The position numbers were made by a program, and so were the translations under genes. This document shows, piece after piece, positions 1-64,000 of a stretch of DNA of 64,000 nucleotides (position 1 is its first letter; every line of letters begins with the position of its first letter). A model generated the notes under the pieces. It saw only the letters and a list, made by a program, of their open reading frames with translations, had not been told where the DNA came from and ran no database searches. The DNA is from Acidisarcina sp. (GTDB lineage: Bacteria; Acidobacteriota; Terriglobia; Terriglobales; Acidobacteriaceae): positions 372,001-436,000 of the forward strand of contig DATLIY010000008.1 of NCBI GenBank assembly GCA_035539175.1, written 5' to 3'.

Positions 1-9
1 ACCGGTTCC

Positions 10-28
10 GCGCGCTGGTTCTGCGCGC
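10..28 (-). terminator. Possible terminator hairpin after the GH92 gene
   Basis: Two copies of GCGCGC (10-15 and 23-28) flank a 7-nt loop just past the stop codon of the GH92 gene. The stem is only six pairs and no T-run follows before the window ends, so the call is weak. Confidence 0.35.
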
Positions 29-32
29 CAGT

Positions 33-2414
33 TCAGCGGGCCTCCTGTGAGAGGGAAAACGGGCGCTCGCTCTTCCCGGTCGCCCACACCTTGTTGGGCG
101 AGGGCCCCATGATGAATCGCAATTCGCCTCCATCGAGGATCTCCTGGTGGCGCAGGAAGCTGCGGGTAAGGAGCTTGCCATTCAAAAACACCCGGGAGAC
201 GTAGCGGTTCTGCTCGTTCATCTTCTCGGCGACCACCCGGAAGTGCTTCCCGCTCGGCAGGTTCAGGGTAGCCTTCTCTACAAAGGGGCGGCCAATGACG
301 TACTCGTTCGAGGCAGGCGCCACCGGATAGAAGCCCATCGCGCTGAAGAGCAGCCAGGCCGACATCTGCCCAAGATCGTCGTTGCCGACCAGTCCATCGG
401 GAGCGGGCTTGTATTGCGTGTCGATGATCTGCTTGAGCCGCTCCTGCGTGCGCCACGGCTGGCCAGCGTAGTTGTAGAGATAGGCGAGGTGATGGCTGGG
501 TTCATTGCCGTGGATATACTGCCCGATCATCCCTGCAATGTCTTCCACATCCGCATATTGGTGTGGATCCACCTTCGCGTCAAACATGGCATCGAGCTTG
601 GCCACCAGTCTGCCGTCGCCGCCCAGCAATTGAATCAGGCCAGCCTCGTCCTGCGGTTGATACCACGAGTATTGCCAGGCATTGCCTTCGGTAAAGCCGC
701 TGTCCGCACCCGCGCGGGCCGGGTCGAACGGCTCCCGAAAGCTGCCGTCCGCAAGCCTGGGCTGCACAAATCCGCTCTGCCGGTTGAAGACGTTCCGCCA
801 GTAGCCGGCACGCTTCTCGAAGGTGGCCGCAACGCCGTCCCTGCCCATCGCACGAGCCATGCGCGCAATCGTCCAATCGTCAAACGCGTATTCCATCGTT
901 TTCGAGGCGGCTTCGCCATCGCCGTTCACCGGCACATACCCGAGTTTCATGTACTCGTCGAGATGCCCATAGGGCGCATAGGTTGCGCTTGCCACCATGG
1001 CATCCAGCGCCTGGTTGGCGTCGAAGCCGCGGATGCCCTTCATATACGCATCCGCGATCTCGGGCACGGAGTGGTAGCCGATCATGCACCACGTCTCAAT
1101 GCCCTGGAACTGCCACACGGGCAAGATGCCGAAGGGACTTTCCTTCTGCGACTCCACCAGCGAGCGCACCACATCGACGGTGCGCGACGGCGGCTCAATC
1201 AGCGTCATCAGCGGCTGTTCCGCGCGGTAGGTATCCCACAACGAGAAGCTGGAAACGAAGTTGAATCCCTCCGCTTTGTGAACCTCGTTATCCGGGCCGC
1301 GATAGGTTCCGGCCACATCCATCGAGATGCTGGGCGCCAACAGCGCGTGGTAGAGAGCCGTATAAAGGTTCTTCCGCATTGCCGGCGCAGCGTCAATGTC
1401 GATCACCGATAGAGCCTGCTCCCACGCCCGGCGAGCAGCGGCGCGCACCTTGTCGAAATCAAAGCCGGGAACCTCCGCATTCAGGTTCGCGATGGCGTTC
1501 TCTTCGCTGGTGGGGGAGAGGGCCAGCTTGACGACCACGGGCTGCGTGACTGCCCCGAAGTCAAAGACGCCCATCAGGCCGCGTCCTTCGATAGCCTGGA
1601 TATCGCTCGCCGTCGTTCCCGGAGTCTTGAACCCCTTGTACTCGATTGGCAATGCTTCCCGGTCATACAGCTCATGCCCCGTCAGCGGCTGCGAGAAGCG
1701 CATCGCAAAATAAAGCTGCCGTCCCGGAGCCCAACCACGCGTCTCCCGCATGCCGGTTACCGTGCCGTCGGCCCGCAGCCGAATTCGCGACCACAGAATC
1801 TTGCCGGGATAGTTGTAGATGGACGACCGCAGATCCATCAGCAGATGTGCGGGTTTTCCCGCAGGGAAGGTATAGCGGTGCACGCCAACCCGCGAAGACG
1901 ATGTCAGCTCGGCTCGCACGCCGTAGTCCTCGAGAGTGACCGCATAGTATCCCGGTTCCGCTTTCTCTGTTTCGTGGCGGAAGCGCGAGCGATAGCCGGA
2001 GTTCGGCGTATCGATGTCGCCGGGCTCCAAACGGACATCCCCGGAGATTGGCTGAATCAGAAAGTCTCCCAGGTCCGAGTGGCCTGCACCCGAAAAATGC
2101 GTATGGGAGAAACCAAGGATCGTCGTATCTTCGTAACGGTAGCCCGCCGCCCACTTGTAGCTTTGCTTGAAGGGGCGGATCTGCGTATCCGGGCTGAGCT
2201 GCACCATGCCAAACGGAATCGTGGCTCCGGGAAACGTGTGCCCCTCCGGCCCAGTGCCGATCCTTGGATCGACGACGGAATAGGAATCCACGGCGGAATA
2301 GGCAGCGGCGGGAGCCTGAACCTGCGCATACGAAGACGACAAAAGAGCTCCTGCCATCGCAACGGCAAGGGCTACACGACTGCTCCACTTTCCACAAAAC
2401 CGGACAATCCTCAA
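33..2414 (-). CDS. GH92 family alpha-1,2-mannosidase, exported
   Basis: Predicted exported exo-acting alpha-mannosidase (glycoside hydrolase family 92, calcium-dependent in characterised members) that trims mannose from N-glycans or mannans. The motif GNDDLGQMSAW near residues 677-687 is the family signature and holds the catalytic-base aspartates. The N-terminal half (PRIGTGPEGHTFPGA, then SHTHFSGAGHSDLGD) matches the family beta-sandwich. The frame stays open far upstream, but I place the start at a TTG at 2414. It has an AGGAG Shine-Dalgarno 5 nt away and gives a clean signal peptide (VALAVAMAGALLSSSYA, then Q). This yields 793 aa, normal for the family; longer versions would run through the neighbouring methyltransferase. 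It follows that gene by 43 nt on the same strand and may be co-transcribed. Function is secure at family level; substrate linkage is inferred. Confidence 0.9.
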   Translation of the reverse strand: MRIVRFCGKWSSRVALAVAMAGALLSSSYAQVQAPAAAYSAVDSYSVVDPRIGTGPEGHTFPGATIPFGMVQLSPDTQIRPFKQSYKWAAGYRYEDTTILGFSHTHFSGAGHSDLGDFLIQPISGDVRLEPGDIDTPNSGYRSRFRHETEKAEPGYYAVTLEDYGVRAELTSSSRVGVHRYTFPAGKPAHLLMDLRSSIYNYPGKILWSRIRLRADGTVTGMRETRGWAPGRQLYFAMRFSQPLTGHELYDREALPIEYKGFKTPGTTASDIQAIEGRGLMGVFDFGAVTQPVVVKLALSPTSEENAIANLNAEVPGFDFDKVRAAARRAWEQALSVIDIDAAPAMRKNLYTALYHALLAPSISMDVAGTYRGPDNEVHKAEGFNFVSSFSLWDTYRAEQPLMTLIEPPSRTVDVVRSLVESQKESPFGILPVWQFQGIETWCMIGYHSVPEIADAYMKGIRGFDANQALDAMVASATYAPYGHLDEYMKLGYVPVNGDGEAASKTMEYAFDDWTIARMARAMGRDGVAATFEKRAGYWRNVFNRQSGFVQPRLADGSFREPFDPARAGADSGFTEGNAWQYSWYQPQDEAGLIQLLGGDGRLVAKLDAMFDAKVDPHQYADVEDIAGMIGQYIHGNEPSHHLAYLYNYAGQPWRTQERLKQIIDTQYKPAPDGLVGNDDLGQMSAWLLFSAMGFYPVAPASNEYVIGRPFVEKATLNLPSGKHFRVVAEKMNEQNRYVSRVFLNGKLLTRSFLRHQEILDGGELRFIMGPSPNKVWATGKSERPFSLSQEAR

Positions 2415-2457
2415 GGCCTCTCCTGGCGCAGCAACGCGAAGACCGGCTGCCGCATGT

Positions 2458-3147
2458 CTAGATGAGTGTAATGCCACGCCCCGGAGGAGGTTCCGTAAGG
2501 CGCCATACTTCGCCAGCCAGCAGGCCGCGGAGCCACGTCTTGCGTTGGCAGAGCGTGAATCCGTTGTCCTCGAAAAGTCCTCGATACTCCGGCAGAGTGC
2601 GAGTGCGAAGCCCGGTAAGCAGGCCAAAGCTGCGGTAAAGCCCCGCCACGAGGAGACGACCGCAAACAGCGGCGATCGGCCCCGGAGGAATCGCGAAATC
2701 AGAGAGCGCCCAGAGTGCTCCCGCGGAGAGGTGCGGCCTGAGCATGCGAAACAATGCAGCAAGCTGCTCCGTGCTGAAGCAGTCAAGAAAAAAGTGAGTG
2801 ACGACGAGATCATAGCCGAACTTCGGCGGAGCAAAGCTGAGAGCGCCCGCATGATGCAGCGTGATCCGCTCGCGGGCCTCCGCGCCGATGGAGCAGATTC
2901 TCTGTTCGAGAAGGCGCAACATCTCGGCACTCGAATCCACAACGTCCGCCGTCAGATGAGGATTCAATGTAAGCAGTCGAGCAAGGAACCGGCCATCGCC
3001 ATCTCCGAAAACCAGGGCGCGTCTGGAGTGGACCAGCTCCGGCAAGGAAGAGAAGCGGCAGTGCGCGAGCATGGGCCCGAAGCTGAGATACTCCAGCCAC
3101 CGGTACGCTCGCGCGATAGGGTCGAAGTTGGGGAGAGCGGCTGCCAT
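2458..3147 (-). CDS. Class I SAM-dependent methyltransferase
   Basis: Predicted soluble methyltransferase of 229 aa. The glycine-rich motif I (VFGDGDGRF, residues 46-54) and the acidic post-motif region (DVVDSSAEML) are those of a Rossmann-fold SAM-binding enzyme; YDLVVTHFFLDCF fits motif IV. The ATG at 3147 is chosen because it lies 5 nt after the stop of the upstream membrane protein, so translation is probably coupled; the frame remains open upstream but would overlap that gene. The substrate cannot be read from the sequence. The UbiA-like neighbour hints at a quinone or polyprenyl compound, but this is only an inference from context. Confidence 0.75.
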   Translation of the reverse strand: MAAALPNFDPIARAYRWLEYLSFGPMLAHCRFSSLPELVHSRRALVFGDGDGRFLARLLTLNPHLTADVVDSSAEMLRLLEQRICSIGAEARERITLHHAGALSFAPPKFGYDLVVTHFFLDCFSTEQLAALFRMLRPHLSAGALWALSDFAIPPGPIAAVCGRLLVAGLYRSFGLLTGLRTRTLPEYRGLFEDNGFTLCQRKTWLRGLLAGEVWRLTEPPPGRGITLI

Positions 3148-3152
3148 AGGAG

Positions 3153-4079
3153 TTACCAGAGCAGAGGGATGACCAGCACCGGCGTCAGAAGAACCGCGTC
3201 CGCTGCGATGCGCAGGCCCATGGGGGAGATGCGATAGCGCTGCCCATCGAGGAGCGCAAGCAGGATGGAAGAAGCGGCAATGGCAAAGTCCAGCGCGGCG
3301 AGCGAGCGGGTGTTGGCCCATGTCGCCAGGCCGAGCATCACGGCTACCACAACTAGAAGGCTGGCAAAAACGGGTAGATGGGTTCCAGCGTAGCGAGTGG
3401 TCAGGTTTGCTCGGATAGAGCCTCCGTTGTGGCCGGGAATAAAGAAAGCAAAATCCTCCCACGCCTCAATTGCAACGCAGTTGAGCCAGCAGAGGACCGC
3501 GAAAGCAAACACAGAGGGAAGCAATGCACGGCTACCCACAGACCCTTCGATAGACAGACGCGACCAGGCGGGCACCGCCGTTGCGGCAGAAAACAGAATG
3601 CCGACTGCCATTTCCTTGGGGAGCCATCGCTCCATGCGATGGAGGGGCAGGCGATGGAGGGGCAGATGGATAAGAAGGAAATAGAGCAACGCCGCCAGGA
3701 AGAGAAACGTATCTTCCCGACGAGCACGTGGATTCATTCGCTCGACGATCAGCCAGAGCAGCACCGTGCCCCCCGCGACAGCCATGGCAACGAAAGCCGA
3801 CCAATGGCGTGCGTAGAAGTGATGACGAGGCCGCAGACTGGCAGCGTCCGCGCGAAAACCGTCGAGGATTCGGTCAGCCACGTAAATAAGCCAGGTTCCC
3901 AAGGCCAGCAGTAAAGGCGCGGACCAGGGCAGGTGGAGATGCACGGCTCGCGCGAAGGACCATGCCCAGAGACCCGCAACCGTCGGCGCATCGAGGCTCA
4001 GCAAATGCCACGCCTCCAGAACCTGGAAGAAGCGGGAGCAGCGGGCAGACTGCGGGAGCGTCGGAGCGGCGAGGGCCAC
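3153..4079 (-). CDS. UbiA-like integral membrane protein
   Basis: A 308-aa multi-spanning membrane protein that resembles the UbiA prenyltransferase superfamily. After the second hydrophobic segment it has LIYVADRILDG, similar to the first aspartate-rich motif of UbiA enzymes (NDxxDxxxD) but with fewer aspartates, so the Mg-prenyl-diphosphate site may be modified. A second acidic motif is not obvious. The start is a GTG at 4079 without a clear Shine-Dalgarno. It lies directly upstream of a methyltransferase (5-nt gap), a pairing seen in quinone pathways. It carries an in-frame 15-bp duplication giving LPLHRLPLHR. Membrane location is confident; prenyltransferase activity is tentative. Confidence 0.6.
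   Translation of the reverse strand: MALAAPTLPQSARCSRFFQVLEAWHLLSLDAPTVAGLWAWSFARAVHLHLPWSAPLLLALGTWLIYVADRILDGFRADAASLRPRHHFYARHWSAFVAMAVAGGTVLLWLIVERMNPRARREDTFLFLAALLYFLLIHLPLHRLPLHRMERWLPKEMAVGILFSAATAVPAWSRLSIEGSVGSRALLPSVFAFAVLCWLNCVAIEAWEDFAFFIPGHNGGSIRANLTTRYAGTHLPVFASLLVVVAVMLGLATWANTRSLAALDFAIAASSILLALLDGQRYRISPMGLRIAADAVLLTPVLVIPLLW
3636..3665 (-). repeat. 15-bp exact tandem duplication inside the UbiA-like gene
   Basis: The unit GCGATGGAGGGGCAG (plus strand) occurs twice without a change, adding five residues (LPLHR) in frame. It resembles the 15-bp repeats in the RDD and lptD genes of this window. Confidence 0.9.
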
Positions 4080-4134
4080 GGTTTATTTTAGAATGCCTGC
4101 CCCCAGCCCGCGCCGATCGCCGGACTCCGGGAAC

Positions 4135-4866
4135 TCACGCTCCAAGGACACGCAGGAAGAGGCCCACAATCGCGCCTCCAATCAGCGGACCGACGATGGG
4201 TACAAATGCGTAGCCCCAATCCGAGACACCCTTGCCGGGAATCGGAAGCACCGCATGTGCGAGACGAGGCCCCAGATCGCGAGCAGGATTGATCGCGTAG
4301 CCTGTCGTTGCCCCGAGCGAGAGACCGATGCCCCACACCACGCAGGAAACCAGGTACGGCGAGAGTCCTCCTGCGGCACCCGTCGAAAGCACCAGCCTGG
4401 AGCCCATTGCGCCAACCACGAGCACCAGAATCGCGGTGCCGATCACCTCGCTCACGACATTTGCCGGCAGGCAGCGAATCGCGGGCGCGGTGCAGAAGAT
4501 GCTCAGCTTCGCAGATGCGTCCGAAGTCTCCCGCCAGTGAGGATAAAAGTGAATCCACACCAGGCAGGCGCCGGCGAATGCTCCCGCAAGTTGTGCTGTT
4601 GCGTAGGGCAGCAGCACGCTGAAATTGTGGTTCTTCACCGCGAAGGCCAAAGTAATGGCCGGATTGAGATGCGCGTCGGGGCTGCCGCACACCACGGCCG
4701 TGAATATGCCAGCGAGGACCGCGAAGGCCCATCCCGTGACAATCACCATCCAACCTGCGTTCTCCGCCTTGGTACGCTTCAGCAGCACGCTGGCCACCAC
4801 ACCGTCTCCTAGCAGGATCATCACCATCGTACCCATGAACTCACCAAACATAGGAGAGCGAATCAA
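4135..4866 (-). CDS. glpF: Glycerol facilitator, aquaporin (MIP) family
   Basis: Inner-membrane channel for glycerol uptake. Both half-helix signatures of the MIP family are present in modified context: AHLNPAI in the first half and AINPARD in the second. Six hydrophobic segments can be seen in 243 aa, close to the usual length. The best start is a TTG at 4866 overlapping the glpD stop (TTGA) with a GGAGG Shine-Dalgarno 7 nt upstream (4874-4878); an ATG at 4851 has no such signal. The overlap implies translational coupling in a glpK-glpD-glpF transcript. Glycerol rather than water selectivity is inferred from the neighbours and from the aspartate in NPARD, common in glycerol channels. Confidence 0.9.
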   Translation of the reverse strand: MIRSPMFGEFMGTMVMILLGDGVVASVLLKRTKAENAGWMVIVTGWAFAVLAGIFTAVVCGSPDAHLNPAITLAFAVKNHNFSVLLPYATAQLAGAFAGACLVWIHFYPHWRETSDASAKLSIFCTAPAIRCLPANVVSEVIGTAILVLVVGAMGSRLVLSTGAAGGLSPYLVSCVVWGIGLSLGATTGYAINPARDLGPRLAHAVLPIPGKGVSDWGYAFVPIVGPLIGGAIVGLFLRVLGA

Positions 4867-6446
4867 GCCGTTTCCTCCGAAGCTACAAGATACGTGTCCG
4901 CCAGACGCCTGAATGTCGCGAGTTGATCGCGCACCCAGGCGTCCGGCTGGTGAAGTTCGCGCGCCATCAGCTCCGCCACCGCCGCGGACATCTCTATCGC
5001 CGCGCGAGCATTCAGAAAGAGTGCGCGAGTCCGGCGCGAGAGCACGTCGTCCAGCGTAAGCGCCATCTCCTGCCTTACGGCCCAGATCACCTCTGCAGCG
5101 CAATAAGGCAGCGCAGGATGCAATGGCTCGAGCAGGCTGGGATCCTCTTTCGCAAGCGCGCGAATCTCTTCCGCATCGGAGCCATAGACCCACAAACTGC
5201 CAAGCTCTTCCGCATCCTCACGATACCCATGCAGCCTTAGGTTCCGCGTAACACACTCCGCATCGCGCAGCCGGCCCAGCGTGATCGCATGATCCACGCA
5301 GTCTTCCGCCATATAGCGATAGGTTGTCCACTTGCCTCCTGCAATCGTCAGCAGGCCAGAGGCATCGATGTGAATGGTATGGTCGCGCGAAATCGACGAG
5401 GTCTTTGCGGTGGACTCATCCTGCACCTTCACGAGGGGGCGAATCCCCACAAACGCGCTGAGTACATCCTTGCGTGTTGGCGGACGCGTCAGATACGTTG
5501 CCGCAGTCTCCAGAATAAAGTTGATCTCATCTTCAAACGGGAGCGGATCATAAACAGCCTCGGGAATCGGCGTGTCCGTCGTTCCCACCAGCGTATGCCT
5601 ATGCCAAGGAATCGCAAAAAGAACGCGGCCATCGCTGGTGCGAGGGACCATGATTGCGCTATCGCCGGGAAGAAAGGATCGCTCGAATACCAGGTGAATG
5701 CCCTGGCTGGGAACGATCATGTTCTTAACCGTGGTGTCGGCCATGCGGCGAACCTGATCGGCAAAGATGCCTGTCGCATTAATCACAACCTGTGCTGGAA
5801 GGTCGTACTCCTTCCCGCTCAGCTCGTCTTTCATGCGAACACCATTGACATAGCCCTCTTCATCCTTGGTCACTGCAATCGCCGGCGCATAATTCAGCAG
5901 GGTTGCGCCATGATCGGCAGCGGTGGCAATCAGATGAATGAGCAACCGCGAATCATCGAATTGCCCGTCGTAGTACACGACCCCACCGCGCAGGCCATCC
6001 TGCTGCAGATTTGGCAGCATCTTCAACGTCTCTTCCAGCGAGAGAACGCGGGAACGGCCGAACCCGTACTTGCCGGCAAGCAGGTCGTACATCTTCAGGC
6101 CAATGCCATAGAACGGCATCTCCCACCAGGAATAGTTCGGCACAACGAATGCCAGATCATGTACGAGATGAGGAGCATTCTGGCGAAGCAGACCGCGCTC
6201 CTTCAATGCCTCCATTACCAGTGATATATTGCCCTGCTCCAGATACCGCACGCCGCCATGCACAAGCTTGGTGCTTCGGCTGGAGGTAGCCTTGCCGAAG
6301 TCATGCGACTCCAGCAACAGCACATCGAAGCCACGCGATGCGGCATCCACAGCCACGCCGACGCCAGTTGCTCCTCCTCCGAGAATCACCATGTCCCATG
6401 GCGTTGTGCGTTCGGAGATTCGCTTAACCATAGCTTCACGATTCAT
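4863..6446 (-). CDS. glpD: Glycerol-3-phosphate dehydrogenase, aerobic FAD type
   Basis: Membrane-associated flavoenzyme that oxidises glycerol-3-phosphate to dihydroxyacetone phosphate and passes electrons to quinone. The N-terminal dinucleotide motif GGGATGVGVA (residues 23-32) and the following acidic strand end (LLLES) bind FAD. The segment TSSRSTKLVHGGVRYLEQ is the family signature. Length (527 aa) is normal for GlpD/GlpA-type enzymes. It starts 4 nt after the glpK stop, with a GGGG-type Shine-Dalgarno inside the end of glpK, and overlaps glpF by 4 nt. No separate GlpB or GlpC gene is nearby, which supports the aerobic single-subunit type. Confidence 0.95.
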   Translation of the reverse strand: MNREAMVKRISERTTPWDMVILGGGATGVGVAVDAASRGFDVLLLESHDFGKATSSRSTKLVHGGVRYLEQGNISLVMEALKERGLLRQNAPHLVHDLAFVVPNYSWWEMPFYGIGLKMYDLLAGKYGFGRSRVLSLEETLKMLPNLQQDGLRGGVVYYDGQFDDSRLLIHLIATAADHGATLLNYAPAIAVTKDEEGYVNGVRMKDELSGKEYDLPAQVVINATGIFADQVRRMADTTVKNMIVPSQGIHLVFERSFLPGDSAIMVPRTSDGRVLFAIPWHRHTLVGTTDTPIPEAVYDPLPFEDEINFILETAATYLTRPPTRKDVLSAFVGIRPLVKVQDESTAKTSSISRDHTIHIDASGLLTIAGGKWTTYRYMAEDCVDHAITLGRLRDAECVTRNLRLHGYREDAEELGSLWVYGSDAEEIRALAKEDPSLLEPLHPALPYCAAEVIWAVRQEMALTLDDVLSRRTRALFLNARAAIEMSAAVAELMARELHQPDAWVRDQLATFRRLADTYLVASEETA

Positions 6447-6450
6447 CGCT

Positions 6451-7962
6451 CTATTCCCCGCCTCTTCTGTCGTGCTCCTTGAACCAGCCCTTGGAACGCT
6501 CCACCGCGTCGTGCCAGCGCTCCCTGGCCGCCTTCACTTTTGCATCGCTCATTGCAGGCTCGAACTTCGTATCCGGCCCGCGAAGAGAGCGAATGGCCTG
6601 GGGACTCTCCCAGAAGCCCTCCGCCAGTCCTGCGAGATAGGCTGCGCCCATCGCAGTTGTCTCAATCTGAGCGGGGCGTACGACAGGGATCCCCAGCACG
6701 TCTGCCTGAAATTGCAACAATAGATCATTCGCCGCAGCGCCGCCATCCACACGAAGCTCCTTAAGTGCCGTTCCAGTATCCGCTGCCATTGCCTCCAGCA
6801 CGTCTGCCACTTGAAACGCAATGCTCTCCATCGCCGCGCGAGCGATATGCCCCGGCTGCGTGCTGCGGCGCAAACCGATGATAAGCCCGCTGGCGTAGGG
6901 ATCCCAGTGGGGCGCTCCCAGGCCCACAAACGCTGGAACAAACACCACGCCGTCGGCGTCCGTCACCGACTGCGCGAGTGCTTGCACGTCCGACGAGGTG
7001 TGGATGAGCTTCAGATTATCGCGGAGCCATTGCACCACCGCACCGCCTATGAAGATGCTCCCTTCAAGCGCATACTCCAGTTGCGTGTTCATGCTGCAGG
7101 CGAGCGTCGTGATCAACTTCTGCTCGGATGAGACAAATTTCCTGCCGATGTTCTGCAGCAGGAAGCAGCCGGTGCCATAGGTATTCTTCGTGTCGCCCGG
7201 CATCACGCAGAGTTGGCCAAACAACGCAGCCTGCTGGTCTCCTGCGATCCCTGCAATGGGCACTGAGCCAAGACCCAGCGTGGTCGTAACGTCTCCCACC
7301 TTACCGCTTGAGGGCACCACCTCCGGCATCATGCACTCAGGAACATTGAAGAGCCGCAGCAGGTCCGCATCCCAGCACCCCTTCACGATGTTGAAGAGCA
7401 TGGTGCGCGATGCATTTGTGAAGTCGGTGATATGCCTGGTGCCGCTCGTCAGATTCCAGATGAGCCAGCTATCAACCGTACCGAACGCCAGTTTCCCTGC
7501 ATCGGCCCTTTGCCTTGCGCCAGAGACGTTGTCCAGAATCCATGCGATCTTGGTTGCCGAGAAGTAAGGGTCGATCCTGAGGCCCGTAGTTTGACGAACC
7601 ATATCCTCCGCGCCTGACTCCCTTAGCCGGTCGCACTCTGCTGCAGTGCGGCGATCCTGCCAGACGATGGCGTTGTAAATCGGCTTTCCGGTTTCGCGAT
7701 CCCAGATAAGGGTGGTCTCCCGCTGATTCGTGATACCCAGCGCCGTCAGATCGCGGGGGCGAACCCCTGCGGTGCCGAGTACCTCCACGGCGGAACTTAG
7801 CTGCGACGTGAGGATGTCGTAGGGCTTGTGCTCAACCCATCCAGAGTCGGGATAGATCTGCTCGAACTCATGCTGCGCCTGCGCGACGATCTTGCCATCG
7901 ACTCCAAAGAGAATGGCACGCGAACTCGTCGTCCCTTGATCCAATGCAAGTACGTAAGACAT
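6451..7962 (-). CDS. glpK: Glycerol kinase
   Basis: Cytosolic FGGY-family kinase that phosphorylates glycerol to sn-glycerol-3-phosphate with ATP. The N-terminus LALDQGTTSSRAI is the phosphate-1 loop. GITNQRETTLIWDRETG and the GLRIDPYFSATKI region match glycerol kinases specifically rather than xylulokinases. The length of 503 aa is standard. The ATG at 7962 follows a GAGGAG Shine-Dalgarno. It is the first gene of glpK-glpD-glpF. The 110-bp stretch upstream must hold the promoter, but no GlpR-type repressor gene is linked. Confidence 0.97.
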   Translation of the reverse strand: MSYVLALDQGTTSSRAILFGVDGKIVAQAQHEFEQIYPDSGWVEHKPYDILTSQLSSAVEVLGTAGVRPRDLTALGITNQRETTLIWDRETGKPIYNAIVWQDRRTAAECDRLRESGAEDMVRQTTGLRIDPYFSATKIAWILDNVSGARQRADAGKLAFGTVDSWLIWNLTSGTRHITDFTNASRTMLFNIVKGCWDADLLRLFNVPECMMPEVVPSSGKVGDVTTTLGLGSVPIAGIAGDQQAALFGQLCVMPGDTKNTYGTGCFLLQNIGRKFVSSEQKLITTLACSMNTQLEYALEGSIFIGGAVVQWLRDNLKLIHTSSDVQALAQSVTDADGVVFVPAFVGLGAPHWDPYASGLIIGLRRSTQPGHIARAAMESIAFQVADVLEAMAADTGTALKELRVDGGAAANDLLLQFQADVLGIPVVRPAQIETTAMGAAYLAGLAEGFWESPQAIRSLRGPDTKFEPAMSDAKVKAARERWHDAVERSKGWFKEHDRRGGE

Positions 7963-8073
7963 GGTTCTCCTCGCAAGATGGTCGATCGCACCAAAATTTT
8001 ATTCGATCTGCAAGATACAAACAGGACGCTGGAGCGGCTGTCAAACTCGCGCCGTTGAGTTGGCACACAGAAC

Positions 8074-8116
8074 GGCCACCAGTCTTGCGCACTTGTGATG
8101 CGGAAGACTGGCGGCC
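8074..8116 (-). terminator. Long hairpin downstream of the GH2 gene
   Basis: Arms at 8074-8091 and 8099-8116 pair over 18 positions with two mismatches around a 7-nt loop. It lies 10 nt past the GH2 stop codon and upstream of glpK, so it probably ends the GH2 transcript. There is no long T-run. Confidence 0.6.
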
Positions 8117-8126
8117 TGCTCAACGG

Positions 8127-10445
8127 CTATACCTTCTCTGGAGGCGCCGGCGAAATTTCGATGTGCACCTCCTGTTCGCCCAAAACAGGATGGCGGCCGA
8201 CAAGGCGCACCGTACCCGGCTCCTCCTTGGCCCGGATCCAGATCGCACCGGTTCCTCCGACAATGCTGAAGGGGTTGTCACCTATCAGTTCTGCTGGTCC
8301 TTCCAGTTGAAACACGATGGCGTCGTTCGCATACGGTCGAATCGCGCCGAACTCATCGGTCACTCGCATCACTACGCGAGTCGTATCTGCACCGTCCGCG
8401 ATGAGTTGCGTGTCATCCGGCAGCAGCGCGAACTTTTGATCGATCCCCTTGCTCGAGAAGCTCTTCGAGATCACCTGCTTGCCCTCGATATAGCCATCGA
8501 TGCGCAGTTCTCCCCACGTTCCCATCTTCGTGGCGTCGACGATGAAGGGTGGATAGCGCAGGTGCGAGTAGAGTGTCCGATCCGGGTCGGCCTCAATCAC
8601 GAGCTTTCCGTTGACGTAAAACTTGAGGTGGTCGCAGTTCGATGACACAACCGCCTTGCTGAAGCGAAGCGACTCATCGCCGGCTGCCCAGTTGAAGGCC
8701 GGCTCCAGAACTACTTCTTCCGATGGCTCGCATTGCGACTTATAGAACCCCGCCGCCGGTTTGGGTTCGCGGAAGATGTCGGTTACGCCGTGATAGCAGA
8801 TGCGGTCTCCCGAGCCGAAATCTGAATGTGTGTTGTAGTCGAAGGCGCACCAGCCGATGCCGCCCGCGTATTGCGGATCCGATGCCAGCTGGTCGTGCAC
8901 GCGTACATGGCGCAGCGTGTGTTCCGTCTTTCGTTCCACATCGTCGATACTTTTGGTTGGAAACGTGTGGCCGACAAACTCCGTGTTCAGGTAACGCGGG
9001 TGGTTCGGCTTCTTCAGCGGAAAGCCAAAATCGTTCATGGTGAACACATCTTCCAGAAACTCCGACTCCTGGAAGTAGCGAATGCCTCCCGTCTGGCGGC
9101 TGGGGTCCAACTCGTGCGCCACGGCATTGGTCCGGGTATAGAAGCTGTGATCATCCCGGGACTCGTTAATGCGCACTCCCCACAGGATGATGGAGGGATG
9201 GTTCCAATCGCGCCGTATCATGCGCCGCACATTGTCGATAGCGATCAGCTTCCATGGCTCATCTCCGATGTGCTGCCATCCGGGAATCTCTTCGAGCACA
9301 AGCAGGCCAATCCGGTCACACTCATCCAGAAAGTGGCGCGACTGCGGATAGTGAGAGGTCCGAACAATATTGCACTTCAAGTTCTTTCGCAGGATTTGCG
9401 CGTCGCGCTTCTGCACGCGGGCGGGCATCGCCTGCCCCACAAAGGGAAAGGTCTGGTGCCGGTCCAGCCCGCGCAGCTTGATGACCTTGCCGTTCAATTC
9501 AAATCCATGATCGGTAAAAGTTGCCTCGCGAAAGCCTATGGCGCGCGCATCTTCGTCCAGCACATGCGTCCCGCGCAGCAGCCGCACCTGCACTGTATAC
9601 ATGCGAGGATGCGAAAGATCCCAGAGTTCAATCGCGCCGAGCTTGTTGAGCTGCACGGTATGAGCGATCGGCTCATCTGCGGCAGCCGCAGGCGCAACTC
9701 GCTGTGTCGCTGTCGCCAGAACCTTCTCCCCATCCTTCAAGGAGACTTCGAGCGTAAGAGGCTGCTTTGCGGCTGCGGTATACTGCAGGTAGCAATTCAC
9801 ATCCACGGACGGATGATCGGAGAGCACATCCCGGGGACGCGCGAAGATGTTCTCCAGAAAGACGTCAGGCACGATGCGCAGCTGCACTTCGCGATAGATT
9901 CCGCCGAAAGTCAGATAGTCGATCTGATAGCCAAAGGGAGGGATATCTGCGCGCTCCGTGGAGTCGACATCGACGACCAGTACATTTTCTCCGTCAAAGT
10001 CTACGTGCGGGGTCAGGTCAAAGGAGAACGGCGTGAATCCTCCCTTATACTCACCCAGCCGAACCCCGTTTAACCAGACCGTGGAAGCGGTCATGACTCC
10101 TTCAAAATCGACAAAGACGCGGTGGCCTCGCGCCTCCAGCGGTAGCTTGAAGCGGCGGCGGTAAACCGACACAAACTCGTATAACCTGTCGTCAAAGCTG
10201 TGCCACGGCAGGCGAATATTGGTATGTGGAACCACGACGCGCTCAAATTTTGAGTCATCAAAATCCCTGGCGTGCGCCGCATCCGTCGCAGTGCGGCTGT
10301 ACCGCCAATTGCGATTCAGCGGCAGGATCAAGCGGCCTGCCGCCTGGGGCGCTGTCGCGGAAGACTCCGAGGCAAACGCGCCATTGGAAAGCGTGGCGCC
10401 AGCAATCAAAGTACCTGTAGTCTTGAGAAATTCGCGCCTATACAT
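8127..10445 (-). CDS. GH2 family beta-glycosidase (beta-galactosidase-like), Tat-exported
   Basis: Predicted exported glycoside hydrolase family 2 enzyme of 772 aa. The order is: signal region with a Tat-like motif (RREFLKTTG, residues 3-11), a jelly-roll sugar-binding domain (about 40-190), an Ig-like domain (about 205-310), the TIM barrel (about 315-600), then C-terminal Ig-like domains. The acid/base is probably E428 in WGVRINES and the nucleophile E499 in LNTEF. The ATG at 10445 is preceded by AGGAG. Members of this group act on beta-galactosides, but sequence reading alone cannot exclude glucuronidase or mannosidase activity. A hairpin follows the gene. Confidence 0.88.
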   Translation of the reverse strand: MYRREFLKTTGTLIAGATLSNGAFASESSATAPQAAGRLILPLNRNWRYSRTATDAAHARDFDDSKFERVVVPHTNIRLPWHSFDDRLYEFVSVYRRRFKLPLEARGHRVFVDFEGVMTASTVWLNGVRLGEYKGGFTPFSFDLTPHVDFDGENVLVVDVDSTERADIPPFGYQIDYLTFGGIYREVQLRIVPDVFLENIFARPRDVLSDHPSVDVNCYLQYTAAAKQPLTLEVSLKDGEKVLATATQRVAPAAAADEPIAHTVQLNKLGAIELWDLSHPRMYTVQVRLLRGTHVLDEDARAIGFREATFTDHGFELNGKVIKLRGLDRHQTFPFVGQAMPARVQKRDAQILRKNLKCNIVRTSHYPQSRHFLDECDRIGLLVLEEIPGWQHIGDEPWKLIAIDNVRRMIRRDWNHPSIILWGVRINESRDDHSFYTRTNAVAHELDPSRQTGGIRYFQESEFLEDVFTMNDFGFPLKKPNHPRYLNTEFVGHTFPTKSIDDVERKTEHTLRHVRVHDQLASDPQYAGGIGWCAFDYNTHSDFGSGDRICYHGVTDIFREPKPAAGFYKSQCEPSEEVVLEPAFNWAAGDESLRFSKAVVSSNCDHLKFYVNGKLVIEADPDRTLYSHLRYPPFIVDATKMGTWGELRIDGYIEGKQVISKSFSSKGIDQKFALLPDDTQLIADGADTTRVVMRVTDEFGAIRPYANDAIVFQLEGPAELIGDNPFSIVGGTGAIWIRAKEEPGTVRLVGRHPVLGEQEVHIEISPAPPEKV

Positions 10446-11166
10446 GAGTCTCCTGTTCTCTTTCAGCGGCCTGAGTTGGCTTCCAAGGCGAATCGCAGCA
10501 GCCTGCTCGCGCGAGCAGCGCAACCTGACAGTCTGCTAATTTGTCCGTGGTTATGCCTATGGTTATCTGTTGTAGTTGCGGCATGCTGCCGCGTCAAGGC
10601 AGGCGAAAACCCTGTGCAGTGGAGAAGCAGGTCCTTCGCTGCGCTCAGGATGACAAGCTGGACGCGGGAACCGAGGAGCACTTGTCATCCATAGATCCCA
10701 GCTCAGGTACTCGCACCCGTGGGTATCTGGCCAGCTTCCGGAGCGTACATCCAAAGTTGTTTTTTGTGTTGACAGCCTCTATGCGGAGATTTTAGGGTCC
10801 CATGATGCCGGATGATGCAGCCGGTTGCTCATTCATTTTTGCTCATGAAGCTTTTCGCCGCGGAAGCGATTCCTGTCTAAAGATCATCGCAGTGCGAGCC
10901 ACCTGATTTCAGTCTGAGACGCCTGCCCAAGGCGCGCAAGAAAACGATTGCTCGATAAGACGTAACGAAAAACGCGGTACAGATCCAATTGCACAAGTGG
11001 TACCAGGAAGAGCCCTAGCCGGCGATTCGCTAACGAGTCCCGGAACTTTGCAATGGGCCATTGGTGCCGGTGGTGGATGGAAAGAGTAGAAACAATGCTC
11101 GCCGTTCCCATCGTGGTATTTCCGCGGATAAGGTCCATCTAACGCAACACTTCGGGGAGGTCCGAA
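10446..11166. other. 720-bp gene-free region
   Basis: No coding sequence with support on either strand. It contains a copy of the dispersed CCTTCGC...GCTCAGGATGACAA repeat at 10627-10657 and an inverted partial copy at 10681-10690. A TTGACA hexamer at 10769-10774 could be a -35 box, but its -10 partner is poor. The right end carries a GGGGAGG Shine-Dalgarno for the gene at 11167. Confidence 0.7.
10627..10690 (+). repeat. Dispersed repeat copy 1, with inverted partial copy
   Basis: The core CCTTCGCTGCGCTCAGGATG, followed by ACAAG, matches copies near 38728 and, reversed, near 45376. Ten bases of it (GGATGACAAG) recur as the reverse complement at 10681-10690, so the pair could fold into a hairpin with a 23-nt loop. 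Confidence 0.85.
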
Positions 11167-14100
11167 ATGCGCAGTACACGTCACCTGCAAAATCATCATC
11201 CTCACAGGGTCCTGTTCTTTGTCGCCATGCTCGCAATGCTTGCGGTTGGCATCCATGGCCGCGCTTTTGCGCAGGCCGACCAGGGCGCGATCACCGGGGT
11301 TGTGACAGACACAACCGGGGCATCGATCCCTAACGCAACGGTCACCCTGCTGAACTCCGACACGAATCTCATCCTGGAGACACACACCAATGAAAGCGGC
11401 CTGTACATCTTCCAGCCGATCAAAGTCGGGAATTACTCGATCTCGGTAACGGCGCAGGGATTTTCCAAGACATCGCAGCAAAATGTGCACGTCGACATGC
11501 AGGCCCGCGTTTCTGTGAACGTTCAACTTAAGCCGGGAGCGGCGTCGGAGACGATCGAAGTAACGTCGGCCCCTCCGCTGCTGCAAACGGAAGAGGGTTC
11601 CACCGGGCAGGTGCTGGATACCAAGACCATTAACGACACGCCGCTCAACGGTCGTAACTGGGTTTTCGTCGCTCAGCTTACCGCCGGGATCACTCCACCC
11701 AGCGGTTCGCGTGGTGCGGGAAAAGGCGACTTCAACGCCAACGGTCAGCGGTCTGAGCAGAATAACTACATCCTCGACGGTGTCGACAACAACAACAACG
11801 TCGTCGACTTTCTGAACGGAGCAAGCTTCGTGGTGCGGCCTCCACCGGATGCCCTGTCGGAGTTCAAAGTGCAGACCGGTGCCTATAGCGCCGAGTTCGG
11901 CCACTCCGCAGGCGCGGTCGTCAACGCAGCCATCAAATCCGGCACCAACAACGTCCACGGAGATCTTTGGGAATATGTGCGCAACGATGCCTTCAACATT
12001 CATCAATGGAGCGATCCTGTAAACATCGTTCCGAAGTACCGGCAGAATCAATTTGGCGCAACCCTGGGCTTTCCCCTCTTCAAAGACAAACTTTTCTTCT
12101 TTGGAGATGTGGAGGCGAACCGCATCATCTTTGGCACCACACACGCCAAGCTGAGTGTTCCCACGGCCCTGATGCGTCAAGGAGATTTCAGCGAATTGTT
12201 GAATCCTGCGCTGGTCAACGGCTCCACCACCACACTTTACCGACCGGGCAGCGGCGGCACCGCCTTACAGCAGTGCAATGGAGTCCAGAACAAGCTGTGT
12301 CCCGATCAGATCAGTTCCGTCGCGCAGAACATACTGAACCTGTACCCAAAGCCAAACATCGGTATTCCCGGGCAAACCTACAATAACTACACCATATTGA
12401 CCAATGACCTGGATAACACGTGGCAATGGGATGCCCGTATGGATTGGAATATCAGCCCGAAAGATCAGATCTTTGGCCGGTACAGCTATCTGAATAATCC
12501 CGGCAACCGCCCTTCGCCGCTTGGTCCGATCCTCGACGGCGGCAACTTCAGCGATGATGGCGGCATCAAGAATCTGGGAGAAAACTTTGCCGGGTCCGAG
12601 ACGCACATCTTCAGCCAGAGTCTGACCAACGAATTTCGTTTTGGTTATAACTATGGCCACTTCGGATTCCTGCAGGAGAACGCAAACACGAATATCGCGG
12701 CCACCATTGGCCTCGGCGGAATTCCCTTTGCTCCGCTAAACGGCGGATTGCCGAATGTATCAATTGGAGGCTTATCGAACTTCGGATCGCCTACCTTCTA
12801 TGTATCCAACGAGTATGAGAATGTCTTTCAGATTCTCGACAACGTAACGAAGACGATCGGCAATCACCAGCTCAGAGCGGGCGTCAATTTCCAGCACATC
12901 CGTTTCTCTACCATGCAGCCGACGGCATCGCGTGGCACCTACAACTTCAACGGACTCTACACCTCCAAGCCGGGCACCGCGAACACCGGCTATGGCGCTG
13001 CGGATTTTCTGACGGACAACATGAATGGCGCAGGCCTTTCGAACCTGTTCAACACAGACGATGTACGGTGGGACCGTGCATTTTACGTGCAGGACGATTG
13101 GAAGCCGAGCCCCCGCCTGACGCTGAACATCGGGGTTCGGTATGAATTGTTCGACCCTTACTCCGAGCGCCATGGGCACCAGGCAGCGCTCCTGCCTACC
13201 GGGCCGATTGCAGCGGGCAAGGGATCGGGCATCTACCTGATCCCGACTAAGAGCAAGGGCGTGGCACTGGCTCCAAAGTTCCTCGATCTATTGGCAAAGG
13301 ACAACGTCACCATCCAGTACACCAGTAACAATTCGCTGGTGAACCGCCAGAACACCAACGTCGCTCCGCGTTTTGGTTTTGCTTACAAAGCGGGCGATAA
13401 GGCCGTGATTCGCGGCGGATATGGAATCTTCTTCGGCGGAGTAGAAAGCACCGGCTACTATCCCAACCTGGGAGAGAACTATCCGTTTGAGTTCGACTCA
13501 AACTTTCCCGTGGTGGGATCTCCATCCAATCCAAACGGCGACTGCCTGCCAAACAATTGCCCGACCAACGGATTATCCCTGGCAACGGGCTTCTCCCATG
13601 CGATCGCAGTCGGACTTGAAAATGCAATTTCAACACCAACCCTGCGCGGCAGTGACAAGAACGTGAAGACGCCCTATAGCGAGCAGTACAACTTGTCGAC
13701 CGAATATGCGCTGTCCAACAGCCTGGTCGCCCAGGTTGCGTATGTCGGTTCCGTATCTCGTCACCTGCAGGTATTCCCTGATCCAAACTCGCCGGTTGCG
13801 ATTGCGGCTCCGGGAACAAATGTAAATCCGCTCCGTCCATTCCCGGATTTCGGCGGACTCTCCTATACGTCGTACACGGGTGATAGCAGCTATAACGCAT
13901 TTCAGGCAAAGCTCGAAAAACGTTATACGGAAGGGTTGAGCTATCTGGCTACCTACACCTGGTCTCACTCTCTGGATGACGCGCCAACTCCGTTGGGCAG
14001 CACTGGAGACCTTGGATACCAGGGAACGAATGTGGTGCCCATTGGCCTGAACTATGCCTCGTCTCCCTTTGACGTGCGTCATCGGTTCACTCTCAACGGC

Positions 14101-14706
14101 AGCTACGCGTTACCCTTCGGACGTGGGCAGAAGTATCTTTCCAACAGCACAATGGCTGATGTTGTTGTAGGTGGCTGGTCTTTGAGCATGGTGTTCCGTG
14201 CGCAATCCGGCGAACCGTTCACGGTAGGCACCAGCAACACCAGTACTCCTGCTGGAGCCGGCGCACGCGCACTGCGAATTGCGGATCCATTCAAGGCCGG
14301 CGGAACTCCCAACAATCCGAACACCACTTGCCCCACCAAGGTGAGGACAACGCAAAACTGGTATAACCCCTGCTCCTTTGCAAATCCGCTCGATGCAAAT
14401 GGCATCGGCAGCGCTCTGTTGACGGGCTCGGCCGCATACCGGTATCTGGGAATCGGTAGAAATCAGGTGGCCGGCCCTGGGTATCAGCGTATCGATATGT
14501 CCCTCTTCAAATCCTTCAAGACCTTCCGCGAACAAACCTTACAGTTCCGCACGGATGTCTTTAACCTCTTGAATACGCCAGCCTATGCCCAACCTAGTAA
14601 CAGCGGGACCGGTACGGATGGCGGCCAGATCACCAATGTGCGCTTCTTCCAGAGCTTCACTCCGGATTCGCGCTTCTTCCAATTCGCTTTGAAGTACAAC
14701 TTCTAA
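11167..14706 (+). CDS. TonB-dependent receptor-type outer-membrane protein with Cna-B-like N-domain
   Basis: An 1179-aa outer-membrane beta-barrel protein of the kind greatly expanded in Acidobacteria (carboxypeptidase-regulatory-like domain plus TonB-dependent receptor). A signal peptide ends at AFA-QADQG. Residues about 40-115 (GAITGVVTDTTGASIPNATV onward) form the carboxypeptidase-regulatory-like domain. A plug domain follows (NNYILDGVDNNNN, then QTGAYSAEFGHSAGAVVNA), then a long barrel ending in FALKYNF with the terminal aromatic residue used for outer-membrane assembly. The ATG at 11167 has a GGGGAGG Shine-Dalgarno. The ligand is unknown; a plant or microbial polysaccharide product is a usual guess. 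The next genes run in the same direction, though a hairpin intervenes. Confidence 0.9.
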   Translation: MRSTRHLQNHHPHRVLFFVAMLAMLAVGIHGRAFAQADQGAITGVVTDTTGASIPNATVTLLNSDTNLILETHTNESGLYIFQPIKVGNYSISVTAQGFSKTSQQNVHVDMQARVSVNVQLKPGAASETIEVTSAPPLLQTEEGSTGQVLDTKTINDTPLNGRNWVFVAQLTAGITPPSGSRGAGKGDFNANGQRSEQNNYILDGVDNNNNVVDFLNGASFVVRPPPDALSEFKVQTGAYSAEFGHSAGAVVNAAIKSGTNNVHGDLWEYVRNDAFNIHQWSDPVNIVPKYRQNQFGATLGFPLFKDKLFFFGDVEANRIIFGTTHAKLSVPTALMRQGDFSELLNPALVNGSTTTLYRPGSGGTALQQCNGVQNKLCPDQISSVAQNILNLYPKPNIGIPGQTYNNYTILTNDLDNTWQWDARMDWNISPKDQIFGRYSYLNNPGNRPSPLGPILDGGNFSDDGGIKNLGENFAGSETHIFSQSLTNEFRFGYNYGHFGFLQENANTNIAATIGLGGIPFAPLNGGLPNVSIGGLSNFGSPTFYVSNEYENVFQILDNVTKTIGNHQLRAGVNFQHIRFSTMQPTASRGTYNFNGLYTSKPGTANTGYGAADFLTDNMNGAGLSNLFNTDDVRWDRAFYVQDDWKPSPRLTLNIGVRYELFDPYSERHGHQAALLPTGPIAAGKGSGIYLIPTKSKGVALAPKFLDLLAKDNVTIQYTSNNSLVNRQNTNVAPRFGFAYKAGDKAVIRGGYGIFFGGVESTGYYPNLGENYPFEFDSNFPVVGSPSNPNGDCLPNNCPTNGLSLATGFSHAIAVGLENAISTPTLRGSDKNVKTPYSEQYNLSTEYALSNSLVAQVAYVGSVSRHLQVFPDPNSPVAIAAPGTNVNPLRPFPDFGGLSYTSYTGDSSYNAFQAKLEKRYTEGLSYLATYTWSHSLDDAPTPLGSTGDLGYQGTNVVPIGLNYASSPFDVRHRFTLNGSYALPFGRGQKYLSNSTMADVVVGGWSLSMVFRAQSGEPFTVGTSNTSTPAGAGARALRIADPFKAGGTPNNPNTTCPTKVRTTQNWYNPCSFANPLDANGIGSALLTGSAAYRYLGIGRNQVAGPGYQRIDMSLFKSFKTFREQTLQFRTDVFNLLNTPAYAQPSNSGTGTDGGQITNVRFFQSFTPDSRFFQFALKYNF

Positions 14707-14720
14707 GCGGTTACACTCAG

Positions 14721-14754
14721 CGGCAGACGGAGGTGGAAACATCTCCGTTTGCCG
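14721..14754 (+). terminator. Hairpin between the 1179-aa receptor and the TPR gene
   Basis: Arms 14721-14732 and 14743-14754 pair over 12 bp with one G-T wobble around a 10-nt loop, 14 nt after the receptor stop codon. No T-run follows, so it may attenuate or stabilise a transcript rather than end it. It overlaps one candidate start of the next gene. Confidence 0.5.
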
Positions 14755-14769
14755 GAGGTTTCTCCCACC

Positions 14770-16248
14770 GTGTCCCTAGTTCAGAGGACTTTCGTTCACA
14801 GGACTCTCGTCCACAGGACAGCTCGCACGACCATCCTCCGTGGCCTTCCTGCAGCAGTGCTGCTATCTCTCCACCTCCTGATTCCGTGCGCCTCTCCGGG
14901 GCAAGCGACTCAGCGTACGCATACCAGCTCATCAAAGGCGCGGAGTCTAAGCGCCAGCGACCAGGTTGCGTTCGCGGCCGCACTCAAAGCGCAGGATAGC
15001 GGAGATCGCCGTGAGGCCGAATCCACTCTCAGAGATCTCGCACGGCGGAATCCGAATAGTTTTGAGGTTGCCGAAACGCTCGGCCTTCTCTACGCCGAAT
15101 CAGGAGAATTCACACCTGCAATTCCCTTTCTTGAAAAGGCCTGCTCGCTGAACAGTTCTTCTGCAATCGCGCTTGCAAATCTTGGCGCGGCCTACCTCAA
15201 GGTCAATCGTGAGAAGGATGCGGTGCCAGTGCTCACTCGCTCCGTTGCGCTTGACCCTGGCAATGCGCAAACTCTGTCTTCGCTGGGTACGGCGCTCTTG
15301 CAAACGGGCCGCTCGCAACAAGCCGCAGCCGCATTCGCCAAGGCTGCGTCGCGGAACCCGTCGGATCCGGACCTGCTCTATAACTGGGCTCTGGCACTCT
15401 TCAACTCCGGCCAGACGACAACGGCAAATGAAGTCCTGTCTCGCGTATCGGATAAGGATTCCTCATCGCAGGCACAGTCGCTTCTCGGCGATATCGAGGA
15501 GAGGCAGGGACATTACGAACAGGCCGTTGCACACCTGCAGGCTGCCGCAAAACTCGATCCCAGCGAGGCAAACATGTATGCCCTGGGAATCGAGTTTCTG
15601 CGCCACTGGACCTTTGATCCGGCGATCAGGATTTTTCAGTTTGGACTGGAACGCTATCCCTCAAGCACACGCTTATTGCTGGGTTTGGGAGTAGCTCGCT
15701 ACTCAATGAACGATGTTGGGCTTGCCGCTCCCATCTTTTCCAGGCTCCTGGTATCCGATCCTGACAACGCACTGTACGCTGAGTTGCTAGGGCATAGTTG
15801 CAGCCTGATGCCCGAGACAAGCAAGGGCTGCGACAAGCTGGAGAGCTTCGCCGAACGGCATCCGAAGAATGCGATGGTTGCCACCTATGCCGCTGCGAAC
15901 ATCCTGCATCGGCCCAGCACTCCAGAAAATGCAAGTGCGGCACGCAAACTGCTGGAGACAGCTATCGCAGACGATCCGCACTCGCCGGAAGCCTACTATC
16001 AGATGGGCTTGCTGGAACAATATCAATCCCGCTGGCCCGAAAGCATCGTGCCCCTGGAAAAGGCCATTGCGCTGAAACCCGCATTCTCCAAGGCGCACTA
16101 TCGCCTTGCTCTTGCCTACTCCCACGCGGGAGAACGAGAGAAGGCTCACCAGGAGATCGCTCTCCAGAAGCAATACAGTCAGCAGGAAAAGGATGACTTG
16201 AACGCAAAGTTCAAAGAAGTCACCACGTTCCTGGTGACCATGCATTGA
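14770..16248 (+). CDS. Secreted TPR-repeat protein
   Basis: About 492 aa of tandem tetratricopeptide repeats behind a hydrophobic N-terminal segment (AAVLLSLHLLIPCAS) that looks like a signal peptide or anchor. Repeats such as AETLGLLYAESGEFTPAIPF, then ANLGAAYLKVNREKDAVPVL, continue almost to the C-terminus, so the protein is a periplasmic or surface scaffold. I place the start at a GTG at 14770 with GGAGG at 14754-14758 (spacing 11); a TTG at 14749 falls inside the upstream hairpin. Its stop is followed 8 nt later by the next start, suggesting co-translation with the alkaline-phosphatase-like protein. No enzymatic motif is visible. Confidence 0.75.
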   Translation: MSLVQRTFVHRTLVHRTARTTILRGLPAAVLLSLHLLIPCASPGQATQRTHTSSSKARSLSASDQVAFAAALKAQDSGDRREAESTLRDLARRNPNSFEVAETLGLLYAESGEFTPAIPFLEKACSLNSSSAIALANLGAAYLKVNREKDAVPVLTRSVALDPGNAQTLSSLGTALLQTGRSQQAAAAFAKAASRNPSDPDLLYNWALALFNSGQTTTANEVLSRVSDKDSSSQAQSLLGDIEERQGHYEQAVAHLQAAAKLDPSEANMYALGIEFLRHWTFDPAIRIFQFGLERYPSSTRLLLGLGVARYSMNDVGLAAPIFSRLLVSDPDNALYAELLGHSCSLMPETSKGCDKLESFAERHPKNAMVATYAAANILHRPSTPENASAARKLLETAIADDPHSPEAYYQMGLLEQYQSRWPESIVPLEKAIALKPAFSKAHYRLALAYSHAGEREKAHQEIALQKQYSQQEKDDLNAKFKEVTTFLVTMH

Positions 16249-16256
16249 GCAGAGAT

Positions 16257-17420
16257 ATGCACTCAAAGATCCACAGGACCGCAGCCAATGTTGCCCGCCA
16301 AGTCGCGTGCAGCCGAAGAGAATTTCTCCGCGGCGCCGTTGGCATTGCGGCAGGAAGCGCTATCACGAGCTTTGCCCCCATGCATGCAGCCATTGCTCGC
16401 AAGCATCCGAAGGCCGTGGTTGTTACCTTTGGCGGAGGAGCGCGCGACGAGGAGACCTTTGCGCCCGAGGGCCAGGAGAATATTCCCAATCTTGTGCAAA
16501 CTCTCTTTCCTCAATCGACGTTCTATGCGCAGATGGTGAACCACGGCATCCTGGGGCACTATGTTGCAACTGCCAGCCTCGCTACCGGCGTGTATGAGAC
16601 CTTCAATAACTTTGCCGCCGTAGCTCCGCATAACCCAACCGTCTTTGAATACTTCCGCAAGGATCTAGGCCGTCGTGCCACGGATGCATGGGTTGTAGCT
16701 CCAAGCAATGGATTCAACCGTATCGGCGAGAGTGACAATCGGCGATATGGAGCGGGCCTCGGAGCGGGCGTCATCCTCCCGAAGCATCTTCTGGCCTCTG
16801 CGATGTCGTCCAAAAAATCAGGCGATTACGAGCATCTGCTGCGGGATAACTATGAAGCACCCTTTAACACACCGGCCCTGGCTGGGAACGAAGTGGAGAT
16901 GGAAAGGCTCCAGAATCTGCTAAAGCTCTCGGTAACGGATTTCTCCGCTCATGCTCGAAGCCTTGCAAGCCCCGATGAACTCTCGGTGTACATTGCCCGG
17001 CGCTTGATGCGCGAACTCGCACCAAGCCTTCTCTGGATCACGTTGCACGATATTGATATTGCGCACTCCGGCGCATATTCGCTCTACATCGATGGCATCC
17101 GCAGATCGGATCGGCTTTGCGCGGAGATTTGGAAGACCATCGAATCAGAGCCAGAGTATGCAGGCAAGACCACGATGTTCATCCTGCCGGACTTCGGTCG
17201 CGACGCCGATACCGACCCAGGCGGAAATGGATTTCAGCATCATCGCACCGGCGATCCCCTCTCCCGCACAACATGGATGATGGTTCTGGGACCGGGTATC
17301 CGGCAGGGTGTTGTTCTTGACAGGCCCGTCGAATCCATCGATCTGGTGCCTACGCTGGGAGCGATCTTCGGATTCTCCCCGCGACTGGCGCAAGGCAAGC
17401 CGCTGGTGGAGGTCTGCTGA
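16257..17420 (+). CDS. Tat-exported alkaline-phosphatase-superfamily protein with atypical metal site
   Basis: A 387-aa exported protein. The N-terminus has a Tat motif (CSRREFLRGAVGIAAGSA). The body looks like the alkaline phosphatase/sulfatase fold: NIPNL after the first strand, GHYVATASLATGVY where family members show the serine/threonine-rich fit, HDIDIAHSG as a metal-ligand segment, PDFGRDADTDPGG where SDHGE is usual, and C-terminal IDLVPTLGAIFGF. The first strand reads VVVTFGGGARDEETF and lacks the usual metal-binding aspartate, and the usual His of SDHG is Phe, so it may be a pseudoenzyme or a divergent branch. I prefer the ATG at 16257 over a TTG at 16245 that overlaps the TPR stop. 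The neighbours are in the same transcript direction. Fold call moderate, activity unknown. Confidence 0.65.
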   Translation: MHSKIHRTAANVARQVACSRREFLRGAVGIAAGSAITSFAPMHAAIARKHPKAVVVTFGGGARDEETFAPEGQENIPNLVQTLFPQSTFYAQMVNHGILGHYVATASLATGVYETFNNFAAVAPHNPTVFEYFRKDLGRRATDAWVVAPSNGFNRIGESDNRRYGAGLGAGVILPKHLLASAMSSKKSGDYEHLLRDNYEAPFNTPALAGNEVEMERLQNLLKLSVTDFSAHARSLASPDELSVYIARRLMRELAPSLLWITLHDIDIAHSGAYSLYIDGIRRSDRLCAEIWKTIESEPEYAGKTTMFILPDFGRDADTDPGGNGFQHHRTGDPLSRTTWMMVLGPGIRQGVVLDRPVESIDLVPTLGAIFGFSPRLAQGKPLVEVC

Positions 17421-17422
17421 AG

Positions 17423-18640
17423 ATGCTGCCTGCCAACCTCAATCCGGAGAGCTTTAAGAGCTATCCTCCCCAGGCCCGCCAGTTGGCCGTGAGCCAGGTT
17501 GAGTTGTTGCGACAGCTACCTGCCGTCCTCGTACCGGTTCTGTTGCACGAAGTTATCGCCTACGACTGGAAGTTTCCCCGCGAGCGCAAAGAGCTGGAGG
17601 ACCAGTTCCAATATCTTCGGTCGCTGCCAAAAGAGAAACGCGATCGGCTCCTCGCCGGATTTTCGGCAGTCACCTTGCCGGAGGAAACTGCGAAGCTTGA
17701 CTGGGTCAATGCTCCCGGCGAATTCCTTGAGCACCTGACTGCATCATTGTGGGCGACTCATCAGATGGACCGCTTCCGCGCAGCCGCCGACGAGTATGCC
17801 GGCGCATGGCACGCCGCCATCCCGGAGGAATCTCCGTCCATCCCGCGGCTGGGAATCGTCGTGATCGGCTCCGGCGTCGATGCAACGGACTATCCTCTGT
17901 TCCGCAAGCTGCGGCCGAGCGGGGTACACTTCACGCAGGTCAGCGCGGAGCGCGGCCTTCAGACGCTCCTAAGCGCGATAACTGCGCGCGCCGCAGCTCA
18001 TCCGGAACCCTACGCCCACTGGTATATCGATGGCGGAGAAAGTTCGCTGCACTCCAACGCGGATGTCACCTGCGTCTCTTACAGCGGCCTGGAACCGGCG
18101 CGGAACGCGCTTCTGACGCGTATGCAGCGAACCATCGAGTCCGGCTCCGGCGGACCGGAAGCTCTGCGCACCATGCTTGCGCAGATGAAGCCGCAAGACC
18201 TTGGCCTGCCGTCGGAGGGCCCCGCAGCACTTCTCAGCCGCTTCCAAATCAGCCTGCTGACGGAAGGGTCCGGCACGCAGATCTTCAGCACAACCTTTGC
18301 GCAGTGGGCCGCGCGGGAGGTGATGCGGCGGGCTCAACCCATATCGCTGCTGGTGCGCTTTTCTCCCCGGCAACGTCAGAGGCCCATGAACGAGTTGCTC
18401 TCCAGCGCGTCTCATCCGGGAGAACTGGACCCCGCCGGATCGCTGCTGGATGCCGATATGGGCGCCTACTACACATGGCTGAATCAGCAACGGCTTTCCG
18501 GCGCGAAGGAATCCGGCTTCCTCGTCTGGTTTGAAGGGCACAATCAGGCTTTAGCTATCGGGCCAACCTTACCGCGCGGAACCACCTCTTCCTCGCCCAC
18601 CGACCTGAAGCAGATTCTTGTCTGGCTGGGTGAGACGTAG
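17423..18640 (+). CDS. Protein of unknown function (405 aa)
   Basis: I do not recognise this protein. It starts 2 nt after the preceding stop at an ATG with a GGAGG 10 nt upstream, so it is translationally linked to the Tat-exported AlkP-like protein. There is no signal peptide and no membrane segment, so it is likely cytosolic. The N-terminal third is helical and charged (WKFPRERKELEDQFQYLRS). A central strand-turn segment, LGIVVIGSGVDATDYPLFRK, suggests an alpha/beta fold. The C-terminus (GFLVWFEGHNQALAIGP) is hydrophobic and strand-like. No catalytic motif stands out. Base composition is like its neighbours. Partnership with the TPR and AlkP-like proteins is inferred from gene order only. 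Confidence 0.75.
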   Translation: MLPANLNPESFKSYPPQARQLAVSQVELLRQLPAVLVPVLLHEVIAYDWKFPRERKELEDQFQYLRSLPKEKRDRLLAGFSAVTLPEETAKLDWVNAPGEFLEHLTASLWATHQMDRFRAAADEYAGAWHAAIPEESPSIPRLGIVVIGSGVDATDYPLFRKLRPSGVHFTQVSAERGLQTLLSAITARAAAHPEPYAHWYIDGGESSLHSNADVTCVSYSGLEPARNALLTRMQRTIESGSGGPEALRTMLAQMKPQDLGLPSEGPAALLSRFQISLLTEGSGTQIFSTTFAQWAAREVMRRAQPISLLVRFSPRQRQRPMNELLSSASHPGELDPAGSLLDADMGAYYTWLNQQRLSGAKESGFLVWFEGHNQALAIGPTLPRGTTSSSPTDLKQILVWLGET

Positions 18641-18738
18641 ACCCTCAGCTACGCATGCCAAAGTTCGATTTGGAGTGGAATCAGGCGGTTGCAACCGGCG
18701 GGCAATGCCTATCCTTGACTGGCCGTTCTATGTGTTAG

Positions 18739-19158
18739 ATGACTTCGCAACACCTGCTTTATAATCGCGGTCTGAGACGACTGATTTCCATCTCGATCCT
18801 GCTGTTTCTTATTGCTCCGATGATGCTTCCCCTGTTTGCTTCGGGAGCAGACTCCACAGGCGAGATCCCGGCTTGCTGCCGCAAAAATGGCAAGCACCAT
18901 TGCATGATGAAGATGCTGCAAAACTCGCAGGCATCCGCCGCCGCAGGAACAAACGTCTCAGCAATGGACACAAAGTGCCCTTATTGGCCAGGGTCTCTGC
19001 CCTGCATCAGCCATGTACCTGCCGCACTCGATGTCGCAGCCGCTATCGATGCACAGGTAGTTTCCCATCCTGCATCCTCCCCGCAAACGCAGGCGAAGCG
19101 TCGCATCTCCTTCAGCCGCTCTCGCCAGAAGCGTGGCCCTCCCACAGACCTCCTCTAA
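18739..19158 (+). CDS. Small exported Cys/His/Met-rich protein, possible metal binder
   Basis: A 139-aa protein with a signal peptide or single anchor (LISISILLFLIAPMMLPLFA) followed by a short region dense in metal-type ligands: ACCRKNGKHHCMMKM, then CPYWPGSLPCISH. The C-terminal tail is basic (KRRISFSRSRQKR). No known enzyme domain is visible. It is the first gene before a TonB-dependent receptor, a position where small Cys/His-rich exported proteins are found next to copper-linked receptors in other bacteria; a role in copper or another soft metal is therefore plausible but unproven. The ATG at 18739 has no strong Shine-Dalgarno, so the start is uncertain. Confidence 0.6.
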   Translation: MTSQHLLYNRGLRRLISISILLFLIAPMMLPLFASGADSTGEIPACCRKNGKHHCMMKMLQNSQASAAAGTNVSAMDTKCPYWPGSLPCISHVPAALDVAAAIDAQVVSHPASSPQTQAKRRISFSRSRQKRGPPTDLL

Positions 19159-19266
19159 CCACTCGAACCTCTGCCAGCACACCACAATTCGCTCGGGCGA
19201 TCATGCGCCTGGCGAGGAATCGTGGGCAGAAGGAAATAGATCGGCACGGAACGACGAGGAGACCGG

Positions 19267-21510
19267 ATGCGAACACTTGCTCGATTTTGCCTGCTTGCGG
19301 CGCTTCTGCACGGCACACTTGCCTACGCGAATATCTTTGGCAAGCTGAATGGAATTGTGCACGACCCGCAACACAGGCCCATCAAGGGCGCCCAGATTAC
19401 GCTGCACGCGGAGGACTCTGCCTTCGCCCTGAGCACCGTCACCGACGAGGAAGGCTCCTTCTCGATCGCCGCGGTGCCTCTCGGCAAGTACACCATTACA
19501 ATTGCACAGGCGGGATTCCAAACCATTCGACAAGCTGTTAGGGTCGCCTCCGGAACCGCACCCTATTTGCACTTTGCGCTACAACTCGAAAGCGTGCAGC
19601 AGTCCGTCTCCGTCACTTCGACACAGGAGACAGTGAACATTGATTCCGCGACGACCACCACTCTGGTAGGTCGCGCCGACATCGCCCAAACGCCGGGCGC
19701 GGATCGAACCAACAGTCTGGCTATGATCACCGACTATGTTCCCGGTGCCTACATGACTCACGACATGCTCCACATGCGTGGCGGCCACCAGATCAGTTGG
19801 CAGATTGACGGCGTACAGATTCCCAATACCAATATCGCGAGTAATCTGGGAGCGCAGATTGACCCCAAGGACATTGACTATCTTGAAGTCCAGCGGGGAA
19901 GCTATAACGCCGACATCGGCGATCGAACCTTTGGCGTGATGAACGTCGTGCCGAGAACCGGCTTTGAACGGAACCGGCAAGCCGAACTCGTAGTGAGCGC
20001 GGGAAACTACTGGCAGACCAACGATCAACTGAACTTCGGCAGCCACTCGGAGAAGTTTGCCTACTACGCAAGCTTAACCGGCAACAGAAGCAACTATGGG
20101 TTAGCGCCGCCGATCGATCGCACCTATCACGATGCCGCCAATGGCTACGGCGGCTTTGTATCGTTGCTGTATAACCGCACTCCCCGCGATCAATTCCGGC
20201 TAGTAGCACAGCTTCGCCAGGACTTCTTTCAGATTCCTTACAATCCTGCGGACACGAATCGATTACGGGACGTGCAGCATGAAAAAGATGGGCTGGTCAC
20301 TCTCTCCTGGCTGCATACGTTCAGCGCATCGACGCTGCTTCAGGTGTCCCCTTTCTACCATTACAACCAGGCCGACTACGAGCCGAGTTCCAGCGACTTT
20401 CCGATTGCAACAACCTCAGATCGTGCGTCCAACTATGCTGGCATTCAGGCCTCTGTTAGCAGCCAGATCAAGAGGAACACCTTTCAAGCTGGCTTCTATG
20501 CATTCGGACAACATGACAACGACAAATATGGCTCCGTGTTTTATGACCAAAGCTTTCCAAGCTTTGCCCTCCGGAACTCAGTGTCTGGTGGAGTGATTGA
20601 AGAGTATCTTTCCGACAACTTCAAAGTGACACCGTGGCTGACACTCATCGGCGGTCTTCGCCAATCGACTTTCTCAGGAGATTTTACCGAGAGCGTGACA
20701 AGCCCGCGTGTCGGTGCGGCGCTTCAGATCCCCAGGCTTAACTGGGTATTTCGCGGTTTCTATGGCAGGTTCTATCAGCCGCCTCCTTTGCTCACTACCT
20801 CCGGCCCACTCATCCAATACGCCAATAGTCAGAACACTTCCTTTGTGCCCATTCATGGCGAGCACGATGAAGAGCATCAGTTCGGCGTGCAGATTCCGCT
20901 CTACGGTTGGCTGCTGGACGCTGACCACTTTCAGACGCGGATCAACAAGTTTCTCGACCACTCAAATGTTGGGGCATCGAGCATCTACTTCCCCGTGACG
21001 ATCGATGGTGCACTCGTCCAGGGATGGGAGCTATCTCTTCGATCCCCCCGGCTATGGCGGCTGGGGCAGGCACATCTTGCCTACTCCAACCAGATTGCCA
21101 AGCAGCGTGGCCCGATCACTGGAGGACTGATCTGCTACCCCGTCACGTCGCCGCAATGCGATGTCGAGCCTGGCTATACCCCGGTGGATCACGACCAGCG
21201 CAACACCCTGGATGTGGGCTTCCATGCCGCGCTGCCATGGAATGGATTTGGTTCGATCAATGTCAATTATGGATCGGGATTCCTCAACGGAGACCCGAAT
21301 GAGCAATACCCGGGAAACTATCTACCACAGCACACTTCGGTGGACCTCTCCATCGGCAAGAACTTTGGAGAGCGCGCCACCGTCTCCGTAACCGGAATTA
21401 ATCTTTCGAATCACCGTGTTCTGCTGGATAACAGCTTTACCTTCGGCGGATTTCACTACAACGATCCGCGGCAGATCTATGCAGAGGTTCGGTACCGCTT
21501 CCACTATTGA
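19267..21510 (+). CDS. TonB-dependent receptor with N-terminal carboxypeptidase-regulatory-like domain
   Basis: A 747-aa outer-membrane receptor. The signal peptide ends near ALLHGTLAYA. Residues about 22-110 form a Cna-B/CarboxypepD_reg-like domain (KLNGIVHDPQHRPIKGAQIT). The plug follows (MTHDMLHMRGGHQISWQIDG, then VQRGSYNADIGDRTFGVMNV), and the beta-barrel ends in YAEVRYRFHY with a terminal tyrosine. The ATG at 19267 has GAGGAG 5 nt upstream. It is shorter than the other two receptors here, nearer the size of metal or cofactor receptors. With the Cys/His/Met-rich protein before it and a VKOR after it, metal uptake is a reasonable inference, but no ligand motif proves it. Confidence 0.88.
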   Translation: MRTLARFCLLAALLHGTLAYANIFGKLNGIVHDPQHRPIKGAQITLHAEDSAFALSTVTDEEGSFSIAAVPLGKYTITIAQAGFQTIRQAVRVASGTAPYLHFALQLESVQQSVSVTSTQETVNIDSATTTTLVGRADIAQTPGADRTNSLAMITDYVPGAYMTHDMLHMRGGHQISWQIDGVQIPNTNIASNLGAQIDPKDIDYLEVQRGSYNADIGDRTFGVMNVVPRTGFERNRQAELVVSAGNYWQTNDQLNFGSHSEKFAYYASLTGNRSNYGLAPPIDRTYHDAANGYGGFVSLLYNRTPRDQFRLVAQLRQDFFQIPYNPADTNRLRDVQHEKDGLVTLSWLHTFSASTLLQVSPFYHYNQADYEPSSSDFPIATTSDRASNYAGIQASVSSQIKRNTFQAGFYAFGQHDNDKYGSVFYDQSFPSFALRNSVSGGVIEEYLSDNFKVTPWLTLIGGLRQSTFSGDFTESVTSPRVGAALQIPRLNWVFRGFYGRFYQPPPLLTTSGPLIQYANSQNTSFVPIHGEHDEEHQFGVQIPLYGWLLDADHFQTRINKFLDHSNVGASSIYFPVTIDGALVQGWELSLRSPRLWRLGQAHLAYSNQIAKQRGPITGGLICYPVTSPQCDVEPGYTPVDHDQRNTLDVGFHAALPWNGFGSINVNYGSGFLNGDPNEQYPGNYLPQHTSVDLSIGKNFGERATVSVTGINLSNHRVLLDNSFTFGGFHYNDPRQIYAEVRYRFHY

Positions 21511-21662
21511 TTCGACAGAATGGCCTGGCGCCACGGAGAATGGATTGAGGAGCAGCACGCCCGGCTATACCACTTCTACATGGAAGAAATTAACCGCTGG
21601 TCGGGATGAATACCCTCAGACCCTGCCGGTAATAAGTTTTGGAAATTCAGGAGAGAGCTACT

Positions 21663-22064
21663 TTGCGCTACGGAATTGCAATCCTGGCCATTGCGGGAAT
21701 CATCGTTTCGTTTCTCGCATTCCGCGTTCACTATTCCAATGAGACGCAACCCTGCAGCATCAATGAGCATTGGGATTGTGGCGTGGTGAATCACAGTTCC
21801 TATGCTGAGATAGCAAAGGTCCCCGTCGCCGGAATCGGCATGGTCGGCTATGCAGCGCTGGCCCTGTTTTCGCTTCTCGGGCGCAGGCGCTGGACCTTCC
21901 TGCTATCCTTGCCGGGACTCGGCTTCGCGTTGTACCTGACATACATTGAACGAAATATCCTGCAGGTGTGGTGCCTCTATTGCGTGATTTCGCAAGGCAT
22001 CATCGCTGCCATCACACTGCTCTCACTCCTTGACTGGCTCAGGCATCGGCGAGCGGCAGACTAG
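21663..22064 (+). CDS. Vitamin K epoxide reductase (VKOR) family protein
   Basis: Inner-membrane protein of 133 aa that reoxidises a periplasmic thiol oxidase and hands electrons to quinone, the bacterial replacement for DsbB. Four hydrophobic segments are visible. The active CXXC is WCLYC (C104 and C107), and the periplasmic loop pair is C31 and C39, with the conserved serine/asparagine region VVNHSSY after it. There is no fused thioredoxin domain, so it needs a separate partner; a DsbA/DsbG-like protein is encoded at 52415. The start is a TTG at 21663 with AGGAG 9 nt upstream; a TTG at 21639 precedes the Shine-Dalgarno and is less likely. Confidence 0.9.
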   Translation: MRYGIAILAIAGIIVSFLAFRVHYSNETQPCSINEHWDCGVVNHSSYAEIAKVPVAGIGMVGYAALALFSLLGRRRWTFLLSLPGLGFALYLTYIERNILQVWCLYCVISQGIIAAITLLSLLDWLRHRRAAD

Positions 22065-22196
22065 GCATGTTGTCGGCTTCAGCAAGCCTGTGCAACACTA
22101 AAAGCACGCCAGTCAGAATGCAGCGATGAAGAGAAGATCTTCTGCAGAGCACTCCTGATTCGGTATGCTTGTTGAAGCGAACTTCTCGCGCAAGAA

Positions 22197-22273
<77 letters not shown>

Positions 22274-22332
22274 TAATCCACACAACCTTCTTTTTCAGAC
22301 CCCATCGGGCTGCGGGTTGAAGCATCGGCATA

Positions 22333-22370
22333 GACACCACGAGCCACTCAGGCGAGTGGCTCGTGGTGTC
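22333..22370. terminator. 17-bp perfect hairpin between the tRNA and the 952-aa receptor
   Basis: Arms 22333-22349 and 22354-22370 are perfectly complementary around the loop AGGC. It sits 20 nt beyond the stop of the minus-strand receptor and 60 nt after the plus-strand tRNA, so it can serve both converging transcripts. No T-run of note on either side. Confidence 0.7.
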
Positions 22371-22390
22371 TGGAGTGTCTTCGCAGAATC

Positions 22391-25249
22391 CTACTCTGCG
22401 GTAGAGGTCCAGCGGAGACCGAAGCTGGCTGTGGGATGGTAGTACTCCCGCTGGATTGGATAAATACCGCTCCCTTGATAGAACCCAAAGACCTCATTAC
22501 TGAGATTCAGGCCTGAGGCTACGAATTGGAGCCCCTTGTAGAGTCGATAGCTACCCTGAAGATCGTATTGGGTGTGGGCGTAGAGGTATTGGTCTCCTCC
22601 AGGTCCCTTCAACCCAAGAATAGGATCTTTGTTCGTGGCTGCGTCGCCTCCGCCATAAGCATAGGAGTAGATATTCTCGTCATTATGGCTTAGGCCAAAG
22701 CGCATGGAGAATCTCGCTTTGTCATAAGTCACGCCGACGTTATAGGTATTGGGAGCCTGGCGCTGCAGCGCCGCGTGATCGGTTCGATTGAACGAGCTTG
22801 GGAAAGTAACCTCTGACGTCGTGTAGCTGTAGTTTGCCGACACGCCAAAGCCACCCAGCAGGCCCGGCAAACGAGACAGCCTCTGCTCCCAGGCTAGTTC
22901 AAGGCCAAGGATATAGGCGTCGGGACCATTCACGGATTGCTTCAGTTGTCCCGGCTTTCCTCCAACTGTGGTCGCCGTAGTTGTGGGATAGATGGGATCG
23001 TTGAGCTGCTTGTAGAAGAATCCACCCTGAAGCACGCCGAGCGGCTGAGTAAAGTGTTCTACCAGCAGGTCGAAGTTATTCGCTCCCGTCGCTCTAAGGC
23101 CAGGATTTCCAGCAACGATGCTGGGGGGCGTCGTGTTCGGATCGATTTGCTGCGAGGGAACAATATCCGAGAAGTTAGGCCGTGAGATACCACGCCCGTA
23201 GCTTGCGCGCAGATTGGTGTTGGGGTCGATCTGGTATTGCAACTGCACGCTTGGCAGCAGGTTGATATAACCCGAACTTCCCTTGACCGGAAGCGTGCTC
23301 TGGTATTCCCCGTTATTCAGGATTACCTGGTTCGCAGTATAGGTGGCATCTGTAGCTTCGATGCGTAACCCCGCCTGCAGCCGGAACTTGCTCCAGGAAA
23401 TGCTATTCATAACATAGCCCGCATACACCCGCTCATTGGCATCGTAGGTTGCCGGGTCAGAGTGAAGTCGGCTGGCTGTGACGTCGAGGGGCAACTCTGA
23501 AGAGTTCGCCTGGAAGAGCCGGATCAGTTTCCGATAGTCGGTAAGCGCTCCGTATTTATACGAGTTGTCATAGTAGTTTGGAGCCGACTGCGCTGACAGT
23601 CCCTGGCTCAGCAGGATAGAGGATTTTCCATCCGGGTTGGAGTAGACAAGATCTGACTCGCTCTGCGTTTTCTGCGCATTCCGGATCTTCAGTCCCACGG
23701 CCAGCGTGCCATAGTGCGAGTTCAGGCTGTAGTGCTGCGCAAGGTCCGCGGATCCCTGAAAGTTCAGTTGGGTGCTGTGCGACTTGGGCGCGCTGAAGCC
23801 CACCATTGAATAGGCCGTAGGATCGAGCGTATTGGTGCCATCAACGGCATTGAACTTTGGACGATATGGATCGCTGGCATTCAGCGTGAACTGAACGTTG
23901 CTGGGTCCATTGAAGTTGGAAGTCGCAAAGTCCTGGCCACCAATGTTATGGGAGCGGGAACCCGCAAACTCAAGCGTGAGGATAGAGGACCGGATCTCGT
24001 GCGTTACACCGGAGAGAATGCTGAAGATCTGTTGATCTGGCCGGCGAATGTAATGCCGATACTGCATGTTCCCGGTGTTATCAAATTGCGTGCTGGAGCC
24101 GTTTTGGGAGACCAGCGCCCCGGCATTCGGCGTATAGACCCAGGTATCGCCATAGTCGTGAAAATCAGAGAACAATCCCCGCGCGTACGCGCTTGTTCCC
24201 GGGTGAATCACGTAGTCAAGGCCACCGGCAAAGCCATAGCGAGTCCGGTAGTACTTATAGGTACGCATGTCCTCGGTGGCAAAGTAGGCGAGGTTCTTTC
24301 CACTTACTGGATCCTGTCCCACCACTGGCAATGGTTCAAGATCGTCAATGCCGCGATCGTTATGATCGTAGGTAAATCCCAGCAGTGCTCCCAGACGCTT
24401 CGTTGCGCCAAAGCGCCTGCCGGCAGTCCCATCGAATCCATCAACCCAGCGGCCATCCTGAATCGGCGTGTATCCACCCTGGATACCGAAGGTGTAGGTC
24501 GGTCTTTCGCCCGCGGTTTTGGTCACAAGATTGACGGATCCGCCGATGGCGTCGCCATCCTGGTTGGCAGACAAGGTCTTATTGACTTCAATTCGATCCA
24601 CCAGGCCGGAAGGTAGAACGTCCAGTTTGACGTTGCGCACGCTGCCCTCGGGGGAAGGCACATTAACCCCGTCAATTGTCGTATTGCTCAGGCGGGGCTC
24701 CGTACCGCGAATCTGCACATACTTGCCCTCACCCTCATCGCGCTCGAGCGTCACGCTGGGGAGGCGCCCCACGGCATCCGCAACGTTGGTGTTCGGCAGG
24801 CTCGTGATGACCTTCGCCGGGAGCACCTGCACGATATCTTCCGCCGTACGCTGAATGTTGATCGCCTCCGCCTCACCATGCAGGCGCTCTCCTGAGACAA
24901 TCACCTGATCTGCCTTCTCAGCAATCAGCAGCGTGGCGTTGACATAGGTCGTCTGTCCCGCGGCAATCTTTGCAGTCGTCGTGAACGGCGCGAATCCTAC
25001 ATACGATACGGAGATGGTGTATTCCCCGCTCGCCAGGTCTGAAATCTTGAACTGCCCCTGGGCATCGGAGACAACGCGCTTGCCGATTGGCTGAAGTTCA
25101 ACCAGAGCCCCCGGCAATACGGCCTGGCTAATGTCTGAAACGCTTCCGGAGATAGAACCTCGGGCGTCCTGTGCAAGCACCCACCGCGTGGGACTTATAC
25201 ATAGCAACAACGCAAATGCAAGAAGGAGGGAAAGGTGTATTCGCTTCAT
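22391..25249 (-). CDS. TonB-dependent receptor, Caulobacter/Xanthomonas type
   Basis: A 952-aa outer-membrane receptor. It has a signal peptide (LLLAFALLLCISPTRWVLA-Q), a carboxypeptidase-regulatory-like domain (GSISGSVSDISQAVLPGALV), and a plug with VQIRGTEPRLSNTTIDGVNV followed by NKTLSANQDGDAIGGSVNLV. This plug pattern is typical of the large receptors found near carbohydrate genes in Caulobacter and Xanthomonas (TIGR01782-like). The C-terminus ends WTSTAE, without the usual terminal aromatic. The start is one of two adjacent ATGs (25252 or 25249) behind GGAG; I took the second for spacing. No transport gene adjoins it; uptake of oligosaccharides is an inference from family. Confidence 0.88.
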   Translation of the reverse strand: MKRIHLSLLLAFALLLCISPTRWVLAQDARGSISGSVSDISQAVLPGALVELQPIGKRVVSDAQGQFKISDLASGEYTISVSYVGFAPFTTTAKIAAGQTTYVNATLLIAEKADQVIVSGERLHGEAEAINIQRTAEDIVQVLPAKVITSLPNTNVADAVGRLPSVTLERDEGEGKYVQIRGTEPRLSNTTIDGVNVPSPEGSVRNVKLDVLPSGLVDRIEVNKTLSANQDGDAIGGSVNLVTKTAGERPTYTFGIQGGYTPIQDGRWVDGFDGTAGRRFGATKRLGALLGFTYDHNDRGIDDLEPLPVVGQDPVSGKNLAYFATEDMRTYKYYRTRYGFAGGLDYVIHPGTSAYARGLFSDFHDYGDTWVYTPNAGALVSQNGSSTQFDNTGNMQYRHYIRRPDQQIFSILSGVTHEIRSSILTLEFAGSRSHNIGGQDFATSNFNGPSNVQFTLNASDPYRPKFNAVDGTNTLDPTAYSMVGFSAPKSHSTQLNFQGSADLAQHYSLNSHYGTLAVGLKIRNAQKTQSESDLVYSNPDGKSSILLSQGLSAQSAPNYYDNSYKYGALTDYRKLIRLFQANSSELPLDVTASRLHSDPATYDANERVYAGYVMNSISWSKFRLQAGLRIEATDATYTANQVILNNGEYQSTLPVKGSSGYINLLPSVQLQYQIDPNTNLRASYGRGISRPNFSDIVPSQQIDPNTTPPSIVAGNPGLRATGANNFDLLVEHFTQPLGVLQGGFFYKQLNDPIYPTTTATTVGGKPGQLKQSVNGPDAYILGLELAWEQRLSRLPGLLGGFGVSANYSYTTSEVTFPSSFNRTDHAALQRQAPNTYNVGVTYDKARFSMRFGLSHNDENIYSYAYGGGDAATNKDPILGLKGPGGDQYLYAHTQYDLQGSYRLYKGLQFVASGLNLSNEVFGFYQGSGIYPIQREYYHPTASFGLRWTSTAE

Positions 25250-25501
25250 CATGGTCTCCAGAGAAGGTGGCATCGAAAGAGGGCTCTTGCTGTTCCAACA
25301 GCGGCCGAGAGATCTGGCCGAAATGAGGGTGCTGGTCGATCTGATAAAGAACTGCAATTGGCACAGTGGCTCTAGCAATCGAGTCTGCCCATCGAAGATG
25401 AACGCTTCTTGTCGGTGAGGTTAGGATGGCGTGAATCAGAGTCCGTTGTTGATCTTTATTCCCTTTGTGGCGAAGGCGTCGCTTCCGTTAGGATCATCCT
25501 C

Positions 25502-26398
25502 GTGGCAGCAATCCTTGAAGTTCGGAATCTTTCGATCTGGTTTCGCACAGAAACCGGCGAATCCCCTGTAGTCCACAACCTCAACTTCTCTCTTGCCGAA
25601 GGAGACGTGCTGGGGATTGTGGGCGAGTCAGGCTCAGGGAAATCCGTAACGACGCTGGCGATCCTTGGGCTTCTGGCGAGCGCCGCGCGCGTGGAGGGTT
25701 CCGTACGGTTTAACGGGAATGAGTTACTCGGTCTAAGCCAGGAGAAGATACGCGCCTATCGCGGCCAGCAGATCGCAATGATCTTCCAGGAGCCGATGAC
25801 CGCGCTCAACCCGGTAATGACCATCGGCGAGCAGATTGCCGAGGCGCTGCGCACACACCATCCCGAGCTTGCCCAGCGCGAGGTGCGCCGCCAGGTGCTG
25901 GAGGCGATGGAGGCAGTAGCGATCGCCGAGCCGGAGACGCGCTATGCGGACTACCCACACCAGTTTTCCGGGGGACAGCGCCAGCGGATCCTCATCGCCA
26001 TGGCAATCATCAGCCATCCGCGCCTGCTCATTGCCGACGAGCCGACTACCGCTTTGGACGTCACCGTGCAGGCACAGATTCTGGAGCTGCTGCGCGACCT
26101 GCGCTCCCGCTTCGGCCTCTCGATGATCTTTATCTCGCACGATCTCGCGGTGGTGCAAAGTATCGCCGACCGCGTGCTGGTGATGCGGCACGGATACCTG
26201 CTGGAAGAGGGCTCTCGATCGCAGATCTTCCGCGAGACAGCTCACCCCTATACGCGGAGCCTGCTCGGCGCGGTGCCCACCATGCAAACCAGCCGCGACC
26301 TTCCGCTAGCCACCCTTCCAGCGTCGATGGAGGACGCCTCGGCAAAAGTGGTGGAGTGCGCCCCCGGCCACTGGGTTCGGCAGCATCCCGGGCGTTGA
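25502..26398 (+). CDS. Oligopeptide-type ABC transporter ATP-binding protein (OppD/DppD-like), orphan
   Basis: Cytosolic ATPase of a peptide/nickel-type importer, 298 aa. Walker A is GESGSGKS, the Q-loop lies in [12 protein letters not shown], the signature is FSGGQRQR, Walker B is [12 protein letters not shown], and the H-loop is in ISHDLAV. The C-terminus has the start of the Opp extension ([12 protein letters not shown]) but is shorter than usual, so the cysteine-rich tail may be reduced. I place the start at a GTG at 25502 with AGGA 9 nt upstream. No permease, binding protein or second ATPase is next to it, so its partners must lie elsewhere. It is transcribed away from the receptor at 22391. 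Confidence 0.88.
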
Positions 26399-26522
26399 TC
26401 CTCTTCCCGGAGCATGCCAGCGCGTGCAGGGTTGGCAACTGGATGAATCCTAGATAGATTGTCGAATAGAGCTCTTTTCAGATCGATCATCCGATGGAGT
26501 TCCCCGGTTACCCTGGCTGCCC

Positions 26523-27275
26523 ATGCGCGCACTCGTCGTCTCCGATATTCATGCCAATCTCGATGCGCTGGAAGCAGTGCTTGCCTCCGCGCCGGCTCAC
26601 GACACCGTGTGGAACCTTGGAGATGTCGTCGGATACGGAGCAAGCCCGAATGAGGTAATCGAGCGCGTGAGAGGTCTAGGCACCGTGATGGTGCGGGGAA
26701 ACCATGATCGTGCCTGCTGTGGTCTGGATTCTCTGGTAGGCTTCAATCCCATCGCCACGGCGGCTGCGCGCTGGACGCGCACCACACTCACCAGCGAACA
26801 CATTCTTTGGCTGCGTCAGCTATCCGAGGGCCCCGTGGTATCGGAGGGAACCGAGGTGAGCTGCGTCCATGGTTCGGTTCTCGACGAGGATCAATATGTC
26901 ATGTCTCTGCGGGACGCATGGCTCCCTCTGAAGCAGGCGCACTCCCGCATCACATTCTTCGGCCACACGCATGTGCAGGGTGGCTTTGCCGCCAGCGAAG
27001 AGGAATGGTTCCGGCTGGAGCCGCGGTACCACGGAGGCAACGAGGCCGAGGAATACGAAATCCCCCTCCGCAACGGCCTGCGGTATCTGCTGAATCCCGG
27101 CTCGGTCGGCCAGCCTCGCGACCACGACTGGCGCGCCGCATACGCTCTCTACGATGGGGACAGAAAGACGGTCAGCTTCTATCGCGTTCCCTATGACGTA
27201 AAAATGGCCCAGCAGCGAATTCTGCGTGCGGGCCTGCCGGATCGTCTCGCCTCACGTCTGCGCGAGGGGCGCTAG
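26523..27275 (+). CDS. Metallophosphoesterase, YfcE/MJ0936-like
   Basis: A 250-aa cytosolic calcineurin-like phosphoesterase. All family blocks are visible: D8-x-H10 (VVSDIHANLDA), GD at 33-34 (NLGDVVGYG), GNHD at 59-62, and GHTH (FFGHTHVQGG), which together bind two metal ions. This version, with SDIHANL and NPGSVGQPRD, is common in bacteria and its members cleave phosphodiesters in vitro; the natural substrate is not known. The ATG at 26523 lacks a Shine-Dalgarno. It sits 124 nt after the ABC ATPase gene in the same direction, with no evident functional link. Confidence 0.88.
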   Translation: MRALVVSDIHANLDALEAVLASAPAHDTVWNLGDVVGYGASPNEVIERVRGLGTVMVRGNHDRACCGLDSLVGFNPIATAAARWTRTTLTSEHILWLRQLSEGPVVSEGTEVSCVHGSVLDEDQYVMSLRDAWLPLKQAHSRITFFGHTHVQGGFAASEEEWFRLEPRYHGGNEAEEYEIPLRNGLRYLLNPGSVGQPRDHDWRAAYALYDGDRKTVSFYRVPYDVKMAQQRILRAGLPDRLASRLREGR

Positions 27276-27318
27276 CGGAAGCTCGGGAGATTGCCCCCTG
27301 AGCCATATAGGTAGGAAA

Positions 27319-27335
27319 GGAGGCGGATCGCCTCC
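27319..27335. terminator. Hairpin between converging phosphoesterase and rplI genes
   Basis: GGAGGCG (27319-27325) and CGCCTCC (27329-27335) pair around GAT, in the 100-nt gap between two converging genes. It may act for both strands; neither side has a long T-run. Confidence 0.5.
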
Positions 27336-27377
27336 GCCCCATTCACTCAAGTGCCTTGATGGCGACTTTGGACGACG

Positions 27378-27836
27378 TTACTCTGCAGCGCCTTCTTCGC
27401 GCACGACGCTTACCTTGAGGTGAGCGGTGACTTCGCGATGAAGCTTGATGGGAACATGGAACTCTCCCAGCGCCTTGAGCGGCTCTTCCAGGTGGATCTT
27501 GCGGCGGTCAATGGCAAAGCCCTTGCTCTCCAACTGTTGCGCGATATCCGCCGAGGTAACCGAACCGAAGAGATGCTCGTTCTCGCCGACCTTGCGCTCG
27601 AAGGCGAGCGACACGGCATCAAGCTGGGCCACAAGTGCCTCTGCTTCCGCCTTCTCCTTGGCTGACTTGCGCACAGCCGAGGCTTTCATCTGTTCGATTA
27701 CGGCCTTGTTGGCAGCATTCGCTTCCATGGCCAGCTTCTTCGGCAGCAGGAAGTTCCTGCCATAACCGTCGGCCACCTTCACGACATCGCCGCGATGGCC
27801 GAGATTGAGTACGTCTTCTTTCAGAATGACTTCCAT
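27378..27836 (-). CDS. rplI: 50S ribosomal protein bL9
   Basis: Large-subunit ribosomal protein of 152 aa. The N-terminal domain (MEVILKEDVLNLGHRGDVVK, then GYGRNFLLPKKLA) is the family signature; a long connecting helix rich in Ala, Lys and Glu follows, then the C-terminal domain with HLEEPLKALGEFHVPIKLH. Length is normal. It is the last gene of the ispE-to-rplI block, 150 nt after rpsR, in the usual rpsF-rpsR-rplI order. Confidence 0.98.
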   Translation of the reverse strand: MEVILKEDVLNLGHRGDVVKVADGYGRNFLLPKKLAMEANAANKAVIEQMKASAVRKSAKEKAEAEALVAQLDAVSLAFERKVGENEHLFGSVTSADIAQQLESKGFAIDRRKIHLEEPLKALGEFHVPIKLHREVTAHLKVSVVREEGAAE

Positions 27837-27990
27837 TGCGATCTCCAGAAACCTAAAAAGTATTGCGGTAACGCTTGCAGCGTCAGCGCAGGCGCATACC
27901 TGCGGCCGGATGCCAATGTCCCGCAGGCAGTGGAACTCCGATGGAACGCGCAGACGCGGGACCGGGAGTACTCCAACTGCCGTTTGAAAC

Positions 27991-28329
27991 CTAGAAGCGC
28001 GCTGCGAATGGCAGCAGGGCGATGTTCCTGGCCTGCTTGATGGCTCGCGTAAGACGGCGCTGATGCGTGGTGCAAACGCCCGTCAGACGGCGAGGCACAA
28101 TCTTTCCGCGCTCCGCTACAAAGCCCTGCAGCAGGCGAACATCGCGGTAAGGAATCGCGTCGATCTTCTCGGTGCAGAACTTGCAGACCTTCTTGCGGCG
28201 GAAAAACTTGCGGCCACCGGGACCACCGCCGGGACGACCACCGCTGCGTTGACCGGAACCCGAAGACGGGCCGGAGGATGCTGGCGCCGGACTGTGGGGC
28301 GCACTTACTGGAGTGTTCTCGTCTGCCAT
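27991..28329 (-). CDS. rpsR: 30S ribosomal protein bS18, with Gly/Ser-rich N-terminal extension
   Basis: Small-subunit protein that pairs with bS6 on 16S rRNA. The core ([20 protein letters not shown] to the C-terminus) is typical. It carries CKFC and a later CTTH, the cysteine-bearing zinc-type form. The total of 112 aa is longer than the usual 70-80 because the first 40 residues are a low-complexity extension rich in Pro, Ser and Gly ([17 protein letters not shown] at its end). The ATG at 28329 gives this extension; there is no better internal start. It is flanked by rpsF and rplI. Confidence 0.97.
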
Positions 28330-28462
28330 TTGCTCTTCTTCCTTCTTGGCGGCCAGGCACGAAAGCCTGCTGCCGCGATCTTGTCTTCCAAACCCGGGAA
28401 GACCCTCAATTCAGGGCACGGGAGACTGCCCGCGCTCAGGATCTTCTGCTCCGGCAGCTGCT

Positions 28463-28933
28463 CTAGGCAGTTGCGGGAGTCGCCTGCGGGGTCGCTGCCG
28501 GAGCGGCAACTTCCGATGCTGGTGCGATCGGCTCTGCCGCTGGCGCAGATGCCGGGACGGGCGCGGCAACTGGAGCAGCCGGCTGGGCGCTCAGTTTCTT
28601 ATGGCTGGCGCGAATGGCACGAACCTTCGCCAGGCGCTTGTCCTCTTCGTCCATGCGCACGGTGATGAACTTGATGACCGGCTCGGTAACGCGGAGGCGG
28701 CGTTCCAACTCCGCGATCAGCTTGCCATCAGCTTCCACCGTCAGCAGGACGTAGTTGCCATCGTTGAACTTGCGCACCGTGTAGGCCAGCTTGCGGCGAC
28801 CCAGCTTCTCGGTCGACTTGAGGACTCCACCACCGTTGGTGACCGTCCCTTCCAGAGCGGCGACTACCTTGTCCAGCTCTTCGTCCTGAATGTCGGGACG
28901 AACGATGAACATGACTTCATAAACACGATCCAT
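28463..28933 (-). CDS. rpsF: 30S ribosomal protein bS6, with Ala/Pro-rich C-terminal tail
   Basis: Small-subunit protein of 156 aa that binds bS18. The first 100 residues are the conserved ferredoxin-like domain (YEVMFIVRPDIQDEELDKVV, then GRRKLAYTVRKFNDGNYVLL). From about residue 110 there is a low-complexity tail of Ala, Pro and Thr (PAAPVAAPVPASAPAAEP) not present in most S6 proteins. It starts with an ATG at 28933 after a GGAAAAGAGA purine stretch. The 75-nt leader after pth contains a small hairpin (see findings) and could host S6:S18 autoregulation. Confidence 0.97.
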   Translation of the reverse strand: MDRVYEVMFIVRPDIQDEELDKVVAALEGTVTNGGGVLKSTEKLGRRKLAYTVRKFNDGNYVLLTVEADGKLIAELERRLRVTEPVIKFITVRMDEEDKRLAKVRAIRASHKKLSAQPAAPVAAPVPASAPAAEPIAPASEVAAPAATPQATPATA

Positions 28934-29008
28934 TCTGTTCTCTTTTCCGCGGGCCTTCTTCAGGCCTGCTATGCCAATCCGGGCTTCTCCCGCATTCGCT
29001 CTTCCTGC

Positions 29009-29695
29009 CTATTCCGCCGGGCTGTTTCGCTCACGACGGTTGAACTCGTTCATTGCAGCGTTTACGCCTGCCGACAACACCACTTCCACGGCACGTGCAA
29101 CGCGATCCAGCACCTCATCCAGCACCGCCAGGTCCGCCTTGCGCATCGGCGTCAGTAGGTAATCCTTGCCGCCGCGTCGCGCTGCTTCCGGCGCTGTGAT
29201 ATCCGGACCCACTCCAATTCTCAGACGCAGCCACTCATCGCTCTTGAGTGCTCCCGCCACCGACCTGGCTCCGTTATGCCCGGCGGGACTGCCGCGCTCC
29301 TTCATCTGCAGCCGTCCCAGGGGCAGGTCCAGATCGTCATAGAGCACGATCAGATCCTGCAGCGGGTCAGCATCGAACTCCTTCACCAGAGCCTGTACGG
29401 CAATGCCGCTCAGGTTCATGAAGGTCTCAGGCTTAGCCAGAATCACTTCCTGGCCCGCAATTCTTGCCGTCGCCGTCAGCGCGCGGCAGCGGCGATTGTT
29501 GACCGTGACCCCACACCGCTCCGCGATACGGTCAATCGCCAGAAACCCGGCGTTGTGCGGCGTGAACTGGTATTCCAGTCCGGGATTCCCCAGGCCAATC
29601 ACCAGAAACGCACCGCGACGCTCCCGGCCTTGATCCCCGTTCTGACCTGTGCCGGAGCGAACCAGCCGCTCCGGCCCTTCGAAAGCGTCGGCCAA
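29009..29695 (-). CDS. pth: Peptidyl-tRNA hydrolase
   Basis: Cytosolic enzyme that releases peptides from stalled peptidyl-tRNA. The signatures IGLGNPGLEYQFTPHNAGF (with the catalytic His) and KPETFMNLSG are present, along with the aspartate in LYDDLDLPLG and GSPAGHNGARS. The core begins near residue 31; the first 30 residues of the chosen frame are an unusual charged extension. The longest start is a TTG at 29695, 3 nt after the rplY stop; CTG or GTG codons near 29602 would give a core-only protein that looks slightly too short. The start is therefore uncertain, the identity is not. Order rplY-pth is common across bacteria. Confidence 0.95.
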   Translation of the reverse strand: MADAFEGPERLVRSGTGQNGDQGRERRGAFLVIGLGNPGLEYQFTPHNAGFLAIDRIAERCGVTVNNRRCRALTATARIAGQEVILAKPETFMNLSGIAVQALVKEFDADPLQDLIVLYDDLDLPLGRLQMKERGSPAGHNGARSVAGALKSDEWLRLRIGVGPDITAPEAARRGGKDYLLTPMRKADLAVLDEVLDRVARAVEVVLSAGVNAAMNEFNRRERNSPAE

Positions 29696-29698
29696 GGG

Positions 29699-30379
29699 TT
29701 ACTTCTTCGCGCCCTTGCCGGCTTCGCCCTCTTCCGTCTCCTGCTTGCCCTTCTTCACAACTTCGGGCTCGGCAGGTGCGGCGGCAGCAGTCTCTTCGGC
29801 GGTAGGTGCAACCTCCTCGCGGATGGCGACCACGTGAGCCACGGTCGCATCCTCGTCGGTCAGGAACTTGAGCTTGGAATCGTGCGCCAGATCGGCAACG
29901 CGGATGCCCTCGTTCATCTTCAGGCCGGTTACATCGACGACGATGTGCGCCGGAATATCTCCCGGCAGGCACTCGATCTCCAGTTCGCGCAGAACCTGAT
30001 CGAGAATGCCACCCTGCTCCTTGACGCCCACGGGTACGCCTACCAGCTGAATCGGCACTTCCACCTTCATCGTCTGATCCATCGCAATGCGCTTCAGGTC
30101 GATGTGGATCAGTTTGTCCTTGATCGGCTCATACTGCCAGTCCACGATCATGGCCTTGGTGCGCTTGCCGGCGATCTCAACGTCGAAGATCGTGTTGTGG
30201 CCGGACTCCGACCAGAGAATCTTCTGCATCTGCTTGGGGTCCAACTCAATAGCCTGGGCCGGCTCCTTCGCGCCGTAGATGACGGCGGGAATCTTGCCCT
30301 GGACACGCACCCGGCGTGCGGCATTCTTGTTGAACTTGCCCTCGCGGGGCGTGGCTGTAACGATTTCAGGTGTTGTCAT
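29699..30379 (-). CDS. rplY: 50S ribosomal protein bL25, CTC form
   Basis: 5S-rRNA-binding ribosomal protein of the long CTC (general stress protein) type, 226 aa. The N-terminal L25 domain (GKIPAVIYGAKEPAQAIEL, HNTIFDVEIAGK) is followed by the TL5/CTC C-terminal beta domain (VPIQLVGVPVGVKEQGGILD). The last 40 residues are a low-complexity Ala/Glu/Lys tail. It starts with an ATG at 30379, 86 nt after prs, and is followed at once by pth. Confidence 0.97.
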   Translation of the reverse strand: MTTPEIVTATPREGKFNKNAARRVRVQGKIPAVIYGAKEPAQAIELDPKQMQKILWSESGHNTIFDVEIAGKRTKAMIVDWQYEPIKDKLIHIDLKRIAMDQTMKVEVPIQLVGVPVGVKEQGGILDQVLRELEIECLPGDIPAHIVVDVTGLKMNEGIRVADLAHDSKLKFLTDEDATVAHVVAIREEVAPTAEETAAAAPAEPEVVKKGKQETEEGEAGKGAKK

Positions 30380-30465
30380 CTTCTCTTATCCTTCGGGCAC
30401 GGCCTCAGGCCACTCCCTTTTCGGGCCGCGAATTCCTCCGCGGCCGGGTAATTTGCGACCAGTCC

Positions 30466-31530
30466 TCAGTTGAAGAGAGAGCTGACGCTGGTCTCCATGT
30501 GGATGCTCTCAATCGCCGCGCCCAACAGGCCCGCGACCGACAGCACCTTGATCTTTGCGACCTTCTGCGCCTCTTCCCGCAGAGGGATGGAATTCGTCAC
30601 CACCAATTGCTCAAGACGAGAATTGACGATTCGCTCCGTGGCCGGCCCCGAAAGCACCGGGTGCGACGCACAGGCGTAAACACTGGCAGCTCCCTGCCCC
30701 AGCAGCGCATCGACGGTCTTCACCAGCGTGCCTGCCGTATCTACCATGTCGTCGATGATCAGGCAGGTATGCCCCTTCACATCGCCAATCACGTGCATCA
30801 CTTCTGTAACGTTGATGTCCGTGCGCCGCTTGTCCACAATGGCCAGCGGAGCACCCATCTTCTGCGCGAAAAACCGTGCGCGCTCCACACCGCCCGCATC
30901 GGGCGAAACCACAGTCAGATTCGGCAGGTTCAATTCCTTGAAGTAGCTCACCAAAACCGGGCTTGCGAACAGGTGATCTACCGGAATATTGAAGAAGCCC
31001 TGAATCTGTGCCGCATGCAGGTCCAGAAACAAAGCCCTGTCCGCTCCCGCAGTCGTCAGCAAATCCGCCACCAGCTTCGACGAGATGGCCACGCGAGGCC
31101 GGTCCTTCCGATCCTGCCGCGCATATCCGTAATACGGCACCACCACCGTGATCCTGGCCGCCGACGCACGCTTCAGAGCGTCGATCATAATCAGCAACTC
31201 CACCAGGTGCTGATCCACCGGATAGCAGGTTGGCTGCACAACAAAAACGTCAACGCCGCGAACATTCTCCAGCAGTTGGAAATACACTTCGCCATCGGCA
31301 AAGCGCTGCGTCTTGGTCTCCCCCAGCGCCACGCCCACATGCTTGGCAATCTGCTCGGCAAGCGGCCGATTGGCCGATCCGGAAAAGAGCTTGAAACGCT
31401 TATCGTCTCCCAGCCGTCCCGTTCGCTTGCGCTCTGCCGCCGGCTTGACTCCGCCGCGCGACGTCTCTTGCGTTGAAGGCGAAACCGCCGCCTCGTCCGC
31501 TCCTGCTACTCCCACTGCTTCTATCGCCAC
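30466..31530 (-). CDS. prs: Ribose-phosphate pyrophosphokinase
   Basis: Cytosolic enzyme making PRPP from ribose-5-phosphate and ATP for nucleotide, histidine and tryptophan synthesis. The family blocks are seen: LFSGSANRPLAEQIAKH, FADGEVYFQ, PYYGYARQDRKDRPRVAISS, VVSPDAGGVERARFFA and the PRPP loop CLIIDDMVDTAGT. Total length is 354 aa; the first 40 residues (rich in Ala, Glu, Arg) precede the usual start. The frame begins at a GTG at 31530 with a GGGGG stretch upstream; a later start cannot be ruled out. It lies between tRNA-Gln and rplY in the same direction. Confidence 0.97.
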   Translation of the reverse strand: MAIEAVGVAGADEAAVSPSTQETSRGGVKPAAERKRTGRLGDDKRFKLFSGSANRPLAEQIAKHVGVALGETKTQRFADGEVYFQLLENVRGVDVFVVQPTCYPVDQHLVELLIMIDALKRASAARITVVVPYYGYARQDRKDRPRVAISSKLVADLLTTAGADRALFLDLHAAQIQGFFNIPVDHLFASPVLVSYFKELNLPNLTVVSPDAGGVERARFFAQKMGAPLAIVDKRRTDINVTEVMHVIGDVKGHTCLIIDDMVDTAGTLVKTVDALLGQGAASVYACASHPVLSGPATERIVNSRLEQLVVTNSIPLREEAQKVAKIKVLSVAGLLGAAIESIHMETSVSSLFN

Positions 31531-31650
31531 AAGAACCCCCCAAGCTGGTTTGCGTTGGATGTTCCGATTAACAATTGGCCGGGGTCGCTACTTCCCGTCC
31601 CTGATATCTGCTCTGAGCCCGTGTCCCTACCGCCGTTCCGGGCGAAATAC

Positions 31651-31724
31651 TGGCTGGGCGACTAGGATTCGAACCTAGACAAGTGCCTCCAAAGGGCACT
31701 GTCCTACCATTAGACGATCGCCCA
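31651..31724 (-). tRNA. tRNA-Gln (UUG)
   Basis: Read on the minus strand, acceptor TGGGCGA pairs with TCGCCCA, the anticodon stem is GTGCC/GGCAC with loop CTTTGGA giving anticodon UUG, the T-arm is CTAGG/CCTAG, and G73 plus an encoded CCA close it. The U1-A72 pair and G73 fit glutamine tRNA. It lies between ispE and prs on the same strand and may be cut from their transcript. Confidence 0.95.
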
Positions 31725-31785
31725 GTACCGCCGAGGCTAATCCAGCCCTCGACCATTTTCGACCCTGCAGACAATGCCCGCAACG

Positions 31786-32811
31786 CTACCCGTTCGACAC
31801 CATTTCGCGCCAATACTGCTCGCGGGGAATCGTCCGGGTAAGAAAGCCTGCAACGCCCTGCGCCTGAAGCCGTTCCAGAGCCGCCTGGGCTGCAACCTGT
31901 GTCTCGTACAGCCCGAAGAGCGCCGAACCGGAGCCAGAGAGGGCAGCATACAGCGCGTCCTCGGATGAAGCCGATTCGCCGGAAACCGCAAGTGTGCGCT
32001 TGATTAGACCGAGGGAGGGATGCTGCGAGAAGACGACCTCTTCAAAGTCGTTTTCAATCCCGGTTCGGACAAGCGCGAGAAGCGGATTCTCGGGCCGGTC
32101 TTCTCCCGAAGAGAAGACACCGGAGGAGTGCAAGCCGGCCGGGACAAACCCGGATGCCAGCGTGCGACCCAACTTTCTGAGTCTATCGGAGTTCGCAGGG
32201 GTGGTCAATTCTGAAACGGCCTTGGAGACCGGCAGTCCACCGTGGCGCGCATCCCAGTCGCGAAATGCCTGGGGAGTCGAAACCCCCACGGCTGGCGAAG
32301 CCACAACGCACCACGTCGCCGGCAGGTCGGGCAGGGGGTACACCTCCTCGCCACGGCTCAATCCGAGGACCGTTCCGCCAATAAGGAAGAGCGGGACATC
32401 CGAGCCCACCGCGGCCGCCAGTTCCAGCCGAAGCTCTCCAGGAAGCCGGGTATCCAGCTCACGCTCCAGCCCCACCAGCGCGGCGGCGGCATTTGCCGAC
32501 CCGGCGCCGAGTCCGCCCTGCACCGGCAGGTTCTTCTCGATGTGGATGTGCACCTCGGCAGCCTGCTTCATCGCCGCCAGGCCAGCTTCCACCATGCGCC
32601 AGGCTGTGTTGCGGTTGTCCGTCGGGACGCGAGGATCGTTTGTTGTCAGGCGGATAGCCGTCTTCGATGCGGCGTGCGCCTCGACGGTCAGCTCGTCATG
32701 CACGGCGAGCGTCTGGTAGATCGTCACCAGTCCGTGAAAGCCATCCGGACGGGTGGGGCCTATGGCAAGACCGAGATTGATCTTCGCGTGCGAACGAACC
32801 AATGTGGACAT
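31786..32811 (-). CDS. ispE: 4-diphosphocytidyl-2-C-methyl-D-erythritol kinase
   Basis: GHMP-family kinase of the MEP (non-mevalonate) isoprenoid pathway; phosphorylates CDP-methylerythritol. The N-terminus (VRSHAKINLGLAIG) and the glycine-rich ATP loop (PVQGGLGAGSANAAAAL) are diagnostic, with the C-terminal SGSGSALFGLYE motif. The length of 341 aa is slightly above the usual 280-300, mostly from a Ser/Glu-rich insertion around residues 240-260. The ATG at 32811 is the first Met. It heads the ispE, tRNA-Gln, prs series and is divergent from the HAD gene. Confidence 0.96.
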   Translation of the reverse strand: MSTLVRSHAKINLGLAIGPTRPDGFHGLVTIYQTLAVHDELTVEAHAASKTAIRLTTNDPRVPTDNRNTAWRMVEAGLAAMKQAAEVHIHIEKNLPVQGGLGAGSANAAAALVGLERELDTRLPGELRLELAAAVGSDVPLFLIGGTVLGLSRGEEVYPLPDLPATWCVVASPAVGVSTPQAFRDWDARHGGLPVSKAVSELTTPANSDRLRKLGRTLASGFVPAGLHSSGVFSSGEDRPENPLLALVRTGIENDFEEVVFSQHPSLGLIKRTLAVSGESASSEDALYAALSGSGSALFGLYETQVAAQAALERLQAQGVAGFLTRTIPREQYWREMVSNG

Positions 32812-32944
32812 GTGTTCGGATATTGTAGAGCAGCTACCCCTTTGCCTTCTGGAAGCTCAGGCGCCCGCCAGCATTGCTCCTGCGGCCAAATGTGACAGAT
32901 GTAACAATGGTGAGGGAACTCAAATCGAAGCAGGAGTGAATCTG

Positions 32945-33535
32945 TTGAGCTGGAGCATACCTACCGGATGCCGAGGGTTGATCTTCGATTGTGACGGAAC
33001 CCTTGTCGATTCGATGCCGCTGCACTTCGAGGTTTGGAACTCGGTGCTCCACCGCCACAATCTGGATTTAATAGAGGATCGCTTTTACCAGTGGGCGGGG
33101 CTGCCAGTGGACCAGATCATCCAGCTCCTCGCCGACGAAAAGGGCCTGAAAGTCGATATTCCGGCCATTGCGAAGGAGCGGGATGCCGAGTTCCACAATC
33201 GGCCTGCAAGTGAGCTTCGCCCGGTTGAGCCGGTGGTCGCAATCGCCCGGCGGTATCGCGGACAGCTTCCCATGGCGGTAGCTACGGGCAGCACGCAGGC
33301 TTCGGCGGAGGCATCCCTGCGCGCCATCGGAGTGCTCGATTGGTTTGACGCTGTGGTGAGTTCCCATGAGGCTGGCCGCCCCAAGCCGGCGCCGGATGTC
33401 TTCCTGCTGGCGGCCGATCGAATCGGCATACCCCCTGCGGATTGCGTTGCCTTGGAAGATGGAAATGCCGGGCTGGAGTCAGCCCGCGCGGCCGGAATGC
33501 ATGCGATCGATATCCGCCCCTGGCTACGAGGTTAG
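32945..33535 (+). CDS. HAD-superfamily hydrolase, beta-phosphoglucomutase-like
   Basis: A 196-aa cytosolic phosphatase or phosphomutase of the haloacid dehalogenase superfamily. Motif I is IFDCDGTLVDS (nucleophile D15, acid D17), motif II lies in VATGSTQAS, motif III is the lysine of RPKPAPD, and motif IV is LEDGNAGLESA. A helical cap between motifs I and II (FEVWNSVLHRHNLD) marks subclass I of the PGM/phosphatase type. I place the start at a TTG at 32945 with AGGAG 8 nt before it; longer frames overlap the divergent ispE promoter. Substrate is not predictable. Confidence 0.85.
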   Translation: MSWSIPTGCRGLIFDCDGTLVDSMPLHFEVWNSVLHRHNLDLIEDRFYQWAGLPVDQIIQLLADEKGLKVDIPAIAKERDAEFHNRPASELRPVEPVVAIARRYRGQLPMAVATGSTQASAEASLRAIGVLDWFDAVVSSHEAGRPKPAPDVFLLAADRIGIPPADCVALEDGNAGLESARAAGMHAIDIRPWLRG

Positions 33536-33681
33536 AGCAAGCCCCCTTGTCTCCGGGGCGAGTCACCTGCCAGATACCCTCCGGATTCCTTCGCGGCAGA
33601 ACAGCCGTCCGGCATACCCGCAGATGAGAAGATAACTTCAGGGGCAAACTCCCCCTGCCCTGAGGAACCAGGATACAAACG

Positions 33682-34506
33682 ATGTTGAGAGTGATTTCCA
33701 CGCATGTTTTTCTTCGCCAGCGGCTGCATCCAGGATTGCTGGACCAACTGACTCGCGGAGGGGCCCAGGCAATTGAGATTTTCGCCGCACGGCAGCACTT
33801 TAATTACACCGATCGCGCCCAGGTACGCGAGATCTCGGAGTGGTTCCGATCCAATCCGGTGCACGCTTTTTCATTGCACGCGCCCGTATTCCCCGACCTG
33901 GAAATGGGCCGGGACGGCGTGCCCTCCGTCAACGTGGTTCACCCCGACAAGTCTCGCCGCATCGACGCCATGGATGAGATCAAGCGTGCGCTTGAGACGG
34001 CGGAGCAGTTGCCGCTGGACTATATGATCCTGCACCTCGGCGACCGCGAAGACGCCTGGAATCCGCGAACTCTGGAGCATTCGCTCACTGCACTCGAACA
34101 CCTTCAGGCCTTCGCGCGTCCGCTGGGAGTGGGGCTGCTGGTGGAGAACCTTCAGAACGAGGTGACCGCGCCGGCAAATAACCTGGAGATTCTCGCAACC
34201 GGACATTTCGACGATATAGGCGTCTGCCTGGACCTGGGTCATGCGCACCTGGGCGAAGGAATTCCGGCGGTCATCGGCACGCTCAAGGAGCGCATTCGCT
34301 CCGCACACATCCACGACAATCTGGGCGACAAGGATTCGCACCTGTGGCCCGGTGAAGGCAACATCGACTGGACCGAAGCGATGCGGGAATTGAGAACCAT
34401 CCCCAGGCTTGAGGCGACGGTGCTGGAGATCAACTACACCCTTGGCGACCCGCCGGAAGCGGTATCCACGCGTGCTGCGGAGGCCTTTCGGCTGCTAGAG
34501 CTGTAG
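33682..34506 (+). CDS. Sugar phosphate isomerase/epimerase-like TIM barrel (AP endonuclease 2 family)
   Basis: A 274-aa TIM-barrel protein of the xylose-isomerase-like/AP-endonuclease family 2. Metal-binding strand ends are visible: FSLHAP, LHLGD, LLVENLQNE (Glu), CLDLGHAHL (Asp, His), AHIHDNLGDKDSHLWPGEG (His, Asp, His) and VLEINY (Glu), so a divalent-metal site is intact. Bacterial members include ketose epimerases, inosose isomerases and hydroxypyruvate isomerase; the exact reaction cannot be told. The ATG at 33682 has AGGA 9 nt upstream. It is followed by a long hairpin shared with the converging GT-C gene. Confidence 0.8.
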   Translation: MLRVISTHVFLRQRLHPGLLDQLTRGGAQAIEIFAARQHFNYTDRAQVREISEWFRSNPVHAFSLHAPVFPDLEMGRDGVPSVNVVHPDKSRRIDAMDEIKRALETAEQLPLDYMILHLGDREDAWNPRTLEHSLTALEHLQAFARPLGVGLLVENLQNEVTAPANNLEILATGHFDDIGVCLDLGHAHLGEGIPAVIGTLKERIRSAHIHDNLGDKDSHLWPGEGNIDWTEAMRELRTIPRLEATVLEINYTLGDPPEAVSTRAAEAFRLLEL

Positions 34507-34535
34507 CGCCCGACGTTCGACTCCAACAGCCAGCC

Positions 34536-34589
34536 AGGGTGTATCGACATGTAGGAATGGCTGGCCGTTCTTATACGTCGATACACCCT
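34536..34589. terminator. Very long hairpin between converging genes
   Basis: AGGGTGTATCGAC (34536-34548) and its exact complement (34577-34589) are extended inward by 13 more positions with three wobbles and one mismatch, leaving a loop of about two bases. The right arm runs into the stop codon of the minus-strand gene at 34588. Likely a bidirectional terminator. Confidence 0.75.
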
Positions 34590-36087
34590 AAGGCTTGAGG
34601 ACATAGATTCGATAGCCCTGCTGGCCGGTCAGGTTTGCAGGAAAGCTGCGCTCGATTCGCAAATCATAGTGGGCGCTTAGGTAGCTGGCCAGATCGGGCC
34701 ACATGGCAAGTTTTCTGTAGTCGCCGGTGTTGATCAGGTGCAGCCAGCTCGTCACGACAATCACGCGCGGCGGCTTGCTCTGGAGCGCCTGCCAGAAACG
34801 GGTCCGCGTCTCACGGACGATCGGCTGTGTCTCCGGGCCAAAGATGAGGAAGTCCGATAGCAGCCCGGTAGATGGCAGCAGCCGCATGCGATACAGAGCC
34901 GTGCCGCAGCCGGAGATGGAATCGAGGCACTGCACCTGGCCCGACAATTGCGGTCCGCCGAACGCGGTGAGATCGCTCTGAAGCGCGGTAACGAGAGCCT
35001 CGCTCCATTGCGCGTGGCTGGCTCGCAACAGAAACTGCACCGGCAGAACCAGACAGCCGTAAGCAACTCCTGCGAGCGCGAGGGCCTGCAGCGCTCCGCG
35101 CCCACGGAGAGCATGCGCATATTCAATCCCTGCCCACAGCACGAGGAAGGCAACCAGCAGATAGCGATGATAGGAGTAGCCCTTATCCTGCAGAATGTAG
35201 TGGGCCATGCCGGCAGCCACTCCCAGGATGAGGGCGCTGCCCTCCCACGTCTGCCAGTCGCGACACTTCCACGCAATCACCGCGGCGAGAAAGGCAAGCA
35301 CCCGCATCGGCGGTAGCAGACTGCTCCACAGCATGAAGCCAAGGCTCTTGCTGGCGAGGCTCGCGTAGTAGGGCGTCGTAAAGCGAAGCGAATGCCAGAA
35401 CGCAGCCAGCGCATGCTCCCGCAAGAGCCACGCGCACACGGCGATCCCCGGCAACAGAAGACCACCGATGCCCAGAAGGAGCATTCCCCTCATGGGTAGC
35501 CTGCGCCGGTAGAGCGTGACCGCGGACAGCACCAGCAAGGCGATCGCCAGCGGAAGGACCGTAGGCTTCATCGTCACCGCCATGCCTGCGGCAACGCCGA
35601 AGAAGCCCATGGACCACGGGCGATTCTCGCGGAGAGCGTGAAAGAGAAAGGCGTATGCGACCAGCATCAGCACCGCCATCTGTAGATCCCGCTGGCCAAG
35701 CTGGCCCATCCCGTCGCGGCCGTGAAAGAGCACCAGCAAACCGGCAGCAAAGGCCGCGGGAAACCAGCCGTAAGGACGGGCAACCGCAAGGATCGCAAGA
35801 CTGGCAACGCCCATCAGTGCCAGGTCAAAGAGCCGCCACGCCAGCGCTTCCCCGCCAAAGATGTGCACGGCAAGCCAGTCCGCCAGAAGGCTTCCGGGCA
35901 TGTTCATATCGCCAAAATCGCGGTATGGCACCAGCCCCTTATCGATCAGGAAGCTCATGTAGTGCATCAGCGAAGCATCGTTGACCAGCGGCCAATGGAG
36001 GCTGCGCACAACGAAGAAGGAGACGCATGCAGCCAGAACCGCGCAAAGCCCGGCCTGGAGCGGTGCGATGGCACGATCATTCAGCAT
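34588..36087 (-). CDS. GT-C fold membrane glycosyltransferase-like protein
   Basis: An integral inner-membrane protein of about 499 aa with ten or more hydrophobic segments. The first periplasmic loop contains NDASLMHYMSFLIDKGLVPY followed by RDFGDMNMPG, a pattern (acidic residue after TM1, then PYxDF and NxPG) typical of the polyprenyl-phosphate-sugar-dependent GT-C glycosyltransferases of the ArnT/GT39/GT87 types. The C-terminal third is a soluble domain. It likely transfers a sugar onto a lipid or protein on the outer face of the inner membrane; donor and acceptor are unknown. The start is ambiguous (ATG 36087 or GTG 36114), neither with a clear Shine-Dalgarno. Confidence 0.75.
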   Translation of the reverse strand: MLNDRAIAPLQAGLCAVLAACVSFFVVRSLHWPLVNDASLMHYMSFLIDKGLVPYRDFGDMNMPGSLLADWLAVHIFGGEALAWRLFDLALMGVASLAILAVARPYGWFPAAFAAGLLVLFHGRDGMGQLGQRDLQMAVLMLVAYAFLFHALRENRPWSMGFFGVAAGMAVTMKPTVLPLAIALLVLSAVTLYRRRLPMRGMLLLGIGGLLLPGIAVCAWLLREHALAAFWHSLRFTTPYYASLASKSLGFMLWSSLLPPMRVLAFLAAVIAWKCRDWQTWEGSALILGVAAGMAHYILQDKGYSYHRYLLVAFLVLWAGIEYAHALRGRGALQALALAGVAYGCLVLPVQFLLRASHAQWSEALVTALQSDLTAFGGPQLSGQVQCLDSISGCGTALYRMRLLPSTGLLSDFLIFGPETQPIVRETRTRFWQALQSKPPRVIVVTSWLHLINTGDYRKLAMWPDLASYLSAHYDLRIERSFPANLTGQQGYRIYVLKP

Positions 36088-36295
36088 TGCGGAAAGTATG
36101 CCAATCCTCAGCACAACTTGACCAGCACCAATCGATCTTTCTCCGCCCCATTCCGCTCGCCTGCCACTCCCCTGTCAACGCCCGCCATGTCAACCCCGCC
36201 CTTTCAACCTCGGGATTCGCGGCAGAGCACGCAGAGGCTAGAATGGCTGGTGGCGCACTGAGGGGTTCAACTCCCGCCACCGTTGAAGGAATCTC

Positions 36296-37645
36296 ATGTC
36301 AGATCAGACTATTGAAGCATCTACCGCGCCCGTTACCACCATCGCCGAGGTGGGCAAGCATGTAGGCGCGAGCGTCACCCTGCACGGCTGGCTGTATAAC
36401 CTGCGCGCCAGCGGCAAGCTGCTGTTTCCCATCTTCCGCGACGGAACAGGCACCATTCAGGGCATCGTGCCCAAGGCTGCCGTATCGGAGGAGATCTTCG
36501 AAACCATCCGGCACCTCACGCAGGAGTCAAGCGTCATTGTCACCGGCAAGGTCCGCGCCGACGACCGCGCCCCCGGCGGCTTTGAGCTGGATGTCGAAGA
36601 TATTCAAGTGATCCAGCGCGTATCCGAAGAGGACCCCTTCCCCATCACGCTCAAAGAACATGGCGTCGATTTCCTGATGGAGCATCGCCACCTATGGATC
36701 CGCACACCGCGGCAGTCCGCCATCCTGCGCATCCGCGCCGAGATCATCAAGGCGGCACGCGATTATCTCGACGACCACGGATTCATCCTTACCGACCCGC
36801 CGATCCTGACCCCCGCCGCCTGTGAAGGCACCAGCACGCTCTTCCCGGTAAAGTATTTTGGCGATGAGGCATACCTGACGCAGAGCGGCCAGCTCTACAT
36901 CGAGAGCACAGCATTGGCGCTGGGCAAGGTCTACTCCTTTGGGCCAACCTTTCGCGCAGAAAAATCGAAGACGCGGCGCCACCTGACCGAGTTCTGGATG
37001 GTCGAGCCGGAGATCGCCTTCTGCGGACTCGACGGCCTGATGGAGCTGGCGGAGAACTTCATCAGCTTCATCGTCGAGCGCGTCCTCACGCGCCGCGCCT
37101 CGGAACTGAAGGTGATCGGCCGCGACATCTCGAAGCTGGAGGCGATCAAGGCCCCCTTCCCCCGGCTCAGCTACGACGAAGCGGCGAAGATGCTCGACGA
37201 TGCGTACGCCAAGGGCCTGATCGAACAAAAATTTGAGTACGGCAACGATTTTGGCTCGCCGGACGAAACCTATATCTCATCGCAGTTTGACCGGCCAGTC
37301 ATGGTGCATCGCTACCCCGCAGCGGTCAAGGCCTTCTACATGGAGCCGGACCCTGCCAATCCCAAATACGCGCTCTGCGTGGATGTGCTCGCGCCTGAGG
37401 GCTATGGCGAGGTCATCGGCGGATCGCAGCGCATCAGCTCCTATGAACTGCTGAAGCAGCGCATCGAGGAGAACAAGCTGCCACTCGACGCCTTCCAGTG
37501 GTACCTTGACCTGCGCCGCTACGGCTCCGTGCCTCACTCCGGTTTTGGCATGGGCATCGAACGCGTCGTGGCATGGGTGTGCGCGCTGGATCATGTTCGC
37601 GAAACCATCCCCTTCGCCCGCACGCTCAACCGCATTTACCCATAG
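36296..37645 (+). CDS. asnS: Asparaginyl-tRNA synthetase
   Basis: Class IIb aminoacyl-tRNA synthetase charging tRNA-Asn, 449 aa. An OB-fold anticodon-binding domain ([20 protein letters not shown]) is followed by the class II core with motif 2 ([20 protein letters not shown]) and motif 3 ([15 protein letters not shown], with RETIPFAR near the C-terminus), the combination seen in AsnRS rather than AspRS. The ATG at 36296 has an AAGGAA Shine-Dalgarno. Presence of this enzyme means Asn-tRNA can be made directly, without the amidotransferase route. No T-box leader is apparent upstream. Confidence 0.96.
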
Positions 37646-37677
37646 GCCCCATCTAGCCAAAAGCAAGGAAAAGACTC

Positions 37678-38667
37678 ATGCCCGACAAGACAAAGAAGCC
37701 GGATGCGGAAGTCAGGCAGCACAACGTGGAACATCCCGTTCTCAGCGGAGCAGGCTCCAGAAAGATTCGCATTCTGGGCGTACCGCTCGATCTTGGACAA
37801 TCGCGGCGGGGCGTGGATATGGGCCCCTCCGCAATGCGCGTCGCCGGAATGCAGACCCATCTGGAAGAACTGGGGCACGTCGTCGAGGACGGCGGCAACA
37901 TCTCCGTTGCCCTCGCGGAAACCAAGCATGCCGGAGACAGGAGCGCCCGCTACCTGAAGGAGATCACCGAGACCTGCACCAACGCCGCCGAGCGCGTGCT
38001 GAAGACATTGGAAGAAGGCATCACACCGCTTGCGCTCGGAGGAGATCATTCAATCGCGGTTGGCACAGTCTCGGGCGTGGCGGAGTTCTATCGCCGCAGG
38101 CAGCAGAAGATCGGACTCATCTGGATCGACGCCCACACCGACATCAACACGCCAGACACCTCTCCCAGCGGCAATGTGCATGGCATGCCGCTCGCCGCGT
38201 TAATGGGACTGGGGCCAGCCCCGCTGAAGAACATCTTCGGATTTTCGCCCAAGGTGGATCCAAAGAATACCGTGCTGGTTGGCATCCGCGACGTGGACGC
38301 AACCGAGAAAGCAAATATTCAGCGTGCCGGAATCACGGCGGTTTACACCATGCGCGACATCGACGAGCGAGGCATGCGCACCGTGATGGAGGATGCCATT
38401 CGCACAGCCAAGAACGGCACCGCGGGATACCATGTCTCGCTCGACATGGACTGGGTGGATCCGGAAGACGCTCCCGGAGTAGGTACTCCCGTGCGCGGTG
38501 GTTCAACCTATCGCGAAGCGCACCTGGCGATGGAGATCCTCGCCGATGACGGCGGCATGCTCAGCTTCGAAGTCGTCGAAGTCAACCCCGTGATCGACGA
38601 ACACAACCGCACCGCCGATCTTGCGGTAGAACTCGCCTCCTCCGCCTTCGGCAAGAAAATTCTTTAA
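37678..38667 (+). CDS. rocF: Arginase / ureohydrolase family
   Basis: Mn-dependent ureohydrolase of 329 aa that most likely splits arginine into ornithine and urea. All metal ligands are in place: H124 (LGGDHSIAVGT), D151, H153 and D155 (WIDAHTDINTP), D256 and D258 (SLDMDWVDPEDAPG). The segment SPSGNVHGMPLAALMG (serine and asparagine of the arginase substrate loop) favours arginase over agmatinase. A 28-residue polar N-terminal extension precedes the core. It starts 32 nt after asnS with AAGGAAAAG upstream, so co-transcription is possible. No urease gene is in the window. Confidence 0.92.
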   Translation: MPDKTKKPDAEVRQHNVEHPVLSGAGSRKIRILGVPLDLGQSRRGVDMGPSAMRVAGMQTHLEELGHVVEDGGNISVALAETKHAGDRSARYLKEITETCTNAAERVLKTLEEGITPLALGGDHSIAVGTVSGVAEFYRRRQQKIGLIWIDAHTDINTPDTSPSGNVHGMPLAALMGLGPAPLKNIFGFSPKVDPKNTVLVGIRDVDATEKANIQRAGITAVYTMRDIDERGMRTVMEDAIRTAKNGTAGYHVSLDMDWVDPEDAPGVGTPVRGGSTYREAHLAMEILADDGGMLSFEVVEVNPVIDEHNRTADLAVELASSAFGKKIL

Positions 38668-38727
38668 ATAAGGGCGAGTTAACCCCCTGGGACGACAACG
38701 AAGGTATGGCGCGATTCGCGTTATGAA

Positions 38728-38838
38728 GCAGATCCTTCGCTTCGCTCAGGATGACAAAGCTAAATGAGGCTCAGAACGACAACACTGAATGGGGCTCAGG
38801 TTGACAAAATAAATGAGGCTCAGGATGACAAAACTTGG
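38728..38838 (+). repeat. Dispersed repeat copy 2 with four degenerate 25-bp tandem units
   Basis: GATCCTTCGCTTCGCTCAGG then ATGACAAAGC matches the repeat at 10627. It is followed by three more partial units of the form GCTCAGGATGACAA, starting at 38769, 38794 and 38818, each diverged by a few bases. The array lies in the 220-bp gap between the arginase and mtgA genes. Confidence 0.88.
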
Positions 38839-38890
38839 CCGCCGCTCCGTTAGGGTTAACAGGCCCTGGCGCAGGCGGGTATCCTGAAAG

Positions 38891-39652
38891 GTGATTGAAA
38901 GGCCAGACGCAATCCCAGACACACTTCCAGACGCACTCTCGAAGACCCCTCCGCGGAAGAGTTTCCTCCGATCTTTTCTCCGTCCTTCGATCCGCCCGCG
39001 GTCTCTTCTCCGATGGCTTGTCATCGGTGTCGTCCTTCTCTGGTCGCTCGCCGCACTGACGCTTCTGGCCGCCCGCTGGATTGACCCGCCGACAACCGCG
39101 GTACACATTCAGCGCCGCGTGCAGGCATGGATGCACGACACGCCATATCGCGAACGCTACCGATTCATTCCGCTCAGCCAGATCTCGCCCGACCTTCAGC
39201 ACGCGGTGATCGCCGCGGAGGATGGGCGCTTCTACCAGCATCATGGGTTCGATTGGCACGCGATCCAACTCGCGGCGCAGGAAGATATGGAAGGCGGCCG
39301 CATTCGCGGAGGTTCCACCCTCACGCAGCAGCTTGTCAAAAACCTGTTCTTCGGGACCAGCCGCTCTTTTCTCCGCAAGGGTGCGGAGTTCACCCTGGTG
39401 CCGATAGCTGAATTCGTCCTCGGCAAGCAGCGCATTCTGGAGCTGTACCTCAACGTGGTCGAATGGGGCCCTGGCGTTTACGGCGCAGAGTCGGCGTGCC
39501 GTTACTACGACGGAACCGCGGCCCGGAATATCGGCCGGCAACAGTCGGCACGGCTCGCCGCAATTCTGCCGGCTCCCCTGAAGCGACGGCCCGAACGCAT
39601 GAATAGCTACAGCGCAGTCATCCTTCGACGGATGCGCCAAGTCGGCTGGTAA
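38891..39652 (+). CDS. mtgA: Monofunctional biosynthetic peptidoglycan transglycosylase
   Basis: Inner-membrane GT51 enzyme of 253 aa that polymerises lipid II into glycan strands. A single N-terminal membrane segment (WLVIGVVLLWSLAALTLLAA, residues 42-61) anchors it. The catalytic glutamate is E110 in IAAEDGRFYQHHGFD, and RGGSTLTQQLVKNLF is the second GT51 motif. No transpeptidase domain is present. The length is typical. The start is a GTG at 38891 with only a weak GAAAG signal; the first 35 residues are a basic cytosolic tail. The gene ends in a small duplicated segment and precedes ddl by about 100 nt. Confidence 0.95.
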   Translation: MIERPDAIPDTLPDALSKTPPRKSFLRSFLRPSIRPRSLLRWLVIGVVLLWSLAALTLLAARWIDPPTTAVHIQRRVQAWMHDTPYRERYRFIPLSQISPDLQHAVIAAEDGRFYQHHGFDWHAIQLAAQEDMEGGRIRGGSTLTQQLVKNLFFGTSRSFLRKGAEFTLVPIAEFVLGKQRILELYLNVVEWGPGVYGAESACRYYDGTAARNIGRQQSARLAAILPAPLKRRPERMNSYSAVILRRMRQVGW

Positions 39653-39669
39653 CGCAGGTCGGCTGGTAA
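39641..39669 (+). repeat. 12-bp direct repeat spanning the mtgA stop
   Basis: GTCGGCTGGTAA occurs at 39641-39652 (the last codons and stop of mtgA) and again at 39658-39669, five bases further on. It appears to be a local duplication of the gene end. Confidence 0.8.
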
Positions 39670-39755
39670 AGATGTAAGCCCATGCGCCTGTTCCGCAATT
39701 CGCACATGGGATAGGTTCGTCCTCCCAGCCCCTGCACTTACAATGGAACACGACC

Positions 39756-40970
39756 ATGAAAAAGCTACGTGTGGGTGTGTTGTTTGGCGGGCGCAGCGGC
39801 GAGCATGAGGTTTCCCTGCTCTCGGCCGCCTCGGTTTTGAAGGCAATCGACAAGAGAAAGTTCGACGTCGTTCCCATTGGCATTACAAAACAAGGCAACT
39901 GGGTTACCGGTTCGGACGCAGAGCGCCTGCTGAGCAGCGGCACGCTGACTGCCGCTCCCGAACAACTGACCGCGCAGCCGGAAGCTGCTACAGCAAAGGC
40001 CCTGCCGGCAGAGGATCCCACCCCGGCGCCCACAGCAATGCTGGCGCGCGGAGAGGCGGTGATCGTGCCTCCGGTGCCCTCCCCAAACTCGCTGGTACCC
40101 TTTGAGACCGCCGCGCAGCCCCTTCCCAGGGAGGCGCTGCGCCTCGACGTCATCTTCCCTGTGCTGCACGGGACGTTTGGCGAAGACGGCACCATTCAAG
40201 GTCTCTTTGAACTTGCCGGCATCGCCTACGTTGGCTCGGGGGTCCTCGGCTCCTCCACCGGCATGGACAAGGACGTAATGAAGAAGCTCTTCGCCTTCTC
40301 CGGCTTGCCCATGGTGAAGCATGTCTCGCTGCTGCGCGCGGAGTGGCAGGCGAGCCCGCGCAAGACCGTGGCGCGCATTGAGGCGGCGTTGAAGTATCCG
40401 CTGTTCGTGAAGCCTGCAAACCTTGGATCGTCGGTCGGCATCAGCAAGGCGCACAACCGTAAGGAGCTTGGTCCGGCGCTGGATCTTGCCGCCAGGTTCG
40501 ACCGCAAGATTGTTGTGGAGCAAGGCGTTGGCGGCGCACGGCGGCGGGCCCGCGAAATCGAAGTCGCTGTGCTGGGCAACGATAAGCCGCAGGCATCCGT
40601 CGTTGGTGAAATTGTGCCCGGCAAAGAGTTCTACGATTACGAGGCGAAGTATCTGAGCGAAGGCTCGGTTCCGATTATTCCGGCGAAGCTGACGCGCCAG
40701 CAGACCAGGCAGATCCAGCAAATGGCGGTTGCCGCCTTTCAAGCCTGCGACTGTGCGGGCCTGGCGCGCGTCGACTTCCTGATGGACCCCGGCGCAGGTC
40801 AGCGCATCTATGTAAACGAGCTCAACACGCTGCCGGGCTTTACCCCGATCAGCATGTACCCCAAGCTGTGGGCGGCCTCCGGCATCGACTATAAGACGCT
40901 GATTACCCGATTGATCGAGCTTGCAATGGAGCGCCACCGGGAAAGGGAGCAGAACTCCTACAGCGTTTAG
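39756..40970 (+). CDS. ddl: D-alanine--D-alanine ligase, with Pro/Ala-rich insertion
   Basis: Cytosolic ATP-grasp ligase that joins two D-Ala for peptidoglycan precursors. The N-domain begins VGVLFGGRSGEHEVSLLSA; VLHGTFGEDGTIQGLFEL, PLFVKPANLGSSVGISKA and the metal-binding RVDFLMDP with NELNTLPGFTPISMYP are all present. Length is 404 aa, about 40-70 more than many Ddl proteins, explained by a low-complexity insertion (residues about 60-120, rich in Ala, Pro, Glu and Thr) within the N-domain. The ATG at 39756 begins MKKLRVGVLFGG. It follows mtgA in the same direction, both serving the cell wall. Confidence 0.96.
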   Translation: MKKLRVGVLFGGRSGEHEVSLLSAASVLKAIDKRKFDVVPIGITKQGNWVTGSDAERLLSSGTLTAAPEQLTAQPEAATAKALPAEDPTPAPTAMLARGEAVIVPPVPSPNSLVPFETAAQPLPREALRLDVIFPVLHGTFGEDGTIQGLFELAGIAYVGSGVLGSSTGMDKDVMKKLFAFSGLPMVKHVSLLRAEWQASPRKTVARIEAALKYPLFVKPANLGSSVGISKAHNRKELGPALDLAARFDRKIVVEQGVGGARRRAREIEVAVLGNDKPQASVVGEIVPGKEFYDYEAKYLSEGSVPIIPAKLTRQQTRQIQQMAVAAFQACDCAGLARVDFLMDPGAGQRIYVNELNTLPGFTPISMYPKLWAASGIDYKTLITRLIELAMERHREREQNSYSV

Positions 40971-41020
40971 GCTTTGCAGTAGGATGGACACAATACGCCG
41001 TGAGGGATGGAGGAATTACC

Positions 41021-41467
41021 GTGACATTGCTCGATGCACCGCAGTACGACCTGGCCCGCGCACATCGCCGCCGCAATCTCTGGATCGGTGCCGCCGTGAC
41101 GGTGGTTGTGCTCGCCTTCCTCACCTTCTGGTTCTGGAACTGGCCCGCGGAGCACCGCGTCAATCGATTCTTTGAGGCCGTTGAGGCAAAGGACATGGTA
41201 AAGGCCTACGGCATCTGGAACAACGACGCGAACTGGCAGCAGCATCCGCAGCAGTACTCGAATTACAAGTACGGAACGTTTCTGGTGGATTGGGGAACGT
41301 CGAGCGACTGGGGCCAGATCACGAGCCACCGCATTGTTATGTCGAAGCACACCGGCTCCGGCACAGTCATCGGCGTGGAACTGAACAAGAGGAAGACGCT
41401 GACGTTCCTATGGGTCGAGGGCAAGACAAAGCAGATCGGCTTCTCACCGGTCGAGCTGGAATACTGA
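41021..41467 (+). CDS. Small single-span membrane protein of unknown function
   Basis: A 148-aa protein I cannot name. A cytosolic N-terminus (LARAHRRRNL) leads into one membrane helix (WIGAAVTVVVLAFLTFWFW), followed by a periplasmic-type domain of about 100 residues. That domain starts NRFFEAVEAKDMVKAYGIWN, a pattern reminiscent of small NTF2-like or DUF4878-like extracytosolic domains. The start is a GTG at 41021 with GGAGG 7 nt upstream; a GTG at 41000 lies before that signal. It lies 50 nt after ddl and probably shares its transcript. Confidence 0.75.
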   Translation: MTLLDAPQYDLARAHRRRNLWIGAAVTVVVLAFLTFWFWNWPAEHRVNRFFEAVEAKDMVKAYGIWNNDANWQQHPQQYSNYKYGTFLVDWGTSSDWGQITSHRIVMSKHTGSGTVIGVELNKRKTLTFLWVEGKTKQIGFSPVELEY

Positions 41468-41480
41468 GCGCAACCAACCA

Positions 41481-41514
41481 GGGGGCTAGTGAGTCGGCTG
41501 ACTCGCTAGCCCCC
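41481..41514. terminator. 15-bp hairpin between converging genes
   Basis: GGGGGCTAGTGAGTC (41481-41495) pairs with GACTCGCTAGCCCCC (41500-41514), one wobble, loop GGCT. It lies between the small membrane protein (plus) and fabD (minus). Related GACTCGCT words recur to its right. Confidence 0.75.
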
Positions 41515-41551
41515 CTGATTCGTTGACTTCCCGACTCGCTGATTCTCTAAC

Positions 41552-42517
41552 TTAACTTGCTGGCTCGCTGACCTGTTGAAGAGCTGCCAGGGTCTTCTCC
41601 AGGCTCGCGGAGTCCTCTACATGCAGGCACTTCTGGCTGCGGTCAATCTGGCGCATCAGTCCGCTTAGCACCTTGCCTGGACCCACCTCCACGAAGAAGT
41701 CCGGCTGCTCACGAATGAGCAACTGGACCGACTCCACCCACAGCACAGCACCCGTCACCTGGCGAATCAGCGCATCGCGTGCCGCCTCGGCATCCCGAAT
41801 CAGCCTCGCATCCACGTTTCCGACAATCGGTGTCCCGGGATCGGCAAAGTCGAAGGCGCGCAGCAGCACCGCCAGCCGGTCCTGTGCCGGCTGCATCAGC
41901 GCGCAGTGGAAGGGCGCGCTCACCGGCAGCATGACGGCCCGCTTGGCGCCGCGCTCCTTCGCCAGAGCAGCGGCGCGTTCGACTCCCGCTACCGCGCCGG
42001 AGATCACGGTCTGCTCCAACGAGTTCCTGTTCGCGGCGGAGACCACGGATTTTGTTTCCGCGGCAGCATCTTCACATGCCTTCACCACGTCTGCCTCGGG
42101 CATGCCAAGAATCGCGGCCATGGCTCCCTGCCCCGCAGGCACGGCTTCCTGCATGTAACGGCCACGGTTACGAACGGTGCGGACAGCATCGGCAAAGCTC
42201 GTCGTCTGTGCCGCCACGTTGGCGGAGTATTCGCCCAGCGAGTGTCCCGCCACATAGCCTGGCGTCACTCCATGGCTGGCGAGCACCTTCAGCGCGGCAA
42301 TCGAAACGGTAAAGATCGCAGGCTGGGTAAACTCGGTGAGCCGCAACTGCTCCTCCGGCCCCTCAAAGCAGAGCTTTGACAGGCTGAATCCAAGAGCCTC
42401 ATCCGCCTCCTCGAAGACCTGGCGGGCGATGGGGAATTTTTCATAGAGATCGCGGCCCATGCCAACGGACTGCGAGCCCTGTCCGGGAAAAAGAAATGCT
42501 AGCTTTTGTGTTGTCAT
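41552..42517 (-). CDS. fabD: Malonyl-CoA:ACP transacylase
   Basis: Cytosolic enzyme that moves malonyl groups from CoA to acyl carrier protein for type II fatty-acid synthesis, 321 aa. FLFPGQGSQSVGMG, the nucleophile S93 in GHSLGEYSA, and the catalytic H204 in VSAPFHCALM are all present. I prefer the ATG at 42517; a TTG at 42530-42532 would add five residues. It lies 51 nt downstream of plsX. Neither fabH nor fabG is found between or after them in this window, unlike the usual plsX-fabH-fabD-fabG order. Confidence 0.96.
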   Translation of the reverse strand: MTTQKLAFLFPGQGSQSVGMGRDLYEKFPIARQVFEEADEALGFSLSKLCFEGPEEQLRLTEFTQPAIFTVSIAALKVLASHGVTPGYVAGHSLGEYSANVAAQTTSFADAVRTVRNRGRYMQEAVPAGQGAMAAILGMPEADVVKACEDAAAETKSVVSAANRNSLEQTVISGAVAGVERAAALAKERGAKRAVMLPVSAPFHCALMQPAQDRLAVLLRAFDFADPGTPIVGNVDARLIRDAEAARDALIRQVTGAVLWVESVQLLIREQPDFFVEVGPGKVLSGLMRQIDRSQKCLHVEDSASLEKTLAALQQVSEPAS

Positions 42518-42568
42518 GCTGGTGCTATTCAATGGGAGAATCCCAAAGGATGCAAGCGGGTGCTTGCG

Positions 42569-43612
42569 TTAGAGGTCCTGGGACAGACCATCGTTCGCGG
42601 CCAGGACACGCGGGCGGCTGCCAAACTCGCGCTCGATGTCCTCGCTGATGCCGGACTGGGCAAACTCTGCAGCGACGCGAATACCGTTGTAGATCGCGCG
42701 GTCATTCGAGGAGCCGTGTCCGACCACGCAGACACCGCGAACCCCCAGCAGTGGCGCTCCGCCATACTCCGTGTAATCCAGCCGCTTCTTGAAGTCGTTG
42801 AATGCCCGGCGAGACAGCATCGCTCCCACCTGCGCCTTGACAGTGGAGTTGAGGGACTCCCGCAACAGCTCACGAACCAGCTTGCCGATCCCTTCCGAGA
42901 CCTTCAAGGCAACATTGCCCACAAATCCATCACATACGATGACGTCGCAATTGCCATTGAAGATATCCCGCCCTTCGACATTGCCCACAAATTGGATAGG
43001 GAGCGATTTGAGCAGCGGGAAGGCCTCGCGGGTCAGGTCATTGCCTTTGCCCTCCTCCTCTCCGATGGAGAGGAGTCCAACCCGGGGACGACGAATCTTG
43101 AGGACGCGACGGGCATACATCTCGCCCATCACAGCGAACTGCTCCAGATTCTGGGGCTTACAGTCCACGTTCGCACCGACGTCCAGCAGAACGCAGGGAG
43201 AGCCGGTTGTGGTTGGCATAACGGTAGCCAGGGCCGGACGATCGACTCCCTGGATCGCACCGAGAACCATCTTGGCGCAGGCCATCGCCGCCCCGGTATT
43301 GCCGGCGGTCAGAAATCCACCCGCCGTCTTCTCCCGGACCAGCCGCAGCCCCACGCGCATGGAGCTGTCGCGCTTTTGGCGAACGGCAAGCGCTGCCTTC
43401 TCACCCATGCCAATGATTTCGCTGGCGTGATGGATGACGATCGGCAGTTCTTCGCCCTGGAGATAGGCAGAGAGAGCAGGGCGCAGCTCCTCCTCACGCC
43501 CTACCAGGTGCACACGCACCGGCAATTGGCGGCAGGCCATGATAGCGCCGCGGATTTCGGGGTCCGGGGCCTTGTCCGAACCCATTGCGTCTAGAGCAAT
43601 ATCCGTCAGCAT
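42569..43612 (-). CDS. plsX: Phosphate acyltransferase PlsX
   Basis: Peripheral membrane enzyme that converts acyl-ACP to acyl-phosphate, the first step of phospholipid synthesis in most bacteria; 347 aa, normal length. The N-terminal [32 protein letters not shown], and [20 protein letters not shown] followed by [15 protein letters not shown] are family signatures. It starts 15 nt after the rpmF stop with no strong Shine-Dalgarno, so translation may be coupled to rpmF. The rpmF-plsX link ties ribosome and membrane synthesis, as in E. coli. Confidence 0.97.
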
Positions 43613-43627
43613 CGGGGTCTGGTGCAG

Positions 43628-43813
43628 TTACTTCGCTTCCTTGACTTCGAGGACTTCGCGTCCCTTGTAGGTGCCGCACTTGGGGCAGGCACGGTGGGGC
43701 AGCTTGCGCTCATGGCAATTCGGGCATTCAGCCAGGCCAATGGCAGTAAGGGCATCGTGTGCACGACGCTTGGAGGTGCGGGCCTTGGAGTGGCGCCGTT
43801 TTGGATTAGGCAT
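43628..43813 (-). CDS. rpmF: 50S ribosomal protein bL32
   Basis: A 61-aa large-subunit protein. [20 protein letters not shown] is the family N-terminus, and the C-terminal zinc ribbon is complete (CPNC, then CPKC 13 residues on), the zinc-binding form. It lies between the YceD gene and plsX in the conserved order. Confidence 0.98.
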
Positions 43814-43916
43814 TGCAGATTCCTTTCATACGCCCGCAGCGGATCCCGATTCCTTCGCAGAGGTTTGCCCTGACACGTTATGCCAAGTCCAGGATCGAGG
43901 CGGTACGCCTGATTCT

Positions 43917-44468
43917 CTAAAGTTTTATCCGGCTGCGAAGGTCTGAGAGCGCCGTCCACCGCGGATCGGACTTGTTCTCGTCGCAGGTGCACGTCTCAGT
44001 ATTCAGATTGATACCGCAGCGCGGGCAAAGTCCCTTGCAGTCCGGGCGGCAAAGCGTCTTCGCGGGCAGGGATAAAAGCACCTGTTCCCGGAGAACATCT
44101 TCAAGCTCCAGACCACTCCCCTGATAATAACCGATTTCCGTCTCGGATGTGGTAATGGAACGCTCGGCAGCCTCACCATCGGCACCTGTAGGGCGGAAGA
44201 TGAGGTCAAAATCCTCTTTGAGGTCATAGTTCACCGGCTCCACGCAGCGGGCGCAGGGCACCTCAAAGTGGCCCTCGTAGTTGGCGCGAAGGCGGATGTC
44301 CGACACGACGTCCCGGGGCCCACGATGCTCCTGCAGCAGATCTGCCCGGCCGGAAACCTGAAAAGGGCCAAGCTGCTTTACATCCGAACCGTATTCAATC
44401 GCGCCTGGTTGCAGGATCTCGTCAAACTCAAGCGGCTCCCGTTCCAGATCGACCACTGTAATCAACAT
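43917..44468 (-). CDS. yceD: YceD family (DUF177) protein
   Basis: A 183-aa cytosolic protein of the YceD/DUF177 family, which in bacteria and plastids is linked to 23S rRNA accumulation and usually lies next to rpmF, as here. The core VPCARCVEPVNYDLKEDFDL contains the conserved CxRC pair. The C-terminal part has a second cysteine cluster (CRPDCKGLCPRCGINLN, then CTCDE), typical of the family and possibly zinc-binding. The ATG at 44468 gives the usual length. It heads the yceD-rpmF-plsX-fabD series. Confidence 0.92.
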   Translation of the reverse strand: MLITVVDLEREPLEFDEILQPGAIEYGSDVKQLGPFQVSGRADLLQEHRGPRDVVSDIRLRANYEGHFEVPCARCVEPVNYDLKEDFDLIFRPTGADGEAAERSITTSETEIGYYQGSGLELEDVLREQVLLSLPAKTLCRPDCKGLCPRCGINLNTETCTCDENKSDPRWTALSDLRSRIKL

Positions 44469-44610
44469 GGCAAAGCCTCTCCCAGGGCAAACGGGCCTCC
44501 GGTGGAAGATCCCCCGATCGGTCCTTCTTGCAGATTAAGGAGCACGCCGCCGCGCGTCAAACAGGCGGGCGGCGATCCGGCCTCCATTTCGCCCTCTACC
44601 GCGGGTCTTT

Positions 44611-45279
44611 CTACTCCCCCGATTGCCACTCCCCGGATTGAAAGATGCGTATCCCGGCGACGCCCGCCGCTCCCGCCTCGATGCAGGCAGCGGCGTTCTG
44701 GCGCGTGACACCGCCCAGCGCAAAAACCGGCATCGTTCCGGCGGCCCGGCAGGCTGCCTGCAGTGCCGCCAGGCCGACGCCGGGGAGAAATCCGGTACTG
44801 GAAGCTGAATGGCCCGGATCGGGGCGCAGCACCTTACCGAAGACCGGGGCGAAAAGGGCCATCGTTGCGCCAGCATCACGCGCCCGCTCTACATCCCCGA
44901 CGGAATGGCAGGCAACGCTGACGATAGGCGGCTTACGGGTGCACCCGTCATAGAGACGCCGCAATTCGGCCGGGGTCAAGGCGCCCGTGCCCGGAAGATG
45001 AACGCCGTCCGCACCAGCGGCAAGCGCTACATCCGTGCGACGATTGATCAGAATTTTTGTGGGTGAATCGGGATTCACTCCGGCCTGCGCCTCGCGCACG
45101 GCAGCGATGATTCGGCGGGCAAGGATCTCCAGCGCGCCGGAGGATAACTGCGGTTCGCGGATCTGGATCACCTCCACTCCACCGGCAGCCCACTGTGAGG
45201 CGAGAGCTACGAGCGCATCGCCAGCGGTGTTGGCGTCCGGGGAGAGACTCATGGTGTCCGTGATGGCGTAAAGCCTCAT
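44611..45279 (-). CDS. Thiamine phosphate synthase-like protein (ThiE/TenI family)
   Basis: A TIM-barrel protein of 222 aa similar to thiamine phosphate synthase. It begins RLYAITD, has VEVIQIREPQLSSGAL at the second strand, ILINRRTDVALAAGADGVHL in the middle and PVFALGGVTRQNAAACIEAG at the phosphate-binding end. ThiE enzymes usually carry QxRxK at the second strand to bind pyrophosphate; here the lysine is replaced (REPQL), as in TenI-like thiazole tautomerases, so true synthase activity is uncertain. Length is normal. The ATG at 45279 fits the family start. No other thiamine gene and no TPP riboswitch is nearby. Confidence 0.75.
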   Translation of the reverse strand: MRLYAITDTMSLSPDANTAGDALVALASQWAAGGVEVIQIREPQLSSGALEILARRIIAAVREAQAGVNPDSPTKILINRRTDVALAAGADGVHLPGTGALTPAELRRLYDGCTRKPPIVSVACHSVGDVERARDAGATMALFAPVFGKVLRPDPGHSASSTGFLPGVGLAALQAACRAAGTMPVFALGGVTRQNAAACIEAGAAGVAGIRIFQSGEWQSGE

Positions 45280-45349
45280 GGAACGAGTGTACGGCGGAAG
45301 AAACAGCAAGACAGGTTCAAAACGGCAGGTTCAAAACGGAGGAGAGCCT

Positions 45350-45406
45350 TTGTCATCCAGAGCGACCCGCCCATTGCTTGTCATCCTGAGCGAGGCGAAG
45401 GACCTG
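45350..45406 (-). repeat. Dispersed repeat copy 3, inverted, two units
   Basis: CTTGTCATCCTGAGCGAGGC then GAAGGACCTG (45377-45406) is the reverse complement of the repeat at 10627 and 38728. A diverged partial unit (TTTGTCATCCAGAGCGACC) precedes it at 45350. It sits between the ThiE-like and RDD genes. Confidence 0.88.
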
Positions 45407-45453
45407 TTTCCCTGCCCCGTATCGAAGAACGGGAGCGCCGCGCCACGAAACTG

Positions 45454-45500
45454 AAAGACGCGGAGGAGGCGGGCACAAAACCCGGCTCCTCCGCGTCTTT
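45454..45500. terminator. Strong hairpin at the end of the RDD gene
   Basis: AAAGACGCGGAGGAG (45454-45468) pairs exactly with CTCCTCCGCGTCTTT (45486-45500); a further four pairs extend inward around CACAAAA. It begins 1 nt past the RDD stop codon. On the plus strand it is followed by a short T-run. Confidence 0.8.
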
Positions 45501-45501
45501 T

Positions 45502-46743
45502 CTATCGATAGCTGCGCTGGTAGGTATGCGACAGGCGGTCGTGCCAGCCGAGGCCGTCTTCATCAAACATTGCCCAGGCAAACCCCATGCCCAGCGTGCA
45601 GGCTGAGAGGAAAAGGGCCGCGATGCGATGCTGCATCTGGCGCCGCCCGGGATTCTCATCTTCAAATGTGCAGAGTGCAATGCGGGCATACCGCATCCCC
45701 GGAGTGCTCTCCGAGAAGGTGAAGAACAGGAATTGATACAGCAGGAAGAAAAAGACCAGAGCGCCAGCGGCAGCGATGAGAGCGGGCTTGCCGGTAGGAG
45801 GATGAGCCGTGCAGGCCACAAAGACAGCCACGAATGCCAGGAAGGCCAGGCTGGCAAGGGATACATCCACCAACCCCGCCATGAGGCGGTCTTCGAGGGG
45901 AGCCGCGTTCAAAGGCAGGTCCCGGTAATTTGCGAGTTGAGGATCGGGCTCGCGATCCTCTGCCGCGTCCAGGCGGATAGAGGACCACTCCGGCATCACG
46001 TGCTCGACCTCTGGAGTTGTCGAAATAGCCTCGGAGTCGACCTCGAAAATTCTTAGCTGCGGCGCTTCCGCCTGAGTCTCCTCGCGGAGAGGGCCTTCCG
46101 CAAGCCGGGGCCGTGCCTTGCGCGGAGCGACCAGTTCGCGGGGAAACTCGATCAGATTTCCGGCAATAGGCTCGACCGGCTCGATGGTCGCCTCTGCAAA
46201 GAGGTCGATGCCGCGATCCATGGTTTCGTTTTTGTGCGCGGCCGCAGAGACACCAGATTGAAGCGCCCCAGTCTCACGTGCCCCAGCTTCACGTACACCA
46301 GTTTCGCGTGCCCGAGCTTCACGCACTCCAGTTTCGCGCACCGCAGTCTCGCGCACTGCAGCAGTGGTCGCCGCAGGGGCACTGGGTTTTGCTGCAACCG
46401 CTGCAGGCGGCTCTGGAATCAGTTCCTTCTCCATGCCGTCCAGGACAGCCTGTGCAGCGGCCCTCGCTTCGCGCGCAGCAGCTTCCGCAACACGAGCAGC
46501 GGTATGAGCCTCCTGCGCCAGCAGTTCGCTGTAGGAGGGAGCCTTGGCATAGCGGGCCGCAACGCGAGCAGCCACCTGGGCAGAGCGAGACGCGCCTCCT
46601 TCCGCCTCCAGTGGGAGGCTGGCTTGCTCCTCAGCCTTGTAAGTACGCCGTGTGCGATGTGCGGCCAGCCGCTCGTTCACCTCTTGCTTCCACGACGGGA
46701 CCGCCTCTGGGGAATCCGACCGCAAACTTGAAGTAGTACTCAA
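45502..46743 (-). CDS. RDD-domain membrane protein with long Ala/Glu-rich N-terminus
   Basis: A 413-aa protein whose last 150 residues form an RDD domain: PLEDRLMAGLVDVSLASLAF, two to three hydrophobic helices, then ESTPGMRYARIALC and DGLGWHDRLSHTYQRS. RDD domains are found in small transport-like membrane proteins, some acting as Na+(Li+)/H+ antiporters; the function here is unknown. The first 260 residues are cytosolic, rich in Ala, Glu and Arg, with likely coiled coil (AARVAEAAAREARAAAQAVL) and a minisatellite-encoded stretch of five-residue repeats. It ends in a strong hairpin and is divergent from lptD. Confidence 0.8.
   Translation of the reverse strand: MSTTSSLRSDSPEAVPSWKQEVNERLAAHRTRRTYKAEEQASLPLEAEGGASRSAQVAARVAARYAKAPSYSELLAQEAHTAARVAEAAAREARAAAQAVLDGMEKELIPEPPAAVAAKPSAPAATTAAVRETAVRETGVREARARETGVREAGARETGALQSGVSAAAHKNETMDRGIDLFAEATIEPVEPIAGNLIEFPRELVAPRKARPRLAEGPLREETQAEAPQLRIFEVDSEAISTTPEVEHVMPEWSSIRLDAAEDREPDPQLANYRDLPLNAAPLEDRLMAGLVDVSLASLAFLAFVAVFVACTAHPPTGKPALIAAAGALVFFFLLYQFLFFTFSESTPGMRYARIALCTFEDENPGRRQMQHRIAALFLSACTLGMGFAWAMFDEDGLGWHDRLSHTYQRSYR
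46269..46358 (-). repeat. 15-bp minisatellite, six units, inside the RDD gene
   Basis: Six consecutive 15-bp units (consensus CAGTTTCGCGYRCYS on the plus strand, starting 46269, 46284, 46299, 46314, 46329, 46344) encode in-frame five-residue repeats of the form (A/V)RE(T/A)(G/A). Units differ at several positions, so the array is old or under selection at the protein level. Confidence 0.88.
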
Positions 46744-46979
46744 CTGAAATCCTCATTTTCCTGGAGATCCCTGCACGCGCCATTCGGCCCGCGACGAAAC
46801 TCCGTGCGTCTCTTGATGGTTGTCGTCAGTGGCGAGGATAGGAGGTAGCGGACGGACGGGCTCCCACTCATTGGCACTGCTCCAATAAGGGCGAGAGTAC
46901 GTACTTGATTTGAAGCCAGAGCGATGAGCGTTCCTCCGCTGGACCTCGGCTCTTTGATATCCTAGCCTCGCCCCAGGTG

Positions 46980-49505
46980 ATGAACATCCACACCTTTTTG
47001 TGTATCACGCTGTTGTTCCTGTGTCATCCGCTGCTTTGGTCGCAGCAGTTAACGAAGGAGTTTCCCCAGAGCACCGCTGGGACAACAACCTCCGCAGACG
47101 CCCCCGGCCAGCCGCAGGAAAACGCAGACGCGACCCCTCTCCCTGACGCCCCCAGCGCCAGCCACATCCCTGTTGCCGAACCTGAAGCCGTCGGCCCCAC
47201 AGGAGTGCCGGTGCGCATCCGCGCCAACGAGCAAAAGAAGCAGGGAGACAACTGGTCGCTCACCGGCGAGGTGGTCATCGAGTATCGCGACTACATCCTG
47301 CGTGCCGACCGCATCCACTACAACGCCGAAACCGAACAGGCAGAGGCGGAAGGGCATGTGCAGGTGGAAGGCGGACCGGACGACGAGCTGATCAACGCCA
47401 GCCACGGTACCGTCAATTTCGATCAGCAGACCGGGCATTTCTATGACGTGATTGGAACCATAGGGGTCCGCCACTCGGGACACAAATCGGTCTATACCAG
47501 CGCCAATCCCTTTCTTTTTACCGGTAAAGAGGTCATCAAGACAGGGCCGCGCGGCTATAGGGTTATCGACGGCTCCATGACCTCTTGCCGTCTGCCCAAG
47601 CCGGATTGGCGCCTGCTGGCAAAAGAGATCTCCGTGGAAGAGGACCAGGCGCGAGCCGTCAACACCACATTTCGTCTGCTCGGCATCCCCGTTTTTTTCC
47701 TGCCATACGTTACGCATCCGGTGAGCACCACCGGGCGGCAGAGCGGATTTCTGATTCCTACGTTTGGAACCTCCACGACGAAGGGCACCATCCTCGGCGA
47801 ATCCATCTTCTGGGCCATCAACCGCAACACGGATCTGACGCTGGGGTCGGAGTACTACAGCAAGCGCGGATGGGCGCCGAACGGGCAATTCCGCTACCGG
47901 GGATTTGATCGGAACTTCTTCACGCTGCGCTTTCACTCCATGCTGGATCGATCGCCAGAGATCAAGAATCAAGGCGGACTCGACATGATGGTGAGCGGCC
48001 GGCGCGATTTCAGCGAGCACAGCCGTGCCGTCACCAACATCGAATACCTCAGCTCCTACATTTACCGCCAGGCATTTACGGAGACCTTCGCCAACGCGGT
48101 GAACTCGGAAGTGAAGTCGAACTCCTTCCTGGTGCACTCCAGCAACGGCCGCAGCGCGAGCGTAAATTTCGACCGCTATCAAAGCTTCCAGAGTACGGCA
48201 CCGGGAGACGAGATCCGAATCCTGCATCTCCCCAGCCTCCGGTATGAAGCCGTAGACGAGCCGCTTGGACGCACGCCCTTCTACTGGGGACTGACGACCT
48301 CGCTGGCCGGGCTGTCGCGCGCAGAGCCCAGCTTCCAGACCTCGCACGAGGTAGGCCGGCTGGATATTTATCCGCACGTCTCGCTCCCCATGCATTTTGA
48401 TGGATGGACCCTCAGACCCCAGGTGGGGATACGAAACACCTTTTACTCCAAGAGCCAACGGCCGGGCACAGTTCCAACGGAGCGCGGCGCAACCCTGAAT
48501 CGCCTGGACCTGGAAGCCGGAATGGAAATTCGTCCGCCGGTATTGGAGCGGGATTTTACCTCGGGATGGCTGGTGAGCGCGCTCCACCGCGAGATTCGGC
48601 ACACGATTGAGCCCGTCGTGCAGTACAACTTTGTCGGCGGCATCGACAATTTCCACTCCACCCTGCGCTTTGACGACACCGACATAGCCAGCGACACCAA
48701 CGAAGTAGCCTATTCGCTGACGCAGCGATTCTTTACCCGCACCACGACCAGCACACCATGCGCCCCTGCCACCGGGAAGGATCCCGGGACAAATCCAGAG
48801 AACTGCGGCCAAAGCTCGCGCGAATGGATCACGTGGAAGGTGGGGCAGAAATACTTCATCGATCCCAACTTCGGCGGCGCGCTTACGCCGGGCCAGAGAA
48901 ACCTGCTGGCGACGACGCTCGATCTGACAGGAGTCGCCTTCCTTGTGTATCCGCGCGATATCTCGCCGGTCATCTCGCGGCTGAGAGCGCGCACTACCGA
49001 GCACACAGATCTGGAATGGGATCTCGACTACGACACGCGCGCCGGACGCGTCGAATCGAGCAACATCTTTGCCGACTACCGCTCGGGGAATCTTGTCGCC
49101 GGCGTCGGGCATGCACGGCTCAACGCGCCGGAACAGGCAAACGTGATCCCCGGAAAGGCAACTCCGCGAAACACGACCTCAGGCTATGCAACCTCAGGAA
49201 ATGCGGCCTCAGGATCGGTGGCGACGGTATCCAACTTCAACCAGCTTCGAGTCTTTGCAGGCTATGGAAGCCTTGCCCGCAAGGGACTGAACCTGGCAGG
49301 AAACATGGGCTATGACTTCGCCCAGAATGCACTGGAGTATGTAGGCGCGCAGACTACCTACAACTGGGATTGCTGCGGTCTCAGCTTCGAGTACAACCGC
49401 TTTGCGCTTGGTTCGGTACGCACGGAAAACCAGTATCGCTTCAACTTCTCGCTAGCCGGCGTGGGCACGGCAGGAAATCTGCGGCGTGCGGAACGGCTCT
49501 TCTAG
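46980..49505 (+). CDS. lptD: LPS-assembly protein LptD
   Basis: Outer-membrane beta-barrel that inserts lipopolysaccharide into the outer leaflet, 841 aa. After a signal peptide and a Pro/Ala-rich linker (residues about 30-75) comes the periplasmic LptA-like OstA domain (LTGEVVIEYRDYILRADRIH, then AEGHVQVEGG), and then the barrel, beginning with LGIPVFFLPYVTHPV and GRQSGFLIPTFG, the family signature. I use the ATG at 46980; a GTG precedes it directly. Near the C-terminus is a short repeat-encoded loop. No lptE or surA is adjacent, though a SurA-like protein lies 4 kb downstream. Its presence implies an LPS-type outer membrane. Confidence 0.95.
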   Translation: MNIHTFLCITLLFLCHPLLWSQQLTKEFPQSTAGTTTSADAPGQPQENADATPLPDAPSASHIPVAEPEAVGPTGVPVRIRANEQKKQGDNWSLTGEVVIEYRDYILRADRIHYNAETEQAEAEGHVQVEGGPDDELINASHGTVNFDQQTGHFYDVIGTIGVRHSGHKSVYTSANPFLFTGKEVIKTGPRGYRVIDGSMTSCRLPKPDWRLLAKEISVEEDQARAVNTTFRLLGIPVFFLPYVTHPVSTTGRQSGFLIPTFGTSTTKGTILGESIFWAINRNTDLTLGSEYYSKRGWAPNGQFRYRGFDRNFFTLRFHSMLDRSPEIKNQGGLDMMVSGRRDFSEHSRAVTNIEYLSSYIYRQAFTETFANAVNSEVKSNSFLVHSSNGRSASVNFDRYQSFQSTAPGDEIRILHLPSLRYEAVDEPLGRTPFYWGLTTSLAGLSRAEPSFQTSHEVGRLDIYPHVSLPMHFDGWTLRPQVGIRNTFYSKSQRPGTVPTERGATLNRLDLEAGMEIRPPVLERDFTSGWLVSALHREIRHTIEPVVQYNFVGGIDNFHSTLRFDDTDIASDTNEVAYSLTQRFFTRTTTSTPCAPATGKDPGTNPENCGQSSREWITWKVGQKYFIDPNFGGALTPGQRNLLATTLDLTGVAFLVYPRDISPVISRLRARTTEHTDLEWDLDYDTRAGRVESSNIFADYRSGNLVAGVGHARLNAPEQANVIPGKATPRNTTSGYATSGNAASGSVATVSNFNQLRVFAGYGSLARKGLNLAGNMGYDFAQNALEYVGAQTTYNWDCCGLSFEYNRFALGSVRTENQYRFNFSLAGVGTAGNLRRAERLF
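49173..49217 (+). repeat. Three 15-bp units inside lptD
   Basis: Units starting at 49173, 49188 and 49203 share the core CCTCAGG and encode in-frame five-residue repeats (TTSGY, ATSGN, AASGS), predicted to lie in a loop of the C-terminal barrel. Confidence 0.75.
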
Positions 49506-49587
49506 CGTGGCGCCTTCAAAGTTCGCAGCATCCTGCAAGGGTGCCTGGGGTAGATAATCAGCACAGCACGCATTCCTTGAGGTAGTC

Positions 49588-50106
49588 ATGAGCCATCGTT
49601 CTTCGCTCCCATTGCGATTCCTTCTCTTCGTGCTCGCCGTGCTCCCCCTTGCCGCAGCCAATTCGGCGCAGGCGCAAGCCGCCACACACAACCATGCAAT
49701 GTATCAGGAGTCGACCAGCCTGCCTGCGACAGAGCGCGATGCTGTAATTTCCCCCGAGGAGTTGGTCAAGCTCCTCCGCCTTCCCAAAGATCAGCAGCCT
49801 CTCATCCTCAATGTAGGACCGCATCTGCTCTATGCCCAGGCACATATTCCCGGTGCGGAGTACATCGCCGCGGGATCCAGCCCGGCAGCAAAGGAAATGC
49901 TGACGAAGCGCGTGCAGAGTCTGCCCCACGGAAGGTCCGTCGTTCTCTATTGCGGCTGCTGCCCGTGGAGCCGCTGTCCAAATATTCATCCTGCCTACGA
50001 AGCCTTGCGCTCGGCGGGTTTTACCAAGGTGAATATGCTCTACATTGCCGATAACTTTGGCGCAAACTGGGTAGACAAGGGCTACCCGATAGCGAAGGGC
50101 GAGTAA
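49588..50106 (+). CDS. Exported rhodanese-like protein
   Basis: A 172-aa protein with a signal peptide (LLFVLAVLPLAAANSAQAQA) and one rhodanese domain (ISPEELVKLL to the C-terminus). The catalytic loop is YCGCCPWSRCPN: the expected active cysteine is C122, with extra cysteines at 124, 125 and 130, unlike normal rhodanese loops. HIPGAEYI is the standard second signature. It probably handles sulfane sulfur or acts as a thiol relay in the periplasm. A 1-nt gap separates it from the TlpA-like gene, so the two are almost surely made together. Confidence 0.82.
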   Translation: MSHRSSLPLRFLLFVLAVLPLAAANSAQAQAATHNHAMYQESTSLPATERDAVISPEELVKLLRLPKDQQPLILNVGPHLLYAQAHIPGAEYIAAGSSPAAKEMLTKRVQSLPHGRSVVLYCGCCPWSRCPNIHPAYEALRSAGFTKVNMLYIADNFGANWVDKGYPIAKGE

Positions 50107-50107
50107 G

Positions 50108-50665
50108 ATGCTCCGGCCGTATCGCACCTGGAGCTGGATAACGATCAGCCTCTTCTCCATTGGCCTGGGATTCGGTGTCCATGCAATCGGGCATGCCGGG
50201 GAGCATCCACGCCAGCCGCTGCCAAGCAACGCCAGCGCGAAGGCAGAGCATCCGATAGCTCCCGATTTTTCGCTCCCGGATCTAAAGGGTCGTCCTATCC
50301 GGCTGAGCAGCTTTCGCGGCAAGGTCGTCATACTGGATTACTGGGCCACATGGTGCGCTCCATGCAAGGTCGAGACTCCCCACCTGATCGAGTTGCAGAA
50401 AAAATATGGCGCGGATGGGCTGCAGATTATCGGCATCTCCATGGACGACGGGCCGGAGCCTGTGCGGACCTTCGCAAAGCAGCAGGCAATCAACTACCCC
50501 ATCGCGATGGGCTCGGCGAAGGTAGCGGAAGCCTATGGCGGAGTCCTCGGTTTGCCCGTGGCCTTCCTCATCGACCGCCAGGGACGCATCCAAAAGAAGC
50601 TGGCAGGCAGTGCAGCAATGCCGTCTTTAGAAGGCGATGTTCAGAGGCTGTTACGGCAGCGTTAG
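50108..50665 (+). CDS. TlpA/ResA-type thioredoxin, membrane-anchored or exported
   Basis: A 185-aa thiol-disulfide protein. A hydrophobic N-terminus (SWITISLFSIGLGFGVHAIG) serves as signal or anchor. The thioredoxin domain starts at APDFSLPDLKGRPIRLSSFR, with active site WCAPC (C83 and C86) and the cis-proline segment VLGLPVAFLID. The family commonly reduces apocytochrome c or other exported thiols. It starts one base after the rhodanese stop, which suggests a shared redox task. A hairpin follows its stop codon. Confidence 0.88.
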   Translation: MLRPYRTWSWITISLFSIGLGFGVHAIGHAGEHPRQPLPSNASAKAEHPIAPDFSLPDLKGRPIRLSSFRGKVVILDYWATWCAPCKVETPHLIELQKKYGADGLQIIGISMDDGPEPVRTFAKQQAINYPIAMGSAKVAEAYGGVLGLPVAFLIDRQGRIQKKLAGSAAMPSLEGDVQRLLRQR

Positions 50666-50693
50666 AGGCTGCCGCTGTTGGGTGGGCAGCCTC
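50665..50693. terminator. Hairpin between converging TlpA and fucosidase genes
   Basis: GAGGCTGCC (50665-50673) pairs perfectly with GGCAGCCTC (50685-50693), with an 11-nt loop. It lies directly between the two stop codons and probably serves both strands. Confidence 0.65.
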
Positions 50694-50695
50694 GT

Positions 50696-52048
50696 CTACT
50701 TCTCTGCACTCGATCCGTCGAATAGCTGAAACTCGCGGATCGATGCTTCCGCAGTCGTGGAGAGCAGATTGAGTCGAACTCGTTGGACCGTGACTGGCGG
50801 AAAGATGTCGATCTTCTTATGGCCGATGGTCTGCGCTTCTACAATGCGCTTCCACGTGCCGTGATCGTAGATCTCGATCGCATACTTCTGCACTCTTTGC
50901 CCGTCGTTCAGCCACTCCATCGTCAGCGCTCGATCAAACTTCACCGGATGAGCAAATTGAACTTCCAGTGTGGCGTGGTGCGAGCCGGCGGGAGCTGTCC
51001 AGAAGGTATCGGGATCATTGTCCAGCGCCTCATCGGTCTCTCCGCGAGATTGGCGTTCGAGGGCAAGATTGTGCGAGTACAGCCGATGAATCGCCTCGCC
51101 AAATTCACGCAGGCGTGCCACGTCCGCCTGGGGAAGGCGTCCCGTGTTATCCGGTGCGAGGCCTAACAGGAGCTGGCCTCCGCGGCCTACGGTCTTGTTG
51201 TAGGTGTCCACCAGTTCGGGAACACTCTTCAGGCTGGCTTCATCGTTCGCATGCCAGAACCAGTGCAGCTTATGCAGCGGAGTATCGGCCTCGACTGGAC
51301 GCCAGCGCAGATAGCCGGCACGATCCACGACGTTCCAGTTCTCGCCGCGAACGGTGCCGCTCTCATTGCCCACCCAGCGCAGATCGGCGAAACGGAAGAG
51401 GGATACATCCGCAAAGACCAGCGTATTGGGCTGATAGGTGCGCAGCTTTTCAATGATGCGCGCGAAATCATACGTACGGCCGCCGCTGCCCGCGCCATCC
51501 AGCCAGAACTCAACCAGGTCGCCATAGTTTGCCGCCAGCTCCTCCAACTGCTTGAGGTAGTACTGGTCATAGGCCTTCGCGTCGGGATAGCGAGGATCGT
51601 GGCGATCCCATGGCGAGAGATACACGCCAAACTTCAAGCCGCTTTGCCGTGCAGCATCCGAGGCTTCGCGGACCAGGTCGCCCTTTCCGTTCTTCCAGGG
51701 GCTGCTCTTCACGCTATATTCGGTTTCGGAAGATGGCCAGAGGCAGAAGCCATCGTGGTGCTTCGCCACCAGAATCGCGTATTTCGCGCCACCTGCCCGC
51801 GCAGCCTCCATCCATTGCGCGGTGTCAACGTTGGAGGGCTGGAAGACCTTTGGATCGGCGGTTCCGTCGCCCCATTCGCGATCAAGAAAGGTATTCGTGC
51901 CGAAGTGAAACAGGACTCCGATTTCCAGATCCTGCCAGGCCACTTGCTGCGGCGTCGGTTTGATGTCGGAAAAATTCTGCGAAAGAGCAGTCACTCCGCA
52001 GAGAGCGGCGAACAGCAGCGGCAATGCGCGACGAATGTGTCTGGTCAT
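50696..52048 (-). CDS. GH29 alpha-L-fucosidase with C-terminal discoidin-like domain
   Basis: Exported glycoside hydrolase family 29 enzyme that removes alpha-linked fucose. The N-terminal catalytic barrel shows KHHDGFCLWPS (residues 96-106) and the nucleophile D184 in EFWLDGAG, both diagnostic. The last 120 residues (ALDNDPDTFWTAPAGSHHAT, then IREFQLFDG) form an F5/8-type, CBM32-like domain. I use the ATG at about 52048, which gives a compact signal peptide (MTRHIRRALPLLFAALCG); an ATG at 52099 with a GAGGGG signal upstream would add 17 residues. Length is typical. No fucose catabolic genes are next to it. Confidence 0.9.
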   Translation of the reverse strand: MTRHIRRALPLLFAALCGVTALSQNFSDIKPTPQQVAWQDLEIGVLFHFGTNTFLDREWGDGTADPKVFQPSNVDTAQWMEAARAGGAKYAILVAKHHDGFCLWPSSETEYSVKSSPWKNGKGDLVREASDAARQSGLKFGVYLSPWDRHDPRYPDAKAYDQYYLKQLEELAANYGDLVEFWLDGAGSGGRTYDFARIIEKLRTYQPNTLVFADVSLFRFADLRWVGNESGTVRGENWNVVDRAGYLRWRPVEADTPLHKLHWFWHANDEASLKSVPELVDTYNKTVGRGGQLLLGLAPDNTGRLPQADVARLREFGEAIHRLYSHNLALERQSRGETDEALDNDPDTFWTAPAGSHHATLEVQFAHPVKFDRALTMEWLNDGQRVQKYAIEIYDHGTWKRIVEAQTIGHKKIDIFPPVTVQRVRLNLLSTTAEASIREFQLFDGSSAEK

Positions 52049-52414
52049 AATGTGTCTGGTTGGGTCTTGTCTCGTCAGGCCCGGCTTGTTCAGGTGCATC
52101 AAGAAATTACCCCTCTTCACGCTCACATACCATCAGGCCCGCGCAGCGGATTTACCGGCATCTCTTGCGGGAAAGCAGTGACGAGGAGCGAACATGGGCA
52201 GATCTTTCCTGCCAGGGTGCAGCGACAGCACCGCACATCGCCAGCCGCAGATCGCCAGCCGTTGTCACAAGGGCTTAAAGTGAAAGCGCGTCAAGTATAT
52301 CGCAGTGACTCTGCAGGGACTGGCATCCTCGAAATAGCATGAATCCTGCCGTGCAGAGACCCCGGAAGTGGCGCGGAATGCGATAATCGTGTACATCCAC
52401 GAAAGGCGGCTTGC
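52049..52414. other. 366-bp divergent intergenic region
   Basis: Lies between the fucosidase (minus) and DsbA-like (plus) genes. Apart from the alternative N-terminus of the fucosidase (to 52099) and the AAAGG Shine-Dalgarno of the plus gene near 52404, I see no coding sequence, RNA gene or clear promoter pair. Confidence 0.6.
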
Positions 52415-53359
52415 TTGTTTCGTACCCGAATCCTTTTTTGCTCTCTGATTGCGATGCTTGCGATGCTCGCAGGCGGCTGCAGAGCGCAGACGACGAATGC
52501 GATCGACGCGCAATTGAATCGGCGCATTGAAATCCTGGTGCGCAGCCAGTTTCCCGTGCCTGCGGGCTACACCATCTCGGTTGGCGCACGCAGCAAGAGC
52601 GACTTTGCCGGCTACGACACTGTACCTGTCACCTTCCAGCGCGGCGACCATAAGAGCACGGTGAACTTCCTGCTCTCGACGGACAACAAGACCCTGGCGC
52701 GGCTGGAGAAGTTCGACATCAGCAAGGACCCGGCAGATGCAGTCTCCTATGCGAACCGGCCGGTGCGCGGGAACCCCGCGGCCAAGGTGGTGATCGTGAA
52801 CTTCGACGATCTGGAGTGCCCCTACTGCGCCAAGATGCATGAGGAGCTCTTCCCCAGCCTGCTGGACCGCTACAAGGGCCTGGTCCGCGTGGTCTACAAG
52901 GATTTTCCGTTGACCGAGATCCACCCCTGGGCGATGCATGCCGCGGTAAACAGCAATTGCCTGGCGGAGCAGAGCGGCACAGCGTATTGGAACTACGTCG
53001 ATTACCTGCACGCGAACGGAGCCGAGGTGAACGGCGCGCAGCGTGACCCGGAGGCGGCAAAAGCAACGCTGGATCGGCTGGCGCGGGAAGAAGGCCAGCG
53101 AAGCAAGCTGGATGCCACCAAACTGAATGCCTGCATAACCAAACAGGACGAGACGCCGGTACGCGCTTCGATGAAGGAAGGCGAGGCTCTCAGCGTGGAT
53201 GGCACACCAACACTCTTTATTAACGGAGAGCGGATTGGCGGAGCGGTCCCGCCAGATGTAGTATGGGCTGCCGTAGACCGGGCGCTGGCGGGAGCGGGCA
53301 TCCAGCCACCAGCACCGGCAGCAGTACAGACGAAGGAAGCAGCACCAGTCAACAAATAG
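52415..53359 (+). CDS. DsbA/DsbG-like exported thiol-disulfide protein, probable lipoprotein
   Basis: A 314-aa exported protein. The N-terminus (LIAMLAMLAGGC) ends in a plausible lipobox cysteine at 22. Residues about 28-110 form an N-terminal dimerisation-like region. The thioredoxin-fold domain then begins ANRPVRGNPAAKVVIVNFDD, with active site C135-PY-C138, and has the cis-proline in VDGTPTLFING. A Pro/Ala-rich tail ends the protein. CPYC resembles DsbC/DsbG isomerases and the DsbA partners of VKOR. The VKOR at 21663 is the obvious candidate to reoxidise it. The start is a TTG at 52415 with AAAGG upstream. Confidence 0.85.
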   Translation: MFRTRILFCSLIAMLAMLAGGCRAQTTNAIDAQLNRRIEILVRSQFPVPAGYTISVGARSKSDFAGYDTVPVTFQRGDHKSTVNFLLSTDNKTLARLEKFDISKDPADAVSYANRPVRGNPAAKVVIVNFDDLECPYCAKMHEELFPSLLDRYKGLVRVVYKDFPLTEIHPWAMHAAVNSNCLAEQSGTAYWNYVDYLHANGAEVNGAQRDPEAAKATLDRLAREEGQRSKLDATKLNACITKQDETPVRASMKEGEALSVDGTPTLFINGERIGGAVPPDVVWAAVDRALAGAGIQPPAPAAVQTKEAAPVNK

Positions 53360-53482
53360 CTGCTCTCCCGTAGAATACAGACTGCAAGATTTTCAGAGCC
53401 GGACGCAGAATATAGCCAAGGATTGAGCATCGCGAATCCCGCGCAGCAAAAGCTGCCAACGGATCTCTGAAGGAGAAAACTG

Positions 53483-54589
53483 TTGCAACCCCAATTCGAT
53501 CGCACGCATAGTTTTGTTCCGCCAGCCTCTATACTTCCTCGCAAACTTCAGGGACTCGCTTCTCTCGTCGGCCTCTTCGCTCTTTGCGGAGCAGCCGGAA
53601 TTGGTTGCAACCGCGCGCACTCGCCCGACGTGATGGCGACCGTGAATGGTCACGCGATTCTAAGGTCGGAGGTGGAGAAGTATTACCGCAACGGCCTTGG
53701 GGAGTCGCAGCAGGAGCCTCCGGCGGAGCAGGCGGATAATGCCCGGCTGAGCATTCTGCGGCAGTTGATGGACGATGAGATTGTGCAGCAGCGTGCGGCC
53801 AAGCTCAACCTGGTGGCAACCGACGAAGAGGTGGACGCCAAACTCGCTGAGGTTAAATCTCCGTACACACAGGAAGAATTCAATCAGCGATTGAAGGCGA
53901 AGAACATTACCATCGACGACCTGCGGCATGACCTGCGCCGCTCGCTGACGACCGACAAGCTGCTGAACAAGGAGATCAACTCCAAGATCAACATCACCGA
54001 CGCCGATATCAGCAATTACTACAAAGCACACAAGGTGGAGTTCAACGACCTCGAGCCGAAATACCGGCTGTCGCAGATTGTCGTCACCTCCATACCGAGC
54101 CAGCAGGCGGTCAATCTGCAGAACTCAAAGGCTACCAACGAAGCCGAGGCACGCAAGAAGATCGAATCGCTGCATAACCGGCTGGAGAGCGGCGAGGATT
54201 TCGGTGCGCTTGCCGCGAACTTCTCCGAGCAGCCGAATACCGCCAGCAACGGCGGCGACATGGGCTTTGTACCCGAATCGCAACTGCATGCGGATGCGAA
54301 CGTCTACAACAGCATCAGCAAGCTTAAGCCCGGCCAGATTACCGAGATCATGCCAATTTATGAGGGCGACGGCTCCAAGCGGATCTTCGGTTATGCCATC
54401 TACAAGCTCATCTCAAAGGATCCAGCCGGCCAGCGCGAACTGAACGATCCGCGCGTGCAACAGGCAATACGCCAGCAGTTGCGGGATGGCCGCGCCCAGT
54501 TGTTGAAGAATGCCTACTACGAGATGCTGCACGATCAGGCACACGTGCAGAACTACTTCGCGGAAGAGATCTTCAAGAGGTCGCAGTAG
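53483..54589 (+). CDS. SurA-like parvulin peptidyl-prolyl isomerase
   Basis: Exported 368-aa chaperone/isomerase. The N-terminus has a hydrophobic signal (LASLVGLFALCGAAGIGC) that might be a lipoprotein signal with an imperfect lipobox. A SurA N-domain follows (VMATVNGHAILRSEVEKYYR), then helices to about 185, then one parvulin domain (YRLSQIVVTSIP, SGEDFGALAANFSEQPNT, GGDMGFVPESQL) and a C-terminal helix. E. coli SurA has two parvulin domains; this has one, as in PrsA. It probably escorts outer-membrane proteins to the BAM machinery. The start is a TTG at 53483 with AAGGAG 8 nt upstream. Confidence 0.88.
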   Translation: MQPQFDRTHSFVPPASILPRKLQGLASLVGLFALCGAAGIGCNRAHSPDVMATVNGHAILRSEVEKYYRNGLGESQQEPPAEQADNARLSILRQLMDDEIVQQRAAKLNLVATDEEVDAKLAEVKSPYTQEEFNQRLKAKNITIDDLRHDLRRSLTTDKLLNKEINSKINITDADISNYYKAHKVEFNDLEPKYRLSQIVVTSIPSQQAVNLQNSKATNEAEARKKIESLHNRLESGEDFGALAANFSEQPNTASNGGDMGFVPESQLHADANVYNSISKLKPGQITEIMPIYEGDGSKRIFGYAIYKLISKDPAGQRELNDPRVQQAIRQQLRDGRAQLLKNAYYEMLHDQAHVQNYFAEEIFKRSQ

Positions 54590-54644
54590 TCCGGCTGTTC
54601 CACTGACCCGGGCTGCCGGCACAATGAGGAAAGGAAGCGATTCC

Positions 54645-55640
54645 ATGCTGCGCTTCGGCATCCTTGGCTTTGGGCATCATGCGGTGCTAAGGCTGATTCC
54701 TGCCTTTGCCGGCTCCCATGCCTGCGAATTGCGGGGGCTGTGGCGCCGCAATTCTGAAAAGGCACAGGAGAACGCCCGAGCCTTCGGGATTCCTCGCGTT
54801 TTTGCCACACCCACTGACTTATGCGCCTCTGCGGAGATTGACGCAGTCTTTGTGACATCGCCGGATGCGCTCCATCTGGAGCATGTCCTGCTTGCCATCC
54901 AGCATGGCAAGGCAGTGCTCTGCGAGAAGCCTCTCGGCATGAATACGGCCCAGGCGGAGGCGATGGTCAGCGCCGCACAGCAGGCTGGCGTGGTCTTCGG
55001 AGTCGCACAGAATTTCCGATATAACTCCAGCGTCCAACTGGCCCGGCAGTGGATCGCCGAAGGGCGCATCGGCAAGCCGCGACTCGCACACCTCCAATTC
55101 TGCTACGACGCCGAGCGTAGCCCCAGAGAGTGGATCTACGATCCGGCATTGGCTTGCGGCGGACCCATTGGCGACGTCGGCGTTCACTGCATCGATGCTC
55201 TCCGCTTCCTGCTCCAGGACGAGCCGATTGCAGTATCGACGATCGCCCGCAAAGACGGGCTCTCGGGAGATGTCGAATCGTCTGCCATCGTGTCCATGGA
55301 ACTGGCAGGCGGAGCGATGGGCATGGTAAGCGTCACCACAAGGGCCGCCTATCGGTCTCTCTTTGCCGTCACAGGCGAGAGTGGAACGATTCTCTGCGAG
55401 AACGGATTGACGGTGGATCAGCCAGTCAACCTGGTACAGATACAAAGCGGGCGTGTCGTTGCAACGGAGCCCCTCTCCAACACCGACGCCTACAGCCAGA
55501 TGCTGGATTCCTTTGCGAAGGCTGTCGCGCGGGAGGGCGCATATCTCGCTCCAGGTGAAGACGGTCTCATCAATCAGCGGTTGCTGGATGCAGCGTATGC
55601 TGCGTGGCGAACCGGTGCGCGGCAGTCGCTCGCTCGCTGA
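54645..55640 (+). CDS. Gfo/Idh/MocA family NAD(P)-dependent oxidoreductase
   Basis: A 331-aa cytosolic oxidoreductase acting on a sugar or cyclitol. The N-terminal Rossmann motif is FGILGFGHHAVLRL, and CEKPLGMN contains the conserved EKP lysine. In the C-terminal domain GGPIGDVGVHCIDALRFLL carries the D and H of the active site. The start is the ATG at 54645, with AAGGAAG upstream; an in-frame ATG at 54624 lies before that signal. The gene follows the SurA-like gene by 55 nt, probably a chance neighbour. The substrate is unknown. Confidence 0.88.
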   Translation: MLRFGILGFGHHAVLRLIPAFAGSHACELRGLWRRNSEKAQENARAFGIPRVFATPTDLCASAEIDAVFVTSPDALHLEHVLLAIQHGKAVLCEKPLGMNTAQAEAMVSAAQQAGVVFGVAQNFRYNSSVQLARQWIAEGRIGKPRLAHLQFCYDAERSPREWIYDPALACGGPIGDVGVHCIDALRFLLQDEPIAVSTIARKDGLSGDVESSAIVSMELAGGAMGMVSVTTRAAYRSLFAVTGESGTILCENGLTVDQPVNLVQIQSGRVVATEPLSNTDAYSQMLDSFAKAVAREGAYLAPGEDGLINQRLLDAAYAAWRTGARQSLAR

Positions 55641-55660
55641 GCGAGCCCCCACGGCGCCCC

Positions 55661-56164
55661 TCACTCAACGATAGCCAGAGGCTGTCCGGAGGCGACCGTT
55701 GCTCCCGCCTGGACGAGAACGCGCACTACGCGTCCAGCCTTCGGCGCCTTGAGTTCATTCTGCATCTTCATCGCTTCAATCACGACGATTCCCTGCTGAC
55801 CCGCGACCTCGTCTCCCTCCGCAGCCATAAGGCGCACAACGCGGCCCGGCATCGGCGCCTTGATGGAGACAGGGCCCGCGGCTGAAACACCCTTGCCAAG
55901 GCGAGATTTCAGGGAGCGGGGGTCCTCCAGCCGATACGGGTACCGATGGCCACCCAGGTGGATCGCCGACCCCGTGGCGTCCTCTTCTAACACGCAGCGA
56001 TAGGCCTTTCCGTCGAGAAGGAGCGACAGCACGCCCGGGCGTAACAGACTCGCCTGCACCTCAATCTCTTTGCCGTCGAGCAGGACGCGATAGATGCCAT
56101 CGTTGGGCCCCTTTTCCATTTGCACGGTTCTCAGTCTGCCCGCAAGCTCGATGTTGACCATCAT
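55661..56164 (-). CDS. Biotin carboxyl carrier protein of an acyl-CoA carboxylase
   Basis: A 167-aa protein with a C-terminal biotinyl domain. The biotin-acceptor is K133 in EAMKMQN, with the partner hairpin GRVVRLMAAEGDEVAGQQ. The first 95 residues look like the BT linker domain found inside propionyl-CoA or methylcrotonyl-CoA carboxylase alpha chains, not like E. coli AccB. It begins at an ATG at 56164 whose last bases form ATGA with the stop of the biotin carboxylase gene, so translation is coupled. Together they equal one split carboxylase alpha subunit. The carboxyltransferase is not in the window. Confidence 0.88.
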   Translation of the reverse strand: MMVNIELAGRLRTVQMEKGPNDGIYRVLLDGKEIEVQASLLRPGVLSLLLDGKAYRCVLEEDATGSAIHLGGHRYPYRLEDPRSLKSRLGKGVSAAGPVSIKAPMPGRVVRLMAAEGDEVAGQQGIVVIEAMKMQNELKAPKAGRVVRVLVQAGATVASGQPLAIVE

Positions 56165-57702
56165 GGTCGCAGGCCCTCCTGTCGGGCGATGGATTTCCAT
56201 GCCGATAGTGTCGAGGCCGTGGTTGGCTCCGGCTCCGCGGCCAAGCTCTGGAAGATGGCTGCGGCAAGGGTCGCGGCCAATTCGTCGTCCTCGCGGGCTG
56301 GCTGCTGGAGCGTGTCCGTCAAGGGGCGAGACAGAAGCCGGTCAAGGGTTCCGGTATCGAAGCGGCCAGCGCGGAACTCCGGATCGTCCAGCACGGCGCG
56401 GAAGAGGCTGAGATTGGTTCGTATTCCGCAGATCGTATACTCCCCAAGTGCCCGCAGCATGCGCTGGATGGCGAGCTCGCGGGTCGGAGCATAAGCAATC
56501 AATTTCGAGAGCATCGGATCGTAGTCCATGGGCACAACCCAGCCCTCGTAGATGCCGCAATCCTCTCGAATACCAGGCCCCGATGGCTGGAGCAGTCGCG
56601 TGATTCTGCCTGGCGATGGGAAGAAGCCATTCTCCGGGTCCTCCGCGTACAGCCGGCATTCGATTGCATGGCCGCGCAGGCTCACATTCGACTGGGCAAT
56701 CGGCAGCGGCTCTCCCTGGGCGATCCGGATCTGGAGTTGAACCAGGTCAAGCCCGGTCACCAGCTCCGTGACGGGATGCTCCACCTGAAGGCGAGTGTTC
56801 ATCTCCAGAAAGTAGAAGTTGCCGCCCGCATCAAGGAGAAACTCGACCGTGCCGGCATTGGTATACCCAGCAGAGAGAGCCAGCCGCACTGCAGCTTCTC
56901 CCATTCGCCGCCGCAGATCCGGATCGACAACCGCCGAGGGTGCTTCTTCGAGGACCTTCTGATGGCGGCGCTGCAGAGAGCACTCTCGCTCCCCGAGATA
57001 GATGCAGTTGCCGTGCTCGTCAGCGAGTAGCTGGATCTCAATATGCCGCGGGCTCTCCACCAGCTTTTCCAGGTAGAGATCTCCGCAGGCAAAGGCCCGT
57101 TCCGCTTCACTCCTCGCGCCGCGGTAGGCCTCCGGCAACTCCAGCGGCGTAGCGACGGCGCGCATACCCTTGCCGCCTCCACCTGCAACTGCTTTGAGCA
57201 TGACCGGATACCCGATGCTCTCCGCAACGCCGTATGCCTCTTCAACCGAGGCGAGCGCGGTAACCGTACCTGGGACACGAGGCAGACCTGCGGCATCCGC
57301 CGCCTGCCGCGCCCTCGTCTTGGAGCCCAGCTCCCGCATCGCCTCGGCGGCAGGCCCGATGAACTTGATGCCAGCGGCATGGCACGCCCCTGCAAAGTCC
57401 GCATTTTCCGAGAGGAATCCGTAGCCGGGATGAATGGCATCCGCACCGCATTGACGCGCGATTGCGAGAAGCAGGTCGCCGCACAGATAGGATTCGAGGG
57501 CTGGCGCGGGTCCCAGCCTGTAGGCTTCCTCCGCCTGAAGGACGTGCAGCGCGGCACGATCCGCATCCGAGTAGACGGCTACAGAGGGAATGCCGAGTTC
57601 CCGGGCAGCCCGCTGAATGCGAAGGGCAATCTCACCACGATTTGCAATCAGGATTTTGTGGATCGTCGGCACGGTGAGGAAGAATTCTACAGGAGTTTGC
57701 AC
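56161..57702 (-). CDS. accC: Biotin carboxylase subunit of an acyl-CoA carboxylase
   Basis: ATP-grasp enzyme that carboxylates biotin on its carrier, 513 aa. The order is normal: biotin-carboxylase N-domain (KILIANRGEIALRIQRAARE), ATP-binding loop VAGGGGKGM, catalytic region FLEMNTRLQVEHPVTE, and C-terminal domain up to about residue 445. The last 70 residues continue past the usual end of AccC (about 450 aa), as in PCC/MCC alpha chains. The start is unclear: GTG 57702 has GGAGG only within a hairpin upstream, and a GTG at 57672 is the alternative. The stop overlaps the carrier-protein start. Which acyl-CoA is carboxylated is unknown. Confidence 0.92.
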   Translation of the reverse strand: MQTPVEFFLTVPTIHKILIANRGEIALRIQRAARELGIPSVAVYSDADRAALHVLQAEEAYRLGPAPALESYLCGDLLLAIARQCGADAIHPGYGFLSENADFAGACHAAGIKFIGPAAEAMRELGSKTRARQAADAAGLPRVPGTVTALASVEEAYGVAESIGYPVMLKAVAGGGGKGMRAVATPLELPEAYRGARSEAERAFACGDLYLEKLVESPRHIEIQLLADEHGNCIYLGERECSLQRRHQKVLEEAPSAVVDPDLRRRMGEAAVRLALSAGYTNAGTVEFLLDAGGNFYFLEMNTRLQVEHPVTELVTGLDLVQLQIRIAQGEPLPIAQSNVSLRGHAIECRLYAEDPENGFFPSPGRITRLLQPSGPGIREDCGIYEGWVVPMDYDPMLSKLIAYAPTRELAIQRMLRALGEYTICGIRTNLSLFRAVLDDPEFRAGRFDTGTLDRLLSRPLTDTLQQPAREDDELAATLAAAIFQSLAAEPEPTTASTLSAWKSIARQEGLRP

Positions 57703-57707
57703 CGAAA

Positions 57708-57740
57708 TGCAGAAGCCTCCGGAGACCGGAGGCTTCTGCA
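57708..57740 (-). terminator. 15-bp perfect hairpin between the TPR lipoprotein and biotin carboxylase genes
   Basis: TGCAGAAGCCTCCGG (57708-57722) is exactly complementary to 57726-57740 around a 3-nt loop. It follows the TPR gene stop by 26 nt, so it is a good terminator candidate. Its 3-prime arm on the minus strand also holds the GGAGG nearest to the downstream biotin carboxylase start. Confidence 0.75.
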
Positions 57741-57766
57741 GACTCTAGGAGATGGATTGCATCGAA

Positions 57767-58597
57767 TTACTTGTTGTTGTCCATAACGATTCCGCCCGGC
57801 GTCTGTTCATTCTTCTTTTCTTCATTCGCCTTGCGGGTTCCCATCGACTTGTCGCGCCAGACTACTGCCTGGTCCAGGTCGGCCTTGCGAGCGGCATCGT
57901 TGCCACACTCAAGATCAGCCTTGCGGCGATAGGCGAGGTTGATATAGGACATTGCGTCGTCATAGGAGGGGCGGAGGTCGATCGCCTTCTGTAGATACTC
58001 AATTCCCTCGGTGACCAGCGCATTGTTCTGCTTTTGCAAGTCAGCGCAGGCGGCCTTCGGCAGTTTGGGATTGCCGTTGCCGTCATCCTGCATGCCAACG
58101 CTGGAAAGCAACTTCACCGCATTCCGGTATGCCAGGCGCCAATCGATGACACCCACCGAGTAGTGGGCCTCAGGATCGTTGGGGTCAACTTCGATGACTT
58201 TCTTCTGCCAGTCACGCGCATCGTCATACTTCTTGATATTGAAGTAAAGGGATGCGATACCCTTCAACGCGGTCAGGTCTTTCGGATCCTTGGTGAGAAC
58301 CTCTTTGAATCCGTCAATGGCCAACTGGGCACTTTGCAGATTTTCAGGGGTTTCGAGATCCGGGACAACTTGTTGAGCATACGCCGTAGCCAGATAGAGC
58401 TTCGCCATAGGCAGGGTCGGATCTAGCTGTACAGCCTTCTGGAAATGGCCAATCGCCTCTTCATACTTCGCGTTCTTGTACGCTGAGACCCCTTTGTTGA
58501 GTTGGTCGCGGGCCTGAAGGCGATTGCACCCGGTCATAAAGGTCAGCAGTGACAGGACAGCCACCGCTAGCACCGGAAAACGTGCGATTCGTTTCAT
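57767..58597 (-). CDS. TPR-repeat lipoprotein
   Basis: A 276-aa exported protein. The signal peptide ends in a lipobox (MTGC, Cys 24), so it is probably anchored to a membrane as a lipoprotein. At least three tetratricopeptide repeats follow (QLNKGVSAYKNAKYEEAIGH, then ALKGIASLYFNIKKYDDARD). I choose the ATG at 58597; another ATG at 58609 would sit directly against the Shine-Dalgarno. It is the last gene after tonB-exbB-exbD-exbD and is followed by a strong hairpin. It may be a periplasmic scaffold for the Ton complex or an unrelated passenger. Confidence 0.8.
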   Translation of the reverse strand: MKRIARFPVLAVAVLSLLTFMTGCNRLQARDQLNKGVSAYKNAKYEEAIGHFQKAVQLDPTLPMAKLYLATAYAQQVVPDLETPENLQSAQLAIDGFKEVLTKDPKDLTALKGIASLYFNIKKYDDARDWQKKVIEVDPNDPEAHYSVGVIDWRLAYRNAVKLLSSVGMQDDGNGNPKLPKAACADLQKQNNALVTEGIEYLQKAIDLRPSYDDAMSYINLAYRRKADLECGNDAARKADLDQAVVWRDKSMGTRKANEEKKNEQTPGGIVMDNNK

Positions 58598-58784
58598 TCT
58601 GCTTCTCATCTCCTTCGATCGCCAGGCTGCGCCTAGCATCCTTGACGCTTACGGGCAGATAAACTATAAACTTTCCGCGCTGCGATTGTAATTGGTTTCT
58701 GCCCTCTGGCAATACCATAAGAAGAACCCAACAGAATCAGCGGCCAATTTACAACTCCCTGCCGCAGAAAACACGGCAGGGTCT

Positions 58785-59225
58785 TTACTGTCCAGCTTCA
58801 ATCTTTGGTGTAATCAGTCCAATGTGGTCCACACCGGCACCATGGCCCATGTCGATCACTTCGGCAACGTCAGCAAAGTTCAGGTCGTCATCGCCCTTGA
58901 CGAACATGACGCGTTCCGCACGGGTTGCAAAGATGGCCGTCAACTTTGACTCCAACTCTTGCTTGGCTACGTCGTCCTGATTGATCTTATAGCTCGGAGC
59001 GCCACCACCAGGACGATGAGCGATCTGAACGACAATGGTTCTGTCGTTGACCTGCTCGTTCTGGGGGTTCTTGGGCGGCTGGGGAACCAGCGCATCCAGC
59101 CCTTTCGGCGTAACCGGCGTGATGACCATGAAAATGATCAGCAGCACCAGTAGAACGTCGATCATCGGGGTGACATTGATATTGGAGTTCAGTCCACCCG
59201 GTCCAGTTCCACTTCCCATTGCCAT
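58785..59225 (-). CDS. exbD: ExbD/TolR family protein (second copy)
   Basis: A 146-aa inner-membrane protein of the proton-driven Ton/Tol motor. The single membrane helix holds the conserved aspartate (INVTPMIDVLLVLLIIFMVI), and a periplasmic domain follows (ERVMFVKGDDDLNFADVAEV). A short Gly-rich start (MAMGSGTGPGG) precedes the helix. It lies 52 nt after another exbD of similar length; such exbD pairs are frequent in bacteria with many TonB receptors. The two copies differ in their periplasmic parts. Confidence 0.93.
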   Translation of the reverse strand: MAMGSGTGPGGLNSNINVTPMIDVLLVLLIIFMVITPVTPKGLDALVPQPPKNPQNEQVNDRTIVVQIAHRPGGGAPSYKINQDDVAKQELESKLTAIFATRAERVMFVKGDDDLNFADVAEVIDMGHGAGVDHIGLITPKIEAGQ

Positions 59226-59277
59226 AGGTGTATCCTCGTTTCCCGCGGCGGCTTAGATCCGCCACAATCGCGTCGCG

Positions 59278-59721
59278 CTATTTGGTTGTCGGTGATCCAG
59301 GAATCTGACGTTTTTCCGTGAGCAGACCAACCTGATCGACTCCCGCAGAACGAACGTTATCGATTGCTGTCGTCACCGCACCATAGTGTGCGCGTGCGTC
59401 CGCGCGAATGAAAATCTCTTTGTTCGTCTTATTTTCCAGCTTGTCACGTACTTTGCCGGTTAGATCGACAGGCGATACCTGATCCTGGCCAAGGTAAAAA
59501 CGGCCATCGCGCGTAACAGCGACGACGATTGCATCTTCCTTGTCGGCATCCGGCATTGCCGTCGGATTGTTGGTCTTAGCGAGATCGACGCTGACCTTAT
59601 TCTGGAGCATGGGCGTGATGACCATGAAAATGATCAGCAACACCAGCATGACGTCCACCATCGGAGTCACGTTGATATCCGAGTTGATCTTCTTTCCTTC
59701 GTTTCTCTTAACTATTGCCAT
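59278..59721 (-). CDS. exbD: ExbD/TolR family protein (first copy)
   Basis: A 147-aa partner of ExbB. The helix with the proton-path aspartate is INVTPMVDVMLVLLIIFMVI, and the periplasmic domain continues to the C-terminus (KEIFIRADARAHYGAVTTAI). It starts at the ATG at 59721 with a GGAG signal 7 nt upstream; the frame is open further upstream but without support. It lies 144 nt after exbB. Confidence 0.94.
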   Translation of the reverse strand: MAIVKRNEGKKINSDINVTPMVDVMLVLLIIFMVITPMLQNKVSVDLAKTNNPTAMPDADKEDAIVVAVTRDGRFYLGQDQVSPVDLTGKVRDKLENKTNKEIFIRADARAHYGAVTTAIDNVRSAGVDQVGLLTEKRQIPGSPTTK

Positions 59722-59865
59722 GCCGCGCTCCGTAGATCGAGCTGTAAGTAGCCCTACGAATTCAACTTCGGATCTCCTGGCTCGCCTCCTGGCTGGATGG
59801 CCCTCTAAAACCATCCAGCCGAGGCGCAGGATTCCCGCTGTTGAGTGACAGAGTTTGAATGCCGC

Positions 59866-60612
59866 TTAGCGGCGGTGGCTCTGCTTGATGAAGTAGTCGA
59901 TCAATTCGCTGGAGGAGTTATCCATTTCGACGTCAAACGCTTCCACCTTGCTGGTGAAGTAGTTGAACGTCATAACGGCGGGGATGGCGACCAGCAGGCC
60001 GAAGGCGGTGGTGACCAGAGCTTCCGAAATACCGCCGGCAACCGCGCCGATACCGGAAGTCTTCTGGGTGGCAATCGCCTGGAAGGCGTTCAAGATACCG
60101 ACGACTGTTCCGAACAGACCGATAAACGGTGAGGTGGAACCGATCGTGGCCAGACCGCTGAGGCCCCTCTTCAGCTTCGCGTGAACGATGGCTTCAGAAC
60201 GCTCGAGTGCGCGCTTGCTGGACTCGATCTGATCCTCGGTCACCGCTCCGCCGCTACCGTAGTTGCGGAACTCCTGCAGACCAGCGGTAACAACTTCGGC
60301 AAGGTGCGACTTCTTGTTCCGGTCAGCAACCTTGATGGCCTCGTCCAGCTTGCCTTCCTTAAGAGCACCGGCAACGCGGGGAGCGAATTCACGCGACTGC
60401 TTACGGGCGGCGCTGAAATAGAGCCAGCGGTCGATGATCACGGCCAACGACCAGATCGACATGACGAAGAGGATGATGACGACGCCCTTGGCCAGGGTGC
60501 CCATGTTGTGCCAGAGATCGAGAGGGCTGAAGCCTACCGTCTGCTGCTCCTGGAAAAACATGCCGAGAGCCGCGGGGTTTGCAACGAGGTGAGTGAGCTG
60601 AGCGAGAATCAC
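59866..60612 (-). CDS. exbB: ExbB/TolQ/MotA proton-channel family protein
   Basis: A 248-aa inner-membrane protein forming the proton channel with ExbD. Three membrane segments are seen: one near residues 43-63 (GVVIILFVMSIWSLAVIIDR), and two in the conserved C-terminal domain (ATIGSTSPFIGLFGTVVGIL, then ALVTTAFGLLVAIPAVMTF). Length is normal. The start is a GTG at 60612 with AGGAGG 9 nt upstream. It follows tonB by 101 nt in the same direction, and powers TonB-dependent uptake through the receptors encoded in this window and elsewhere. Confidence 0.95.
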   Translation of the reverse strand: MILAQLTHLVANPAALGMFFQEQQTVGFSPLDLWHNMGTLAKGVVIILFVMSIWSLAVIIDRWLYFSAARKQSREFAPRVAGALKEGKLDEAIKVADRNKKSHLAEVVTAGLQEFRNYGSGGAVTEDQIESSKRALERSEAIVHAKLKRGLSGLATIGSTSPFIGLFGTVVGILNAFQAIATQKTSGIGAVAGGISEALVTTAFGLLVAIPAVMTFNYFTSKVEAFDVEMDNSSSELIDYFIKQSHRR

Positions 60613-60713
60613 TGATTCTTTCCTCCTAAGGAGTAACTACGTTATTCAGGTTACGCAAGAGTAGATGGAAGACCGCACCGCGTATATACCACGGAGAGGT
60701 CAGGTAGAAACAA

Positions 60714-61442
60714 TCAACCACCAAGATTGAATACAACGTTCACCTGGGTCTCAACCTCGACCGGCTCACCATTGAGCAGGTAGGGCTTATACTTCCAGGT
60801 TCGAACAGCGTCCATTGCCGCCTGCTGCAACATGGGCGGCCCACTTACAACGTGCAAATTTTCGATGCTTCCAGTCTTTGAGATCGTCGCCTGGAGCACA
60901 ACCGTTCCAGAGATGCGCGCTGCCTTTGCAATCGCCGGATACACTGGTGTGGTCTTGCTAAGCAGGTTGCCCTGCATAACACCGGAGGAGACTGCCATCT
61001 TCTTGGGAGGCGCGGCCTTAACGACCGTGGGCTTGGTCTCAATACCGCTCAGAATGCTGCCCATCGCGCCGCCACTTGCGCCCATACCTTCGCCCATGCC
61101 TGCAACACCGCCACCAACCGCCGGCGGCGCTTCAGAGCTGATCATCTTGATGGTTTTAGGAATCTTTGTTGGCGCAGTCAGAGCGTTGTTAACCATCTCC
61201 GAGACTGCCCGCACCTGGTGCACCTGGACTTGCGGGGGCGGCGGGGGTGGAGGCGGTGGGGGTGGAGGCGGTGCCACCAGCAGGGTCGCCATCGCCTGCT
61301 TCGGCAGTGCTTCTGGATAGATCAGGGGAATCAAGATCATGGTCGCAAGTACGGAACCATTCAGGACCAGGCCAACGATTGTGTAGTACTTGCTTTTCGT
61401 CTTGATTCTGCCGGTCGATTCTATCAGGCTGTCTTCAAACAT
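60714..61442 (-). CDS. tonB: TonB family energy transducer
   Basis: A 242-aa protein that spans the periplasm and passes energy from ExbBD to outer-membrane receptors. After a 19-residue cytosolic start it has one membrane helix (TIVGLVLNGSVLATMILIPL), then 13 consecutive prolines at residues 58-70, a linker rich in Gly and Met (about 110-135), and the C-terminal TonB domain (TPVYPAIAKAARISGTVVLQ, then WKYKPYLLNG). Typical TonB proteins have Pro-Lys and Pro-Glu repeats; here a plain polyproline run takes that role. It heads tonB-exbB-exbD-exbD. Confidence 0.95.
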   Translation of the reverse strand: MFEDSLIESTGRIKTKSKYYTIVGLVLNGSVLATMILIPLIYPEALPKQAMATLLVAPPPPPPPPPPPPPQVQVHQVRAVSEMVNNALTAPTKIPKTIKMISSEAPPAVGGGVAGMGEGMGASGGAMGSILSGIETKPTVVKAAPPKKMAVSSGVMQGNLLSKTTPVYPAIAKAARISGTVVLQATISKTGSIENLHVVSGPPMLQQAAMDAVRTWKYKPYLLNGEPVEVETQVNVVFNLGG

Positions 61443-61562
61443 GGCCTACCTCGGTGGAGCTAGCTTTGTATTTCTATATAGACACCGTGCCTACAACTTT
61501 TGATCCCGGCCCATGACGGATTCGAACTACTTTCTTTCAAAATCCGTCCGATTTTTTTTGCT

Positions 61563-62768
61563 TCAGGCCTTTGCGCGACGGGCAGCCGGCAACACTGCCG
61601 CTTTCCCGCGCGAAGCTCGCCAATTCTGGTACGCCACGAGCATGGGAGCAGCGACCGCAATCGAGGAATAGGTTCCGATAAGGATGCCTACCACCAAGGC
61701 GAAGGAGAAACCGTGCAGCACCTCTCCCCCGAACAGGTAGAGCGAGATAACTGTAAGGAACGTGAGCCCAGAGGTCAAGACCGTCCGGCTAAGCGTCTGA
61801 TTAATGCTGCGGTTGACGACGTCTGCCAGGTTCTCGCGACGGGAGATGCGGAGATTTTCGCGGATACGGTCGAAGACGACGATCGTGTCGTTCATCGAGT
61901 AACCAATCAGGGTCAGAATGGCCGCGATCACCGTCAGGGTAATTTCCTTGTTGAACAAGCTGAAGAAGCCCACAGTGATCAGCGTGTCGTGGAAGACGGC
62001 GACGACGGCTGCCGCACCATAGATGAACTCAAACCGAAACCAGAGGTACACCAGCATGCCAGCCAGCGAATATAGGGCCGCAAGCATCGCCTGACGACGC
62101 AGCTGCGCACCTACCTGGGGGCCTACAATCTCCACATTCCGAACGGTAAACCCGGAGAGATAGCTGTCCTGCTTGAGCTGGGCAACAATCGCGGGGTCCG
62201 TCACCGAACTCAACTGGTCAATCGATCCAAGGAGCCCGCTGTGAGCCTTATCGCGATAGTCGAGCACAGCGTTCGCTGCCTGGACATAGCGCTTTTCCGA
62301 GTCTGGCGAAGTACCGAGATGCAGCGGATCTTTCTGCTGCAACAGGTCAGCAACCGCTCCACGGCTCGCGTTGTCGAGGTCGAGCTTGCCCTGATTTGCC
62401 GCTCCCGTCGGGGAGTAGTTCGTCTCCAGCGCCTGGACGATCGTTTGGCGGCCACTGTCCAACCGGGCCTCGCTGGTCTCTTTCTGGGCAAGCGCAATGA
62501 TGACTTCATGGTTGGCGGCCTGGCCATATGCCTGGATACGGGCATCGTGGATGCCTGCGCGATCCGCAGTCGCGCGGATGCGGGCCAGATCAGGCTGCTG
62601 GTCAAATTTGACGTAGACCAGTGTTCCGCCGTGGAAGTCCACGCCGAGAGGAATGTGATGCCAGAAGAGCATCGACAGCACGCCGGCGATGCTGAAAACG
62701 AGCGAGAAGCCGAGGAAATACCACTTCTTCCCGAGCCAATCAATATTTACATCACGAAACAATTCCAC
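61563..62768 (-). CDS. secF: Protein translocase subunit SecF, with enlarged first periplasmic loop
   Basis: Inner-membrane partner of SecD that helps proteins through SecYEG using the proton gradient. The membrane helices GFSLVFSIAGVLSMLFW and, in the second half, VVAVFHDTLITVGFFSLF with TLIGYSMNDTIVVFDRIREN are diagnostic. Length is 401 aa, longer than common SecF proteins (about 300-320); the extra residues are in the first periplasmic domain (about 45-210), which is rich in Gln and Asp. It starts 179 nt after secD in the same direction. A basic tail (RGKAAVLPAARRAKA) ends it. Confidence 0.94.
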   Translation of the reverse strand: MELFRDVNIDWLGKKWYFLGFSLVFSIAGVLSMLFWHHIPLGVDFHGGTLVYVKFDQQPDLARIRATADRAGIHDARIQAYGQAANHEVIIALAQKETSEARLDSGRQTIVQALETNYSPTGAANQGKLDLDNASRGAVADLLQQKDPLHLGTSPDSEKRYVQAANAVLDYRDKAHSGLLGSIDQLSSVTDPAIVAQLKQDSYLSGFTVRNVEIVGPQVGAQLRRQAMLAALYSLAGMLVYLWFRFEFIYGAAAVVAVFHDTLITVGFFSLFNKEITLTVIAAILTLIGYSMNDTIVVFDRIRENLRISRRENLADVVNRSINQTLSRTVLTSGLTFLTVISLYLFGGEVLHGFSFALVVGILIGTYSSIAVAAPMLVAYQNWRASRGKAAVLPAARRAKA

Positions 62769-62947
62769 TGAATTCCGCCTACTCCTCGAGCCGGGCCAAC
62801 CCGGCCTCGTGCTCTAGATTTCTTTCTTGACGGCTTCGGCACTTCTTGGCGCTGCCTTTGCCAGCCGCGCCAATTCCTGAAAACAGGATGCCGCCGATAA
62901 TCCTACTCCGCCGCGAGGACGCCTCGCCGGATGCCTGATACCAGGCA

Positions 62948-64000
62948 TCAGATCGAGAGCGCTTCTCCCCGCGTGTGATGATTCACGTGCCAGTCAAAGA
63001 TTACGCGCGAGACAAAGACCGCCGTAAAGAGGTTGGCCAGCAGACCGAAAGTGAGTGTGACAGCGAAGCCCTTGACCGGGCCACTGCCGAAGAGGAACAA
63101 GATAGCCGCCGAGACGATGGTGGTCACGTGCGTATCGATGATTGTGACCCAGGCATGCGCAAACCCCTGATCCACTGCCGCGGAGGGCGCCTTGCCCGCA
63201 CGCAGTTCCTCGCGAATGCGCTCAAAGATCAGCACGTTGGAATCGACGCCCATACCAATCGTCAGGATGACTCCGGCAATTCCCGGCAGGGTCAGGGTAG
63301 ACCCGCTGAAACCCATAAATCCAAGCAGGATTACAAGGTTCAGAAACAGAGCCAGATCCGCATTGATCCCCGCGCCCCGGTAATAGACGAGCATGAAGAT
63401 CATGACGGCAAGCATGCCGATAATCGAAGCCAGCACGCCCTGGTGAATCGAATCCGCACCCAGCGACGGGCCAACGGTGCGCTCTTCCAGGTAGCGAATC
63501 GAAGCGGGCAGAGCGCCGGTACGCAGCATCAGCGAGAGATCGGCCGATTGCTCCTTGGTGAAACCGCCGGTAATGCGTCCCTGGTCGCGGATGGGCTGTT
63601 GAATGTTCGCCACTTCGCGCACGCGATTGTCGAGTACAACTCCAAGACGATTGCCGATATTGGCGCTGGTGAACTGATAGAAGCGCTCACCGGCTTCCCG
63701 CGTCAGGATGAAGGTGACATCCGGGCGCTGGTTCTCGTCGACCGAGGGCTGCGCATCGCGGAAGTCGCTTCCAGCTACTTCGGAGATGCGCTTGAGGATC
63801 CACACCTGGTCCGCCGTATCTCCACTGGAGACCATGCCGGAGCCGTGCATAATGACCTGATCCGGCGGGACGACTCCGCCGACAGATTGCAGCGCCGCTG
63901 CCTCATCGGGGAATGGGCCGCCCAGCACATGGTGAATCTCCAGCCGTGCCGTCGATTGAATAATCTCCTTGACGCGGCCGGGATCGTCGACGCCGGGCAG
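62948..64000 (-). CDS. secD: Protein translocase subunit SecD, C-terminal part (cut by window end)
   Basis: The N-terminal portion lies beyond the window; the 351 residues seen run from the periplasmic P1 domain (LPGVDDPGRVKEIIQSTARL) to the stop. P1 ends with the P1-head segment RNQGRITGGFTKEQ-like region (QGRITGGFTKEQSADLSLML), and the SecD/SecF membrane domain follows: LTLPGIAGVILTIGMGVDSN, then VLIFERIREELR, and GSGPVKGFAVTLTFGLLANL. Frame and homology are continuous to base 64000, so this is a truncation by the window, not a broken gene. It is first in the secD-secF pair. Confidence 0.95.
   Translation of the reverse strand: MPGVDDPGRVKEIIQSTARLEIHHVLGGPFPDEAAALQSVGGVVPPDQVIMHGSGMVSSGDTADQVWILKRISEVAGSDFRDAQPSVDENQRPDVTFILTREAGERFYQFTSANIGNRLGVVLDNRVREVANIQQPIRDQGRITGGFTKEQSADLSLMLRTGALPASIRYLEERTVGPSLGADSIHQGVLASIIGMLAVMIFMLVYYRGAGINADLALFLNLVILLGFMGFSGSTLTLPGIAGVILTIGMGVDSNVLIFERIREELRAGKAPSAAVDQGFAHAWVTIIDTHVTTIVSAAILFLFGSGPVKGFAVTLTFGLLANLFTAVFVSRVIFDWHVNHHTRGEALSI

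Follow-up and report, generated by a model that had tools for sequence, protein, structure and literature searches.

In soil Acidobacteriota, two genes that are nearly always neighbors may encode a sugar-handling module of two parts that has not been described before. One gene encodes a Tat-signal protein of the alkaline phosphatase (AlkP) superfamily, hereafter the AlkP-like protein, and the other encodes a 405-aa protein. The hint comes from the near-constant adjacency of the two genes, the usual presence of a receptor gene and the galactose-releasing enzymes sometimes encoded beside them. Among the titles listed in our open-access literature searches, none concerned this AlkP-like/405-aa gene set.

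The pair was studied from the window, the whole 64,000-nt stretch of Acidisarcina sp. DNA analysed here (GenBank assembly GCA_035539175.1, contig DATLIY010000008.1), whose source genome measures 3.9 Mb. The genes of the locus in the window are as follows:

8127..10523, minus strand: GH2 glycoside hydrolase with a Tat-like N-terminus; associated gene, divergent from the receptor in the window
11167..14706, plus strand: Oar-type TonB-dependent outer-membrane receptor of 1179 aa with CarboxypepD_reg, Plug and OMP_b-brl_4; frequent partner of the pair
14749..16248, plus strand: TPR protein with a hydrophobic N-terminal signal-like stretch, start codon uncertain; frequent partner of the pair
16257..17420, plus strand: AlkP-superfamily protein with a Tat signal and an apparently rebuilt active site, 387 aa from ATG; key places G64, H105, H274, D/E316-F317 and H333
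17423..18640, plus strand: 405-aa protein with a predicted helical N-domain (~1-135), a predicted degenerate AlkP-fold domain (136-405) and no recognisable export signal

Residue numbers in the AlkP-like protein count from the TTG start at 16245 given in the open reading frame listing, not from the ATG at 16257. An earlier, sequence-only reading had described the receptor, TPR, AlkP-like and 405-aa genes as tightly packed; the open reading frames confirm their positions and the gaps of 8 nt (TPR/AlkP-like) and 2 nt (AlkP-like/405-aa). In Pfam scans, the receptor matches OMP_b-brl_4 at E 5e-231 as well as CarboxypepD_reg and Plug, and the TPR protein matches at least 25 families, mainly TPR models among those listed.

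Across the phylum, the AlkP-like and 405-aa genes travel together. Matches to the AlkP-like protein at E 1e-5 or better were found in 45 of 150 relative genomes, and all 33 genomes with a strong match (E below 1e-60) also carry the 405-aa gene. The latter is matched in 35 of the 150 genomes, the two additional cases being a weak match (genome G042) and a match from residue 47 onward in a genome without an AlkP-like match (G054). In a phylum sample of 297 genomes (thresholds 1e-20 and 1e-5), which shares some genomes with the first, 21 genomes encode both proteins, two the AlkP-like protein alone (G163 and, as a partial match, G212) and one a partial 405-aa protein alone (G334). Relatives are encoded by 275 of 84,980 species genomes; the names of the 80 that were listed are acidobacterial in 79 cases, the exception being a bog genome named Nevskia soli. 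Plasmid records yielded three partial matches, two annotated as sulfatase-like and one unannotated.

Gene order was counted over 94 orthologous loci remaining after removal of duplicate contigs, with the loci that have enough flanking sequence as the denominator in each case. The AlkP-like and 405-aa genes are adjacent in 88 of 90 loci: in 87 the 405-aa gene comes next, co-directional and no more than 700 nt away, in one (L099) it lies upstream across a 264-nt gap, and the remaining two (L102 and L156) have an AlkP-like gene without it. A 405-aa relative likewise adjoins the AlkP-like gene in all eight diverged paralogous loci. Upstream of the pair, a same-strand receptor is present in 44 of 66 loci and not found in 22, a TPR gene is present in 44 of 79 and not found in 35, and the complete four-gene order occurs in 37 of 66. 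Given adjacency of 88/90 for the pair against 44/66 and 44/79 for its neighbors, the AlkP-like and 405-aa genes are a near-obligate unit, and the receptor and TPR genes are common but optional partners. The sequence-only proposal that TPR, AlkP-like and 405-aa genes form a linked set is thus partly supported: the genes keep together in relatives, with the last two as the near-constant core. Neither of the outcomes named beforehand as refuting that reading, separation of the genes in relatives or a complete canonical metal site in the AlkP-like protein, was observed, the metal site being judged by alignment.

The predicted structure of the AlkP-like protein (AlphaFold, 65-row alignment; pLDDT 81, pTM 0.87) adopts the AlkP alpha/beta fold. 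Every one of the 50 structure entries among the matches listed belongs to the superfamily, and PafA is the nearest of them, with Z 28.3 and an rmsd of 2.9 across 293 residues. The window protein matches no Pfam family, and a PDB search with its family returned sulfatases at E 0.002 or worse. Site places follow the ligand assignments of PafA, NPP enzymes and sulfatases, and were read by alignment against four canonical acidobacterial relatives, which show D-G-L-R, S-Y, D-H-G-R and His at these places. The count covers 85 distinct sequences (88 rows minus a canonical AlkP copy in locus L105, giving 87 rows). In every one of them the first-strand metal Asp is replaced by Gly64, the Ser/Thr nucleophile place is occupied by His105 and the His of DHG is replaced by Phe317, or by Leu in two. 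In the D-x-x-x-H motif the Asp has shifted, and Asp269 and Asp/Glu271 flank its place; two metal-type histidines, His274 and His333, are retained. None of the 85 sequences combines a first-strand Asp, a Ser/Thr/Cys nucleophile and the Asp-His pair of canonical AlkP enzymes, as judged by alignment and not by geometry. The claims that this protein lacks the first-strand Asp, has Phe in place of His and carries a noncanonical metal site are therefore borne out at that level, with the His at the nucleophile place as an additional departure. Eight residues (G64, H105, D269, H274, R319, D320, N328 and H333) never vary across the 85 sequences; the invariance of the replacement residues themselves suggests that the site was rebuilt and did not simply decay. 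Export by the Tat pathway had also been proposed, and agrees with the family as a whole: a Tat-like RR/KR-x-hydrophobic motif lies within the first 60 residues in 83 of 85 sequences and just upstream of the chosen start in the other two (L110 and L115), so that all 85 carry it, while the Pfam Tat model matches the window protein at E 0.058, short of its cut-off.

The closest counterpart of this site is found in DUF1501 proteins (PF07394), a large family of AlkP proteins listed in Pfam as "of unknown function". The window protein does not match the DUF1501 model, and 2 of 27 relatives match it weakly (best E 0.016). Nevertheless, a common signature (Gly/Ala on strand 1, His at the nucleophile place, [ED]FGR and a late His) is shared by 85 of 85 AlkP-like sequences, two of them with L for F, at the level of pattern and with strand 1 compared by eye. 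The same signature occurs in 14 of 14 readable DUF1501 proteins, a count that is partly built in, since the fallback reading of these loci required the motif [ED][FWYL]GR. These 14 were kept from 25 loci tried, of which ten were unreadable under the frame rule and one (L001) was dropped for a wrong frame. In DUF1501 the His precedes the nucleophile-helix Gly by ten residues, and EFGR occupies the place of DHG. Profile comparison between the AlkP-like and DUF1501 families gives 94-96% over the last 94 columns, 47-89% with another set, 42% and 1.7% when DUF1501 is split by type (the lower value for the type with GTDHG) and 0.2% for the N-terminal part. Since the Pfam model missed the protein and the profile match is confined to the C-terminal part, we describe the AlkP-like site as resembling that of DUF1501 and leave the protein outside the family. 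As far as such patterns indicate, the altered site is not unique to the AlkP-like family, since DUF1501 has it too.

The 405-aa protein had been described as belonging to no known family; structural and profile matches do give it relatives, even though no family model recognizes it (no NCBIfam match, and no Pfam match below E 0.008, in 27 members). Its predicted structure (70 rows; pLDDT 94, pTM 0.91) comprises a helical N-domain and a domain spanning residues 136-405. For the latter, all 50 structure entries among the matches listed are AlkP-superfamily members (Z 11.8-13.3). Matches from Foldseek by itself are weak (TM about 0.3, best E 6e-4), and a PDB sequence search with the 405-aa family gave nothing convincing. 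Kinship to the neighboring gene emerges from hhalign with wide profiles of both families, which aligns the whole 136-405 domain at 92% (E 6.5e-7; the score of 58.4 compares with a maximum of 23.4 over 60 column shuffles) and, in the reverse direction, at 62% (E 7.4e-5; 44.1 compared with 25.9); the best E from 60 shuffles each way was 0.023. No paralogy signal (2%) was obtained from two shallower alignments, A3 (the window plus 64 of 79 listed AlkP references, among which was the canonical L105 copy) and A4 (69 of 74 listed 405-aa references plus the window). A profile of the four canonical relatives matches the 405-aa family at 16% (E 0.0015, 120 columns). In the profile alignment, a gap in the 405-aa protein coincides with the nucleophile helix, and the protein lacks the metal-ligand motifs; many residues of its AlkP-fold domain are nearly invariant, and the N-domain (~1-135) falls outside the structural and profile matches. 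Residues 136-405 are hence a predicted degenerate, diverged AlkP-fold paralogue of the AlkP-like neighbor. Assignment to DUF1800 was considered and rejected, since hhalign gave 0.4% when the longest open stretches were taken from 20 DUF1800 loci, and 27 members had no DUF1800 match.

The two paralogues differ in recognisable Tat signals. By pattern search, just one row of 90 in the 405-aa family has a Tat-like motif. A hydrophobic 15-mer is present within the first 60 residues of 36 of the 90 rows, beginning at residues 21-35, and RRx[FVLIM] is found in 26 rows, always at residue 55 and behind the hydrophobic stretch, the wrong order for a Tat signal. The 405-aa protein could remain cytoplasmic.

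Neighboring genes give a weak indication of substrate. In a Pfam scan of the first gene 3' of the cassette, GH42 was matched in 9 of 83 loci, GH2 in 8 and GH35 in 6, where the GH42 and GH35 counts overlap, as in one protein matching both, and at most 17 of 83 loci have GH2 or GH42. The scan covered 83 of 86 genes (three longer than 3300 nt were left out), with rough gene picking and a few diverged paralogous loci included. Among control genes from related genomes (96 of 120 open reading frames, reduced by hand), GH2 was matched in 2 of 96 and an MGH1-like hydrolase domain in 2 of 96; GH42 was matched in at most 2 of 96, a bound taken from the first 25 of 141 control families listed. Glycoside hydrolases lie near 26 of 44 loci compared with 3 of 20 control regions (p 0.001, with queries partly drawn from the same loci); in a second locus set, the difference was not significant (10 of 29 vs. 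3 of 20, p 0.19). For this reason, the association is judged here from the Pfam scan and its control genes. The GH2 gene sits 3' of the 405-aa gene in several relatives, and GH36, GH97, GH3, LacI and FG-GAP/ASPIC proteins are also encoded close to some loci. These neighbor genes, present in part of the loci, are the reason for our guess of galactose-containing glycans; the beta-galactosidase-type enzymes weakly suggest galactoside-containing substrates. The outer-surface substrate capture proposed in the earlier reading is a candidate role. A glycerol metabolism theme, prompted by two genes that neighbor the GH2 gene of the window, for GlpD (4863-6446) and glycerol kinase (6451-7962), was discarded, as it recurs in 1 of 80 other loci.

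We tentatively favor an explanation that we rate somewhat short of probable, in which a single heteromeric AlkP-fold module is built from the AlkP-like protein and its 405-aa paralogue as subunits, is co-exported by Tat and handles glycans, perhaps galactose-containing ones. The AlkP-like subunit would contribute the Tat signal and a rebuilt, DUF1501-resembling site, and the 405-aa subunit would be a partner missing the nucleophile segment and any recognisable export signal. The two would assemble in the cytoplasm, most likely cross the membrane jointly by hitchhiking on Tat and then act at the outer membrane or in the periplasm, where the TonB-dependent receptor and the TPR protein may often join them in glycan handling. 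A heteromer is the simplest account because the adjacent paralogues persist where receptor and TPR genes are absent. Co-export is favored because one partner has a Tat signal, none was recognized in the other and Tat is known to carry partners without signals, hitchhiker export being on record (PMC10924467). A bolder form of the same proposal, which we consider quite unlikely as a whole, would make the pair a Tat-co-exported heterodimer of a half-metal-site subunit, with His at the nucleophile place, and a signal-less scaffold, acting as the glycan-processing or glycan-binding partner of the TonB-dependent receptor; together with DUF1501, it would represent a large rebuilt AlkP branch with a new chemistry or binding role.

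The main rival to co-export casts the 405-aa protein as a chaperone or proof-reading factor that serves the AlkP-like Tat substrate in the cytoplasm and no other protein. Its AlkP-fold domain would mimic a dimer partner, its N-domain would hold the signal peptide, and it would stay behind when the substrate leaves. We judge this a real but minority prospect. The lack of a recognized Tat signal in 89 of 90 rows, the near-obligate pairing with a Tat substrate and the additional helical N-domain of the predicted model are all consistent with it; however, Tat chaperones of the TorD/DmsD type are small helical proteins and not folded copies of their substrates, and the near-invariance of many residues in the AlkP-fold domain also argues against such a role.

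Two other accounts dispense with a joint module. The AlkP-like protein may be catalytically active in the manner of DUF1501, with a single metal and His at the nucleophile place, acting alone on glycan sulfate or phosphate under regulation by the 405-aa protein. The invariance of H105, D269, H274, D320, N328 and H333, the recurrence of the same substitutions, by pattern, in the DUF1501 proteins read and a fold close to PafA and sulfatases all speak for activity; yet we know of no AlkP superfamily enzyme with a His nucleophile, and the DUF1501 profile match is C-terminal and vanishes for the GTDHG type, such that we regard this account as unlikely. The least favored account, improbable in our view, is that the genes are simply a conserved operon at a TonB-dependent nutrient locus; both AlkP-fold proteins would then be structural or binding pseudoenzymes and form no joint complex. 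The loss of canonical ligands and the glycoside hydrolases beside some loci would fit, but the persistence of the pair without receptor and TPR genes is left unexplained. The heteromeric, co-exported module consequently remains our working hypothesis.

The pair offers a small, tightly linked context, with a paralogous partner, in which to test the role of the rebuilt site. If a Tat substrate does have an AlkP-fold partner without a signal of its own, that partner would represent a novel kind of Tat hitchhiker or chaperone, and the pair could indicate a SusD-free sugar receptor system in Acidobacteriota.

Among known systems, SusC/SusD-type loci are similar in that a TonB-dependent receptor accompanies the pair in 44 of 66 loci and that glycoside hydrolases and LacI regulators lie near some of them. 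They differ in that the receptor here is of the OMP_b-brl_4 type, and a scan of the window genes from 4866 to 22061 found no member of the SusD family, the binding lipoproteins of such loci. YejM/PbgA shares the AlkP fold, appears among the structure matches of the 405-aa protein and has a partner, LapB, which is a TPR protein; YejM itself is an inner-membrane protein tied to the control of LPS synthesis, and we know of no paralogous pair or receptor associated with it. PafA/SPAP-type alkaline phosphatases and the NPP/sulfatase clan have their fold in common with the predicted AlkP-like model, whereas the nucleophile place and the Asp and His places of metal site 2 are replaced in all 85 AlkP-like sequences. 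The nearest parallel in organization is DUF1501, whose usual partner is DUF1800 (PF08811); the two are reported to form an operon in which DUF1501 bears a Tat motif (PMC5122149). The genome from which the window derives carries a separate DUF1800-DUF1501 pair of its own. Both are two-gene pairs, but the partner of the AlkP-like protein is a predicted AlkP-fold paralogue and not a DUF1800 protein (0.4%).

Upstream of the receptor that opens the cassette (receptor, TPR, AlkP-like and 405-aa genes), minus-strand genes from GH2 to GH92 lie in divergent orientation, and the cassette is followed by a second, smaller TonB-dependent-type receptor:

33-10523 of the window, minus strand: GH2, glycerol kinase, GlpD-type FAD oxidoreductase, unknown 308-aa protein and GH92
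18739-22064, downstream of the cassette: protein with a sub-threshold match to DUF2946, second TonB-dependent-type receptor and VKOR-family protein

GlpK/GlpD neighbours were detected at only one of the 80 other loci. The cluster of a large fusion protein is present across 21/81 loci, with its gene mostly upstream of the receptor and divergent from it:

182-3991 of locus L119, and similar places: FG-GAP/ASPIC-UnbV, AhpC-TSA and TPR domains in one protein

Broken, partial and reversed copies of the pair (AlkP-like and 405-aa genes) were also observed. Both genes are fragmented together at G297:C4:383843-385731; partial 405-aa genes occur without an AlkP-like match at G334:C33:84287-84919 and G054:C31:105505-106569; and at L065/L099 (genome G070) the order is reversed: the 405-aa gene comes first, and the AlkP-like gene follows it after a 264-nt gap.

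At locus L105 in one genome, the pair is immediately followed by an AlkP-superfamily relative of the canonical kind, with a Ser nucleophile (12454-13602), and one cassette therefore holds both a rebuilt and an intact-looking AlkP relative.

The window's own genome (G000) also encodes a further pair, which is a possible analogue of the AlkP-like/405-aa pair:

G000:C7:1256862-1260077: DUF1800-DUF1501 pair
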